Part shown: positions 1 through 64,000 of the stretch, piece by piece
Numbering within the stretch: the first letter of the stretch is position 1
Layout of the letters: every line of letters starts with the position of its first letter
Assembly (NCBI GenBank): GCA_021234155.1
Contig: JAJEKV010000009.1
Span: 10,980,546 to 11,044,545, forward strand
Length of the DNA stretch: 64,000 nucleotides
Reading direction: 5' to 3'
Source: Isoetes taiwanensis
Taxonomy: Eukaryota > Streptophyta > Lycopodiopsida > Isoetales > Isoetaceae
Program-made: the position numbers and the translations under genes
The notes under the pieces: model-generated
Seen by the model: only the letters and a program-made list of their open reading frames with translations
Database searches by the model: none
Told to the model about the DNA's origin: nothing

Positions 1-548
1 AGCACCGTGCTGTTCTTTTTGCCCTAGAGACGCAATTGAAGAGTCTAATTGAAACTAGGTTTATTGATAATGGGTCATTAGATGCTTCTCAAATTTATTT
101 TGTTTGTTTGTTCTTTCTTAGCTTTGTTTGTTTTGTTTTCATTGTTTAAATGCAAGGTATTAGATATTATAGTCATCTCATGCATTGACAATAAAATATA
201 ATATTTAGGCCTCCTATTGTGGCCATTCCAATTACATTAATTTGGAGGGAGTTTACTTTATCTATCTATCTATCTAAGTTGCACAACGTGATCTAAGAAA
301 CTCATAGTGGCATTTTGTACTTATTGCAGGCTTAAAGAGACTAGAAAGTTCCACGCATGAGAGTGAAATTGAGAAGCAAGAGAAATGATTCATGTAACAT
401 TCTTCAAACATTGCTTAGATATAAAATGAACAATTATTACATGGACTCAATTATTACATGGCTCCTCAAACTACTAAACACATTACTACCCCATTGTTTG
501 TGAACAATCACATAGGATGATCACAAAAGTTGAGCAATCACATGTAAA
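1..548. other. AT-rich stretch without a recognisable gene
   Basis: No reading frame of note is visible. A short tetranucleotide run (four TCTA units) lies at 261-276. The stretch leads directly into the hairpin and CTAG end described next, so it is probably the 3' part of a Helitron whose start lies outside the window. Confidence 0.4.
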
Positions 549-575
549 GCCCACCGACGGTGGGCAATTTACTAG
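549..575 (+). mobile_element. Helitron 3' terminus (hairpin plus CTAG)
   Basis: A perfect 8-bp stem with a one-base loop (GCCCACCGACGGTGGGC, 549-565) is followed after six bases by CTAG (572-575), and the next base is T. A short GC-rich hairpin a few bases before CTRR, with insertion between A and T, is the diagnostic 3' end of plant Helitrons, which are rolling-circle transposons without inverted repeats or target duplication. The element would extend leftward and probably beyond the window. The 5' TC end was not found. Confidence 0.6.
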
Positions 576-742
576 TAACATAAGATTGTCTTAGGTTGAG
601 GGGGGTATTCGTATGTGGAAATGGTATTTTAGTGACGTCAGTAATAGGGGTTTGGGATTGCTATGGTTGATTGGGCTAGGTCGAGGGTTTCTTATTTTTA
701 GAAGTTCTGTTTTGGCGATGGCTTCGTAGCCGCGTGGAGCCG

Positions 743-811
743 ATGGAGCAGAGCAGGGACAGTTTCGCGTACGGCGGTGGAGGTCGTGGCTATGTCCTCT
801 GGGAGTTACAG
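743..811 (+). CDS. Possible first coding exon of an unidentified gene
   Basis: An ATG at 743 opens 23 codons that end in a good donor context (CAG then GTGAGG at 812). The peptide begins MEQSRDSFAY and contains a GGGGRG run followed by YVLWELQ. I do not recognise the protein. A tandem duplication starts at the donor, and a LINE carrying a nested retrotransposon follows about 330 bp downstream, so a continuing gene would be split. It could also be a gene fragment captured by a Helitron, given the Helitron ends at 575 and 16072. Confidence 0.3.
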
Positions 812-957
812 GTGAGGCCGCTCTTTATATCTTGGTGCTGTGGCTGTGTCTTGGGTATCGTTGATTGTGGAGGAAGCTTGTGACAGTGAGGCCGCTCTTT
901 ATATCTTGGTGCTGTGGCTGTGTCTTGGGTATCGTTGATTGTGGAGGAAGCTTGTGA
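812..957. repeat. Two-copy tandem duplication, 74-bp period
   Basis: The 72 bp at 812-883 recur unchanged at 886-957, separated by CA. The first copy begins exactly at the GTGAGG that could be a splice donor. The second is preceded by CAG, so the duplication may create two alternative donor sites. Identity over the 72 bp means the event is recent. Confidence 0.9.
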
Positions 958-1141
958 GGTCGCCTTCATGTCTTTGTTTTGCTTATGTTGAGGAAGTGTT
1001 GATGAGGGCTGGACTTGAGATGGAAGTCAAGGGCGGCTTTGTTGTGGGTCTTTGTGTTGCCGTTGTCACATTCTTTATTTATAGGTCTTCTGCAAATTTT
1101 TCTACAGATTGGCTACAAATATAACTGCTGCAAGGTACTTC

Positions 1142-1578
1142 TTTTTTTTTATTGAAGGCCGATGTGTATATTATATATATAAATAAAGTTACAAAATTTA
1201 CTTTTTACAGGGAAGTATAACCCATTTTACTCATATATGAGTAGAGTTTTTATATGAAAGAAAGAGACAGTTAATTCATGAAATTCTGGTATCCTCTGAG
1301 ATAGTCCGGTTTTGATTCTGATAAAGTTTGCACGGATCAGCAAGCTAGAAGGGGGATTTGAGATGGAAATTGGTAATCTTTCTTCCCTTTCCCCTGACCA
1401 TGATTGTGAGTATGCAAAAAGCACACAGGCAGGATTCTGCTTTGGCCATGTTGAATCTTCCTCTGTTATCTTTGGCCCCGCATAGAAGAGTTCTTCTGAT
1501 ATCATAATTCTGGTCACAACAACAATTACATGAACAAGGTTCTTCATGCCCATACAGGTTCGGGGGGCCGAAAACTTT
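1142..1578 (-). mobile_element. Probable 3' part of the LINE split by LTR-RT1
   Basis: The ACTTT at 1574-1578 is duplicated at 12606-12610, so before LTR-RT1 inserted this segment was joined to the LINE 3' region at 12606. Read on the minus strand it would be LINE 3' UTR ending in a short A run (T9 on the plus strand, 1142-1150). The tail is short and the LINE target duplication could not be fixed. The flanks share only TGCTGCA, near 1129 and near 14652, so the left boundary is tentative. Confidence 0.35.
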
Positions 1579-2168
1579 TGTTTGGGGTCTGGGTTCGGGA
1601 ACTCCTGGAAGACAGCCCTCTGTGAGGACCCGTGGATCTAACAGGAGAGTCCGGGGGACTATGTCACGGATTTTGGTTTGAAAAGAGAAGAAAAAGAAGA
1701 GAACAGAATAAATGAGAGAAAGATGATAAGCTTCCTTGATATCAATGATGAAAATACATGAGCTCTCGCAATAGAGAGAAAACTGAAAGGAGACAAGACT
1801 CAAAACTCATCTAAAAACTTATGAGCTAACTCTACTCATATATATAGTACAATGGCCTTGGGCCCAATATAGACACTCTGACCGATCTCTGCGTCGACTC
1901 TCGAAGGAGGCCTGATTTGCAGGAATGTTGGCGGTGCCTCTTGAAGTGCCTAGAATCACGCTGACGCCGACGCTGGCGGTGACGGGTCGCCACTTGTCCG
2001 AAGCGGCGCCTTTGTTGACAGCCAAAGGCTTTGATCAAGCGTGGGCTTCGCCGCTTAGTCTTCAGGGAGGCTTGGATGTCCAATCTGGGGTTGACCGGAG
2101 GATCTTTGAGCTTGACCTCGGTCTCGACGATGCATGAATAGTCCCCGCATCAGAGGCACAGATTAACA
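1579..2168 (-). repeat. 3' LTR of LTR-RT1
   Basis: This 590-bp repeat is colinear with 12026-12605. On the minus strand it begins TGTTAATC and ends CCCCAAACA. A TATA-like run lies near 1838-1847 on the minus strand. Differences from the other LTR are single-base indels and CCG/CTG-type changes, for example TCTGGG here against TCCGGG at the other end. Confidence 0.92.
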
Positions 2169-2177
2169 CCCCCCACC
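2169..2177 (-). promoter_or_regulatory. Polypurine tract of LTR-RT1
   Basis: Immediately upstream of the 3' LTR in the coding sense is GGTGGGGGG, preceded by TTT. This is the position and composition expected for the plus-strand DNA primer. LTR-RT2 has a similar purine run at the matching place. Confidence 0.75.
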
Positions 2178-2348
2178 AAACCATACACTCGAGTGAAGAA
2201 AAGGAGGAAGCGCCGGAGGGCGGGGAAGCCATCGGGCCTCAGTGATCCTCACGGGAGTGAGGACGGGCACCATTATGGTACCGGGCTGATGAGATCTTGG
2301 CGGATTGAAGAGCTTGAGGTGTGTTATGGCCAAGGGCGTGGATCAGCA

Positions 2349-5140
2349 TCAATAAGAAAAACGAGCCGCATCCATGTCTTCAAGTGCGCCGTGAGCGTCT
2401 GAAGAAATGTACCGACACTCCATGAGGAGACAGGTCTGAAGGCCGAAGGCACTGACGCTGGCATTTGGATTGCAGTGAAAAATGGGACGCTGCCGATTGA
2501 CGGAGCTTAGCAAAATGCATTTGAGGGCAGCGCAAAAATCCCGCTTTGAAGATGGACAAAAAGGATCGTGAGGTGGAGGCGCTCGCAAGAAGGTGTTGAG
2601 ACCATGAAGCGCATCCGCAGTCGCTGCCAACCACGCCATTAGCAATGTAGATCCAATTGGTGGTGTTGTCCAAAGTAGCACCTTCTTCCCAATGTGATCG
2701 GCGAACAAAACGTGGATCCCACCGGAGATCCGTCGAGATCTGAGGTGGTGTCCAGCCTGCATGACCATCCATGACCTTGGTCCAAAAAGGAAGACGCCAA
2801 TCAAAGTCAGAACCCGGGGCGGAGGTACGCCTGGGAAGCATAGGGAGAAGGAACCATGCCCGTGGGCGGGTTTGCCGAAAGCAGTCTCCCCGAATTGATC
2901 GACAAGATCTCGATCAAGTGCCCGACACCAGCCCGATCCCAAAAGAGAAGCAGAGTCGAGTTGACAGGAGGGCTATCCCATCCCGTGGGGACCGCCTTGC
3001 TATCCAACGTAGCCTCAGAATCGATTGTAAATCAGCGAGGTGCCGATATAGACTTGTGCATAGGGAAGATCTTCTGATGTCCCGGATACTTCCTAATTTG
3101 TTGCAGGCGCTTAAACGCCGAGAGATAAATGATTGGCAAGCCTCGCATGTACCGATGAAAAGTTTTGGTCCGAAAGCAGATCCGCAAGATATGGATTGTT
3201 ATCCCGGCACCCATTGCGCAGGGGGTCACCCCGAAAAGTCGGGCGTGGCCCATTGCCAAAGTTTTCCAAAGGTATCACCCGGATAGAAATCATGAAAGAT
3301 ATAAGCCATGGGCTGAACCACGCGGAAAGTGAGAAAGTCCGGATCGGCACAAGTGTATGAGATCAAAGACAACAAGGGCACAACACAACCCTTTGTCTTC
3401 AATGGAGAGTTCTCGCCAACCGAAAAAAATCAGCACCGCCGCGGGATATCCACAGGCCATCACCGCTGCGTGCCACTTTGAAAGGAAGAGGTGGCGCCGA
3501 GCAACCACATAATCATGATAACAGGAGGGAGCGTGGAAGTCCACCGGCATTCTCGTGGAAGAATTGAAGTCCAGGCCAAGTTTGGCTTGAGCCTCATCAG
3601 CCAGATCAATATAGCTTGCCGCAAATGTTGTTCGAGATCACGGATCCGATTGTCCCGCTCGAGTAGCGGCGGATCGTCACGGACCCGCTTCGAGAAGGAT
3701 TGACCCGGGAGGAAGATTTCCCGGTGTATTGAGAGACGAAGCACGGCAATCTCCGCCATCTAATATTTTCTGCTTCGCACCTCCTGTAAGCTGATCTTGA
3801 AGAGAGGTGAGCCGAGAGGTCCTGGTAGAAAGCCGAGCCGCCAAGGAGGCTAATTTGAGCGTCCCGGGCTGAAAGATTTTGAACTTGAGTGCTGAAATTT
3901 TCACACGCCCGGTAGTACAAGGCATTGAGTTTAGCAATATCTTCGCCCTTGGTACCTCGGAGAGCAGCTTTTGGACTTGTTGTGCTCCAATAGAGTCCGA
4001 ATTTCTGACCGAGCCGAGCCTCAGCTGACCGCGAAAGTTGGTCGACTTGAGCTTGTGTACTTTGAGATCCGCATGAGCCCGTAAGAGAGCTTCATGCTTG
4101 TCTTGAAGTTTGGCCTCCAAAGTTGCAACTTGGGCAGTTGCGGCCTTGAAGGTCTTGGTGTACCGCATCGAGGCCTCGAAAGTGCCCGTTGAACCCCGCT
4201 CATAAGAGCCGCCTTGGGATTCCTCAGAACTTAAGAGCAGCAAAGCCTTGAGCATCCTGGCCGATACCGATACAACAACCCGACGAGGGTGTTGTGGTGG
4301 TGGAACCGGCCGTTGCCTGGTGTGGGAGGTTTGGGAAAAATGGTGTGAAGTGGATGGTGTAGCGGAGGAAGAGACAAAGGACATGAGTGTGACTGGGTCA
4401 TGACCAGGGGAAGATGGGCGTGATGTGCCAACTTGGTGATTGACCGGAAGGGAGCTACCGAGTGGAAGTATGAGAATTTGGTGGTGTGGGAGGGAAGTAA
4501 TGACGGATGAGGGCTTGAAAGTGCCCTCCCACGAAAACTTCGAAATGGAAGTGGTACCCGGCGGCGGTCCATTTCTTGGAGAAGACGATAGAACATCATT
4601 TGGGGCCAATCTATGTGGTGCTTGGAGTGTGTGTAAGAAGGACCAGGTTATAGAAAGGCTTATTGATATGGGTGTTCTTGATAGAATACCCAAGGAATTT
4701 GCGCCACAAAAATTTCACAAAGGTCTCATGAGGCTTGTCGATATTGGTCGACGATGGACATTGGCGTGATAAGCGGTGTGCACCAAACTCGCGGACATCA
4801 ATATCCCTCGTATAGCGCACCATGATACACAAGGAGTGTGCAAGGGAATATGAAATACCTCAGAAATCAAATGTTGAGTCAATGAAATAGTGGTGCCATC
4901 GACCACGCTGGTGTAACCTTGCGGGTCGTTAACAATATTTGCGATGAACCTGCCGCAATCCAAGGGATTTGGAGCCGGAAGTTCCATTTGAGAGAATTCG
5001 TAAAGCTGGTGTCGTTCAAATACTTTTTTACCGGGGCCAACAAGGGCTTCACGGAAAGTGGGCGCAAGAAGGATACAGATGCAAAAAGGGCCGGATCCTT
5101 GGGAGCGAGTTTGAAGTGTAGAAAATCTTGGGGCAGCCAT
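2349..5140 (-). pseudogene. Third ORF of LTR-RT1, downstream of integrase, broken
   Basis: After integrase this element holds about 2.8 kb of additional sense-strand coding sequence in several frames. The most likely start is the MAAPRF methionine at 5140. An N-terminal module (5140-4600) includes GYTSVVDGTTISL and KFLWRKFLGYS. A Ser/Pro/His-rich linker (4600-4250) follows, then a stretch likely to form coiled coil (4220-3700, with repeats such as AAQVATLEAKLQDKHEALL split over frames). A C-terminal module ends near 2350. LTR-RT2 has an ORF with the same N- and C-terminal modules. Athila-type elements carry an env-like ORF here, but I see no signal peptide or clear transmembrane segment, so envelope is not supported. 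Confidence 0.6.
2380..2841 (-). pseudogene. Conserved C-terminal module of the extra ORF (LTR-RT1)
   Basis: The minus-strand frame contains DLRWDPRFVRR, then a Trp/Glu-rich spacer, then TLDNTTNWIY. The equivalent place in LTR-RT2 (31273-31713) reads DKRWDPRFIRR and TLDNTNNWIY. Conservation of the order WTP, RWDPRF, W, TLDNT and NWIY between two elements that are otherwise well diverged argues that this was a selected protein domain. I do not recognise it as a named family. Confidence 0.6.
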
Positions 5141-5900
5141 GGGAATGATTTGCGTAAACGAAGAGAGATGCCAAAGGCGAAGACGAAAAGTCGAAAGCAC
5201 GGAGGATGAAGGCGCAGAGGAACTAAAAGGTTTGTTTTAGGGCTACAACCGGAGGCTAAGAGGTATGAAGAGTGCTAAACAGAACCATTGATGATGCCAG
5301 TCATCAAAAGATGCGAAGAAGGGGATTGAGAGGCAAAAATTTGGCTAAGTCCCCAAAAACGAATGGAGAAGCAATGGACGGTGAGGATGAGACGGAAAGA
5401 AAGATCGGATGTGACAGATGGCAAAGGACACCCATTAATGTTCGACGGGCGTGGAAAGAAGGAATGGCATTCAATGCCGGCAACCCGGCGGGATATCATT
5501 AAAAGGAATGTGTCAAGGTACCATTGCTAGATATGCTACGGAGAACAGATTCTCCTTTTAGAAACAAATTTGCATTGCAACCACGCTGGCGATTTGTGTG
5601 ATTGGACCACGCCGACAAGGAGGTCCTCGGGGCTATATAAGACGAACCGAGAAAACGGCGGCATCCGATGGCGCCAAGATGGTCGCCTGGCTTGAACGAA
5701 GATTGTACCATGCCCACGAACCGCCGAGTGGATCACTTGTAAGATGAATTGTTCGATCTCGGCGCCGCCACAACCGCGGGCATTCGCGATGGACGGCCGG
5801 TGTGCCGGGATGGCTGAACATCCCGACCAAGACCAACGGGATGGAGGTGGTTCTCGCACCTTCGCTGATCCGGAGCAGAACCTCTACCATCTCCCTCGCA
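5141..5900. other. Spacer between integrase and extra ORF in LTR-RT1
   Basis: No domain is recognised. A TATA-like octamer (CTATATAAG on the plus strand, TTATATAG on the minus strand) lies at about 5634-5642, roughly 500 bp upstream of the extra ORF start in the coding sense. It could mark a separate promoter for that ORF. This is inference only. Confidence 0.3.
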
Positions 5901-7106
5901 TCACCTCGCCCCCAACCCGAGTAGAGGGTTTTTCCTCTTAGGACTTAGTAGATAGGGCTCGAGCCCGCTTTTTGTATATAGGGCGGCCCATAGCGAAAAT
6001 AGCTGGGCGGGCGCCACATTTTGTAAAAAAAAATCCACTATAATATAAGCTACCGCCTTTCTAGTCACTTTCTCAGGGTGTTTGATGCTTGAACCGCTCT
6101 CGTTGGGATGTTCACTTTCTGTGTGATGAAATGCTTTGAGACGAAAACCATTAACTAATGTAGGTAATGGAGTGCCATCTAATTCAGCGAGTTGGAAAAC
6201 ACTTGGTCTAACCACTTGAACAATTTGATAAGGGCCAAGCCAACGAAACTTGAGTTTACCCGGAAAATTTTTGTACCTGGAATCATAAAGAAGAACCAAA
6301 TCTCCTTGTTTGAATGTTTTTGTCTTCAAACATTTGTCATGTAAAGATTTTTGCAACTGTTGTCCATGAAGAACACGAATATAAGCATCCCTTCGAAGTT
6401 CATCCAACTGTTCTAATTGATAGACCCGTTCTTTGAGAGCAGCTGGTGGATTATGAGCAGTAGCCAGTTGAAACCGGAGTGTTGGAAGGATGTATTCAAA
6501 GGGCATGAGAGCTTCCTGACCATAAACCAATTTAAAAGGAGTGTGACCCGTAGCAATCTTGAAACAAGTATTGTAGGCCCAAAGAACAAGAGGGAAGTTT
6601 TGTCTCGCCAACTGCATGCGGGAAGCGCCACAAATTTTCTTGAGAATGGTGACCGAGTTTTGTTGGTGCTTTCTCGCCAACCCATTGCCTTGAGGATAGT
6701 AAGGTGTGCTCTTGTGATGATGTATCAAGAGATAATCCGTCGACTCTTTGATAGTATGATTGATGAAATGAACACCACTCGCCACCGACCAGCCTGCGGG
6801 GCCAAGCGTGATGATTTGTTGATAGAGGACTCGGCCGTTTTGCAGCAAGAGTGTTGTCTGAAGTGCACAAGCTTCCGCCCATTTGGTGGCGAGTCGCGAG
6901 AACCAGATGTATCGGGCACACGAAAGTGTGCCGCGCAGAGGATCGATAGGTCCCACAAAGTCCATTCCCATTTGCCGAAGGGAAGTGGCGTGGCGGCCGC
7001 GCCAAGGGAAGAGCGTCACGGGTCGTGGGCCCCCCACCCGGCAAGCGTCACACGCGGCGGGCGTGGGCGTGAGCATCTTTAAAGAGCGTGGGCCAATAAT
7101 ACCCAA
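5901..7106 (-). pseudogene. Integrase of LTR-RT1
   Basis: A 401-codon open frame encodes a Ty3/gypsy integrase core and C-terminal region. MGMDFVGPID marks the first catalytic Asp. The second region reads GVHFINHT, but the usual Asp before it is not in frame. The region of the catalytic Glu reads GNGLARK where Glu is expected. Downstream come PLVLWAYNT, TPFKLVYGQEALMPFEY, FKQGDLVLLYDSRY and FRWLGPYQI, the conserved integrase C-terminal signature. The changed catalytic region and the missing zinc finger in this frame mean it is unlikely to be active. The same domain in LTR-RT2 is at 34821-35900. Confidence 0.85.
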
Positions 7107-7270
7107 ATGAGAAGGATTTTGCGTCGCGTGGTGTCACCATGAAAATGACCACCCCCAGCCCCTTGATGAGCTTCTCGAACAATGTCCGAACTTCATGAGG
7201 TAGAACACAAATAGCCGGCTGATGGTGTCCTTACCCTTTTGTAGAGATGGCCGGGCAAACCATGGTGTAG

Positions 7271-7675
7271 TCACGAACCTCTCTGGAGAAATTGATGGCG
7301 ACGCGATTGTCGCCATGGTGAGAGAGCCGCCTCATCTTCTGGTGGAAGAGCACCCGTGAGGAGGTACCGCTGAAAATCATGAAACCAATGTGGTGTTGCC
7401 GTGACTAAAAAGAGTTGAGCATCGTGGAAGGCGCCCGAGACCCTTGCGGGATCATCCATGTGGATGCGTGAAAGATAATCCGAATAACATGAGATTTGCC
7501 AAACCTTATGAACGATTTCAAAAGGAGCAAATTCTTGAGAAGAAGGACCCAACGAGCAATGCGCCCGTATGGATTTGTTGATCAAATAGAGAAGTGCTTG
7601 GTGGTCCACAAAGAACTTGATTTGACTGCCCAAAAGGTAATGACGGAAGCGTTGGACACGTAAAATGAGACCCAA
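7271..7675 (-). pseudogene. RNase H of LTR-RT1
   Basis: The minus-strand frame begins near RFRHYLLGSQIKFFVDHQAL and continues YLINKS and FEIVHKV. This matches the C-terminal half of the Ty3/gypsy RNase H, including the HQAL motif with its catalytic Asp, and the start of the connection to integrase. The matching LTR-RT2 stretch reads FYVDHQALLYLINKPNPAG. The N-terminal half of the domain is in another frame. Confidence 0.75.
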
Positions 7676-7760
7676 AGCTTCACGCCCGCGGGCAAAATAG
7701 TTGCGCCAGCGAGAATTGAGTTTTCGGCCGGGCGTGGCGATTTGGTTTATCGCAGCGCGA

Positions 7761-8740
7761 TCATATTCTTGAGAAAGAACAGCTCAATAGCAAACGCCGA
7801 GACATCGACATGAACGTGGAAAGGGCTTGTCCCATTGAGGAGGAACAAGAACCGGTGCTCGAGTAAGCAAAAGCTTCACCGTTGGAAGCGACTTCCGCTG
7901 GAATTCCAAGCCCGTGGATTAAATCACCCGTGAGTTTATGAATGGGATCTCGCAATGGCTGCCGATCCGGTATGAAGGTGGAGTAATAATTGACCTTTCC
8001 CGTGAAAGAGCGTGTCTCTTTGATATTGGCTGGTGCTTGAGCTTTGAGCACACAACCGATTTTTGGCGTGGATCGGGGTGATTCCCAGCTTTGTCGACAA
8101 CATGGCCTAACGTAACGCCGTAAGTGACGCAAAAGGTGCATTTCTCGATTGAGACTAATGCCGGACTCATCACATTTCTGGAAGACGAAGTTCCAATTTA
8201 TCCAAATGGTCAGCCATGGAACCGTGGCCGGAGAAGTCATCTTGAAAAATTTGCAAGAAGGGATTTTCCTTCATGAAATCATGAAAACCGAGAGCATGAT
8301 GCGTTGAAATGTTGAAGGAGAGTTGGATAATCCAAAAGGAACCACCTTGTAGGCAAAAAGTGCTTTACCGGGTGGTGAAAGTGGTCTTGAGTTGATCGAT
8401 TCTTTGATGGAGATCCGATTGCCCGAGAAACCATCCATAAAGGAGTACATTCATGTCCAGCCACTTCTTCCGAACTTGGTCTGTGAAGGAAAGTGGAAAA
8501 TGATCACGCCCGTGGCCCGATTGAGTTTCCGATAGTCTACACGACGCCGATCTTACCATTGTGCTTAAGGGCAATGACGATAGGGCTCACCCATTCAGGA
8601 ATGTTTGACCTCATAGATCAAACCCGCAGCAAGGAGTTTGTCAATTTCCGCCTTGACGCGATCACGGTAATTAGGGTTGAGCACAGATCGCCGCTGCTAC
8701 ACCGGGTCGTGGCATCGATTTGGTAGGAATGGTGAGTTCC
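7761..8740 (-). pseudogene. Reverse transcriptase of LTR-RT1, frameshifted
   Basis: Reverse transcriptase motifs are spread over at least three frames. They include a region for NPNYRDRVKAEIDKLL near 8680-8610, LNRATGRDHFPL near 8530-8490, GWFLGQ and DQLKTTFTTR near 8430-8370, and FVFQKCDESGISLNREM near 8190-8140. The DHFPL wording and F-x-DD active site are shared with LTR-RT2 and typical of Tat/Athila-type elements. Numerous single-base indels break the frame every 100-250 bp. Confidence 0.75.
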
Positions 8741-9146
8741 CCAAGCTTTTGTTGATTCCCCAAGATCTTTGTAACTCCGGTGAAAATGTGTTTGAATTTT
8801 TGAACAGCGGACGGCCCTGCACGATAAGGAGCCTAAGGTTTGCAAGAATGCGACAGGTTGATTGTTGCCAACATCCACAATCTCGACTTTCGAGAGTCCG
8901 AATATGGGGTATGACTTCGCATCCCGACAATGTGCAGGAGGTTGGAGCATAACCGGATGCGTGGCACTTTGCGTGGTGAAAAAGAGAGGTTGCTCGCTTC
9001 TTCTAGCAAAGGGTTGCTTCATGACGGCAAGTGTACATCAATAGGAGTTGCGTGAGTGTCGCATCCGAAAAGTGATCTACGCTGCTGGATTCGATTGCAA
9101 GGAGCCGTAGGGTCAAGCAAGGCAGCCACCGGGTCCCGATCAAGAG

Positions 9147-10496
9147 TCATTTCTCCCCAAGGATCGATATATTTCGGGGTAGGATGACAGGCGCACGCCA
9201 GGGGGGAGCCCTGAACTTGATAAATATTCTGGCGCCTTCAGAATCGGTGTCCGAGAGAGGGTTCCGCATTGTCAACGTAAATGATCCCCGCCTGCTTGCA
9301 AGTCCATGGTGGCATTGAGATGACCATCTCAGATGACTAACCGGGTCCGTGGGCCCAAGAATGGATACTCTTTGCCCGGCGGAGAAAAGGTCTCCGCCTA
9401 CCAAAGATTTCATAGTCACCGGATCTTCCACCTTTCCACACACTCCAAATTCCATGGGAAAGCGGAGATCACCGATGTTGATGTGAAGAATAGGTGTGAC
9501 GCCTTGAGGTCTCGTGATGTGGCCATTAGCCAATTTGATGTCATATGGGGCACGAAAGAGTTGGGTGATGCCCATTTGTTTGTGGAGTTTATCTGTGATG
9601 AGATTGACTGCACTACCTCCATCGATTTGAACATGGTTGACTTGCTGATTTCCCACCGTGGCATGGACCGTGGGTGTAGAGGTAGCCACAGCCCCAACTA
9701 AAACAGTTGGGAGTGGTAACTGGTCCTTGAGAGCAGGACAGAGTTTTAAAATGGTTGCCAAGCTTAAAGGAATTTTGATCTTGGCAAGCTCCTCTTGGAG
9801 TTCGAGAGGTACATGAGAAAAAGGATCTGCTGGTTCCACTGGTGCGGGAGTGCGTGGCAGGGAAGCAGCAACTTCTTTGAGTAAGTCAACCTCGGCTGCA
9901 ATATTGGGATATGTCTGAGAGCGTGGAGGTTGAGATGTTGAAGGGGTATCTTGTCTTTGTTGAGCTCTAGTGGTGGCATGAACATTGGCCAATGTGCGGC
10001 CTTCCGCAGCTTGCATGAGATTCAAAATGCTTTGGCGAACTTTGGGCATGACATTTGGCATGAGCTTTTCCAAGTCAGGTGCAAAGTGAACCTTTTTTTC
10101 GTCCTCATGAGGAAGGGTGTCAACTGCAAAGGCAGGTTGCGTGTCCTTCTGAATAATAGTCAAGGGACGTGATGCCTTGGTCTGGCGTGAAACTAGACCA
10201 ACCCAATTTGACGGCTGTACGGGAGGATTAAGTGCCTGAAAAATTTCCTCTTGGGCTTGTTGATCCAGCTGAGGTTGATTTGCTGGAGCGGGTTGATAGC
10301 GTGATTGCTGAGGCGCTCTTGGTGGCTTCTTAAGAACTGGTCGCGGGCCTTGTTTGCCATTAGCTAGCCAGAGTTGGTAAGCCGTGAGGCGGACCGATGT
10401 GGTCTGATTGGTACCAGGAAGCTGTACCTGAACCTGTGGAAGTTGAGGACACGCCGTGGTGGTATGACCCCATTCTTGACAGCAAAGTGATAGCAC
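9147..10496 (-). CDS. Gag C-terminus and aspartic protease of LTR-RT1
   Basis: A 449-codon open frame is the longest intact stretch of this element. It starts in a CCHC knuckle (CCQEWGHTTTACP). A Gln/Pro-rich linker follows, then VQIDGGSAVNLITDKL, where the retropepsin active site has Asp-Gly-Gly in place of the usual Asp-Ser/Thr-Gly. Next come IKLANGHITRPQGV and KSLVGGDLF. The protease would cut the Gag-Pol polyprotein. The region is free of the small indels seen on either side. The matching LTR-RT2 region is 38313-39168. Confidence 0.85.
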   Translation of the reverse strand: MLSLCCQEWGHTTTACPQLPQVQVQLPGTNQTTSVRLTAYQLWLANGKQGPRPVLKKPPRAPQQSRYQPAPANQPQLDQQAQEEIFQALNPPVQPSNWVGLVSRQTKASRPLTIIQKDTQPAFAVDTLPHEDEKKVHFAPDLEKLMPNVMPKVRQSILNLMQAAEGRTLANVHATTRAQQRQDTPSTSQPPRSQTYPNIAAEVDLLKEVAASLPRTPAPVEPADPFSHVPLELQEELAKIKIPLSLATILKLCPALKDQLPLPTVLVGAVATSTPTVHATVGNQQVNHVQIDGGSAVNLITDKLHKQMGITQLFRAPYDIKLANGHITRPQGVTPILHINIGDLRFPMEFGVCGKVEDPVTMKSLVGGDLFSAGQRVSILGPTDPVSHLRWSSQCHHGLASRRGSFTLTMRNPLSDTDSEGARIFIKFRAPPWRAPVILPRNISILGEK

Positions 10497-11890
10497 CGAG
10501 CTTTAGAAGGATCAAAAGGAGGACGCTGGTTGATCCCCGCGGTTGGTCCCGCTGTCGATAGAGTTGCGCGGGCTGCACCAAGAGGTGGTCAGCCGATAGT
10601 GCGATTGTGGGTGAGATGTGGTTTGCACTTTGATAAACCATTTTGTTGCGGAACGGTGTAGGATGAGTGCGAAGTGCACTCTTCCGCGGCATGATTGCAC
10701 ATGTTGCATCGCTTGCAATGAGGCGGGCCATTGGTGGAGTTGTTCTCATTGGCCAAATGGCCTTGATATTTGCAAATATGGCACCAGATTTGACCGCTAC
10801 TGTGGATTAGCGTGTTGAGGGGCTGAACAGCCGCTTGTGGAACCATGACGGGTGGAATGAACGGGAGCTCTTGAAGAGCCACGCGCCGAGGAAACATTGA
10901 CTTGAAAGTGATTGACAAGGTCGATAGCCCGCCCAAAGTTTTTGGACGCAGTATTCACCATGAGTCGAATAGCGGGAGGAAGGCCTTGGAGAAACCGCAC
11001 CAAAATCGCTCGCGGTAGGGTACTCCTTGAGCTTACTTAGCGTAATGTGAAGTCGATCCGCAAAATCCCTGCACTGCGGGCTCTTGTTGAAGTTCATTGA
11101 GTTGCTTGAGGTGAAGTTGATCATCATCCGTGGTCCCAGAATGAGAGAGAAAAAGCAAAGGCGCATTTCGACCAAGCCTTTGTTTCCAATGGCTTTTGTT
11201 GGACATGAGCCATTGATGAGGAGAGCCACGCAGCGGTGGTGGAAAAGATGTGGAATTTCAGTTGAGGTTGCGCGCGTGACCATTTAGGACAGCTAGAGCC
11301 TCAAATTCTTCCATGTGGGCCCTGAGCACTTTGGTCTAACGGTTTGCCTTCCGTGTTGCCAAAGGTGGGATAAGTCGGGCCGTAGTCCGAAAGGTAGATG
11401 TGAAAGTGCTTTGGCCGGACAGAAACGTGATAGTGAGGATATTGAGGTTGAGGTGGATGTGGCATTGTGCCCCGGAATTACCCCCTCGATGAAGGGGTGA
11501 TCGCGGTTGAGAAACCGGGCAGCCGAGCATTGGTTTTGAGATCCGTGAAGGTTGTAAAACAGGAAGAGCCGGGGAAACGTAGGGAAAGGATATTCCCCGG
11601 TAGGCAAAGGAGACATGTGGATAGCCGTGCCCACCCGGGAGATGATGGTTGCGAAGGAAGAGGCGTATGGCCCGAAGAATGATGAATGTAGGCATGTTCG
11701 GGGTGTGAAAGTACGGTTGAGAAGGTTGAGCCGGATAAGGCTCCGGATAGTGATGAGGGGACTGAGGTTGTGAGCAATGTTTGCACGCTTTGGGGCGGAA
11801 CTGGACGAGACCGACACGAGGGGTGGGTGGCGCGACCGAGCCCTAGACCGAAGATGGCCTCCCTCTATGTCATAAGCAGATCCATACATG
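10497..11890 (-). pseudogene. Gag of LTR-RT1, frameshifted
   Basis: The capsid/nucleocapsid region is in several overlapping frames. An upstream CCHC-like pair is visible at about 10830-10680 (CHICKYQGHLANE then CKRCNMCNHAAEEC). Near 11320-11270 the frames give WKNLRL and LNGHA, where LTR-RT2 reads DEFESLADLNGH. The gag start lies around 11700-11890. It would form the virus-like particle core. Frequent indels prevent definition of a single ORF. Confidence 0.6.
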
Positions 11891-12005
11891 TCGCCGGCAG
11901 CTTCCGACGCCGATGGCGCCCAAGCGAGATGCCGCCTGAGAAAGGAGTTCTTCCGGGCGTGAAATTACCACGCATATGGCGCATGTAAGAAAGTAGGAGA
12001 AAATC

Positions 12006-12025
12006 GACCCGCGCATCGGGCGCCG
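12006..12025 (-). promoter_or_regulatory. Primer binding site of LTR-RT1
   Basis: Directly inside the 5' LTR the minus strand reads CGGCGCCCGATGCGCGGGTC. LTR-RT2 has TGGCGC at the same place, so the first base is probably a T changed to C, or a base error. The site would pair with the 3' end of a tRNA. The tRNA identity is not resolved. Confidence 0.5.
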
Positions 12026-12605
12026 TGTTTGGGGTCCGGGTTCGAACTCCCCGAAGACAGCCTCTGTGGAGGACCCGTGGATCTAACAGAGAGTCCGGGG
12101 ACTATGTCACGCCGGGATTTGTTTGAAGAGAAGAAAAGAAGAGAACGTAATAAATGAGAGAAAGATGATAAGCTTCCTTGATATCAATGATGAAAATACA
12201 TGAGCTCTCGCAATAGAGAGAAAACTGAAAGGAGACAAGACTCAAAACTCATCTAAAAACTTATGAGCTAACTCTACTCATATATATAGTACAATGGCCT
12301 TGGGCCCAATATAGACACTCTGACTGATCTCGGTGCCGACTCCTGGAAGGAGGCCTGATTTGCAGGAATGTTGGCGGTGCCTCTTGAAGTGCCTAGAATC
12401 ACTTGACGCCGACGCTGGTGGCGGGCCGTCCACTTGTCCGAAGCGCCTCTTGTTGATGACCAAAGGCTTTGATCAAGCGGGGGCTCTTTGCTTAGTCTTC
12501 TGTGGAGGCTTGGATGTCTGACCCGTGGTTGACTGAGGATCTTTGAGCTTGACCTGGTCTGACGTATGCATGAATAGTCCTGTACCAGGAGGCACAGGAC
12601 TAACA
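12026..12605 (-). repeat. 5' LTR of LTR-RT1
   Basis: This 580-bp partner of 1579-2168 has a TATA-like run near 12279-12289 on the minus strand. It ends TAACA and is followed at once by the target duplication ACTTT. Long stretches are identical to the other LTR, for example about 12140-12320 against about 1690-1870. The mismatches are clustered, which points to a recent insertion plus local damage. Confidence 0.92.
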
Positions 12606-12712
12606 ACTTTGAGCCACTCCAAGTTGGTGTTGGGATCAGTCCTCCTCCATTTGATCTTCCACACCAGCGCAAATATGATCCCTGAAAGAAACGAATAAAC
12701 CATAAGCTAGAA

Positions 12713-13879
12713 TCAAGAGGCTGCATTAATCCAATTAATATCATATGTAATCTGCTTGATCACAGCTTCCGGGTGGATAATCTCATTATTGAAAATAAAC
12801 GCATTACGCCCTTTCCAGATCCTCCATAACAAGATAAAGTTCCTCCAGTCGTTCGGATTGTCAGGTATGAAGAAGTCCAAAGAATTTATAGATAGGACGT
12901 TATAGCCAAGAAGGTTGGAGGCTAGATCCAACACCCATTCTGACCAAATACAGTTCCTGAAGAGATGATTTTCATCTTCTTTTTGCCCCAGGCACCTAGG
13001 ACATACATCTGACTCGGACATATGCATTTTGTATCTTTTACTATTCGTTGCCAGGGCCTTATGCCATAACTGCCACATGAAGAATTTGATTTTGGGGTGA
13101 ATAGGGCTGGACCACATGAAATTCAGGTTCCTCTCGCATCTATCTGCTCCTGTTTGCCATTTATCATGGATAGATATGGTAAGATCCCTGGTGAGGAACC
13201 TATAAGCCATTTTGACTGATAAAACTGTCTTCCCATAGTAGTTCCAATTACATTCGTTATTGGACCATATTCCTTGAAGCAGAGTGGTGCAAATATTATT
13301 ATAGAGGAGCTCGCATGCCTCCCCTTCTTCTGCCAGAATTGATTCCCTAAAGGGGATAATTCCATTCTCATTGTATAGATCCCTGATCAAAATGATTTCT
13401 TTGTTACTCCAGAGTTTGGTCTGATCTGGAAAATGACAAGCTAAACATAAAGATGGATTATTAGTAAGAATAGCAGGATTCCAGAAAATAAACTGGTCCA
13501 TAGATAGACCTTCCTTCCAATCGAAGACTCCCCTGACCGAATTCCAGGCCTTGATCCATTTCTTGATTAGGGCCGGAGTAGATCTTGGGACCGTGAAGGG
13601 GAAGTAAATGGAATGAGGAAGGACTATCTTTAACTGCCTCCACCCAAAAGACCAGCATTTCATAAGATAATGCCTAATGATGATAGAAATCGGGTGCTTA
13701 ATCAAATTGTGGGCAGCTTTAAAGAAGTACTTGGCTGCAAGAGCCAGGCCCTGCTTCTCAATATTTATAACACCCAGACCTCCATCCTTTTTCCGTTTGC
13801 AACATTCTGACATGGCAACTGGGGTCCAGCATCTTCTGTTCTGGCCACAGGAAATGAACCTGCCAATAATACTCTGCAA
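12713..13879 (-). CDS. LINE reverse transcriptase, C-terminal part with zinc-binding domain
   Basis: A 388-codon frame covers the region after the reverse transcriptase core. It has KKDGGLGVINIEKQGLAL, the standard motif downstream of the thumb in plant LINEs. A zf-RVT type domain lies near the C terminus (WQLWHKALATNSKRY, then CPRCLGQKEDENHLFRNC, a C-x2-C...H-x4-C arrangement), followed by LLWRIWKGRNAFIFNN. The protein copies LINE RNA at a nicked genomic target. It is one frame step away from the upstream core at 13895, so a single indel splits one original ORF. Confidence 0.9.
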   Translation of the reverse strand: MQSIIGRFISCGQNRRCWTPVAMSECCKRKKDGGLGVINIEKQGLALAAKYFFKAAHNLIKHPISIIIRHYLMKCWSFGWRQLKIVLPHSIYFPFTVPRSTPALIKKWIKAWNSVRGVFDWKEGLSMDQFIFWNPAILTNNPSLCLACHFPDQTKLWSNKEIILIRDLYNENGIIPFRESILAEEGEACELLYNNICTTLLQGIWSNNECNWNYYGKTVLSVKMAYRFLTRDLTISIHDKWQTGADRCERNLNFMWSSPIHPKIKFFMWQLWHKALATNSKRYKMHMSESDVCPRCLGQKEDENHLFRNCIWSEWVLDLASNLLGYNVLSINSLDFFIPDNPNDWRNFILLWRIWKGRNAFIFNNEIIHPEAVIKQITYDINWINAAS

Positions 13880-13894
13880 TTTGTTTGAAACCTT

Positions 13895-14617
13895 CTAAGG
13901 GGCAAGGATCACAGTGGATTGGTAGACATGAGATGAAGAGATAACAGTGTTTGCAATAATAGCCCTTCCCTGCTTGGAAATATATTTGGAATTAAGGTTA
14001 TCTACCTTTTTCTGGAACTTCTCAATAATCTCAGTCCAAATATCAGAGGGACTCCCTTTTAAAGCGTAAGGAATACCAAGAATTTTGGAGGAATTGGTAG
14101 GAAGAATATACTTATAACCTAGGAGATCAGCTGTGTGTTCCCCTTTTACCTGGTCCTTGGACATAACCTTTGACTTGATGGGATTGATTTTGCAGCCAGA
14201 TGCAGTGCCAAAGTTTTCTAGAATCCTTTGGGTGTTAATGATCGACTGATTATCCATGGATACGAGGATGAAAGTATCATCTGCAAAATGCCCGTTTAAA
14301 ATTTGATCCATTCCTTCGTCATTGTTAGGAAGGCTTAATCCTTGGATCAGGTTAGAATTTTTGGTCTCCTCTAATTTACAGTGAAGAGCCTCCATAATAA
14401 TGAGAAAGAGAAAAGGGGCCAAAGGGCAGCCCTGTTTAACACCTCTTTTCAGAGGGAAAAAAGGGGTGCACTCCCCATTAATAAGCACTGCAAGGTACAT
14501 CTTTGTTGTTGCTGAAGCTTCAATATTAGGCATTAGGCTTCTCCCTTCCATTTTCGTTGCAAAGCTCCGGGAGAAACCTGCATCAAGTAACCCAAAATTT
14601 TGCCCCTTATCGGACAA
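13895..14617 (-). CDS. LINE reverse transcriptase core (partial)
   Basis: 240 codons of the reverse transcriptase palm and fingers. LKRGVKQGCPLAPFLF is the template-grip block. FADDTFILV holds the catalytic Asp pair, written F-A-D-D as in plant LINEs. FGTASGCKINPIKSKV is the following conserved block, and ILGIPYALKGSP lies in the thumb. The endonuclease and upstream RT blocks are missing because the element is 5'-truncated near 14650. Confidence 0.9.
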   Translation of the reverse strand: MSDKGQNFGLLDAGFSRSFATKMEGRSLMPNIEASATTKMYLAVLINGECTPFFPLKRGVKQGCPLAPFLFLIIMEALHCKLEETKNSNLIQGLSLPNNDEGMDQILNGHFADDTFILVSMDNQSIINTQRILENFGTASGCKINPIKSKVMSKDQVKGEHTADLLGYKYILPTNSSKILGIPYALKGSPSDIWTEIIEKFQKKVDNLNSKYISKQGRAIIANTVISSSHVYQSTVILAP

Positions 14618-14650
14618 ATAGTGGAGCTTTGCAGGTGTTCTGCGAGTGAT

Positions 14651-16043
14651 TTGCTGCAGAAGAGAAAGTGCAGGATGTTCTGGCAGGGGTTTGAAATTTG
14701 CCGACTGTGAAGCCTAAATATATATGTGTTGCTTCTACTTTTTTTGCTATTCTATTGTTGGGACAGATTCGTGGTGGCTTCTACTGTGATGAATGTCAGA
14801 GGTTTTAATGTCAAGTAATGTTTGCACTTGTTGTGCACTCCATGCATGTTACATTCTATTGTTTGTGTAATGACAGGGCACAGCCAAAAGCATCTTCGGT
14901 GTGTGTTTCTTTCTTCATTTTGGTTTTTGCAGAGGTTTAGGTGGCAAGTTCTGGAGTATGGCTTTTGTGTGGCAGTGGGACCGAAATCTTCAATCCGATC
15001 TGCTTGCTCTCATTAAGCCCTTTTTTTCTTAAGCCGTCTTCCTTCAGCTGCTTAGATGCTCTTGGAGGCATGCCAGGCTCAGGAAGAGCCCCAATTGCAG
15101 AGTGTGCTTCAATTTGGCTTCAACAGGCCATATCTTAAGGGTTTCATCTTGAGGTTTTCTGGAACTGCCTTATGGGCAGGGGGTTCAAATCCCCATGCTT
15201 CCTCTTCATGCATGTTATTAACCTGTCATATTTCTGTTTCTGTTTTGATGGAGTAGTGACACTGACGCACCTCTTCATGCTTGTTATTGAGAATGAGATG
15301 TGTTATTGAAATCAGTGTGTTTGCTTCTTTTTTTACTGCTGTGTATGTACTTGGTTGACTTGAATGGAATACGTTGTAGTGCACCTTAGGATGACGTGGA
15401 AATTGGGGTTTGACCCCATCTTGACTTGCAAGGGACGGCCATATTTTGTGCATTGGGAATATGACATGGAATATTCACATAATCAATGGTCGAGATTGAG
15501 CGATTATAGGATTGAAATACTCCACACGCATACCGAAACATGAAAGTGGTGAAAACCAACAAAAAAAAAAACCACATCAGTATTTTAAAATGATGCATCA
15601 TTTACAGTGTTATAAGGATTAGTCTCTAAAAAATTGAAAGCCTATAATATCACTGGCTTTGCACATTTTAGGCTAGCGGTGCCTTTTTTCCGTTGATGTG
15701 ATTGTACAACAAGCACCTTTATATTATACACACAGAAGCTTGACTTGCCAATAAGCCTCTCCTACTGCGTGCAGGAAGGTTGATCAATAAGGCTGATCTG
15801 CAACCTCTTAATGGTATTCTTAAGAGACTAAATTAATGCCATGGTTTTAATATTGTAATTTTCTATCCCTTCTATAGACTATAGAATTTATTTTTTCTAC
15901 ATCAAAAAACAATGTGAAACTAGACATGAAAAATTATGTTCGTAGTGTGCATAACCAATGAAATGCAACATATCTGTGCTGCATTGAAAACAAAATGTTA
16001 ATGTAATTGTCATTAATTTCATTGCTTGCAGGGTCATAACCTA
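14651..16043. other. Non-coding or weakly coding stretch between LINE and Helitron end
   Basis: No clear gene. Two plus-strand pieces have exon-like borders: one after TTGGGACAG near 14768, and one after TTTTTGCAG near 14931 encoding FRWQVLEYGFC before a stop at 15013. I could not identify either. The stretch ends in the Helitron terminus at 16072, so these may be captured gene fragments. Confidence 0.3.
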
Positions 16044-16072
16044 TGCCCAGCAACGCTGGGCACCATAACTAG
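16044..16072 (+). mobile_element. Second Helitron 3' terminus (hairpin plus CTAG)
   Basis: An 8-bp stem with a 3-base loop (TGCCCAGC, AAC, GCTGGGCA; 16044-16062) is followed after six bases by CTAG (16069-16072) and then T. The geometry matches the terminus at 549-575, although the stem sequence differs. A candidate for another Helitron 5' end (TCTATATGTTAATGCC) follows from 16073, which would be a head-to-tail arrangement. That part is weak. Confidence 0.6.
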
Positions 16073-18158
16073 TCTATATGTTAATGCCACCAAAAAAATC
16101 ACAATTTCGTCTACCAAAAATAAAAAAACCCTCTTAACCAGTAAAGAAAAAACCCTCCAAAAAAAATTCCCCGATATTTTATAGTGATTAATCATCTTTG
16201 TTATATTAAGTGCATAGTTATTATGATATTTTATAGTAATTAAATATTAATAAAACTATGCTTGATTTAGATATACCAATATGTTTTTTCTTCTATGATA
16301 CCAATACAATTAAAGAATGTGCTTGATGTGGCAAGTTTGGTGATACAATAAGAGAACATAGTATATATTAGCGCAAAAAAGATTTGAGGGATTTTTTCTA
16401 CGTGGTTCTAAATTGTAATATCTACTAATTAATTGGTATATTTTAGCATATGGTTCGCTTACTTTTTTTTCCCCTCAAAATCCAAGTTTTCTTATCATCC
16501 ATATTTTTGTTTAGGAGAGGGATTACAAAAGCAAAGACTACAGAAGACAAAGATCCTCAAATTTTTTCGATTGAATTTTGTTATGAAAGTAAATAATATC
16601 AGGTCTGCGCCTCTTTCCATAATTTGAAAAGGGTAAAGTTGAGTTGCATCTCTTTCCATAATCTAAAAAGTGTAAACTCGAGTTGTCAGTTTTTCTGGAT
16701 GAACATTAGGTCCAGATTTATTGCACATCAATACCCTTTTGGTTGGAGTAAACACATTATTATTCTCCTTCGTTGGATCTGTTACATGGTAGCTACAACA
16801 AGTATTTGAAATATAAGAGCAGAATAGAACACCGTTTGTACAATTACTCCCCATCTGTGCATTCTGCTCTTCAGCAAATATCTTTCTAATAAGGTTTTCG
16901 AGGAGTGGAACTTATCCCTCCAACTTCTGCAATTTCTTTACAATCAAATGAACACGCAGTTAACCTTATAGTGAAGTTCTAACTTATGCATCACATAAAA
17001 TTCAAGCATTCATCCTCCTAGTCTGCCAACCATGATGTGAATATTATTTCAAAAAGCCATTGCAGACAACTTCTACGCATTAGCTGCACAGAAGGTAGGT
17101 ACTGTTTAGAGATTACAATGCAGACCATTCACTTGTATAACAGATGCAAATTCTATTTTGCGGCCTGGCAGACCAAGCGAGGCTGTGGCCATGAATTGGA
17201 CTAGAACGACAAGTTCCAAATGCGGACATACTAATGCATAGAACAGTAAAGACACTTACCTATGATTGCAATGCACCAAATGCCCATAATATGAAAACGA
17301 CCTAATGAGATGGTCAGCCAATATAGCAATCAAACAGAGTTCTGTAGGAGTAATAAGAAATTGAACTCGCCTGGTAGGGTTGAGATCGTTTGTGTTCTCA
17401 CAAGCTTAAGGAAGACAATAAGCCTTTATACAATTTCCTTACAATCCAGAGCTTCTGCAGCTTCAAGTAATTTTTGGAGTCCTTATTCTCGATAAATCCG
17501 GCTCAAGGTTTTAAAAATCCTGCTAGGCTCAAGGTTTTAAAAATCCTACTAATCTGCTATTGAGGATCTAGTCAGAAAAAAGAAAACAAAGGATCATATT
17601 GTAGATTATAAAATTTCATTTCTCCTTTCCTGTTTAACGAACCCACCAATCACAAGGTTCCATTAGTAAACAAAATAAAGTGTGAATATTTATGGAAAAA
17701 AAAAAACTAATTTAGTTTTCCTGGCTCTGCCCCAAAGCAGCAGATGCACTGCTTGAATACCAGTAGTAAACCGTGACAGGATTCCGAAAAAAGTCAATAA
17801 GGATTAATAATTTAAGTGCTAGCTTTGCTAGCACACTCAAAGCCCGGGTGGTGCTCCAATATGACTTGTATAGCCTCATAGATTCCATGGATCTTCAGTC
17901 AATATACATCTTGTAGATACAATTTTAGAAACACAGCTATCTCATATGTCAAAGCTAATGCTACATCAGACTTGGTACTTAGAATTTTAAGATGCACTTC
18001 ATCCAGCCACTTTGTTTTTTCATTTCAGCCAATAACTTTCCATAATGCCACATGGTTGAAGGTCTTTATTACCTCTGATATAAACATTTTGTGGAACGAT
18101 CTTAAAGGCCTTTAAAAGTGTCTGCAAAATATTAACATACTCTCAGAGATCTTTTCCC
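16073..18158. other. AT-rich stretch without a recognisable gene
   Basis: No reading frame longer than about 64 codons and no domain recognised on either strand. A small tandem duplication is at 17501-17552 and the chromovirus begins at 18164. If the KAS fragment at 24.5 kb was once longer, its downstream exons would be expected on the minus strand here or at 23.83-24.4 kb, but none was found. Confidence 0.5.
17501..17552. repeat. Two-copy 26-bp tandem repeat
   Basis: GCTCAAGGTTTTAAAAATCC and six following bases occur twice in a row with minor change near the end. It is a local duplication with no coding consequence visible. Confidence 0.85.
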
Positions 18159-18163
18159 GTATA

Positions 18164-18705
18164 TTTTACGAATAAGGGCAAAAAGGCAATTGAAAGAAGG
18201 ATATACTTGGCAAACACAAGCGGTAAAGTGGATTGTTTATTCAATAAAGTGAATAACAGAGAACAACAGGAGTAAAGAAATAGTCCAACCGCCCGACCAC
18301 GGAACTAGCACTTCAAAATAGTGAAGTAAACCGCTAGGAGCCTCCAAGACTCCGCCGCTAGTCCCTCCCCTGAACTATGATGCAATCCGAGCAAAGCCAA
18401 TCTTTTAGGAGACAACCAATGATGCCACATTATTCCCCCAACATGTTCTTATAAACCATCAAGGATCTATTCTCGTCCTCTCATGTATTATTAGCTCTGA
18501 CTCCTGTAATACACCAGACTAAGATTAGCATCATCTATTCTTTAAACTCCTCCAATCATAGATAACCAATAATAGAGTAGCTAATTCTATTTCTATGGTG
18601 CACTATGATTGGCATGACAATTAGAATAGCTAATTCTAATGCCATGGTTGTATAAAAGTCTGGACTTTCTCATAACATTCTAACTTTTAGAATGTATTCG
18701 TAACA
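18164..18705 (-). repeat. 3' LTR of the chromovirus
   Basis: 542 bp, the same length as the partner at 23288-23829. On the minus strand it begins TGTTACGAATAC and ends TATTCGTAAAA, an 11-bp near-inverted end. A TATA box (TTTATAAG, minus) lies near 18450-18459 and AATAAA (minus) near 18236-18241, consistent with U3, R and U5 order. Confidence 0.95.
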
Positions 18706-18733
18706 GCCCGTCGGGGTAAAGAATCAACTGTCC

Positions 18734-19099
18734 TCAGTTGGCAAAGTAGATGACCCCCCCTGGAAATAATATAGGCCTGTTACATTCACTGCGCAGATAG
18801 ACTTCCCTGTAAGCTTCCAACAGAGGTAAGTAATGCTCGAAATAATCCTCCGATTTCCATTCTGCTTCAGTATGTGGCACATCCTTATACTTTACCAAAT
18901 ATCTGCGTTTAATACCACGACCCTTATGCCTCATAATCATCTCAGGTTGGTATACTGTATTATCATCTACTAACACTGGTTCTGATGCTTGCGGCACTAA
19001 TTGTGGGTTAACTCCTTTAAATGGCCTGAGATATTCCACATTAAAAGAATTATGCCATCTTCCAAGTATCCGGCAATTCCAACCTGTAAACATTATCAT
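18734..19099 (-). CDS. Chromodomain of the chromovirus
   Basis: The C-terminal end of the polyprotein contains YQPEMIMRHKGRGIKRRYLV, then KYKDVPHTEAEWKSEDYF and an acidic/aromatic tail. This is the chromodomain fold pattern of three strands and a C-terminal helix, with the EAEW signature. In chromoviruses this domain follows integrase and is thought to steer insertion to marked chromatin. The preceding NSFNVEYLRPF belongs to the integrase C-terminal module. Frame breaks separate it from the integrase core. Confidence 0.9.
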   Translation of the reverse strand: MIMFTGWNCRILGRWHNSFNVEYLRPFKGVNPQLVPQASEPVLVDDNTVYQPEMIMRHKGRGIKRRYLVKYKDVPHTEAEWKSEDYFEHYLPLLEAYREVYLRSECNRPILFPGGVIYFAN

Positions 19100-19202
19100 T
19101 TATCTTTTCAATGATCCTGAAAGGTCCATAACACCTGGTAAGAAGCTTGTGCTTTTTCTGTTCGGAAGGAGCACATCTTTCCTTAATGATTCTAATGAAT
19201 AC

Positions 19203-19454
19203 CTAGTCATCCACCTGATATAGAACCTGTCTGCGTTTCCTGTTCGCTTGACGAGTGTACCTTCCATGTGCAACAGTGAGTGCTGGCCTGGTAGATTCTA
19301 AAATAGCATCCATATCTTTAGCAACTCGATCTGCCTCCATCACACCTTCTGCTACTTTAATAACAGGATTTGGAGGTAAACGTCCCTGTATAACATAAAA
19401 AGGTGATAAACCTGTGGCTGAGTGCGTGGCCATATTATAAGCAAACTGAACCAC
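19203..19454 (-). pseudogene. Integrase C-terminal part of the chromovirus
   Basis: A frame with MVQFAYNMATHSATGLSPFY, then VIQGRLPPNP and a basic segment (RYTRQANRKRRQVLYQVDD). This is the standard stretch between the integrase catalytic core and the GPY/F module. It is separated from its neighbours by single-base shifts. Confidence 0.8.
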
Positions 19455-19497
19455 TGGCAGATACCGCTCCCAATCGAAAACCTCGCCATGTACAAAA

Positions 19498-19840
19498 TCA
19501 AGGTAGCATGCTTAGAAGAGTTCTATGAGTAACTTCTGTCTGCCCATCCGTCTGAGGATGGAAAGCTGTGGAGAAATGCATCCTTATACCTAAATTTGTA
19601 AACAATGCTCTCCAAAACTTACTGCAAAACTTTGAATCTCTGTCAGAAATTATTACCTCTGGCAATCCATGGTTCTTAAATACTTCTTTCAAAAATAATC
19701 TTGCAGCATCATGAGCTTTTAATGTCTTTTTGCAAGGAATAAAGATTGCAAACTTACTCAGCGGTCCACAATGATACAAACCTAATCATTACCTTGTCTG
19801 CTCCGTGGAACACTAACAAAGTCCATACTGATATGCTGAA
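19498..19840 (-). pseudogene. Integrase catalytic core of the chromovirus
   Basis: All three catalytic acids can be seen, in two frames. SMDFVSVPRS has the first Asp near 19820. IISDRDSKFCSKFW has the second. FHPQTDGQTEV has the Glu in the usual D-D-35-E spacing. The enzyme joins cDNA ends to target DNA. An indel near 19785 splits the domain. Confidence 0.85.
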
Positions 19841-19867
19841 AAGGTTTTTCCGGGATACTTAGTGCCA

Positions 19868-20221
19868 TCAATACACAAGACATCTTTCCACAAATGCAAC
19901 AACATCTTTTCTTATAGTTTTCCAATAGAAATACTTTGAAACCAAATCATGAGTATTAAAAATACCTGCTATTGGTACCTCATGGCATTCTCGTAGAACC
20001 ATTTCCCTGAATTGTGGAGTAACACAAAGACAATCTTTGAAAAACAAATATCCTTTGCGTAAATAGAAATTGTCAATAATACGTTGCTGGCTTTTATGCA
20101 AATCAATCCAAACACTACCAAATTCATCATCTTGCTCGTACATACCCTTCATTGCCTCAAATGTGCTTTCCCGCCAAAGGGAAAAATTATTCACCTGAAT
20201 AATGTCATCTGAATGACGCAC
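19868..20221 (-). CDS. Integrase zinc-binding region of the chromovirus
   Basis: The frame has CHEVPIAGIFNTHDLVSKYF, then YWKTIRKDVVAFVERC. This corresponds to the HHCC zinc-binding module; the usual GH of the GHFG motif reads GI here. Directly upstream in another frame is HYKPGPQNKVADALSR, the RNase H to integrase linker. Confidence 0.8.
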   Translation of the reverse strand: MRHSDDIIQVNNFSLWRESTFEAMKGMYEQDDEFGSVWIDLHKSQQRIIDNFYLRKGYLFFKDCLCVTPQFREMVLRECHEVPIAGIFNTHDLVSKYFYWKTIRKDVVAFVERCLVY

Positions 20222-20282
20222 GCGACTAAGAGCATCAGCAACTTTATTCTGTGGACCTGGCTTATAATGAATAGCATTAGTA

Positions 20283-20624
20283 TCAATCCCAAAACGCTGC
20301 CCATTTAACCTGGCGTGGGCTGGCAGAAGCTTGTGTCAATAAAAACTGAATACTTTGCTGGTCCGTTTTAATGTGAAAATCACTACCCATAAGATAATGT
20401 TTCCAAATTTTTAAAGCATGCACAATAGCCAATAATTCTTTTTCATATACCGTATACTTTAATTCCGCAGAATTAAGCTTGCGGCTTTCAAAAGCAATAG
20501 GATGCCCATCCTGTTCTAATACTGCCCCTATAGAAGAACCACTTGCATTAGTACAACAAACAAAGTATTGCTTAGAAAAATCTGGCAATTGTAAAACAGG
20601 TGTGGTAATAAGGCGTTGCTTCAA
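20283..20624 (-). CDS. RNase H of the chromovirus
   Basis: RLITTPVLQLPDFSK, then CTNASGSSIGAVLEQ, IAFESRKL, YTVYEKELLAIVHALKIWKH and FHIKTDQQSIQFLL give a full Ty3/gypsy RNase H. The first catalytic Asp of the TDASG motif is Asn (TNASG), which should abolish activity unless it reflects a base error. The second Glu (YEKELLA) and third Asp (KTDQQS) are present. Confidence 0.9.
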   Translation of the reverse strand: MKQRLITTPVLQLPDFSKQYFVCCTNASGSSIGAVLEQDGHPIAFESRKLNSAELKYTVYEKELLAIVHALKIWKHYLMGSDFHIKTDQQSIQFLLTQASASPRQVKWAAFWD

Positions 20625-20654
20625 AGACTGAAAAGTCTATGCTTGAGAGCGTTC

Positions 20655-20921
20655 CTAATGAAAGGGTGTGTCATGCTTTAACAAATTGGTTAAGGGCAAA
20701 GCCAACTGAGCAAAATTACGGACAAACCGTCGATAATAGCTACAAAGTCCCAAAAAGGAACGTACCTCAGTGACATTTTGTGGAACTGGCCAATTTTGCA
20801 CCACTTGCACTTTTGCAGGATCAACCTGAATACCTTTTCCAGAAACTACATACCCTAAATACTCAATTTGAGGCTGAAAGAAAAAAACGTTTCTTACGGT
20901 TGATTTGAAATTTTTGATCAC
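20655..20921 (-). CDS. Reverse transcriptase connection segment of the chromovirus
   Basis: [20 protein letters not shown] and [19 protein letters not shown] form the conserved end of Ty3/gypsy reverse transcriptase. The overlap with the upstream ORF at 20863-20921 is caused by an indel next to a run of seven A. The segment ends in a TAG where a Trp is expected (PFxW). Confidence 0.85.
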
Positions 20922-22623
20922 GCAATGTGTTCAACACCTGACGCAAATGATCCATGTGCTCGATCTCATTTCTGCTATAAACCAAAATATCATCCAAAAA
21001 GACCACAACAAACTTGCCCAAAAAGGATCTCAAAACTCTACTCATCATGCGACAAAAGGTTGCAGGGGCATTAGTTAATCCAAAAGGCATAACTAAAAAT
21101 TCATAATGACCATAAGGTGTGCGAAAAGCTGTTTTATGAATGTCTGGTTCATGCACACGAATCTGATGGTAGCCAGATTTTAAATCTATCTTACTGAAGA
21201 TGGTGGCGCCCTTTAACTGATCCAGCAAGTCATCCACTCGAGGAATAGGATACTTATTCTTTATTGTGAACTTATTGAGGGCCCTATAATCAATACACAT
21301 ACAAAAAGAACCATCTTTTTTGTTAACCAAAAGAACTGGTGCTCCAAATGGTGAGCTACTTTCTCGGATCAAACCACGATCCAACAAATCTTGAACTTGG
21401 TTTTGAACTTCATCAAGCATAACTGGTGACATTCTGTAAGGATGTTTCACTATTGGTTCAGTTCCTGGAACTAACTCAATGCGATGATTTTCTGGTCGAT
21501 CAGGTGGCATCTCCACAACATCATCGTTAAACAATGCTTCATACTTATTAAGAAATTGCAAACGAGCACAGTCCAAATCATTAGTAACAGTGGTAGCTTG
21601 CTCAGGAGGAAAAATATATATAAGATAAACTCCTATGGCATGTCGCACACATCTTTTAAAAGCAGCTTGACTAATCATGATAGCAGGATTGGAAGATTTT
21701 ATACCTTTGAAAGTTACTCCATCGACAGTGACTTCGAGTGTCTTGTAATTTACTATAGGATCAATTTGTCTCCACCATGGAATTCCAAGTACGATGTCCA
21801 CTTTCCTCAAATTTGGAACCACCATAAAATCACGAGTCGTGACATAATCACCAAGTGCAAATTTTTGCTGTTGCACTTTTGCTGAACAAGAACCAAACAT
21901 GTTAGTACAAATGTCTGCTACTGTACGATTAGGAAAACGAATAGTAGGCAATCCCAAACGTTGAACAAGTTCTGAAGAAATGAGATCATGCGAGGTGCCA
22001 TTGTCCAATTGTACAACCACATGAGTGTGACCGATATGTCCATCAAATAACAATAGGTCATGAGAATCTGCGTCCCCTGGGATCTCGGTTGTGCCTGCAT
22101 TGGCCTTTTCCTTATCACCACCTCTCTTGTCATCACGTCCACCATGGTCACTACCACGGCTAGATCTTCCCCGCTTACCAACACGGCAATCACGAGCATA
22201 GTGACCTTGACGGCCACACTGGTAACATGCATCAGCTTCAGAGGTAGCAGGTAGTGGCCGTTTGCCCAATCGATCAAATACAGATCTTCTGGGACCATCA
22301 GATCTTCTTGGACCATCCCGATCACGAACCATGTCTACATTGTTTGCACGCATTCGAGGTGAAAACCTTCGCCTTTGTTGATGCTGGCGCTGCCTTGAAT
22401 TTGAACCTCGCGCAAGATCATCCTTCTCCATCTCTAATGCAGCTGTACGAGCATGTTGCAAAGTTCGAGGACGGCATAACTTCAACATATGTGAGTATCG
22501 GTACTTGAGAGCACCAATGAAACGAGTCTTAATCTCCCTTTTTGTTAATCCCGCCATTTGACTTAACAAAGTGTTAAATCTATTTGTGAAATCATCCACT
22601 GATTCATCAGCACGCTGCTTCAT
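20863..22623 (-). CDS. Gag nucleocapsid, protease and reverse transcriptase of the chromovirus
   Basis: A 586-codon frame. It has a capsid tail ([17 protein letters not shown]), an Arg-rich linker, one CCHC knuckle ([14 protein letters not shown]), and the protease active site as [14 protein letters not shown] (Asp-Asn-Gly rather than Asp-Ser/Thr-Gly). The reverse transcriptase has [47 protein letters not shown] and FLDDILVYS, with the Asp pair intact. It is in frame with the capsid at 22630-22845 across a single TGA. Confidence 0.93.
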
Positions 22624-22629
22624 GGTTCG

Positions 22630-22845
22630 TCACTGCTCCTGGACAATGTCCTTATAATTGTCTGGCGTAAATTCAGACCGCATAAGTTTCTTCATTCTAG
22701 CCCAAGTATTGATGGGTTTATTTGCTGCATTAGCAGCATCCACCTTCTGCTGCCACCATAATATAGGGTCCCCTTTTAATTGAGCCCGCGCCCAATACAA
22801 TTTCCGCTGGTCAGAGTACTCATGCTCGGAGAAGAAATTCTCCAT
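22630..22845 (-). CDS. Gag capsid segment of the chromovirus
   Basis: MENFFSEHEYSDQRKLYWAR, then LKGDPILWWQQKVD and WARMKKLMRSEFTPDNY match the retrotransposon Gag capsid domain. The frame ends in TGA at 22630-22632 and continues in the same frame into the 586-codon ORF, so the stop is probably a point mutation of a sense codon. Confidence 0.88.
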   Translation of the reverse strand: MENFFSEHEYSDQRKLYWARAQLKGDPILWWQQKVDAANAANKPINTWARMKKLMRSEFTPDNYKDIVQEQ

Positions 22846-23246
22846 CTTAGCGAGCCATCGGAGTAAGGATGCACCTCGCGCTTCCCATAGAAGTAATCCA
22901 ACTCCACCTTTGGATCCTTAGGCTTTTTCTCCTTCATAGTGCCATCATCATTGTCTTGGTCCAACTTTTGCACCAAAAGCTTTTGTAATAACTCATTTTG
23001 CTTCACAAGCAAACGAGTCAGGCTATCTCGAGATGTTTTCTTCTTAGTTTTTTTCATCATAGTTCTAGCAGGATTAATAGGTTTTACAACTTGCTCTTCT
23101 GACTCTCCATCGTCATCCAAATTATCGTCCATAAGAACATCTTTCCTCTCAACAGAATTATCTTCCTCAACCGGAATTCCATCCAAATCTTCTTCCACAA
23201 TCTTCTCAACAGCAGCACGCTTCAGACTTTTTGCCTTCTTCGCCAT
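22776..23246 (-). CDS. Gag N-terminal segment of the chromovirus
   Basis: The start codon at 23246 gives MAKKAKSLKRAAVEKIVEED, an acidic stretch, then KKTKKKTSRDSLTRLLVKQN, which may form a short coiled coil, and VELDYFYGKREVHPYSDG. A one-base shift near 22850 moves the reading to the next Gag frame. The lysine-rich start is common in plant Gag proteins. Confidence 0.85.
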   Translation of the reverse strand: MAKKAKSLKRAAVEKIVEEDLDGIPVEEDNSVERKDVLMDDNLDDDGESEEQVVKPINPARTMMKKTKKKTSRDSLTRLLVKQNELLQKLLVQKLDQDNDDGTMKEKKPKDPKVELDYFYGKREVHPYSDGSLRWRISSPSMSTLTSGNCIGRGLN

Positions 23247-23268
23247 ATCCGCTCACCGTCAAGATCGA

Positions 23269-23286
23269 TTCACGTTGGGTTCACCA
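23269..23286 (-). promoter_or_regulatory. Primer binding site of the chromovirus
   Basis: One base inside the 5' LTR the minus strand reads TGGTGAACCCAACGTGAA. It starts with TGG, the complement of a tRNA CCA end. It is not the initiator-Met site (TGGTATCAGAGC) common in plant LTR elements. I cannot name the tRNA. Confidence 0.7.
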
Positions 23287-23287
23287 C

Positions 23288-23829
23288 TTTTACGAATAAG
23301 GGCAAAAAGGCAATTGAAAGAAGGATATACTTGGCAAACACAAGCGTTAAAGTGGATTGTTTATTCAATAAAGTGAATAACAGAGAACAACAGGAGTAAA
23401 GAAATAGTCCAACCGCCCGACCACGGAACTACCACTTCAAAATAATGAAGTAAACCGTTAGGAGCTCCCAAGACTCCGCTGCTAGTCCCTTCCCTGAACT
23501 ATGATGCAATCCGAGCAAAGCCAATCTTTTAGGAGACAACCAATGATGCCACATTATTCCCCCAACATGTTCTTATAAACCATCAAGGATCTATTCTCGT
23601 CCTCTCATGTATTATTAGCTCTGACTCCTGTAATACACCAGACTAAGATTAGCATCATCTATTCTTTAAACTCCTCCAATCATAGATAACCAATAATAGA
23701 GTAGCTAATTCTATTTCTATGGTGCACTATGATTGGCATGACAATTAGAATAGCTAATTCTAATGCCATGGTTGTATAAAAGTCTGGACTTTCTCATAAC
23801 ATTCTAACTTTTAGAATGTATTCGTAACA
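23288..23829 (-). repeat. 5' LTR of the chromovirus
   Basis: 542 bp, colinear with 18164-18705. TATA (minus) lies near 23572-23581 and would start the genomic RNA. It is followed by the target duplication GTATA at 23830-23834. Confidence 0.95.
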
Positions 23830-24478
23830 GTATATTCACAAGAGGGGAGGCCCACTTCAGCAGTTAAATCCCTACCACTTCAAGATCTCTATTATCTCTA
23901 AAATAGGCTCACGCAAAAAGAAGGCCTGATCAATATTTGGAAATGATGATCAGATGGGCAGAACTGTGAGGCACGAGGAAAATGAAGGCCAACAGCTCAG
24001 CAATAATGCATCTGTCTGGAAGCCTTGCAATGAAGGGAGATTATTCAGCTACTGATCTGTGCTCTCTTAAGCAAGGGGGGTTCACATAGTTATAGCCGTA
24101 CAATTCATGTGAGTGACCCAAAAGGGTTTATTTTGGACTTGAACCATACATATACTCTTACCGAGGGGGCTTTTTTTAGGTGACTCTGGTTCAATATGTG
24201 GCTGAAATGGGGGTTTTTGGAAGATTTCTAAGGCGTATACAAGGGGGTTTTCGGCGACCCCTTGCATGCACATGTGGTACCCCTATATGATAGGTGCACC
24301 CCCCGGGCTCTTAAGTGGATGATGCAAGATAAGATTATCTACTCTTATTAACTAATTTGGAGGCAAGAAAGAATGCAGAAAAGCACAAAGATAATAAGCA
24401 CATAACTTGACATACCTGAATTCGGAATTTCCTTACAAGGCTGGACAAGAAGGAGGTCCTTTATTAGCTAGCAAGCAC

Positions 24479-24515
24479 TGAGAAAGAGCTCGGCATGCTA
24501 CAAATCCTCCTAAGC
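24479..24515 (-). CDS. KAS gene exon, GLGGFVACRALSQ segment
   Basis: A 37-nt minus-strand exon is bounded by an acceptor (TTTTGCAG before it) and a donor read as TCTCA then GTGCTTG. It encodes LGGFVACRALSQ, with the Gly completed by the previous exon's last base. This continues the preceding exon exactly as in plant beta-ketoacyl-ACP synthase. The next exon should start with the rest of the Gln codon followed by RN; I could not find it. Confidence 0.7.
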
Positions 24516-24756
24516 CTGCAAAAGCTTTAGATGTAAATGGTAGGAAAATCGGCAAAACATTTACAAAAGCACAAAATCAACAGAGACATTACAACATGGC
24601 AGCAAGAACTTATGGTTCCTGGTTGTCATCATCGCGTTCCTTTTGCATAGACATTGTTCTATTCAGTCCTAAGTGATATTTCAGGCGAGATAAAAGATGA
24701 ACAAGCTAAAATGCCAAGCCAAATAAGACAAACAAAAATAGAAATACCATTCTTAC

Positions 24757-24802
24757 CTATTGGAATGATCGCAGCATCAGATCCACCTGACAACATGATG
24801 TC
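24757..24802 (-). CDS. KAS gene exon, IIPIG segment (beta-ketoacyl-ACP synthase)
   Basis: A 46-nt minus-strand exon between TTTTGCACAG and GTAAGAATGG encodes DIMLSGGSDAAIIPI plus the first base of Gly. The GGSDAxIIPIG wording is the conserved segment of plastid beta-ketoacyl-ACP synthases, and Ser-Asp rather than Thr-Glu is nearer KAS II (FAB1/FabF type) as I remember the families. The enzyme elongates acyl-ACP in fatty acid synthesis. Phase agrees with both neighbouring exons. Confidence 0.75.
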
Positions 24803-24875
24803 CTGTGCAAAACGAAACAGATAATATAAAAATTCTATCAAGAAACTCACATGTCTATTCAAGACCCGAACTTAC

Positions 24876-24899
24876 GGCTTCTCCTCGTATTATATGATT
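24876..24899 (-). pseudogene. KAS gene exon remnant, NHIIRGEA segment
   Basis: Eight codons (NHIIRGEA) end in a donor (GCC then GTAAGTTCGG) and join the next exon in phase. Upstream of the Asn codon the sequence goes straight into TAA with no acceptor. The expected active-site region with its Cys (TACATS) is absent from the following kilobase. A partial repeat of the surrounding sequence at about 24903-24950 (TTTATAAATCTGGTA and GTAAGTTCGGG recur) suggests that a local duplication with deletion destroyed the exon. The locus is therefore read as a remnant, or a Helitron-captured piece. Confidence 0.6.
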
Positions 24900-24949
24900 T
24901 TACCAGATTTATAAACCCGAACTTACGACTACCAGATTTATAAATGCAG

Positions 24950-26480
24950 ATAAGAAAATTGTATCCTAGCTTCAAGTGCAAAGATTCGTGGTTTTGCAAA
25001 AACAAAACATATAAGTATCTGACCAAAAAGAAATGGCTCAGAGTGGACTCTGTTTAAGAAGTGCAAAGATTAGAGGCTGAAGATAAGCCCAAACACTTCC
25101 GTAGCTGCCGTTTCTACTTCTAGCTGAACCAAGAAAGCTTAGACGTCATAGATGGTTACCAGATTCAGGCGCTCATTCCTCGCTGCTCTAAATCGATGCC
25201 CTATCCCTAGTTTTTTTTTGCTATGGTAAAAAAAATAATAATAAAAGCATTGGCCTTCGAATAGGTAAGATTATCTATTTACTTATCTACTTATCTACTT
25301 ACTTAGTCTTCTTTAAAATTTTAAGCACTTCATGAGCAATATTTTTTTGAGATGATCGAACCCCTCAAGGAAGTTAAAGGTAATAGTGGCCCATTGAAGT
25401 TAAGTTTTTGCTAGACCTAAGTCGTTGATCTAGGGGGCAATGAATAAGATATTCCTACCTTGAACCTTAAGCCTGAAAAACCCTTAAACTTTGTCATTGA
25501 GATGAACCTATGCTAGATATGGTGAGGTAAATAATCATTGGTTTGAACTATTCTAAATGAATGAACTAATTAGCCTGGGTGCAGATAATGACACATGAAT
25601 AGAATAGAATAGAGCATTATCAAGCATTACGAGCCATAATTTTGGGTGTACTTGTTAGTCTAACATTGTCAGTTGAGCATTGAGGACATGGAGATTGTCA
25701 TGCAGGATATTGTTTTGGGAAATATTCTTATTTTATAAATGCATGGAGCAACCTAAGGTTTTAGGTAAAGGGGTATTTAAAAAGGGGAGGTGGATTGTGG
25801 GTGCATGTGAGTGCTGGAATGACTAAGCATTATTTTCATTTGATTGGGTTAATGAAACAGTTTCTTTTCAATCAATTTTTGCTCTAGAGTAAAGAAGTAA
25901 GGAGGTAACTGTGATTGCAGCATAGAAGCCAAATCAGTATAAGATCTTATAAGCAGATGGTAAGTTTACTAGCCTAAGAAAAACCTTTCAAAGCAGATAT
26001 TCAAGTGACTAGCTTTGGGAAAAGTTTGAAACCTTTCAAAGCAGATGGTCAGGTGACTAGCTTTAGGAAAAGGTGGTTATTCCTGCAAGGCAATGATCGA
26101 GTACGATCAGTCTTGAGATGGGAAGAAAAGGGAAAAATTTGGGGTTTGGCACACCCATGCGATGGATGGCCATTTTTTCTTTTCGGGAAGGGTGCTTTTT
26201 TTTTTTTTACCTACTCAAAAAATCATGTCGCGACATTGGTGCTGGTAAGGTGCTGATACCTGTCATCAAATTTTTTCGACGGCCCTTCACGTTTCGTCAA
26301 GCACTTCACCCGCCATAGCCAGCCTTGAGCGAGAGTCAAGATCCATCATTCCTGCTATTTTTGGCCAAGTCATCGATCCCAAAATTTTAGTTTGCAATCT
26401 CCAATTCAAATTGGAATTTCCCCGCCCAATTCAAATGCTGCACCTTCAGAATTATGCTGTTTCAGCGTTTCTTGAAGCAC
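24950..26480. other. Intergenic stretch with simple repeats
   Basis: No gene recognised. A CTTATCTA-type run is at 25268-25310 and a 48-bp tandem repeat at 25981-26076. The last 200 bp precede the first Tnp1 reading frame and may hold its promoter, but no convincing TATA box was identified. Confidence 0.5.
25981..26076. repeat. 48-bp tandem repeat, two copies
   Basis: AAACCTTTCAAAGCAGAT starts both units, at 25981 and 26029, and GACTAGCTTT recurs in each. A third, more diverged partial unit precedes them (AAGCAGATGGTAAGTTTACT near 25951). Confidence 0.85.
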
Positions 26481-26484
26481 AGCT

Positions 26485-26784
26485 ATGGTTCTTGAGTTGA
26501 GAGATGAATTCCTTGCTTCTGTGTCCAAGCATTGTGTGCAATTTGATGCCCGGAGAATGCTGGTAGGCATGCAAGAGTTCGTCAACAATTCCAAGCGATT
26601 TCTGGAGTGCTGTTCACAATTTGCAGAAAATTACCTCGAAGAATCACCTACACAAATCGAAGCTGGTACTCACATTTCATCTGAAACAGTGGATTTCACA
26701 AGGAATGAAGAAACTACATATGAAGTCGAAAATTCAGATCAAGAATTCCATCATGAAGATGAAAGACAAGGTAGTCCTTGTTAA
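26485..26784 (+). CDS. Possible 5' exon of the Tnp1 gene, unknown function
   Basis: A 99-codon frame with an alpha-helical, Cys-containing N-terminal half (HCVQFDARRMLVGMQEFVNN) and an acidic second half (VENSDQEFHHEDERQ). It lies on the same strand as the transposase 360 bp downstream. Small ORF pieces between them (26856-27070) are acidic too and may be further exons. No domain recognised. It could equally be a separate small gene. Confidence 0.4.
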   Translation: MVLELRDEFLASVSKHCVQFDARRMLVGMQEFVNNSKRFLECCSQFAENYLEESPTQIEAGTHISSETVDFTRNEETTYEVENSDQEFHHEDERQGSPC

Positions 26785-27145
26785 ATGCTTCTGCTATTAA
26801 ATTGCTGAATTTTTTTGTTCTAAATTGCTGATTGATGTAATGTACTGCTTTCAGTGGAACAGAATTCATTCAATGGTGCTGAATTTATGGACTTTGAACA
26901 TGATTTCAACATGTCGAGTATGCAATTTAAATTTGTTACTTGGTTTATAAAAACTAAACTGACATGCTAAAATTACAGGAGAATATGGTGGAATCTCATT
27001 TGAGGATGCTGAAGTTATGGATGTTGGCAATGCTGTAGAGGTTGGATCTGACTGTCATAATACAGGTACTTGCTATAATAGAGGTATTTGCATTGATAAA
27101 TTTCGTTCTGACTGTAGTTAGAATTGTTTCATTAATGTAGGTGCT

Positions 27146-27855
27146 ATGAACCATGCAGTGCTTGCAAACCAAGAGAATTATGAAGCCGCTTTCAAAAAAA
27201 GACAGGCCGAAATAAGGAGGATTCAAAGACAGAAGAAAAGAGAAATGGATGCTGCAACTGGCAACTTAGGTGCAGTTGCAAATGATGCTACTGTTGGTAA
27301 GAAAGGTTCATTCAGCAGTTGGAAGAAAAGAAAGTTGTCAAAAGAATTAGGCAAGCTTGTGAACGAATTGTGTGAGAATGCTACATCTGAAGAAAGAGTG
27401 GAAATTCTAGGGGGTGCTAGAAAGTGGATACCTGAACTAGATCTCTCAAACAGTAAAGAATTAAACACAACGAAAACAATCATTAACAATTTGAGGGAGT
27501 CTTTTGCAGCTCATAAGTATTCAAAAAATACAGATGTGTGGAGAGCAAGAAGTGCTGCAATGACTTTTACAGTCAATGGTGAAACTAACAAGTCTGCTTT
27601 TGCCAAGCAAATGAATCAATAGGAAGATTGTGTCAATTGCGAAATAGAAGATTGGTCAGAGCATGGTAGTGGACCATGGTCCATGTTCAAGAAGAATACT
27701 AGATGTGACAGACTCTCTTATGATGAGAGGAAACTAATAGTTGACTTTTGGAGAGATAACACACGAGTGTCTCCATGCAAAAAACATGTTATAAGGATTA
27801 GAGTGGCTAAAGGATTCAAGATCATGCATCCATTACACTTCCCGGAGGATACTCA
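27146..27855 (+). pseudogene. Tnp1 N-terminal part, with one in-frame TAG
   Basis: The frame encodes a basic helical segment (KRQAEIRRIQRQKKREMDA) and a Lys-rich stretch (SSWKKRKLSKELGKLVNELC). It meets TAG at 27620 after NQ, then continues open with CDRLSYDERKLIVDFWRDNT, RVSPCKKHVIRIRVAKGF and MHPLHFPEDTQ. The helix-rich SYDERKLIVDFWRDNTRVSP block is a conserved N-terminal part of this transposase-like family as I recall it. The TAG is most simply a CAG with C changed to T. An intron probably starts at the GTTAGT at 27856. Confidence 0.6.
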
Positions 27856-27996
27856 AAGTTAGTTTGATTGCACATCTTTGGATGATGTTACAATTCTTTG
27901 TAATTGCCGTAATTCTTGTAATTATGTCAGAATTGTTTGAATTGTCGTAATTTTGTGTCTGCTTTTTGCGTGTTTCATTTTACCGGCGTTTGAAGG

Positions 27997-28407
27997 GAGT
28001 ATCCTAAGTTTGAGGTTTCTTTCTCGCTTTTTCATGCCTTGAAACCCCTTTATGTCGAAAGTAAAGGGACGAGAGACATGTTTGTTGTGTGTATCATATG
28101 AGAGCAGATTTTATTCGACACGCAATTAACAAAGTAAGACATGATGAAAAATTCATGGTCCAAATTGTAAATGCACGTGTGAAGTTGTGGTCCCGGACCA
28201 ACATGCATGGCAAGGAAGAGCACCTATCGTCCAACAAGTGAGCTTTGGAGGTCTCTTGTTTGTCCAAGAGATGAAAGTGAAGAATGGTATGCACATGACC
28301 GCCTAACTCTCAAGTGTAATAAGTGTGGACCTAGCAAGTCGCCAACATGTCCAAAAAGAAGTGAATTTCAAAAATGGTGTGCGGTGGAGTGGAAGACATA
28401 TGACAAG
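27997..28407 (+). pseudogene. Tnp1 zinc-binding region
   Basis: The first part reads EYPKFEVSFSLFHALKPLYV and then CVYHMRADFIRHAINKVRHD. After a one-base shift it continues as ELWRSLVCPRDESEEW and LTLKCNKCGPSKSPTCPKRS, ending EWKTYDK at a donor (AAG then GTACTAAG). The Cys spacing suggests one or two zinc-binding sites. Tnp2 has a comparable Cys/His stretch. An intron of about 60 bp with a T-rich acceptor (28461-28470) follows. Confidence 0.6.
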
Positions 28408-28470
28408 GTACTAAGATTGTTCTTTGCTTTTTATGCTTCATTATCGTGTAGCTTTATTTTTTTTTTTCAG

Positions 28471-29340
28471 ATTTGTTGTAGATATATGAATCAGAGAAGA
28501 ACCCGATGGCAAAGGAGATTATAAGTTGGGAAAAAAACCGGTCACTAAACCGGTTTACAAGACCACAAGTCTTTACGATATTTTCCGAATGCCGAATGTT
28601 GTTGAAAGAATTCATTCCACACAACTATGAGGCTAGATGGCAGGCCGAGGCAATTCAAGGAGTGTTTGGAAACATTTCCAAAGGATGCAATAGTTTCAAA
28701 GATGATTGATTTTGTTGAAAATTACGACTTCAAGATTCACAAGAAATTCAAAGCCTCCATTGGAGGAATGATCGATCACACAATTTTAGTGCATATATCA
28801 TATAGACATGCCACCAAAAGTGATGACCCTAAATTGGATGAAGATGAGAGAAGAATCATCAAAGAAACTCACTTCTACATTTCGGATGACCGGAACATGA
28901 CACTTTGTTTATGCAACATTGTTTGAACAAATCATGCGGCATTTTTGTCCGAAGAAACAAATCAAGTATAGCGCACATATTGTTTGGTCCGATGGATGTT
29001 CTAGCCAATGGAAAGGAAGTAGAACATTTTACTTTCTAGGAAGAAATTATCAAACTGGTGGCATCCCAATAACTTGGAATTATTTTGCTTCTTATCATGG
29101 GAAAGGTAACTTTCATTTTCAAGCACCTAGAGTTAATGTTCATTTCCAACACTAATCTGATAGAGAAACAATGAACATGATGGTCTTTGGAGCTGTCATT
29201 AAGAGAGCCCCTAACTCATGAGATGTTAAAACGAAATTACAGCCACTTAGAAATGCACATGATGTAGTGGTTTTTTGCAAAAACATTTCAAAGACAACAT
29301 GACAATGGAAGGCAAGGGCGGATACAGTGTCTTTCATTGA
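28471..29340 (+). pseudogene. Tnp1 catalytic region (DDD transposase-like)
   Basis: Three conserved acidic sites are visible. Asp at 28708 is in MIDFVENYDF. Asp at 28991 is in HIVWSDGCSSQWKGSRTFYF. Asp at 29179 is in EHDG, reached across a 58-bp intron (donor after HGKG at 29105, acceptor at 29163). Between the first two are TILVHISYR and ETHFYISDDRN. The order DFAENY-like, SDG-x-SSQ, HGKG-x-x-DG defines a transposase-like RNase H-fold family known from unnamed plant and animal proteins. It would cut and join DNA ends. Several one-base shifts interrupt the frame. Confidence 0.7.
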
Positions 29341-29517
29341 ACTGCTGGATTTTTATACATTCCAATTTGTTGAGCTTGTGAATGCTTGTGTTTGATGATT
29401 TTTTGGGAAGTTGGCATAGGAGATGTTGATAGAAGTGAAAGGTATAATTGTGCAACTCTATCCGGCTCTAGCAAATTTCATTCCATCGGGCCTACTCAAA
29501 GAACCTGACCCACTCAA

Positions 29518-30144
29518 GTGGCACATATGAACTTCACATGTTTCGCCATAACTCTTTGGTTAGGGAAATATGCAAAGTGTCCCTACATTGCTAGAATAGG
29601 CACATGGTCATACTCAATTAAAACCTATGGGTGGCGGGCTATGTTGAGGAAGTTGTTGAAGGCCCCGGTTTTGAAGGAGATCATGAGTGGAAATCGATAT
29701 CATTGTTTGTTGGAGATAACTTTGTTTGTCAATGCCGAGCCTAACAACAAAGAAAAAGTAGACTTTTATATTTTAAAATGCACTAGAACAAAGCATGTTA
29801 TAGAGAAAGCATACAAGGATCCATGGGGGAAAAAGTTTGGTAGGAATGAAGTAGTTGTTACTGGAAAATATTACAAGTTAATTAATGGTAACTTGTATGA
29901 ATTGCTAGAACATGATCCAGAGTGCAGTGTATACAGCCATTTGGTTTTGGCTGTTAATTTTGATATGACCAGATTGAGGAACAATCTGTTTCAGCTCCCT
30001 GACATTGTGGAAGATCAAATTATGGATAGCTTGCATCAAAGCACATCCATTTATGCCCAAGAAGTTTTAGAGTCTAAAGGAAATAAGCTGAAAGGAAAGA
30101 AGAAATCAAAAGCAAAAGCAGCAAAAGGCAAAGATGCTTTGTGA
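29518..30144 (+). CDS. Tnp1 C-terminal domain
   Basis: A 208-codon frame contains CLLEITLFVNAEPNNKEKVD, FYILKCTRTKHVIEKAYKD, EVVVTGKYYKLINGNLYEL and CSVYSHLVLAVNFDM. It ends in a Lys-rich tail (KLKGKKKSKAKAAKGKDAL), which could serve nuclear entry or DNA contact. The VVVTGKYY block recurs as a VIEGMYYKK block at the C-terminal end of Tnp2. It may be a chromatin-reader-like module, but I cannot name it. This is the least damaged part of the gene. Confidence 0.65.
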   Translation: MAHMNFTCFAITLWLGKYAKCPYIARIGTWSYSIKTYGWRAMLRKLLKAPVLKEIMSGNRYHCLLEITLFVNAEPNNKEKVDFYILKCTRTKHVIEKAYKDPWGKKFGRNEVVVTGKYYKLINGNLYELLEHDPECSVYSHLVLAVNFDMTRLRNNLFQLPDIVEDQIMDSLHQSTSIYAQEVLESKGNKLKGKKKSKAKAAKGKDAL

Positions 30145-30227
30145 TTCAAACTGTAAATTGTAAACCAATTTGTAAATTGTGAACCATATTGTAAATTGTA
30201 AATCATATTGTAAATTTGTAGGATCAT

Positions 30228-30290
30228 AATTCATAATTCATAATTCATAATTCATAATTCATAATTCATAATTCATAAATTGTTGTCATA
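30228..30290. repeat. Heptamer repeat (ATAATTC)n
   Basis: About eight or nine tandem ATAATTC units lie just before the LTR-RT2 insertion. Together with the ATTCATATGTA-rich minisatellite at 41340-41790 on the other side of the element, this shows that LTR-RT2 inserted into an AT-rich repeat tract. Confidence 0.9.
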
Positions 30291-30314
30291 ATTCATATGT
30301 AATCAAATTGGTTG

Positions 30315-30926
30315 TGTTTGGGGTCCGGGCACGGGATCGCCTGAGGGACAGATCTCTGTGAGATCCTTGAAGTCCGGCAGGGCAAATCCTGAGACACTCT
30401 TGTCACGCGGGATTTTTGCTAACAGAGGAAAGAACAAGAAAAACTCAGATAAAACAGCAATTGCAATACACAATGAAACACACAAGACACTTGTGGAGAA
30501 CACGGCAATCCATTGATCAAAACAAGTGTACAATGAAGGCTCAAAAGAGCGCGCAGCCCGAGTGACCCGCGTAATGCGCTCTGTAGTGACACAAAAGAAC
30601 ACTCAGAACCCTCCCGGAAGAACAAAAATGCTACAATATATAGGAACACGGGTGGCCTCTGGGGCCTGAATCTGATCCTCATCATGACAACGTGCTCCAC
30701 TACTTGGGCACTCCCGAACGGGGAATCCGAGGCGTCCGCAGCCGTGCTAACAGACAAGTAGTGGCCCGCCGTGGGTCCCTACCTTTGGGTCTTCACTTCT
30801 TGGAGGAGCTTTGACCCGCCGTGGCGCTTGTGGATCCCTCTTCTTGGACCGCGAGGTGGCGCGGTGGGGCCTGCGCCCTCATCATTAGTATAGACACAGG
30901 TGTTATATGCGGACGCGGGGCTAACC
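30315..30926 (-). repeat. 3' LTR of LTR-RT2
   Basis: It begins TGTTTGGGG on the plus strand, like LTR-RT1, and is colinear with 40702-41298. The inner end is read as CTAAC near 30925, where one terminal A seems to be missing. A TATA-like run (CTATATATTG, minus) lies in the ACAATATATAGG segment near 30640. Confidence 0.9.
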
Positions 30927-30940
30927 TCCCCTACCAAACT
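30927..30940 (-). promoter_or_regulatory. Polypurine tract of LTR-RT2
   Basis: On the minus strand GTTTGGTAGGGGAG lies directly upstream of the 3' LTR. This is the same position and near the same sequence as the tract of LTR-RT1 (TTTGGTGGGGGG). Confidence 0.7.
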
Positions 30941-31272
30941 ACACTTATTGGCTGAAAAGGGGCATGAATTCCGGGGTGGGAATCCTCGTTCATCTTTACG
31001 ATCTTGAATATAGAGATGAGGGAGGCTCGACATCTTGTATTCACCGAGTGTTGTTCGCCTCTTTTCCGTTTTGCTTGAGTCCTGGATGCCAAACATTCGG
31101 CTGCTCCTATGAGAAAGCCTTCGAAAATCATGTTCTCCAAATGGCGTGGATCTCGGATGGAAGATTTGTGATCTCCATGTATAAGACAAGGTCCAACCCG
31201 AACTTTCCAAAGATTTGCATTGGGGTTGCAAAATGGATCCGCACTTATGTTTACGCATACTACGGAGTATGG

Positions 31273-34124
31273 TCATGAGTGCTTTACCGCACGCTTGCCG
31301 GCCACGGATGGATCAGCTGAAGTTTTGGCCTTGGCAAGGAAGGTTACAAGACCGAAATTGCATTCTCGGGCGCCTTCCCACGAACACGCATTGGGCATGT
31401 ATATCCAGTTGTTGGTGTTGTCCAAAGTCTCATCCTCACGCCATTTGCGTCTGCGGATGAAGCGTGGGTCCCAACGTTTGTCTGCTGCAATTGCCGTGGG
31501 TGTCCAATCTGCATGTTCTTTGACTTCAGTAGTCCAGAATTCTTGTCTCCATGCTGGGGAATTGACCTTGATCAGAGGTGGGCATCCAAAGCTTGCTAGT
31601 GTACTCGGTTGTTTGGGGGGTTGGTGCCGGTCATCCTGCATTTGTTCTTCAATTCCAATAATATCTTCTCGTAGTTTGTTTGGTAACCGCCTCCCATGCA
31701 CCGGAATGTACATGTGTCGTCACAGTCTGTGGTCCCACTCATCGGGGAGGACGTTCTGTTTCAGCTCGCGTGCGCATCGTGCAAGGAAGCATAATGTTGT
31801 AAGAACAACCGCAAGGTCAAGTTCTTGTTCAGAAGTTGTATAGTGTCCGGGAGCGTGCCAAGTTCAGCTAGCCATAGCTCCACTTCTTTCTCAGAAGAGG
31901 CATGTATTCGAGGTAACAGGTTTGCGAAATTTTGTATCTTGGAGGTACTTGTTCTTCTTGGTCAAAAGAACTCGCCGCTTTGTATCTCCTTTAAAGTTCT
32001 CGGTCGCTTTATCCGTGATGAGCCCGAGTAACATGTGCCGTAGAAGTCGTGCATGACATAAGCCGGGGGGCTATGGTTCCGAGAGTTTAAATGGTCGAGA
32101 TCCGCAACCCGTAGGATATCAAATTGACGAGAGCACAAAGTGTGCCTCGCTCTCGGGGACGTACATCAAGGGCCAATTTCGCTCGACATCAGCTTCTACC
32201 GTGGACTTGTGGTATCACCCTTGTTTCTCACCGAATAAAAGAAAAGTGTTTTTCCTTGCTTGCACATAGTCATGGTAACCGGCTGGCTTCGGATAGTCCA
32301 GGGAATAGCGTAAGCAAGATAGGTTTGTTCTCGCTTTTCTTTCCCTCGATCATCCGGCCGCCTCGCCAACTATCTGAAAAGCCGATCTTGTAATCCGCAA
32401 TGATATCTTGTTGCTCTGAGAGACCGGTCCGCAGCCCGACTTTGGCGTGTGAGGTGTCCGACTTGTTCCGAGAAGTTGGGAATCGAGGAGCTTGAAGCCC
32501 GAGTGGCTTGCAAGTCCGTTTTGAGTGCGCCTATTTCAAGAGCATCTGCGGCTGTGGTGTTGCCGTGAGCTGGTCTAACTTGCCTTGAGAGATGCGATGT
32601 GAGCATCCTTATTCTCGCAAGGTGGTTTTGAAGTCGCGATCTTGGACTCAAGTATCAAGTTGGCTGCACGGCGTGCGCCTCTCGTCGAGTAGCATTATTC
32701 GTGACGACCAGATTGTTGTAGCGTGTCTCAAGATCGGTGTACTTGGTGTCGCTTTTGTTGAGGGACTCCTTGAGTTCCTTGACAATTTGCCGGGATTGAT
32801 GAAGGGTTTCGATGGATCATGAATTGATTGTGCAAGGCTTCTTCTCTGGCCTCACAGTCACCAAATCAGTCTTCGTTGTGACTTCGCTTGAGTTGGTCCA
32901 CGGACTCGCGTGTCGCCCCCGGTGGTCGCTATGAAGTTCGGGTGATGATCTCTGAGGGCATCAAGGCAGCCGAGGACAGCTTCACTCGTAGGTATCCACG
33001 GGTGAGGAGGTGGATGGGATGGCTTTAGTCTGTCACCCTTGTTTATAGATCCTTGGTCATTGCTTTGTGGAGTGTCCTTGTGAGTACCGTGAGATCAATG
33101 GGAGTTTTGTTGTGCCGCCGCCGTTTTTTTGCCGCTGTCGCTGAGTCCGAAAGTGGAATTGTTGCACAAGGTTAATCGGGTGGTTGTTCCGTGGTTGGTT
33201 ATCAACGTATGAATAGGTTTTAGAGAATTGGAATTTACAGAGGTGGAGACGGTGGTTGGAAATATTTCGCCCGAGTTGGTCGACGAGATTGATGGTGCCG
33301 AGAAGGAGGAGAGTTTGGTTGAAGACCTTTCAAAGCATCAATAAGGTCGATGTTGGCTTGGTGGAGAAGGGGGCATGATGGCGCGGGGTCCGATGATTAA
33401 TGAAAGCCCGAAGTGGGCTCCCATGGGGCATTCCGAGGAAGAGTTAGGATTTTTCTGAAGTCCGCCAAGTTCCCCGCTGAAATCTCCGATACAGAGTTGA
33501 GTCCAATTGATTGTTTCTGTGGTGTTGGTGAGGATATAGTACGATGGTAGAAAACATCGCTAATAGAGGTATTCTTCATGGAGTAACCCAAAAATTTCCT
33601 CCAAAGAAACTTGGTAAAGGCATCATGTTGCTTTTGGAAAGGTGGACAGCTTTGGTTTGTGCAAAGATTATAAGGAATAGAGCGTAATTTGGAAATATCA
33701 TATTTACCAATGTCAAGGTAAGACAAGGCATTGGGCGATTGGGTAGAGAAAAAGGCAGAGGCTATGGTTTGAGGGTTTAGGAGTATAGGGTTTCCATCGA
33801 CTTGGGAGGCATATCCATCTTCTCGCCTTCACCAGTTAGCCACAAATTGTCAGAATTTGTTCTTGTTGGGAGCCGGAGTTCCCGGCAGAAAATGAAACAA
33901 TCCGAACTCACCAGAGGTTATAGGTGATGCCGATGTGGGAGCCGGTGCGTATGAAGAAACGAACTTGATATTTTCGAATTGGCGCTGATCCATTGGTGCA
34001 AATGGTTGAGTGTTGAGTTCTTGGAGGTAGAAGCCATCTTGAAGGTCGAGGTCACGGAGTAATGGTCGGAAGGACGGAGTGGAGTATGAGTGAAAAGTGA
34101 GGAGTGGAAGTGACGGTTGGGAAG

Positions 34125-34173
<49 letters not shown>

Positions 34174-34188
34174 AGAGTCGGGAGACAC
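31273..34188 (-). pseudogene. Third ORF of LTR-RT2, downstream of integrase, broken
   Basis: Sense-strand coding continues after integrase in several frames. The N-terminal part (34100-33400) has MDQRQFENIKF, a frame with GYASQVDGNPILLNPQ and KFLWRKFLGYSMKNTSI; the last matches KFLWRKFLGYSIKNTHI of LTR-RT1. A middle part (33000-32370) is helical. The C-terminal module (31713-31273) has EEQMQDDRHQPPKQP, KEHADWTPTAIAADKRWDP, RFIRRRKWREDETLDNTN and NWIYMPNA. Shared modules at both ends establish one homologous protein in the two elements. Function unknown; no clear membrane anchor, so I do not call it an envelope. Confidence 0.6.
34127..34172 (-). repeat. 46-base poly(T) run (poly(A) on the coding strand)
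   Basis: An uninterrupted run of 46 T sits just upstream of the third ORF in the coding sense. LTR-RT1 has no such run at the matching place. It may be the tail of a small retroposon inserted between integrase and the third ORF (roughly 34173-34740, no identity found), or a slipped homopolymer. Confidence 0.9.
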
Positions 34189-34820
34189 GTGGTCGAAGAT
34201 CGCGGACGATTGAGAATCTCAAGAGACAGCCTCTCGCACTAAGATGCGGAGAGTTCCCCGGGCGGAGAATAAAACTTTAATGGCGGACGGGTATTAATCA
34301 CCGGGCAGCTGTCGTAATATTAAAAAGAGGAGTCGAAAAGTTTGCGTGTACAAAAATATCGCTGGGGAATGATTACTAATATCTCGGTGAGGTGACCTTT
34401 CGTGAACAGCTGCTAGGGTTGGTATTCGCCTACAATTGGAAGTTGGGTTCGTCGAGAAGAACCAAAATTCGTGAAGATGGAGAACTCTGATAACAGCGGT
34501 CCGGTGAGCTTCCGCGACTGGATTACATGCAAGATGGACGACGCCGACCGTGGCGCTCGAGGAATCGCCGATCCCTATGGATCCTTGGTTGAGGCACCGG
34601 CCGTCAACCCGGAGATAAACTCGACGCCCGGGAGGTGATCGCTCACCGAGTGGTCGCAGCTGGGGCTTCCGTGATCCTCCCGAGTGGAGTGCCCCCCGCA
34701 GTAAAGGGCTAGCAGCATGATAGGGGTTTCCCAATTTTTGTTTAGTTTAGGACTTTTCGGGTGAAAAATCCCACGTCAATTGTAGCCTTCGCAATTTTTG
34801 TACATAATAGAAAAGTGTTT

Positions 34821-35900
34821 TCATAAATTTGTACAAGTGGTATCTTGTTGTAAATTTTGTTCTTGAGCTAAGGATGCCGCAGCAGGGGTTTGAAATTTCT
34901 TGAGTCGAAACCATCGACTAATGTAGGAAATGGAGTGCCATCCAATTCTTGTAATTGTAAAACCTGTGATGTGGTATCTCGAAATTTTGTATGGTCCCAA
35001 ACCATCCGAGCTTGAGTTTGCCAGATGTTGTTGATATCTCGAGTCGTGAAGAAGAACTAAGTCGCCAATTTGAAAAGTTTTGTTTTTGATGTGTTTGTCA
35101 TGCCATTGTTTTTTGTAGTTGTTTGCCTTGTTGAAGTCTAAGAAAAGCATCTCTTCAAGTTCATCCAGCTTGTTCCAGCTGATAAACTCGTTCTGCAAAG
35201 CCGCCGATGGATTATGTTCTGTTGCTAACTGAAATTTGAGTGAGGGTAAAATGAACTCAAAAGGCATAAGAGCTCTCTTGGCCATACACAAGTCGAAAAG
35301 GTGTTTGACCGGGGCAAGCTACTTTGTATGTTGTATTGTAAGCCCATAAAACCAGAGGTAACTTATCTTGCCAATCTTTTCTTGTAGGATCACAAATCTT
35401 CTTCGTAATGTGGATAAGCACCTTGTTTGTGCTTTCAGCCGCCATTACCACGGGATAGTAAGGCGCGCTTTTTCGGATGAATGTGCGAGATAGTTAGTGA
35501 GTTCAAAGAATAGTGTGATTGATGAAATGAACTCCACGATCACTAACTAATTCTAAGGACATCCAAATCGCGGATGATGTTCTTTGTAGAGAACCTTAGC
35601 TGTACTAGCAACCGTGTTGTCGCAGAGCACACGCTTCAGCCCATTTGGTTGCATAGTCCGTGAAGACTAGAATGTAGCGCCCTAGTGTTGATTGCGTGGG
35701 TCCATGGGACCAACAAAATCCATACCCCATTTGGCAAAGGGGAGAGGCGCATATTGGCGTGAGCGCAGAGCCATCACGGGCCGGGTCTACTAAGCCTCTC
35801 GACAAACATCACACGCGCGTGCAGTATTTGTGAGCATCTTTGAAAAGCGGGCTGAATACCCAAAGAAGGAGGAGTTTCGTCGTGTTGTTCCGGCCGAAAT
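34821..35900 (-). pseudogene. Integrase of LTR-RT2
   Basis: Pieces in three frames. RYILVFTDYATKWAEACALR (35700-35620) contains the first catalytic Asp region. PLVLWAYNTTYKV and TPFRLVYGQE (35380-35270) follow. RALMPFEFILPSLKFQLA, KTFQIGDLVLLHDSRYQ and DGLGPYKISRY (35280-34960) form the C-terminal part. The zinc-binding module (35990-35810) reads EGLGGGHFGRNNTTKLL. Indels separate the parts. Confidence 0.8.
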
Positions 35901-35993
35901 GACCACCGCCAAGTCCTTCGTGGGCTTGTTTGACTAGATCAGGGACTTCGTGGAGGAAGAACACATCGCCGGAGCACATTGTCTTTGCCACAT

Positions 35994-36524
35994 TTATAGA
36001 GATGGCCAGCAACCATCGTGATAATCTCGCATTTCGCTGGCGAATTGTTGTTTATGCGTAGTTGTCTTTTCCGAGAGAGCGTAGTCACTTGACGGGAGTG
36101 CTCCCGTGAGGAGAAAGCGCTGATAGTCGTGGGTACCAATGAGGCGGCAAAGCGACCAGAACAAGCTTGAGCATCCCGAAGGGCATCGAACTCCTTCCGA
36201 GGGATCATCCGCGGTGTATGCGCGGAAAGATAGTCGGGGACCGTGGTGAGCGCGGCCCCGCTTGTGAATAATTTCAAAAGGGCAAACTCTTGCAATATCA
36301 ATATCCATCGAAAGCAATTCGCCCGCGGGGTTTGGCTTATTGATTAAATATAGAAGAGCTTGATGATCCACATAAAAGCCAATTTGACTACCAAGAAGAT
36401 AGTGTCGAAGCGCTGTACACAAAAGATAAGGCCAAGGGCTTCCTTTCTCCGGGTCGAATAGTTGCGCCAGCAGATTGAGTTTTCTCACGCGCGATTCGAT
36501 GGGCTTGTCCTCGATTTGGTGCAT
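35994..36524 (-). pseudogene. RNase H of LTR-RT2
   Basis: The frame includes LRHYLLGSQIGFYVDHQALL, YLINKPNPAGELL and FEIIHKRGRAHHGPRLS, with HQAL and its Asp and the HxxGxxHxxxDxLSR-like end (here RAHHGPRLSFRA). The first Asp of the domain lies upstream in another frame (36600-36700), where the reading is damaged. Confidence 0.75.
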
Positions 36525-36699
36525 ACTCTTGAGCTTGAACAGCCCAATCGCAAAGCCCCAAACATCAACATGGACATGGAAATGGTTTGTCCCATTGAGG
36601 TGGTACTAGCACGGGGCTTCGTGAGCTTGACTTTGAGTTCTTTAAAAGCTTGATTTGCATCGATGTCCAAGTCCATGTGTATGGATTTCCGGGCTTTAG

Positions 36700-37610
36700 A
36701 ATTGATCGGCAAATGGTGCCAATTCTGAATAAAGGTGGCATAGAAGTTGACTTTGCCAAGAAAGGAACGGTGTCCTTGATGTTCGCAGTGGGATATGCCC
36801 GATGACACAAATTGATTTTGGTTGGTCCGCTGTAATGCCGTGTCGACTACGACATGTCCTAGAAGTACACCCGAGGTGACACGTAAGGTGCACTTTTCCC
36901 GATTGAGGCTAATTCCAGATTCATCACGCCGCTGAAAACTAGTTCAAGTTTTACCAAATGGTCCATAACGGGTGTAAGTGGAGAAGTCATCCCGAAAGAC
37001 TTGGCAGAAGGGATGAACTTGCATGTACTCTTGAAAAAACAAAGAAGCATAATGCTGAAATGTGGATGGTGAGTTTGACAATCCAAAAGGAACGACTTTT
37101 GTAAGCAAAGGTACCCCATGGAGTAGTGAAGGTAGTCTTAGTTGATCTTCTTCTCGAATGGATATTTGATTATAACCGAGAAGCCGCCCATGAAGGAGTA
37201 CATCTCGTGGCTCGCTACATCTTCCAACACTTGATCCGGTGAAGGGGAGAGGGAAATGATCCCTTCCTGTGGCTTGATTGAGTTTTCTATAATCCACACA
37301 AACGCCAATTTTTCCATTATGTTTGAGGGCAATAACAATAGGGACTTACCCATTCTCAATGTTTGACCTCGTAGATAAGTCCAAATAATCCAAAAGCTTG
37401 TCAATTTCGCTTTAACCTTTTCACGGTAGTTTGGGTTAAGTTTAAGATCGCCGCTGTTAGATGGGTCTAGCATCCGGCTTGGTGGGAATCGAGAGTTGTC
37501 CCAATTTTTCTTGATACCCCTGAGGTCTTTGTAGCTCCAAGCAAAGATGTGCTTGAAACGCTTGAATAGCGCAATGGCTTGCTCCCCTAATGCCGGCGAG
37601 GTCGCCAATA
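36700..37610 (-). pseudogene. Reverse transcriptase of LTR-RT2, frameshifted
   Basis: Recognisable parts in the coding direction are NPNYREKVKAKLTSF (37440), VWIIENSIKPQ and the overlapping MDYRKLNQATGRDHFPLPF (37300), GYNQISIREEDQLR (37180), VPFGLSNSPSTFQHYASLF (37090) and VFRDDFSTYTRYG (36990) with the F-x-DD active site. The order and wording match LTR-RT1. Frames change about every 100 bp. The stretch 37040-37330 recurs at 57499-57780 with different indels. Confidence 0.8.
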
Positions 37611-38312
37611 CAAATCGGATTGGTTGATTTGTTCCAATATCAATTATGTCTACCGCAGAGTTTGAATGTGGAATGACTTGATCATCCCCGAATAAAGGTG
37701 GGCTGGCTCACGAAAGTACCACAGATGTTCATGTTGACCAATTTTGAAAAATAGTGGCGCCACTAGGAGTTGGTGTGGTGTCTTCTTGAACAGAGGAGGA
37801 GCCAAAACCGCCTCCTCATGGGAACCAATGTGACGCTGTTACAAGGTGTCAAATAGGGGTCAACCAAATTGCTATGCCTTTATCAATATCCATGTCTTCC
37901 CATGGTTGATTGTATTCGGGTAAGCCGTGAGTGGCAAACCCTTGGCTTGTAATCGATAGGTGTTGCAAACTTGTTCGTGAGTCACCGTCCGATTCAGCGC
38001 GATTCTGTAAAATGATCCGCCCGTGGTCGATCCATCGCGGGCGTTGAGCTTTGCCATCCGTGATAACAAGTTGATCTCAGGCCCAAGAGTGAATGCTTTT
38101 AGCTTGTCTCAAAAGGGTCGCCCTACTAACATTTCATAATCTCCCTGATCTTCTCCCGCTTTCCAAACACCGAATTCCATGGTAAATTGTAGATCTCCAA
38201 TATTGACCGGTATTGGTTGTGTAACTCCTTGTGGTCGCTGATATGGCCATTCGCAAGCTTGATGTCATAAGGGCGCGATGGAGCCCCTTTATGCCCAATT
38301 GTCGCCCCGAGA

Positions 38313-39168
38313 TTATCTCGTAATAAGATTGATCATACCGCCACCATCGACCGAACATGGTGAACAGTTTTGGCCCACGCGGTGCATGCACCGCGGGTGT
38401 TGATGTGGGCGCATCGCATTAACAAAAGTAATACAGGTTTTGTAAAATGTGCTCGTAGTGCCGGACATAGTTGTAGGATAGTCGAAGGGGTCGAGAGGAA
38501 TTTTGATTTTAGCAAGTTCTTGTTGAAGTTCGTGAGGGATTGCGTGTAGTTGTGGTGGATCCGTGGGTTGTTGTTGCTCAGCAATAGATGTCGCTACATT
38601 GTTGAGGAGGTCGACTTCAGCAAAGAATGTTGAGTGGTGGTGTTGCGATGTCGCGGGCATTCGTGGTCGGGCTCCCGATCGTGGTGGTAGCATTGACGAT
38701 GACTTGAGTGCCTTACCTTCCGCACGCTCGATGAGTTGAAGCAGATTTTTGCGAAGTTTAGGTTGAACATGAGGAAGTAGTTGATCCGCATTGGGTGCAA
38801 AATGAACAGATTTGGTTGATGGCTCACCGGGTACGTAATCGGGTCGCAAAACTTGGTGCACGGGTGCTTATGGCGCGGGGAATGAGGGAGAACCTCAATC
38901 CAAATGGAGGATTCAAGGCCGGTGTTGATTGCATGGTAAATTTCTTCTTGGAGTTGATCATCCAATTGTTTTTGAGTTGTTTGTCGCTGGCGGGTTGTTG
39001 TTGTGGTGGCCGTGGTGGCCGCTTGAGGATACCGGGCGGGGCCTTGCCTTCCCTTTTGGCTTCCCATACTTGAAAAGGTGTAAGACGACCGCCGCGGGTT
39101 TGATTGGTGCCGTGAATTTGTATTTGAACTTGAGGAAGTTGAGGACAATTGCAGACCGATGACCCCAT
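38313..39168 (-). pseudogene. Protease and Gag C-terminus of LTR-RT2
   Basis: The frame with YVPGEPSTKSVHFAPNADQL, then PHVQPKLRKNLLQLIERAEG and AIPHELQQELAKIKIPLDPF, parallels the LTR-RT1 ORF (KVHFAPDLEKLMPNVMPKVR and LELQEELAKIKIPLSLA). The protease site reads SVDGGGMINLITR, again Asp-Gly-Gly. A CCHC-like knuckle and a Pro/Gln-rich linker (KRPPRPPQQQP) lie at 39168-38960. Confidence 0.75.
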
Positions 39169-40299
39169 TGGTCACAGCTTGAAACATTGGGACTTGCTTG
39201 ATCAAAAGTGAACGAGGAGGTCCACGCCAGGTTGCCGCTGTTGCCGGGTTGTTGTTGTTGTCGGGTCGCCCCGGTTCCGGGTTGAGTTTGGCGGGTACCT
39301 TCGTGACTTGGTGAACAAGACGATGTCGATACGGATTTGGTCGCGGATTTGTACATTCTTCGCTGGTGTGGTTCTCGCATGTTGCGCCGCTTGCAATGGA
39401 TCATGCTATCCACAGAAAGTTACACTCATTCGCCAGATGTCCCGAAAAATCGCAAATAGTACACCAAATGTTATTTCTGGGGAACTGCCGCCGGAGGCAA
39501 ATGAGGTGCGTGGGTGTAGCCGAGGAAATGGGAGTATCGTGGGCTTGATCACCGCGGAGGAAACATGAACAGAAAGTGATTGACTAATTCAATGGCTTCT
39601 TGTAATGTCTTGGGGCGCAAATACTCAGTCATAAATCGGATGTGAGAGGGTAAGCCTTGAAGAAACCACACTAGAATTTGGCTTTGGGTTGGAAATTCCT
39701 TCAACTTGTTGACTAAGATCCGCAAATGGCCCAAGAAAGTCTCTCGGCATTCTCCCGGTTCCGCTTTTGAGTGTGTTGAGGTCGCTCAGCCAGCTTGTTG
39801 ATCATCCGCAAGGGTGCCGTAATGGGAAAGAAAAGAGGTCTTCATGTGTATCCAATCTTGTTTCCAAAGGGGCTTTTGTTTGCCATCACCATTCGTGGGG
39901 TGCTCCACGCAGGTCAGGTCCCGAAAAGATGTGGAATTTTAGTTTTGGATCTGAGTGACCATTGAGATCCGCAAGTGACTCAAATTCATCCATGTGAGCC
40001 CGAGCACTCGGGTCTATGTGTTTACCTTTATCATTTCCAAAGAGTGGATATTGGAGTTTTAAAGCATGTGTAGGAGTCGGCAAGATGAATGGGTGTTTGC
40101 ATTTGTGGAAAAGAAAAAACAAGAGGGTGTTGGTTGTCGACAGGTACCGAACCCGCATAGGTTGTGTGAGATTAGTAAAAAGAGGTACCAAGCAAAATGT
40201 AGGGGAACAAAGGTTGTGACAGTATGAACAAATGCGGGGGGGAACGCTTAAGGGAACAGACGGTAGGGGAATTGACAAAGGTGGAAGCGGTGGTACCAA
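39169..40299 (-). pseudogene. Gag of LTR-RT2, frameshifted
   Basis: The N-terminal frame has LKLQYPLFGNDKGKHIDPSA, then HMDEFESLADLNGHSDPKLK and FHIFSG. Capsid pieces follow (LRILVNKLKEFPTQSQILVW, FLQGLPSHIRFM). A Cys/His segment near 39430-39350 probably is the first zinc knuckle. The LTR-RT1 counterpart is 10497-11890 and the second copy of this region is 58775-60653. Confidence 0.65.
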
Positions 40300-40680
40300 G
40301 TTCCTAAAGAAAGATTACCAATAGAGAAAAACATTTTGCGTATGTTCCGCAGAAAAATTGCGGTGGGTCCGCCGATCTTGAGTTGGGGATTCCGGGTGGA
40401 GTAAATTCAAAGGGTCAGGTTGGGCACCACCGCATGATGTGGCTAACAGGAACGAATAATGGCGACCTTCCACAGGGGAGGTCGGTCCGAAAGTTGTCGG
40501 GTGTAGGTGGAACAGATTGCGCCTCAGACACCCGAGAGAAGAGACAATCAACCAGAGTGTATGTGACATATTCATGGAGGCGCCAAGGCAACTCATGGCG
40601 ACGCGCCTTGACCCATCCGTGTTGAATATCGCCTGAGTAAAGAAGGATTGAACATGGTATCAATACAAATTTTCGTATGA

Positions 40681-40698
40681 GCCCGCAACAAAGCGCCA
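40681..40698 (-). promoter_or_regulatory. Primer binding site of LTR-RT2
   Basis: On the minus strand TGGCGCTTTGTTGCGGGC lies a few bases inside the 5' LTR. The TGGCGC start is shared with the corrected reading of the LTR-RT1 site. The tRNA is not identified. Confidence 0.55.
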
Positions 40699-40701
40699 AA
40701 G

Positions 40702-41298
40702 AGTTTGGGGGTCCCGCACGGATCGCCGAGGGACAGATCTCCTCGGAGATCCTTGAAGTCCGGCAGTGGCAACCCAGACACCTTTGTCACGCCGGATTTT
40801 TGCTAACAGAGGAAAGAACAAGAAAACTCGATAAAACAAAGAATTGCAATACACAATGAAACACACAAGACACTTGTGGAGAACACGGTAATCCATTGAT
40901 CAAAACAAGTGTACAATGAAGGCTCAAAAGAGCGATTAACAAAGCACTCAAAGATGTCCGCCTCAGAGTGACACAAAAGAACACTCAACCCTCCCGAAGG
41001 AGCAAAATGCTACAATATATAGGAACACCTGAGTGGCCTACTGCCCGACCTGATCCTCATCATGACAACGCTGCGTTCCACTACTTGGGCACTGAACAGA
41101 ATCGAGCCGGCCCAAGGGCAGCAACAGACAAGTAGTGGCCCGGCCAGGGGTCCTACCTTTGGGTCTTCTCGCTTGAGGAGCTTTGACCCGCCGTGGCGCC
41201 TTGTGGATCCCCTTCTTGGACACTGTGGCCCAAGGGGGCCTCCCTCATGCATGCAGCAAAGTATAGACCCGTGTGTCTCCAGTAGGTGTGGGCTAACA
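40702..41298 (-). repeat. 5' LTR of LTR-RT2
   Basis: The first bases read AGTTTGGGG where TGTTTGGGG is expected. It ends CTAACA at 41298. A TATA-like run (minus) lies near 41011-41021 (CAATATATAGG on plus). A 3'-terminal 426 bp of the same LTR recurs at 60997-61422. Confidence 0.9.
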
Positions 41299-41339
41299 GT
41301 TGTCAATCATAAACAATCATAAGCAAATCATATTGCTAT

Positions 41340-41790
41340 CATATGTAAACATAAACCTTATACATATACTTGGAATGTAAACCTTATATTCATATGTACA
41401 CCTTATATTCATACTTGGAATGTAAACCTTATATTCATATGTAAACATTATATTCATATGTACACCTTACATTCATACTTGGAATGTAAACCTTATATTC
41501 ATATGTACACCTTATATTCATATGTACACCTTATATTCATACTTGGAATGTAAACCTTATATTCATGTGTACACCTTATATTCATATGTACACCTTATAT
41601 TCATATTTGGAATGTAAACCTTATATTCATATGTAAACATTGCTATCAATCATAAACAATCATATTGCTATTCATATGTAAACCTTGCTATTACATAAAT
41701 ATACAAAACCTTATACATAAACCTTTTACATAAACCTTATACATATACTTGGAATGTAAACCTTATATTAATAGAATAGAATATGATTTT
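41340..41790. repeat. AT-rich minisatellite, ATTCATATGTACACCTTAT units
   Basis: Irregular tandem array of about 20-bp units (CTTATATTCATATGTACAC) and a longer variant ending CTTGGAATGTAAAC, arranged in a higher-order pattern. The same array with few changes is at 61430-61910. Repeats are direct and variable in number without unique spacers, so it is a minisatellite. Confidence 0.9.
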
Positions 41791-42147
41791 ATCGTCAAAC
41801 CTTGCTATTACATAAATATACAAAAAACATGTCAACACTATGGAACAAAATTGTGTTGCATGTATACAAGATCCTCATAATATTTTAAAAAGAAAACATC
41901 CTCATAATATCCTCCTGGTGGTAAAAGCACTCTGTGGTGTATCAAAAACGTGCATTTTGACGCCACATTTTGGCACCACCTTTGTGGTAGAATCGGGTGG
42001 TGCATACCGGGGGAGAGATTATGGGAGTGCGAATTAATGAGCGTCGGTTATTTTGAATTTTATGCCACGTCATTGTCCACCTTTTTGAATTAAGAAAGAA
42101 TCACCTCTTCCTCTATTTTTTTGCCGCTTCTTGCCGATTGAACCCTA

Positions 42148-43785
42148 ATGGAGTCGGAATTGAACGCCACTGGTTACACGATGAAATCTCTCCTCAAACA
42201 AGAGATTGTGCCCCACGAAGATCTAAAGAAGCTTTGGGGTGACAGAGTTCCAAATAAATCGCTACGTATTTTCCCCAAATGTTTTGTTCAAACCGAAAAA
42301 ATTAAGGCATATGTTTTCTTGTACAGTTTGAAGAATCCGAGCAATGAACAATACAAAGAGTTCATGCAAATTTACAAAAGAATTACAGGGAAGCCACATA
42401 CATGGGGTGGAATGGCTCCTCGAACCCGGGCAAAGGGCTTATTATCCGCATATAAAGGGGAGGTCAACTGGAAGAGCTTCGGATTATTATAAAACTCCCG
42501 GATGAGAAAGCCGAGGCCAGTTTTCTTCTAGACCCAAGAGAAAGCATAGGCAAATCCAACCCGACGAGGAGGGAAAATAGTAAAAGTGACAGGATGATGA
42601 AGATGATAGGGAAATAACCAAATCAGGTTCCTCTAGACCACACATTCAATCAACTCACAATCAAAACAAAAGCAGAGCAATGTTCTCGAGACCAAACATG
42701 CCATTGCGGTATATTCAATTATTAGTTGTGTTACAACAGAAAAAATCTCAAGCTTGATCTAGATTGTTTCTATCAACACGTAAAAGGTAACATCAAATCC
42801 ACTTCAAGAATCGTATGTCTACTACCATTTTGCATCATGTTGGTCAGATTGTCATGTTGTGTCTCTATGATGCCATCTCGGGGGCATTTCGCGGCAATGG
42901 ATGCCGAATGATAGATGAGGTATGTGTGGTGGTGGTGAGTTGTTGGCATCCACCATGTCCCACACCACACCCCACGATCTCCCACCACTACACTCTACCA
43001 TCTCCCACCGCCACACTCCCACACCACACACCACCACCACACTCCACCACCACCACCACACACACCACCACCATCACCACACCCTCCACCACCACCACCA
43101 CACTCCACCACCACCACCACACTCCTTCACCACCACCACACTCCACCACCACCACACCACACCACCGCAGACTCCACCATGTCCCACACCACAATCCACC
43201 ACCACCACACTCCACCACAACCACACCACACCACACCCCACCACCACACCCCACACACCACCACCACCACACCACACCCCACCACCACACTTCATCACCA
43301 CACTCCACCATGTCCCACACCACACTCCACCACCACCACATTCCACCACCACCACACCACACCACCACCACCACCACTACACCACCACCACCACCACAAC
43401 GTGTTGTGTGGTGTGTACTGTGCAGCGTATGTTGTGTGGTGTGTGGTATGTGGTGGTGTGTAAAGACTACCTTGTGTTGTGTGGTGTGTGATTGTGGTTT
43501 TCCATCAAGACGCGGGCTTACTATGTTAGGAGGTCGACATATACGTGTAGTGTTTTGTTTTGCGACTATGGCGTGACTTTGTGAAGGAATGGTTGGCTGC
43601 AACATCGCCTAGGGTTTGATAGATGCAAGCAACGGATAGGAAAAATGATATCAAAAGAAAGATTGAGTTGATGGAGCATAAAGCATCGAAATTAGAGCTG
43701 ATTTGCAATGTGATGGCAATCAATCATGACAAAGAACCGAAAAGCGCAGAGAGGGTGTTCGGGTTGTGTTTAACCAAAGGATGAA
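42148..43785 (+). pseudogene. Gene A, spliced gene of unknown function (first copy)
   Basis: It starts at ATG 42148 with MESELNATGYTMKSLLKQEI, then PHEDLKKLWGDRVPNKS and EQYKEFMQIYKRITGKPHTW, followed by an acidic, Ser-rich part in the next frame. Small exons follow, then an intron holding a long CCACCACAC array, then a last exon whose frame is clear in the second copy (IKRKIELMEHKASEIRADLH, ending VRVVRTKG). Splice sites are conserved in both copies. I recognise no domain. It lies next to TE genes and may be a transposon accessory gene. Indels against copy 2 break the frame at about 42430 and elsewhere. Confidence 0.5.
42930..43480. repeat. CCACCACAC minisatellite within an intron of gene A
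   Basis: About 450 bp made almost only of C, A and T in CCACCACAC, CACTCCACCA and related words, followed at 43400-43480 by a shorter G/T-rich stretch (GTGTGGTGTG) complementary to it. It begins right after the GTATGTGTGG donor. Transcribed RNA could fold into a long hairpin. Long apparent ORFs rich in His, Thr and Pro here are translation of the repeat. Confidence 0.9.
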
Positions 43786-44043
43786 GAGCTAAATGGTAAA
43801 GTGTTGTTCCGGCTAGGAATTAATTAAAAACCAAATTGAGCTAAAGGCATGTGAAGACTTCATCACTGGAGCTGCTACCTCGAATGCAAAGATTTGAGAT
43901 TTTTTCTCGAGCGTAGTGGTCATGACACCTTTTTAGATCCCGGCAGACTTCCAATGCTTCCCGAGGCGTAAGAAGAGGGTGATGAAGGTTGTCCATTTTG
44001 TGGACGTTGTCCGAAATGGGAGGGTAAAATGTTGCCAGCCAGA

Positions 44044-44801
44044 TAGCGTAATGCAAATACCAAGATCACATTCCATGTCTATCACACCATTTGAGGTAAA
44101 TATTATCATCTCTAACCCTCGCCTAAAGACTCTATTGATTTTGAATTTGTTTTGCGCATTACTCTAGAACCTGCTGCAGCCCCGCCAGGGCCACATTATG
44201 ATCGAGACATGGCTTTTGGCTTTTGGTGTTCGAGTGGTACCACAAGAACCAATAGACACAAGTAAGTCCAAAGAGGGGTGAAAGCAAGGTTTGGGAAGTT
44301 TCGATGCTTGTACCCGTGTCTCTTTCATCCTGGCTTAGTCTCTTCCATCCTGGTCGGGTTTAGTCTTTTTTTGTCCTGTTTATTGTATCTAAAGTGCCCC
44401 TCGATGAGATCGCCGCCATTTTAGGGGCACTTTAGATATATATAAACAGAACATCGAAAAGAGAGTAAAAGCCCGGCGCGGACCCTCTTGAATGGTTGTC
44501 AACTCACCAGGCTTGATATTGTTCGCTGCAAACAATATAGATTCACGCCGCAAACAAATACCTTAACTAATGTTTACCGATGTTGTCACGTGTCCACCGA
44601 CTTAGTGTTTGCAGAATTGCGTAAATTTGAGACCAAGGATATCCAACAGCTTATCCACGCCTCGATCGCTTATGAGACTGCAAGATATCTCCCCGGTTGT
44701 ACCTAGAATTCACCCCATTTGATACTCCTAAGTCAATCCCACTGCCGACGGCATGGAGACTCCAAAACGAAATTTGATAGTCAACTGAATGCAATGTACA
44801 A
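44044..44801 (+). pseudogene. Gene B upstream exons (first copy, truncated at its start)
   Basis: Homology with B' begins at 44044 (GCGTAATGCA). The upstream exons seen at 53996-54210 in B' are missing here because block A is joined directly. The exon ending at 44801 (donor AA then GTAAGTACC) encodes LRKFETKDIQQLIHA and FTPFDTP in broken frames; the B' copy is clearer. No domain recognised in this part. Confidence 0.5.
44386..44438. repeat. 15-bp perfect inverted repeat beside a TATA run
   Basis: TATCTAAAGTGCCCC (44386-44400) and its exact complement (44424-44438) enclose 23 bases. TATATATAAA follows at once. The same hairpin and TATA run occur in B' at 54578-54630 with a changed loop but unchanged arms. 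It could be a promoter element of gene B or a small mobile hairpin. Confidence 0.85.
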
Positions 44802-44880
44802 GTAAGTACCGATGCCACATACATGATTTATTTTTGTATTTTTTTCTCGTGGTCTTCCTCATTTCAATTATGTTGCGTAG

Positions 44881-45754
44881 ATAAATGCTACCGCAACTGA
44901 AGCCATGACGAAGAGATTCCTAGTGCATCCGATTTAGGGGGAAAAATTAATTCCCTTTGAGATTCATTCTCAGTATGGGGTCCTTCACCGTAAAAAGTTT
45001 TGGTGTCAATATGAGCCAAATGCGGATGCAGTGATGAAGCCGACAAAGAAACCCCGATCCTCGACAAGATGCAGACTGCCAACGAGTCCAATACAACCTC
45101 AACCAACAAAACCAAGAGGTTAACTGAAATTCTCCTTGTTTCGATTTTAATGGGGTTTTAGGCAAGTTTTATGACTTGAAAGAGAGGATCCCCTCAGATC
45201 GGCCGAGCCAGAAGTGACAATCTAGAAATTGAACCATCAAAAGTTCGCAGCCTCCGTGCCCGGATTTCGTGGAGTTCTTAGAATGGTGTTTTTCAAAATT
45301 TGAGATTGCATTGTGCTCCAAAGATGGCTAAGAGTAATGTTGACTTGTTGACGAGAAAGTTGCCGCAGGAATATAAGGGCAGATTTCTTTTATTTGGAAT
45401 CGTGGATTACCGCACCAACACAAAATTAAAAGTGGTTAATAAGCCAATTTTCCTTAAGGATCTGTCCAAAGTGTACCAGAAATTTTGGAGATACCAGGTG
45501 ACAAACACATTGTTGATAGATGACAGAGATATAAGGGTTCTCGCCAACCAAATTTCAACACAATGATATGTCCAAATAGTTTTGCTCCTACGTTTGGATT
45601 CCAATTTCCTTTGGAGCAACTCAAACCATGGTCGGGAGGGACTTCCGCCGCGAAAAGTGTGCCAATTTATGTGAAGGAACATCAAATGTGGAACATGTGG
45701 GATTCTCAAGAGTCACAAGAATCGCATGAAAATGCTCGACAAGTATTTTCATAA
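44881..45754 (+). pseudogene. Gene B: FCP1/NIF-like HAD phosphatase domain (first copy)
   Basis: The acceptor TGCGTAG at 44880 opens an exon with FYDLKER, preceded in B' by LLVSDFNGVLGKFYDL, the HAD motif with the catalytic Asp before x-Asn-Gly. Then come SKMAKSNVDLLTRKL, VVNKPIFLKDLSKVYQKFW and NTLLIDDRDIR. The wording KPIFLKxL followed by NTLLIDD is that of plant FCP1-like (NIF) phosphatases, which remove phosphate from proteins such as the RNA polymerase II tail. The region at 45240-45300 (FLEWC-like) also fits. Frames are broken at several CAG/CTG sites. Confidence 0.7.
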
Positions 45755-45841
45755 ATGAATCTTGTAAAACTCTTTGAAAGTCAATATAAGTAAAAGAATT
45801 TCTATGATATGTGTTGTACTTTTTCAATTTAAAATATTTGA

Positions 45842-46663
45842 ATGGATTGTGAGCAAATGTTCTCGTGTGTGTTTAGAACTAGAGATGATAGAGCTTCGGC
45901 AGTCCCTGACTATCTAAAGCCAAATACACATGTGGAAGTGGTGCTGAATGGAACTGAAACTGTCGTGATTAGCTCCACCGACATCAAAATTTTGGAAGCT
46001 GATACGCAGTGGTTCAATGATCAATTGATCCTCCTCTTCTCAAGGTGATACTTTCATCTGATTTGTGATCATCAGGATTGTGCGCATATGTTTGCAGATA
46101 CATGGAATACTTCTTGATTCTCCAAGGAATGAGCCATCCCTTTCATTTCTTTGACCCTCTTTTTCACTCGACATTGTCCAAGGACACAAATAGTTACAAA
46201 ACAATAAGGAAACATGTGAATCTGGATAAGTGCCGCGACATGTTTTTTGCCCGCTTGTGATGGACATCACCGACCTGCTTTTCGATTGTAAACCACGCCA
46301 AGTCTCGCATCGGAGAGATATAAACCAGTGGATATATCACTTTGATAGCTCTGCTTGCATGGCGTAAGGCATATATTGAGAGGTTAGTACTTGCTCATTG
46401 CATTTTGCTGTTGTGGCACAATGACAACAAACTTTGAGTGCAGGTTCCTGGAATTGCTTGGACACAATAATTTCAGCTTTACAACCTCAGATGTTGTGAA
46501 AATTTCCAGAACGCCTCTTCAAACCGATGGTCATTCATGTGGCCCCGCCAGATGTTCGCTTTATGCACAAATTTGTCGTGGGTACTTAAAAGGAGTGAAT
46601 ATATTGTTGCCTGATCTAGTAAGTCAACTTAAATGTAGCAGACAAACCAAACTCAAGTATTGA
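45842..46663 (+). pseudogene. Gene B: ULP1-like cysteine protease domain (first copy)
   Basis: STDIKILEADTQWFNDQLIL matches the W-x-N-D entry motif of ULP1/C48 proteases, which release SUMO from proteins. Next comes a segment with YHFDS (the likely catalytic Asp region, near 46340). Then, across an intron whose phase is exact (AG at 46382, acceptor at 46443, giving ERFLELLGH), follows PLQTDGHSCGPARCSLYAQI, with the Gln and the nucleophile Cys (46538-46540). It lies on the same strand as the phosphatase domain and probably in the same spliced gene. Divergent from canonical ULP1. Confidence 0.65.
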
Positions 46664-46785
46664 CAAAGTGTGGTTAACTCGTGTTGTGGACATTTCAGAC
46701 CAGGATCTAGTTGATGTTAGAGTGTTCATGCTTGAAGTTTTAAGATTAGAAGCAACAAAAGCTGGAACTGAGAGGAACATATGTA

Positions 46786-47102
46786 GGGTGAAAGCATGCT
46801 AGGGTGTACCATCTAAAGTTCTTTTAGGGAGTGCAAAACTACCAAAAAAAAGTACCCAACTGGTACTAGGAACTTGCATTAATGTCTCAATAAACAATAA
46901 GTTTGAGAGTTGATTCATTCATTTTAGTCTCTAATAGTATTTTTATCATCTACTATTATAGATTGACATGTTATTGACCTTCAATTCAAAAATTTTGGAT
47001 TGATTTTAATGGGAAGAAAAACAAAAGTACCAGCTTTTTAAAGTACCCAAGGTAGGTACTTTTGAGGGTTCAAAAGTGGTACACCATAGCATGCTTTCAC
47101 CC
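46786..47102. mobile_element. MITE with 26-bp terminal inverted repeats
   Basis: 317 bp bounded by inverted repeats that begin GGGTGAAAGCATGCTA (46786-46811 and 47077-47102, one mismatch in 26). B' lacks it: the sequence there goes from ACATATGTA straight to TTGGGAAG, so 57000 is an empty site. A short extra CCGGGGA follows the right end in B. The target duplication is not clear, so the superfamily is unassigned. Confidence 0.88.
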
Positions 47103-47299
47103 CCGGGGATTGGGAAGTATGTAGGTGCATGAGTCACCTCGCACTTAAATCATCAGATATATCTTTCTTATGTACATAATTGTTATTGTAACCTCGATTC
47201 ATTTCAATGAAAATTCATATTCAATTCATCTCACAAACAAAGGAATCAAGTGTTTCAAAGAATTCAAATCTTCAAAAGAAATCAAGACAAACTCATTTT

Positions 47300-49140
47300 C
47301 ACAAATTTGAAGTACAAAACTTCACATGAGTTCTCAAAACTACGTAATGGTTTTACATTTCATCATCATCGAAAGAACTTCGGCAAATTTTGTAAAATTT
47401 TCTCCTCATCTAAAGGATCCATCCTATATACACCTGCTTTTGACGCTTTAGTTGGTGGCATGTGAAGTCCGATTGCACGATCCGTTGTGAATACTATGCC
47501 TAAGCGCTTTTTACCGCAAAAATCATAGTCGACGGTTGATCTTGCTCCTTCTTGTAATACATACCTTCTATGACACTATCACCGGGCGAGGTACCATGTT
47601 CCATTGAGTTGGAAGTCTTTCTCCACTATCCATTTTGGTTTTGTGCACATCGTAATCCAAAATTCAAACCCTCATCATTCCCTTTCGAGCAACAACAAAG
47701 AAAATTATCACCAACTATAAGTGCCTCTCGCTAACATCGTGGGATTGGAGGAGAACAAGGACCCGGCTGATTTACGGGTCCTCAATGTCGCATGCACATT
47801 GAGGATGGTACAATAACTTGAAGTTTCCAATCATCAACGAGTGCTTGTTCACACAACCGCCCCACATGCCATCCAAGCAAGAGTCGCAGGCTAGCATGAA
47901 AGTTCCCTCGCAGTAACCGCAATGGAGATTCGTGATTGAATGTATGTACACAATGGATCCGCCTAGTGTCCAAAAATCCTTTCTCGCACCCCATGCTTTC
48001 TTTCTATCTATATCCTCCACCTTGACTTCCCAAAAGAACCTTTTTATATTCTTCCTCTTACGGGTTTCAGATGTGTTCATCCACTCCTGATGTTCCACAA
48101 GTAAACATCTCTTCGAACTTCTACCACTTCATGAGCATTACCCAATTTTATGTCAAGTATTTTAATTGCGCTTGTCTTAACCATCTCTTCAACTCAGCCA
48201 GCTTTTGCCATCGTGTTCACCTTTCCCGTGGTTAGAACCAAAAAATTCCACATCATATAGACATCGCTGTCGCTTTTATGTACCTAGCCACAAAGTAAAA
48301 TGGTCTAGAAGCCTTGAATTGAGATGTCGCACCATCCGAAAACACATAATGTCTCTTTGGAACCCTTCCTTTCTCGCCCGTGATATTTGTGGTGCTTCAT
48401 CAAGCAAAGGTTGCACCTAACAAAGTATCGTGGTTCCCTATCATCCGATACATAGTAATGTAATCTCATCCGCCATCGAAGTCATACCGATATGTTATTT
48501 GAACCAAAATGGTAATCTGGTTATTGACCCAAATAAGATCGACCGCACCTCCTCTTGTTCCTTGAATGTATAGTTCTCTCTCGCAAAATCCACTACCGAG
48601 ACATGCATCCGGAGATTCTCCGTAGCTCCTTAAACTGCTTTTGCCCGCCATTGGTACCGAAATTATGCAAAGGAAAGATTTTTAGACGCTTCTTCGCTTA
48701 TCCGTATTCTTTGGTTCTCGCCTCATTGTACCGATGAGTCGGGCCTCCTACCGTAACTCGAGACGCTGTCTTTTTCATAGTCAATGTAATTCCCATTTCA
48801 CTTTCCTACACGCCACTTCCTTCCATGGGACAGTCCGAAACTTCTTGATTCCACACAGTCACAATTTCCAAGGATGCACGCCTTCTTGTGAAACTCATCT
48901 AATTCACTCTTTGGACACAATATAGATCTCCACAAGCTTCCTCAGACTTGCAATTTTATGCTGGTGTGCCCCGCATTGACCAAGTTCATGTGATCTACAA
49001 ACATCGTAGGTGCAAGTGCAATTCTTCTGATGTTTGGTTCTCATCCCATTGAGTCCATCCACTAGCATTTGCATCCTCACGTACGAATGCAACAGCAACT
49101 ATTGAAGTCTTTCAATTTCACAACAAACCAGTGGTTTTAG
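47300..49140 (-). pseudogene. Tnp2: second DDD transposase-like gene
   Basis: Minus strand, same family as Tnp1. Cys/His part (49000-48900): CTCTYDVCRSHELGQCGAHQ. First Asp (48588-48590) in VVDFARENYTF; then QITILVQITYRYDF. Second Asp (48334-48336) in the SDGATSQFKASRPFYF reading. Third Asp (48210-48212) in FFGSNHGKGEHDG. A Cys-rich part (CGYCEGTFMLACDSC, 47920-47870) follows, then a C-terminal module with a GMYYKK block near 47570. It converges on gene B. Each motif is intact but lies in different frames because of indels. Confidence 0.7.
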
Positions 49141-49319
49141 CTTCTCAAAAGCTCAAGATCTAATCTTAATTTCTCGATGTTGGTCCGTAAAACCTCTTGA
49201 ACAATAGCATCTGCATGAAATGAACAAAGAACCGTTAGATGTGTATACCACACCAAACCATGCACCATACCATGCCCCACACTCATCATATTCACTGAAC
49301 GAGCACCTTAGTGTTGTAA

Positions 49320-49699
49320 TACACACACACACACACACCCCACCACACACCATACCATTCACCACACACCATACACCAAATGGTGGAGTGTGGAGGGTGG
49401 TGGAGTGTGGTTGTGGTGGTGGTGGAGTGGTGGTGGGGGGGGGGGGGTGGTGGTGGATTGTGGTGGTGGTGGGGTGGTGGTGGGGGGTGGTGGTGGAGTG
49501 GTGTGTGGTGTGGTGGTGGGGGTGGTGGTGGTGGTGTGTAGTGGTGTGTGTGGTGCTATGATGTGGTGTGGTGGAGTGGTGGTGGGGTGGGTGGTCGGTG
49601 GTGTGTGGTGGAGTGTGGTGGTGGTGGAGTGTGGTGGGGGGTAGTGGTGGTGGTGTGGTGTGGTGTTGTGGATTGTGGTGTGATGTGGTGGTGGTGGTG
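49320..49699. repeat. GTGGTGGT minisatellite with CA run and G13 tract
   Basis: A CACACA run (49320-49340) leads into CACCACACACCA words and then into a G/T-rich array, the reverse complement of the gene A intron array, with 13 consecutive G at 49435-49447. On the Tnp2 strand it reads as CCACCAC and lies upstream of that gene. The array is cut at 49699 by the CACTA element. Apparent Val/Gly/Trp-rich ORFs are repeat translation. Confidence 0.9.
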
Positions 49700-49727
49700 C
49701 ACTACAAGAGAATGAGGGTTTTTGTCG

Positions 49728-50025
49728 TAAAAAATCGCCGATGGTCTTCATAAAAATAGATTAACCGCCTAGATCCCATCGGGCCGACGATTTATCCGAC
49801 GAATATTATCCGGACGATTGAGTGTCGAAAAATCGCCGAAAATCGCCAATTCTTCCGGACGCATTGAGTGTCGAAAAATCGCCGGGCTTTTTCCACGCAT
49901 TGAGTGTCGAAAAATCGCCGAAAAACGCCATAAAAATCGCGCCGTAAAAAATCGCCGACAAATCGCCACAATTTTTGTCGAAAAATCGCCATAATTTTCA
50001 CCAAAAAATCGCCAAATCTTTCATC
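49728..50025. repeat. Left subterminal repeats of the CACTA element
   Basis: About a dozen short units of the form GTCGAAAAATCGCCG, spaced 11-40 bp. CACTA transposases bind such arrays near the ends. The right-end units read GTCAGAAAAA-type on the same sense, so the left units may have lost A from CAG. Confidence 0.85.
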
Positions 50026-50039
50026 ATTTTTTTTTTGGC

Positions 50040-53000
50040 GTAGGGGTCTATTTGCATTTTGTCCCGATTTTTCATTTTGTCTCCAATTCTGAATTTTGTA
50101 TCGATTTGCACTTCCTCTTCATTATCTATTTAGTAATGCTACCGAAGTTTAACATGAATGTAGGCTAGAAGTTATGAATAAATAATAGAACCGTAAAACA
50201 AGGACTCCTTTTATTTGAATGTAATCATAGTTACATGTAACAATCTTTACAACGCCAACAAGTAAAATGTGGCAAGATGCTTCTTCTTCAAAACATGTTC
50301 TATAAACAAGTAGCCTGCAACCTGCAACCTCCAACAATAGAATGTTGAACCAAGCAATAGCAAAGTGCGCAGTAGTGAATGCACGAAGGAGCAGTCCCTC
50401 TTCGATAAGCCCCCTTTCTTCATCGCACCTGCAACATTTGATAAATAACCCCCGCCAACAACCCGGACATTATGGTCGGGCCTTTAAAGACGTAAAAAGA
50501 AAATAGTGATCAATTGAACAAATCATTTTAAGGACGAAACCGCCTTTGCAAAGAAATTATGAACTTTCAAGGCCTCAAACATCTCATTTGATATGTCTAT
50601 GAACCAAGAAGAAAAAAATCAGCAAGAGAGAGAGATCAAGGTAAAGGAACACCGCTGATCGTGATTTTTCTTGAAGGCAAAAATTTCATTGTCTTTACCA
50701 GACTCAACCACTTTGTAGCAGCTCATAAAATTTTAAGACTCAAATGTCTCCCTTTATATGTCTATGAACATACCAAAATTTATGCTTCTAGGAACATAAC
50801 AAAAATCAAAAATCAGAAAAATATTTATCAAACAGAGAGAATTAAAGTAGTGTCACCCCAATTTTGTGTCTAACTCGAGAATCATCGATGTCGGTAATAA
50901 AAACATGGAAAGAAAGTCCGAGCTATTTAAAGGCACAAGTTTCTATTTAAGAAGGCCTTCTAGCATTCTTAGCTTTCAATATAGATGTAAATGTTTGTGC
51001 TATAAATACATCTTACTCGCTAAAACATAAAAAATACAACTACATAAGCAAGCATTACCTAAACAACTCGCTTTCACCTTTATGGCCGCCACTACACTTA
51101 GATTTTGTAGCATCTAAATACAACCGTGATAGGAACAAAGCATGTAGCTATGGCCATTAATTCCAAAGATATCCATATCCAGCTCAATAAGAACTCGAAC
51201 TATCAAAGATTTAGCATTCTCTCAAATATGCATTTGGCACTTTAAGAAACCATGTAAGCAAAGATTTCTATTTTCTTACATACCTTAAAATTTTATCATG
51301 ATAATCGGCCATTTCCTCGCCTTTAGAAATTTATTGAAATCGCCAAACATTACCATAAAAAAAACATTCTCCAACACGATTAGAAGAAGCATGGAAGCTT
51401 GTTCTTGCACCATAACCAAGGACATATGTTCAATTTAATATGAATACTAGAAACCTTAAAACTTTCCATGGTCGAAACTAAGCATTCAGCAAAGTACCTA
51501 TATTACTATAGGCTAACCCGAAAATATATGCCCCGGACAATAATAATTATTCCCGCCATTTGAGTGTCCACGCCGCACTGTGGTCTGCAACAGAGGGCCC
51601 GCTTTGTCAACAACCGCTTGTCACAATTTTTGATCCGCAGCCCATTTTCTGATCTCTATTCAACCTATTTATGAACATTTAAGACCATTTTCATGACATC
51701 TTTCTAAAACTCTATCTTTTTGCCAATGAAGCAAGAATCTTGCAAAGGTTTCACATTCTAGATCATATATTATTTCTCAAATGTAAAATTGTAAAACCAT
51801 AAGAACCAACCTGGTTTATTTGCTCCAAGCTTCAGATTTTGTCATGATCCGCACAACCGAATCAAGCCCAAAAGCGAGCCGTTTTAGCACAAGTCTCTAT
51901 CACCTTGGTACAAATGAGCTTTTTTTAGTCGTTTCAAAGCACAAAGGCCCTTTTCGGCAGAACTGGACCACCTGGTCTTGGCACATCACAGGTTCAAAGC
52001 TATCCGCAGATGTGTAGGCGGCCATTTTAGGCGTATATTTGCACGCTTAAGCACCTAGGCTTATTAGCATAACACAGCCTATCAACAAATGGATCTAGGT
52101 ATACCGAACATAACCAAATCGGTAGCCTAACAGATCCGACAACAGCTATTTTCGCATGGCATAGAAGTCCAAATTTTATTTTTTTCGACCGCAATGTGCA
52201 AATTCAACAAGTATTTTTGCTATCACACTCCATGTTTGTCGCGATCACAGAGGGTCGCTTTTGGCGGCCATGGACAAAATCCATTTTTATAAACCACATA
52301 TGCCCTAAATCGACCTTGCAAGTTTTCAAAGGTCGACGCTCACCATTATTAGTTTTTGGCAAGAATACCATCAAATTTTTGTAAAGGACATGTGTAACCT
52401 TATGACACTTAGAAGCCAAATAGTTACCTACACCAAAGAATTCCAAGCGTGAATTCAGATTTAATTTTCTTGTCAAATGTCACCAAATAGAAAGCATTTT
52501 GTATTTCTACAATATTACTTATCATTGTCAACCATTAAAACATTGTGCTGGTTTGAACCCCTATTTGCGCTTTGTGTTGTTAAAGAGCATTCTCAAGCAT
52601 TTTGCCAAATGCAAAATTACAAGCACGAAATATGGCTAAAAACTAAAAGGCAATAAGCCTTAACTTTTTTTAAAAACAATATACGATATCCATTAAGGAT
52701 CATGAAAGTTTGAAGGGTTAAATATTCCCATTATCCATTTTTTGCCAAATACAAGGCCTTAGAGTTATCCCCAAAGTAGTATTATTATTTGTTATCCATG
52801 TCATCTTCTTTGTTTCTATCCATGCCATCTTTCAATCATTTGACGGTTCATGTGTACCAACCTTGTCATATGTCTTGTTCCCAAGTGGGCATCCAAATTT
52901 AGAACTTGTGAAAATCCTATAATCAATTTCCTCATATAGTTCATAGTTCATCATTCCTTATAAATTTCAATAAAACTATATTCAACTTCTAGATATCATA

Positions 53001-53200
53001 GCTAGCGCGGCAAAATTTTGACAATTCAAAGACTAAAGTCTTTTAGAAAATAGTGGCAACAAACCTAAAATACTAGTTAGGGATGGAAACTTGCGATTGT
53101 TTTCCCCCAAAAACTTAAATAATACATCATTGACAAAATCGAGGGGTTAGCTTTTCAAAATATCAAATGTCATCTACAACGGACTCGTAAATGAAATGTT
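50040..53200. other. Interior of the CACTA element, no gene seen
   Basis: AT-rich sequence with only short frames on both strands (longest 90 codons, 52204-52476, no domain). No splice-bounded exon was recognised. It may contain remnants of transposase introns, but nothing supports that. Confidence 0.6.
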
Positions 53201-53215
53201 ATGACTAAAATTGTA

Positions 53216-53520
53216 ATAGTGCTATCTTCTGACGTATTCTCTGAAGATTTTTCTGACGATAAACTTGACACAAATTTTGACGCAAATCCTGACGCTTTTT
53301 CTGACGCACTTTCTGACGCTTTTCTTGACATTTTTTCTGACGAAAAGTCTGACGCTTTTTCTGACGCTTTTTCTGACGCTTTTTCTGACGTTACATTTCT
53401 GACGCTTTTTCCGAATGTCCGAAAATTGTCAAAAATCGCCGTAAAAGCAATCGTCGAAAAATTCGCCGAGCATCTGCCGCAAAAATTTCTTTAGTCAGCC
53501 TGACGATTTTTCTGACAAAT
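53216..53520. repeat. Right subterminal repeats of the CACTA element
   Basis: A dense run of TTTTTCTGACGC units (about fourteen between 53228 and 53410) in direct orientation, with scattered units to 53520. Read on the other strand they are GCGTCAGAAAAA, close to the left-end unit. Confidence 0.88.
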
Positions 53521-53541
53521 AATAGTCATTCTCTTGTAGTG

Positions 53542-53790
53542 GTGGAGGGGTGTGGCGTGGGATGTGGTGGGATGTGTGTGCATGTGGTGGTAATGTGGTG
53601 GTCGCAAAGATGTGGTGGTAGTCTATGGTGGTGGGATAGATGGGGTGTGGTGGGGTGAGGGGGGAGATTCTCCGCATCATACATTAACATGCACACACCC
53701 ACATGACACCATGGACATAACGCAACCCACACCACACCACACCACACCACACCACACCACACCACACCATCACGACACCACACATCACAT
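53542..53790. repeat. GTG-rich and CACAC-rich minisatellite right of the CACTA element
   Basis: A G/T-rich array (53541-53670) is followed by a short unique stretch and then about a dozen CACAC units (53728-53790). It continues the minisatellite interrupted at 49699. The two arrays are mutually complementary. Confidence 0.88.
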
Positions 53791-53995
53791 CACATCACTT
53801 TTATCCTATTTCTTCCGACATAAAAAATCTGCCTAGCCCAAGCCTCATAAACACTTCAAATTGCAGACACCCCGATAATAATTACATTCCTCTTCTAATC
53901 ATTAGAAAAGGATCTCGGTCCTAAATCCTTCTCCTATCCCCGATTTTTACGCTTCATTCCCAATTCGCCAAATCGGCAGAAGTTCATTCCGCAAC

Positions 53996-54996
53996 ATGGT
54001 GAAGAAGAAACTGAAAATGCAAACAAGGTCAAGATAAGAATAGAATAGAATATGATTTTATCGTAAGAAGCGTATGATGAAGTTGATAGCAGCACTACTT
54101 TGTACAATAAACCTCGTAGTACCGATTTTAAAGCGTAAAGGACTGCGAAAAAATTAAGAAAAGGAAGACAAGGGCCAAAGACAAAGAAAGACTCAAAACC
54201 TGTTGGTAAAGTAAGTATTCTTGTTCAATAGCGTAATGCACACCCCTGCATCACACATTCCATGTCTATCACACCATTTGAGGTAAATATTATCATCTCT
54301 AACCCCTCGCCTAAAGACTCTATTGATTTTGAATTTGTTTTGCGCATACCCTTAAAACCCCGCCAGAGTCTGCCTTGGGCTACATTATGATCGAGACATG
54401 GCTTTTGGCTTTTGGTGTTCGAGTGGTACCACAAGAACCAATAGACACAAGTAAGTCCAAAGAGGGGTGAAAGCAAGGTTTGGGAAGTCTCGATGCTTGT
54501 ACTCGTGTCTCTTTCATCCCTGCTTAGTCTCTTCCATCCCGGTCGGGTTTAGTCTTTTTTTTTTGTCCTCGTTATTGTATCTAAAGTGCCCCCGATGAGA
54601 TCGCCGCTCATTTTAGGGGCACTTTAGATATATATAAACAGAACATCGAAAAGAGAGTAAAAGCCCGGTGCGCGACCCTCTTGAATGGTTGTCAACTCAC
54701 CAAAAAGCTTGATATTGTTCACCGCGAAACAATATAGATTCGCCGCAAAACAAGTACCTTAACTAATGTTTACCGATGTTGTCATGTGCTCCATCGACTT
54801 AGTGTTTGCGTAATTGCGTAAATTTGAGACCAAGGATATCCAACAGCTTATCCACGCCGACGCTTATAAGATCGCAAGATATCTCCCACAGTACCTAGAA
54901 TTCACCCCATTTGATACTCCTAAGTCAATCCCAAAATGCCGACGCATGGAGACTCCAAAACGAAATTTGATAGTCAATCGAATGGAGCCAGATCAA
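53996..54996 (+). pseudogene. Gene B' upstream exons (second copy)
   Basis: ATG at 53996 opens MVKKKLKMQTRSR, a basic start. A second stretch (54065-54205) reads DEVDSSTTLYNKPRSTDF and KKLRKGRQGPKTKKDSKPV before a donor (GTAAAG), and could be a nuclear localisation region. A later exon (54814-54996, donor GTAAGTACC) has RKFETKDIQQLIHADAYKIA, then RYLPQYLEFTPFDTPKSIP. Homology to the first copy starts at 54231. No domain recognised. Confidence 0.5.
54578..54630. repeat. 15-bp inverted repeat beside TATA run, B' copy
   Basis: Arms identical to those at 44386-44438; the loop differs by small indels (CGATGAGATCGCCGCTCATT here). TATATATAAA follows. Conservation of arms against a changed loop is compatible with selection, or with errors that happen to fall in the loop, which is rich in CG. 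Confidence 0.85.
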
Positions 54997-55074
54997 GTAA
55001 GTACCGATGCCACATACATGATTTATTTTTTGTATTTTTCTCGTGGTCTTCCTCATTTCAATTATGTTGCGTAG

Positions 55075-55940
55075 ATAAATGCTACCGCGAATCGAAGCCA
55101 TGACGGCGAGAGATTCCTAGTGCATCCGATTTGGGGGAAATTAATTCCCTTGAGATTCATTCCCAGACGGTCCTTCACCGTAAAAAAGTTTTGGTGTCAA
55201 TATGAGCCAAATGCGATGCAGTGATGAAGTTTTACAAAGAAACCCCGGATCTCGACAAGATGCGATCGCCAACGAGTCCAATACAACCTCAACCAACAAA
55301 ACCAAGAGGTTAACCGGAATTCTCCTTGTGTCCGATTTTAATGGGGTTTTAGGCAAGTTTTATGACTTGAAAGAGAGGATCCCCAACGGGCCGAGCCGTA
55401 AGTGACCATCCGTAAATTGAACCATCAAAGTTTGCGCTTCTGTGCCCGATTTCGTGAGTTCTTAGAATGGTGTTTTTCAAAATTTGAGATTGCATTGTGG
55501 TCCAAAGATGGCTAAGAGTAATGTTGACTTGTTGACGAAAAGTTGTCGCCAGAATATAAGGGCGCATTTCTTTTATTTGGAATCGATGATGACCGCACTT
55601 CAACACAAAAATTAAAAGTGGTTAATAAGCCAATTTTCCTTAAGGATCTGGCCCAAAGTGTACCAGAAATTTTGGAGATACCGTGTGACAAACACATTGT
55701 TGATAGATGACAGCAGATATAAGGGTTCTCAACCAACCACCAACACAATGATATGTCCAATAGTTTTGCTCCCACAAAGTTGATTCCAATTTCCTTTGAG
55801 CAACTCAAACCATGGTCGAGGGACTTCTGCCGCGTAAAAAATGTTTATGTGAAAAAAAATCGATGTGGAACATGTGGGATTCTCAAGAGTCGCGGTAACC
55901 GCATGAAAATGCTCGACAAGTATTTTCATAAATGAATCTT
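55075..55940 (+). pseudogene. Gene B': FCP1/NIF-like phosphatase domain (second copy)
   Basis: The acceptor TGCGTAG at 55074 is conserved. Frames give KRLTGILLVSDFNGVLGKFY, which holds the HAD nucleophile motif, then DLKERIPNGPSRK. Later frames give PIFLKDL, VTNTLLIDDSRYKGS and NTMIC. Against plant FCP1-like proteins the block NTLLIDDxxY followed by NPPNTAIFP-like residues is well matched. Motif I is cleaner here than in the first copy. Frames still break at suspected CAG/CTG sites. Confidence 0.72.
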
Positions 55941-56027
55941 GTAAAACTCTTTGAAAGTCAATATAAGTAAAAGAATTTCTATGATATGTGTTGTACTTTT
56001 TTCAATTAAAAATATTTGAATGGATTT

Positions 56028-56860
56028 CAGAGCAAATGTTCTCATGTGTGTTTAGAACTAGAGATGATAGAGCTTCGGCAAATCCCCCGGACTATCTAAA
56101 AGCCAAATATACATGTGGAAGTGGTGCTGAATGGAACCGAAATCGCCGCGGATTAGCTCCACCGACATCAAAATTTTGGAAGCCGACACGCGAAGTGTCA
56201 ATGATCAATTGATCCTCCTCTTTCTAAAGGTGATAATATCTGACGGTGTGATCATCGTGATTGTGCCGCATGATATGCATATGTTTGCGCATACATGGAA
56301 TACTTTGATTCTCCAAGGAATGGAGCCATCCCTTTCATTTCTTTGACCCTCTTTTTTTCACTGACATTGTCCAAGGACACAAATAGTTACAAAACAATAA
56401 GGAAACATGTGAATCGATAAGTGCCAGACATGTTTTTGCCTTGCTTGTGATGGACATCAATCGACCTGCTTTTCGACAGTAAGCCACGCTATCTCGCCAC
56501 GGAGATATAAACCAAAGATATATCACTTTGATAGCTCCTGCTTGCATGGCGTAAGCGCATATATTGAGAGGTTAGTGCTTGCTCATTGCATTTTGTCGTT
56601 GTGGCACAATGACAACAAACTTTGAGTGCGGTTCCCCGGAATTGCTTGGACACAATAATTTCAGCCTTTACAACCTCGATGTTGTGAAAATTTCCGTAAC
56701 GCTCTTCAAACCGATGGTCATTCATGTATTCCCCGCCAGATAGCCCATTTATGCACAAATTTGTGAGGGGTGTTCGCTATGCACAAATTTGTGAGGGGGT
56801 ACTTAAAAGGAGTGAATATATTGTTGCCTCGATCTAGTAAGTCATCTTAAATAGCAGACA
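56028..56860 (+). pseudogene. Gene B': ULP1-like protease domain (second copy)
   Basis: The acceptor is GGATTTCAG at about 56032, where the first copy reads GATTGTGAG. EQMFSCVFRTRDDRASA, STDIKILEADT and the nucleophile region (CATTCATGT near 56720) are present, but the Gly after the Cys is lost (TGTATT). A small tandem duplication follows (TATGCACAAATTTGTGAGGG twice, 56750-56800), so this copy would be inactive as read. Confidence 0.6.
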
Positions 56861-57258
56861 ACCAAACTCGCTATTGACAAAGTGTGGTTAACCGGCAGTT
56901 GTGGACATTTCGCACTGTGATCTAGTTGATGTTAGAGTGTTCATGCTTGAAGTTTTAAGATTAGAAGCAACAAAAGTCGAACTCAGAGGAACATATGTAT
57001 TGGGAAGTATGTAGGTGCATGAGTCACCTCAAGATTTAAATCATCAGATATCTTCTTATGTACATAATTGTTATTGTAACCTCGACATTCATTTCTCCCC
57101 ACGAAAATTCATATTCAATTCATCTCACAAACAAAGGAATCAAGGTGTTTCAAGAATTCAAATCTTCAAAAAGAAATCAAGACAACCTATTTTCACAAAA
57201 TGTAAGTACAAAACTTCATGAGTTCAGTAAAACTAATGCACGGTTTTACATTTCATCA

Positions 57259-57498
57259 TCATCGTAGTAAAGAACTTCGCAAATTTTGTAAAATTTTCTC
57301 CTCATCTAAAGGGATCCATCCTATATACCTGCTTTTGACGCCAGTTGGTGGCATGTGAAGTCCGACAGTAATGTGACCGTGGTTGCAGGAATACTTATGC
57401 CTAAGGCGCTCTATCGCAAAGATCATAGTCGACGTTGATCTTGCCTTCTTGTAATACATACCTTCTATGACACTATCATCATGGTGTTCATGTTCCAC
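57259..57498 (-). pseudogene. Tnp2' C-terminal remnant, cut at the junction
   Basis: The frame with DSVIEGMYYKK and WIPLDEEKILQNL corresponds to the C-terminal end of Tnp2 (47640-47350). The rest of the transposase is missing: at 57498 the sequence changes to LTR-RT2 reverse transcriptase. The end of Tnp2 is thus part of the duplicated B block, which shows that genes B and Tnp2 moved together. Confidence 0.6.
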
Positions 57499-57510
57499 TC
57501 TTGAAAAATG

Positions 57511-58120
57511 CTAAAGCATAATGCGCTGAAATGTGGATGGTGAGTTTGACAATCCAAAAGGAACGACTTTGTAAGCAAAGGTACCCCATGGAGTAGTGAA
57601 GGTAGTTCTTAGTTGATCTTCTCGAATGGATATTTGATTATAACCGAGAAGCCGGCCCATGAAGGAGTACATCTCGTGGCCCCACATCTTCCAAACACTT
57701 GATCCGGGTGAAGGGAGAGGGAAATGATCCCCGTCCGTGGCTTGATTGAGTTTTCTATAATCCACACAAACGCCAATTTTTCCATTATGTTTGAGGGCAA
57801 TAAACAATAGGACTTACCCATTCAATGTTTGACCTCAGGATAAGTCCAAAAATTCAAAAAGCTTGTCAATTTCAAGTTTAACCTTTCACGGTAGTTTGGG
57901 TTAAGTTTGATCGCCGCTGCTAGATGGGTCTAGCATCCGGCTTGGTGGGGAATCAGAGTTGTCCCAATTCTTTTCTTGATACCCTGAGGTCTTTGTAGCT
58001 CCAAGCAAAGATGTGCTTGAAACGCTTGAATAGCGAATGGCTTGCCCCCCGACGTCATGTGAGGTCGCTGTACAATCGGATTGGTTGATTTGTTCCAATA
58101 TCAATTATGTCTACCACGGC
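57511..58120 (-). pseudogene. Reverse transcriptase N-terminal part, second LTR-RT2 copy
   Basis: A frame with KHNGKIGVCVDYRKLNQATD, then GDHFPLPSPGS, MYSFMGRLLGYNQISIREDQ and LRTTFTTPWGTFAYKVVPFG, LSNSPSTFQ. This copy has fewer indels in this stretch than 37040-37330. The catalytic Asp pair lies beyond the junction and is absent. Confidence 0.8.
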
Positions 58121-58699
58121 AGGAGTTTGAATGTGTGAATGACTTGATCATCCCGAATAAAGGTGGGGTGGGCTCACAGAGTACGGCAGTGATGTCTATG
58201 TTGACCAATTTTTGAAAAATAGTGGCGTGCCACTAGAGTTGGTGTGGGTGTCTTCTTGAACAGGAGGAGGAGCTGGGGTACCGCTCTCATGTGGGAACCA
58301 ATGTGACGTTGTTACAAGGTGTCAAATAGGGGTCAACCAAAGGTTGCTATGCCTTTATCATCCATGTCTTCCCATGGTTGATTGTATTCGGGTAAGCCGG
58401 AGTGGCAAACCCTTGGCTTGTAAATCGATAGGTGTTGCAAACTTGTTCGTCATCACCGTCTGATTCAACCGTGATCTACGTAAATGATCCGCCCGTGGTC
58501 AGATCCATCGCGGGCGCGAGCTTGCCATCCGTGGATAACAAGTTGATCCGCGGCCCAAGAGTGAATGCTTTAGCTTGTCTCAAAAGGGTCGCCCTACTAA
58601 CATTTCATAATCTCCTGATCTTCCCCTCGCTTCCAAACACCGAATTCCATGGTAAATTGTAGACTTCAATATTGACTGGTATTGGTTGTGTAACCCTGT

Positions 58700-60653
58700 G
58701 GTCGCGTGATATGGCCATTCGCGCTTGATGTCATAAGGGGCATGGAGCCCTTTATGCCCAATTGTCGCCCGAGATTATCTGTAATAAGATTGACCGCACG
58801 CCACCATCGATCCGAACATGGTGAATAGTTTTTGGCCCACGTGGTGCATGCACCGGTGGTGATGTGGCGACTGCATTAATGTGTAATACGTGTTTTGTAA
58901 ATGTGCTCGAAGTGCCGGACATAGTTGTAGGATAGTCGAAGGTCGAGAGGAATTTTTGATTTTAGCAAAGTTCTTGAAGTTCGTGAGGGATTGCGGTGTA
59001 GTTGTGGTGGATCCGCGGGGTTGTTGTTGCTCAGCAATAGATGTCGCTACATTGTTGAGGAGGTCGACCAAAGAAGCAATGTTGAGTGGTGGTGTTGCGC
59101 ATGTCGGCATTCGGGTCGGGCTCCCGATCGTGGTAGCATTGACACTTGAGTGCCTTACCTTCCGCACGCTCGATGAGTTGAAGCAGACTTTGCGAAGTTT
59201 AGGTTGAACATGAGGAAGTAGTTGATCCAGATTGGGTGCAAATGAACAGATTTGGTTGATGGCTCAAATGGTACAGAATCGGCTGCAAAAACTTGGTGCA
59301 CGGGGTGCTTATGGCGTGGGGAATGAGGGAGAACCTCAATCCAGGTTGGAGGATTCAAGGCTGGTGTTGATTGCATGGTAAATTTCTTCTTGGAGTTGAT
59401 CATCCAATTGTTTTTGAGTTGTTTGTCGTTGGCGTGGTTGTTGTTGTGGTGGCCGGTGGTCGTTTGAGCCTAACCGGGCGGGCCTGGCCTTCCTTGGCTT
59501 CCCCATACTTGAAAAGGTGTAAGACGACCGTCGCGGGTTTGATTGTTGCGGAATTTGTATTTGAACTTGAGGAAGTTGAGGACAATCTGGCAGATCGATG
59601 ACCCCATTGGTCCACAAATGGAAACATTGGGACTTGCTTGGATCAAAAGTGGAACGAGGAGGTCCACGCCAGGTCTTTGTTGTTGCCGGGGTTGTTGTTG
59701 TTGTCGGGGTCGCGTGCTGTGTTCATGGTTGAGTTTATGGGTACCTTCGCGCACTTGGTGAACAAGACGATGTCGACACGGATTTGGTCGTGGATTTGTA
59801 CATTCTTCGCTGGTGTGGTTCTCGCATGTTGCAACGTTTTGCAATGGATCATGCTATCCACAGAGTTACACTCATTCGCCGGATGTCCCGAGTAATCGGC
59901 AAATAGTACACCAAATGTTATTTCTGGGGAACCGCCGGAGGAGGCAACCCAGGTGCGCTTGTGTAGCCGAGGGAAATGGGAGTATCGTGGCTTTGATCAC
60001 CGCGTGAGGAAACATGAACAGTGATTGACTAATTCAATGGCTTTTGTAATGTCTTGGGGCGCAAATACTCACCATAAATCGGATGTGAGAGGGTAAGCCT
60101 TGAAGAAACCACACTAGAATTTGGCTTTGGGTTGGAAATTCCTTCAACTTGTTGACTAAGATCTGCAATCGGTTTCACCAAAGTCCCAAGTGATTCTCCT
60201 GGGTTCTCGCTTGAGTGTGTTGAGGTCGCTCAAACAGTTGTTGATCATCCGCAAAGATTGCCGTAATGGGAAAGAAAAGAGAGGTCTTCATGTGTATCCA
60301 ATCTTGTTTCCAAAGGCTTTTGTTTGCCATCGGCCATTCGTGGGTGCTCCACGCAGGTCGCCGAAAAGATGTGGAATTTTTAGTTTTGGATCGGAGTGAC
60401 CATTGAGATCTGCAAGTGACTCAAATTCATCCATGTGAGCCTGAGCACTCTGGTCTATGTGTTTACCTTTATCATTTCCAAAGAGTGGATATTGGAGTTT
60501 TAAAGCATGTGTAGGAGTCATGCGCATGAATGGGTGTTTGCATTTGTGGAAAAGAAAAAGACAAAGGGTGTTGGTTTTCGCATAGGTACAGAAACTGCAT
60601 AGGTTGTGTGAGATTAGTAAAAAGAGGTACTGGGCAGGTTGTAGTGGGAACAA
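58700..60653 (-). pseudogene. Gag and protease, second LTR-RT2 copy
   Basis: Frames include LQYPLFGNDKGKHIDQSAQA, MDEFESLADLNGHSDPKLK and HLFGDLRGAPTNGRWQTKAF (60550-60290), a zinc-knuckle frame with CENHTSEECTNPRPN (59830), GRLTPFQVWGSQG (59510) and a helical Gag C-terminal part. The order is as in the first copy, with indels at different positions. Confidence 0.7.
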
Positions 60654-60654
60654 A

Positions 60655-60950
60655 GGTTGTGACAGGCATGAACAGCCGGGGGAAACAAATTAAGGAAAGA
60701 CGGTAGGGGAATTGACAAAGGTGGAAGGGTGTACGAAGTTCCTAAAGAAAGATTACCAATAGAGAAAAACATTTTGTAGTGGAAAAGACAAAAGGTTGTG
60801 GGCATGAGCGTGTGAAACGATTAAGGAGCCTTGAGGCAATTTAGGGAATTGACAAAGGTGGAAAGCGGTGGTACCTGCAGAAGTTCTAAAGAAGATTACG
60901 ATAGAAAACATTTTTGCCGGATGTTCCGGAGAGAAAGTGCGGTGGGTGCA
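60655..60950. repeat. Tandem duplication in the leader of the second LTR-RT2 copy
   Basis: A unit of about 137 bp containing AATTGACAAAGGTGGAA and the AAAGAAGATTAC region occurs at about 60711 and again at about 60848. The first copy (40221-40350) has it once. The sequence then jumps into the LTR at 60997, and about 480 bp present at 40350-40830 are missing. Confidence 0.75.
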
Positions 60951-60996
60951 GCCGGATCTTGAGTTGCAGGGCAATTTTATGTGGTAGTGCTAGCTT

Positions 60997-61422
60997 GATA
61001 AAACGGCAAGAATTGCAATACACAATGAAACACACAAGACACTTGTGGAGAACACGGCCATCCATTGATCAAAACAAGTGTGCAATGAAGGCTCAAAGAG
61101 CGCTGTGGTGAAGCTGCTTGGACACAAAAAGAACACTCGAACCCTCCCAAGGAGCAAAATGCTTATATAGGAACTGAGGCCCTCTGCCCACTGATCCTCA
61201 TCATGACAACGCGTCTCATTACTTGGGCAATCCCTCGAAATGTCTTGGATACAAGTAGTGGCCCGTGGTGGGTCCACCTTTGGGTCTTCTCGCTGCTTCT
61301 GGAGGAGCTTTGACTGCCGTGGCTCCTCATCCCTCTTCTTGACACCGTGGCCGGTGGGGCCTCGCCCTCATCACGACAAAAAGTATAGACACAGCGGGTC
61401 CGCCGGGCCGCGAGGGCTAACA
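60997..61422 (-). repeat. Partial 5' LTR of the second LTR-RT2 copy
   Basis: Matches 40829-41298. It ends CTAACA followed by GGTTG (61423-61427), the complete target duplication. This end proves that the duplication happened after LTR-RT2 had inserted, since the same insertion junction is present twice. Confidence 0.9.
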
Positions 61423-61429
61423 GGTTGTC

Positions 61430-61910
61430 AATCATAAACAATCATAAGCAAATCATATTGCTATCATATGTAAACATAAACCTTATACATATACTTGGAA
61501 TGTAAACCTTATATTCATATGTACACCTTATATTCATACTTGGAATGTAAACCTTATATTCATATGTACACCTTATATTCATATGTACACCTTACATTCA
61601 TACTTGGAATGTAAACCTTATATTCATATGTACACCTTATATTCATATGTACACCTTATATTTATACTTGGAATGTAAACCTTATATTCATGTGTACACC
61701 TTATATTCATATGTACACCTTATATTCATATTTGGAATGTAAACCTTATATTCATATGTAAACATTGCTATCAATCATAAACAATCATATTGCTATTCAT
61801 ATGTAAACCTTGCTATTACATAAATATACAAAACCTTATACATAAACCTTTTACATAAACCTTATACATATACTTGGAATGTAAACCTTATATTAATAGA
61901 ATAGAATATG
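61430..61910. repeat. AT-rich minisatellite, second copy
   Basis: Same units and nearly the same order as 41340-41790, with one or two unit differences (for example TTTATACTTGG for TTCATACTTGG). It has few CAG or CTG sites and very few differences, in contrast to the neighbouring LTR. Confidence 0.9.
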
Positions 61911-62277
61911 ATTTTATCGTCAAACCTTGCTATTACATAAATATACAAAAAACATGTCAACACTATGGAACAAAATTGTGTTGCATGTATACAAGATCCT
62001 CATAATATTTTTTAAAAGAAAACATCCTCATAATATCCTCCACGGTGGTAAAAAGCAACATTTGTGGTGTATCAAAAACGTGCATTTTGACGCCACATTT
62101 TGGCACCACCTTTGTGGTAGAATCGGGTGGTGCATACCGAAGCGGAGATTGCGGGAGTGCGAATTAATGAGCGTCGGTTATTTTGAATTTTATGCCACGT
62201 CATTGTCCACCTTTTTGAATTAAGAAAGAATCACCTCTTCTTCTATTTTTTTTTTCGCTTCTTGCGATTGAACCCTA

Positions 62278-63905
62278 ATGGAGTCGGAATTGAACATGCC
62301 ACTGGTTACGATGAAATCTCTCCTCAAACAAGAGATTGTGCCCCACGAAGATCTAAAGAAGCTTTGGGGTGACAGAGTTCCAAATAAATCTGGCTACAGG
62401 TATTTTCCCCCAAATGTTTTGTTCAAACTGAAAAATTAAGGCATATGTTTTCTTGTACAGGTTGAAGAATCTGAGCAATGAACAATACAAAGAGTTCATG
62501 CAAATTTACAAAAGAATTACAGGGAAGCCACATACATGGGGTGGAATGGCTCCTGGAACCTGGGCAGTGGCTTATTATCTGCATATAAAGGGGGAGGCTG
62601 TTAATTGGAAGAGCTTCTCGGATTATTATAAAACTCCGGCGAGAAAGCCGAGGCCGATTCTTCTAGACCCAAGAGAAAGCATAGGCAAATCCAACCTGAC
62701 GAGGAGGAAAATAGTAAAAGTGACAGGGATGATGAAGATGATAGGGAAATAACCAAATCAGGTTCCTCTAGACCACACATTCAATCTGAACTCACAATCA
62801 AAACAGAAAAGCAGAGCAATGTTCTGAGACCAAAACATGCCATTGCAGGTATGTTCAATTATTAGTTGTGTTACAACAGAAAAAAATCTCAAGCTTGATC
62901 TAGATTGTTTCTATCAACACAGAAAAGGTAACATCAAATCCACTTCAAGAATCAGGTATGTCTACTACCATTTTGCATCATGTTGGTCAGTATTGTCATG
63001 TTGTGTCTCTATGATGCCATCCGTGGGGCATTTAGGTGCAATGGATGCCGAAATGATAGATGAGGTATGTGTGGTGGTGGTGAGTTGTTGGCATCCACCA
63101 TGTCCCACACCACACCCCACGATCTCCCACCACTACACTCTACCATCTCCCACCGCCACACTCCCACACCACACACCACCACCACACTCCACCACCACCA
63201 CCACACACACCACCACCATCACCACACTCCTCCACCACCACCACCACACTCCACCACCACCACCACACTCCTTCACCACCACCACACTCCACCACCACCA
63301 CACCACACCACCGGACTCCACCATGTCCCACACCACAATCCACCACCACCACCACCACTCCACCACAACCACACCACACCACACCCCACCACCACCACCC
63401 CCACACTCCACCACCACCACACCACACCCCACCACCACACTTCATCACCCCACACTCCACCATGTCCCACACCACACCCACCACCACCACCCACCACCAC
63501 CACACACACACCACCACCACCACCACACCACCACCACCACCACCAACGTGTTGTGTGGTGTGTCTTGCAAACATGTTGTGTGGTGTGTGGTATGTGGTGT
63601 GTAAAGACCACCTTGTGTTGTGTGGTGTGTGATTGTGGTTTTCCATCGCTAGGGTTTACTATGTTAGGAGGTCGACATATCGTAGTGTTTTGTTTTGGCA
63701 ACTATGGCAAAGGAATGGTTGGCTGCAACATCAGCTAGGTTTGATAGATGCAAACAAATCGGATAGGAAAAATGATATCAAAAGAAAGATTGAGTTGATG
63801 GAGCATAAAGCATCGGAAATTAGAGCTGATTTGCACGGATGGCAATCAATCATGACAAAAATCAAAGCGGCAGAGGGTGTTCGGGTTGTGCGAACTAAAG
63901 GATGA
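62278..63905 (+). pseudogene. Gene A' (second copy), unknown function
   Basis: Exon structure is clearer here: exon 1 62278-62848 (donor CAG then GTATGT), exon 2 62923-62955 (KGNIKSTSRI), exon 3 63036-63064 (MDAEMIDE, donor GTATGTGTGG), an intron with the CCACCACAC array, and a last exon from about 63700 to the stop at 63905. Exon 1 frames include NEQYKEFMQIYKRITGKPHT, WGGMAPGTWAVAYYLHIKG and, in another frame, an acidic segment (DEEENSKSDRDDEDDREITK). The last exon encodes a helical stretch (DIKRKIELMEHKASEIRADL). No family recognised. Confidence 0.5.
63075..63545. repeat. CCACCACAC minisatellite, intron of gene A'
   Basis: Same position in the intron as 42930-43480 and same words, with small unit-number differences. 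The C/A-rich array is followed by the complementary GTGTGGTGTG stretch (63545-63630). Confidence 0.9.
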
Positions 63906-64000
63906 AGAGCTAAATGGTAAAGTGTTGTGCGGGGCTAGGAATTAAATGAACCTGAAATTGAGCTAAAGGCATGTGAAGACTTCTTCTTTGGGCTGCTACC

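Follow-up and report, generated by a model that had tools for sequence, protein, structure and literature searches.

Gene B and Tnp2, two genes in a 64,000-nucleotide stretch of the Isoetes taiwanensis genome (the window), belong to a single transposon of about 10 kb, gene B as its cargo and Tnp2 as its mover. A DNA transposon carrying both genes had been proposed in the first-pass annotation of this DNA, along with the suggestion to look for repeated units in which the genes converge, for inverted repeats at their outer ends, and for a target duplication. A search of the window's own 1.66-Gb assembly turned up all three. The family members are usually 9.9-10.1 kb long and are bounded by a terminal inverted repeat (TIR) of 22 bp, GGGTAAAAGCACGCTGTGGTGT, with termini that read GGGT. 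Both ends were found in 9 of the 11 copies tried (those examined include C973 and C1061), and all nine of these carry the TIR and a 4-bp target site duplication (TSD). The array-side end had no match in the 1 kb fetched for each of the other two copies, and the array-side TIR of C1061 is damaged (9/32 mismatches).

The absence of a boundary common to all copies was named beforehand as grounds for abandoning the proposal. Such a boundary was found: with the best 40 candidates scored in each DNA search of the assembly, the 39 matches listed from other copies all begin at the gene-B-side end of the window copy, position 41920. Furthermore, all 30 fetched Tnp2 loci, the window copy being counted among them, have gene B, or at minimum its 3′ portion, convergent beside Tnp2. 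A probe spanning 44043-44400 was recovered in 13 of 15 joined copies, the exceptions being L015 and L021. Capture-recapture from 40 ends of each kind, 7 of them paired, would point to about 230 copies, although the ends come from best-scoring lists rather than random samples. It might be argued that gene B and Tnp2 are simply host genes in a locally duplicated block, and the window does hold two blocks, A and B, that are duplicated within it. However, the copies are dispersed over many contigs and have sharp ends, TIRs, and TSDs, which leaves this explanation with almost no probability. Judging from these sequence features, we are highly confident that the elements form a cut-and-paste family with TIRs, 4-bp TSDs, a two-exon DDE/DDD transposase, and a convergent accessory gene, gene B. 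The transposase would bind the GGGTAAAAGCAC ends, excise the element, and reinsert it with a 4-bp stagger.

The features of the window that are relevant to this family are as follows (strand is given where assigned).

41920..54000: window copy of the transposon, placed by blastn to the whole copy C908a, with a MITE and a CACTA element inside
41920..41940, + strand: TIR on the gene-B side, GGTAAAAGCACTCTGTGGTGT in the window and GGGTAAAAGCACGCTGTGGTGT in the family
42142..42489, + strand: ORF near the gene-B-side TIR, in sequence common to other copies
42949..43398, + strand: CCACCAC array, internal to the element and spanned by homology to other copies
44386..44438: 16-bp perfect inverted repeat directly before TATATATAA, from an inverted-repeat scan and the sequence
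44440..46800, + strand: gene B (limits approximate), with an NIF/FCP1-like domain and then a ULP1-like domain
about 45128-45751, + strand: NIF/FCP1-like domain of gene B
about 45848-46618, + strand: ULP1-like domain of gene B
46786..47102: MITE of about 320 bp, with a 26-bp TIR, GGGTGAAAGCATGCTAGGGTGTACCA, resembling the element's own TIR
47408..49216, - strand: Tnp2, predicted catalytic exon of a DDE/DDD transposase, from frameshift-tolerant alignment to P0002
49381..49699, + strand: GTGGTGG array, left part, between both transposase exons
49700..53541: non-autonomous CACTA element with a 16-bp TIR, CACTACAAGAGAATGA, and TSD GTG, nested in the array
53542..54000: remainder of the array with adjoining element sequence, ending at the break
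54228..57478, + strand: B′, a piece from the interior of a second copy (corresponding to C908a 2243-5453), abutting gypsy sequence
62063..64000, + strand: third copy, represented by its gene-B side and cut off by the window edge, from comparison with C908a

The window copy keeps its gene-B-side end at 41920, but past about 54000 it breaks off and the opposite end is gone. When compared with C908a by blastn, window positions 41920-46785 match 19-4993, 47109-49697 match 4993-7630, and 53536-54000 match 7640-8075. Roughly 1.9 kb on the array side is missing, and with it the TIR of that end and exon 1 of the transposase. The MITE, which the annotation had not pointed out, was not seen in the other 29 fetched Tnp2 loci, and the right array is split by the CACTA element. 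Both of the arrays that the annotation had placed on the outer sides of the gene pair do exist, but they are internal. Because other copies align with the window from 41920, across both arrays, as far as 54000, the arrays are ruled out as element ends. Likewise, the annotated block B′ does carry gene B and the end of Tnp2, but it is not evidence that the two travel together. Its right edge falls inside the Tnp2 coding sequence and abuts gypsy pol sequence, which marks a rearrangement junction rather than a transposon end, and we therefore reject B′ as a transposed unit.

The inverted repeat at 44386..44438 lies in a possible promoter region for gene B. Inverted-repeat scans around Tnp1 and around the gene B-Tnp2 pair revealed the MITE, this promoter-side hairpin, and otherwise apparent chance pairs. 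Pfam assigns no family to the ORF at 42142..42489. Among the 83 of 135 listed window ORFs that were compared with Pfam, only retrotransposon domains were found. Scans of the window for tRNAs and Rfam families came back empty, and a viral contig scan gave 18 pattern matches, none of which were confirmed.

Tnp2 had been annotated as a DDD transposase-like protein, and this assignment held up, in that family membership was found and a modelled family member has a DDE-type fold. Frameshift-tolerant alignment to P0002 leaves 252 of 561 aligned residues identical, with 35 frameshifts and 3 stops. By homology, the first (N-terminal) exon lies near the opposite TIR, and the GTGGTGG array sits between the exons. 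Pfam recognizes no family in the Tnp2 read-through or in paralogs of 631 and 674 aa. The modelled paralog, L079, shares 49% identity with the Tnp2 ORF from L028, and its structural matches include integrase and Mos1. The best Z score, 10.0, is only moderately above the background of 7-8 expected of the method, an Argonaute chain likewise reaches 8.0, and the DDE matches cover mainly model residues 194-390, the rest of the model being barely tested. Foldseek returned no match at E 0.001 (best 1.5e-3, to NurA). The candidate triad comprises D213, D298, and D339, each of them invariant in 16, with E337, which is T in one, as the alternative to D339; the third acid is our inference. On the strength of this model, we consider Tnp2 to be the catalytic exon of a DDE/DDD RNase H-like transposase. 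An earlier structure model had a mean pLDDT of 45 and was uninformative. Named database relatives come from land plants, a Klebsormidium alga, bivalves, rotifers, and a sea cucumber.

Four known groups are excluded by TSD length, termini, or transposase. CACTA elements have CACTA termini and a TSD of 2-3 bp, and MULEs have a TSD of 8-11 bp, in contrast to the GGGT termini and 4-bp TSD of this family. KDZ elements (Kyakuja, Dileera, Zisupton) are likewise DNA transposons with accessory enzymes (TET/JBP), but their TSD is 7-8 bp (PMC12730594). Ginger1, as portrayed in PMC2836005, has a 4-bp TSD and, in some families, a ULP1 domain. However, its TSD is CCGG or CCGT/ACGG (0/9 TSDs here), its ends read TGTNR, and its gypsy-integrase-like transposase is fused to ULP1. 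The family described here has a variable TSD and a ULP1-like domain in a separate gene, and neither its paralogs nor the Tnp2 read-through match Pfam rve. Among plant elements, the Kaonashi/VANDAL MULEs have a separate VANC gene with a ULP1 domain that is linked to escape from silencing, but they are non-TIR elements with another class of transposase, and the accessible part of PMC13317346 names no FCP1-like domain.

The chances are about even that these elements belong to the Sola superfamily as a family not yet on record there, in which case only the accessory gene would be new. Sola elements share the 4-bp TSD, short TIRs, and plant and invertebrate hosts. TSDs of 4 bp are a feature of Sola2 (PMC3627910), Physcomitrella and Capsicum are tabulated as hosts of Sola1 (PMC9033089), and Sola is reported from bivalves (PMC10294476), which are also among the relatives found here. 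However, the Sola2 TSDs of dictyostelids are AT-rich, such as AWWT (PMC3627910), and 0/9 TSDs here fit that pattern. Literature titles and abstract openings, a scope outside which most subscription papers and Repbase fall, name no transposon with FCP1-like and ULP1 domains. We know of no Sola element with such a gene, and to our knowledge the pairing has not been described previously in any transposon.

Gene B (+ strand, about 44440-46800) and Tnp2 (- strand, 49216-47408) converge, as annotated. Of the two domains claimed for gene B, the FCP1-like one lies just over the Pfam cut-off: against NIF/FCP1 (PF03031; cut-off 21.8), the read-through assembled from pieces B and B′ of the window reaches 22.2 bits. 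Taken by itself, the L063 ORF of 128 aa that covers the NIF region has no NIF match in Pfam. The ULP1-like domain was seen by motif, and its best piece, the corresponding ORF piece from L063 (a cleaner copy than that in the window), reaches 17.8 bits against PF02902 (Peptidase C48), below the cut-off of 20.7. Neither the window read-through nor the corresponding L028 piece matches PF02902. Single ORFs of gene B and Tnp2 gave a weak DUF787 match in Pfam and nothing else, searching PDB sequences with the read-through of gene B gave nothing useful, and a protein search with this read-through produced 4053 candidates, none at E 0.001. The HAD motif of gene B reads DFNG. Active phosphatases usually carry D in place of this N, and thus gene B may not be an active phosphatase.

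Among distant relatives, some carry NIF- or ULP1-like pieces at the corresponding convergent position, and others lack them. The partner at L077 scores 46.7 bits for NIF (PF03031) and includes a PTP-NADK-like piece; ULP1 was not found there. Apart from two named pieces at L077, none of the 46 ORF pieces around L077, L078, L079, L086, and L087 matches NIF or C48 in Pfam, so the partners at L078 and L079 are ones recognized by motifs seen by eye. Overall, the Pfam scan of ORFs opposite paralog transposases (46 of 104 listed, plus four others) found NIF in 2 of 50 (L007 and L028 pieces) and GRAS in one.

By functional analogy with the ULP1-bearing VANC/Kaonashi proteins of plant MULEs, we tentatively propose that gene B benefits the element within its host, most likely by de-SUMOylating silencing or transcription proteins, which it would perhaps also dephosphorylate or bind. 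Perhaps gene B is instead a captured host gene, a passenger of no help to the element, an idea to which we attach limited credence. Capture of ULP1 by plant MULEs is on record (PMC13317346), and the mixture of NIF and PTP-NADK pieces at L077 is what would be expected of a capturing element. In addition, no partner is found within 3.5 kb downstream of the relatives L086 and L087, or beside Tnp1 in the window. A mere passenger is harder to reconcile with the 3′ part of gene B at every fetched Tnp2 locus, and with a NIF-like gene that a distant subfamily carries at the equivalent convergent position.

No unbroken frame for gene B (which may contain introns) or Tnp2 occurs among the copies read. 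Many of the breaks resemble miscalls of CHG/CG cytosines in the assembly, and such miscalls may account for much of the disruption. When B and B′ are compared, a CNG or CG lies within 3 bp of 91/123 difference clusters (40% expected), and indels are present in 67 clusters and transitions alone in 23, a pattern resembling miscalls. Deamination alone is rejected as the cause of these differences on the same cluster makeup. Moreover, at least nine paralog matches have stop-free frames of 600-674 aa. All of this makes it rather unlikely that the breaks are real and the family dead, although a majority sequence from 15 copies remains frame-broken, and L063, which is rich in CAG and CTG, still offers no non-simple frame longer than 242 aa. 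Across 486 columns at the Tnp2 end, the CHG/CG excess is also weaker, and control GAG/CTC sites are as enriched (0.377 vs 0.169). If miscalled methylated cytosines are responsible, genes that seem to be pseudogenes in assemblies of this kind may be artefacts.

What began as a guess is now a delimited family with defined ends, target duplication, and gene order, whose transposase class has no Pfam match. It is a doubtful possibility that a plant DNA-transposon superfamily has long kept, as its second gene, one for an FCP1-like and SUMO-protease-like protein that acts on host silencing or RNA polymerase II machinery under SUMO and phosphorylation control, such that heavily methylated copies would stay expressed and mobile. 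A transposon that pairs FCP1-like with ULP1-like domains would open to testing the long-standing question of why SUMO proteases are found in transposons.

The convergence of gene B and Tnp2 claimed in the first-pass annotation was borne out at 44.4-49.2 kb, with gene B on the + strand and Tnp2 on the - strand. At least 41 DNA matches to Tnp2 are present in the same genome (the best 40 of 1338 candidates were scored), and a convergent gene B adjoins Tnp2 in all 30 loci fetched, the window included, with homology extending through the GTGGTGG array. These loci extend ~1.5 kb beyond Tnp2, and therefore gene B's 3′ part alone is visible in them; the common portion is shorter in loci L028 and L038. 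Among the matches listed, the array-side DNA of other copies extends beyond the array.

On the gene B side, 39 of 39 matches besides the window's own (40 scored) start at window base 41920, and on the array side 38 of the 40 scored matches, query copy included, start at the query copy's first base. Homology of one copy, C973, to window 45552-41920 is unbroken, and GGGTAAAAGCACGCTGTGGTGT forms both of its ends. Among 11 copies tried at both ends, nine yielded both, each with a perfect 4-bp duplication (9/9) and no target sequence common to them; in the other two, the array end was absent from the 1 kb fetched. Five copies measure 9.9-10.1 kb, and two of 14.9 and 22.4 kb presumably contain insertions. 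Repeated convergent units with inverted-repeat ends and a target duplication are observed, as is their gene content. The transposase would excise and integrate the element with a 4-bp stagger.

A whole copy, C908a (locus L063), spans 9936 bp from TIR to TIR. Between its TIRs lie, in order, a small ORF, the CCACCAC array, gene B, the catalytic exon of the transposase on the reverse strand, the GTGGTGG array and, again on the reverse strand, the first exon of the transposase. The second array therefore sits between two transposase exons (assigned from homology rather than transcripts), and the proposal that the arrays mark the outer sides did not hold, since both lie inside the TIRs. The window copy keeps its gene-B-side end, has lost the final ~1.9 kb, and carries two insertions.

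Features of the window and of locus L028
37027-43879 and 57497-64000: duplicated block A (window self-comparison)
44043-47581 and 54228-57478: duplicated block B (window self-comparison)
46786-47102: MITE inserted in the window copy, with TIR GGGTGAAAGCATGCTAGGGTGTACCA, similar to the element's TIR
49700-53541: non-autonomous CACTA element in the GTGGTGG array, with subterminal repeats, a 16-bp TIR and a GTG target duplication
L028:133-636, - strand: ORF on gene B's strand between the two transposase exons, no Pfam family

The MITE was not seen in the other 29 fetched loci and has no clear target duplication. B′ and 62063-64000 are pieces of further copies; B′ terminates within the coding part of Tnp2, where a short sequence shared by both sides joins it to gypsy pol. 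An exact 26-bp match links the sequence that precedes B′ (54039-54064) to repeats lying to the left of the element end in each A block (41770-41795 and 61895-61920). Tnp1 (27347-30033, + strand) is a distant second member of Tnp2's transposase family with a recognizable first exon (27347-27856). The window lies at C1100:10980546-11044545 of its 1.66-Gb, 1110-contig assembly. Its retrotransposon polyprotein pieces, its CACTA element and the sequence differences linked to CHG sites suggest a plant genome.

Following the aligned protein P0002 through the window's Tnp2 requires 35 frameshifts. B and B′ (44043-46780 versus 54228-56998) are near-identical between difference clusters. Of 123 such clusters, 91 lie no more than 3 bp from a CNG or CG (expected share 40%), 67 include indels and 23 are transitions alone; CGT, CGC or TCG often stands opposite CAG or CTG. 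The A blocks give CNG/CG-linked fractions of 119/161 (43% expected) and 32/37 (37% expected). In the short Tnp2-end alignment the excess is weaker and a control motif is equally enriched. Among the 30 loci, L028 combines the highest CAG+CTG density with the longest open frame, at 424 aa; L063 is denser in CAG+CTG than L028, yet its open frame is 242 aa. From these patterns, the copy differences look like long-read miscalls at methylated cytosines.

The length of the target duplication, the sequence of the ends and the type of transposase rule out Ginger1, KDZ, CACTA and MULE. Among known superfamilies Sola would be the best match, judged by the duplication length given in published descriptions. 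The Sola2 elements described in PMC3627910 share the 4-bp length, but their duplications are AT-rich (such as AWWT), a form that none of the nine read here fits. Carrying the accessory gene B, the family is at least a new variant.

Against Pfam, the read-through of gene B scores 22.2 bits for NIF (PF03031), whose cut-off is 21.8, and gives no match to PF02902. In L063, a cleaner copy, a single ORF scores 17.8 bits for PF02902, under the cut-off of 20.7, and the NIF-region ORF alone gives nothing over a Pfam cut-off. By eye, gene B contains HW, D and Q-x(6)-C, which we take to be ULP1 landmarks, and DFNG, WS and LIDDS, which we take to be those of HAD proteins. Because the HAD motif has Asn in place of its second Asp, phosphatase catalysis appears doubtful. 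A different NIF-like piece (L028:4603-4941, - strand; 18.2 bits, under cut-off) lies past L028's gene B homology.

The surroundings of three intact distant relatives were examined. In L077 the convergent gene scores 46.7 bits for NIF, and a PTP-NADK-like piece (33 bits) comes after it; the convergent pieces of L079 ('LLIFELDGVL') and L078 ('FLPACNDFHWSL') match neither NIF nor C48 in Pfam. No partner was found in 3.5 kb downstream of two further relatives, nor a gene B near Tnp1 in the window. Recurrence of the pairing outside this family is therefore suggested, firm in one case and not general. At locus L007:1303-2973, a ULP1 match precedes a NIF-like ORF (21.4 bits, cut-off 21.8) on one strand, the opposite of the order in gene B; this may be a different kind of element that carries the same two domains. 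Beside the relatives' first exons, GGGTTAAAGCATGC (L079:2282) and GGGCATAAGCAC (L077:9866), both preceded by ATAAAA, are possible TIRs of those subfamilies.

Some Ginger1 transposases carry ULP1 domains, for which a role in transposition or repair has been proposed (PMC2836005); that gene B is a direct transposition cofactor seems rather unlikely. The ULP1-bearing VANC genes of KIU MULEs are linked to methylation loss (PMC13317346), and by analogy gene B might have an anti-silencing or expression-helping role, a tentative reading. An idle captured gene is an equally tentative one. We favor these last two possibilities equally, and both above direct participation in transposition, for what gene B may do in this family.
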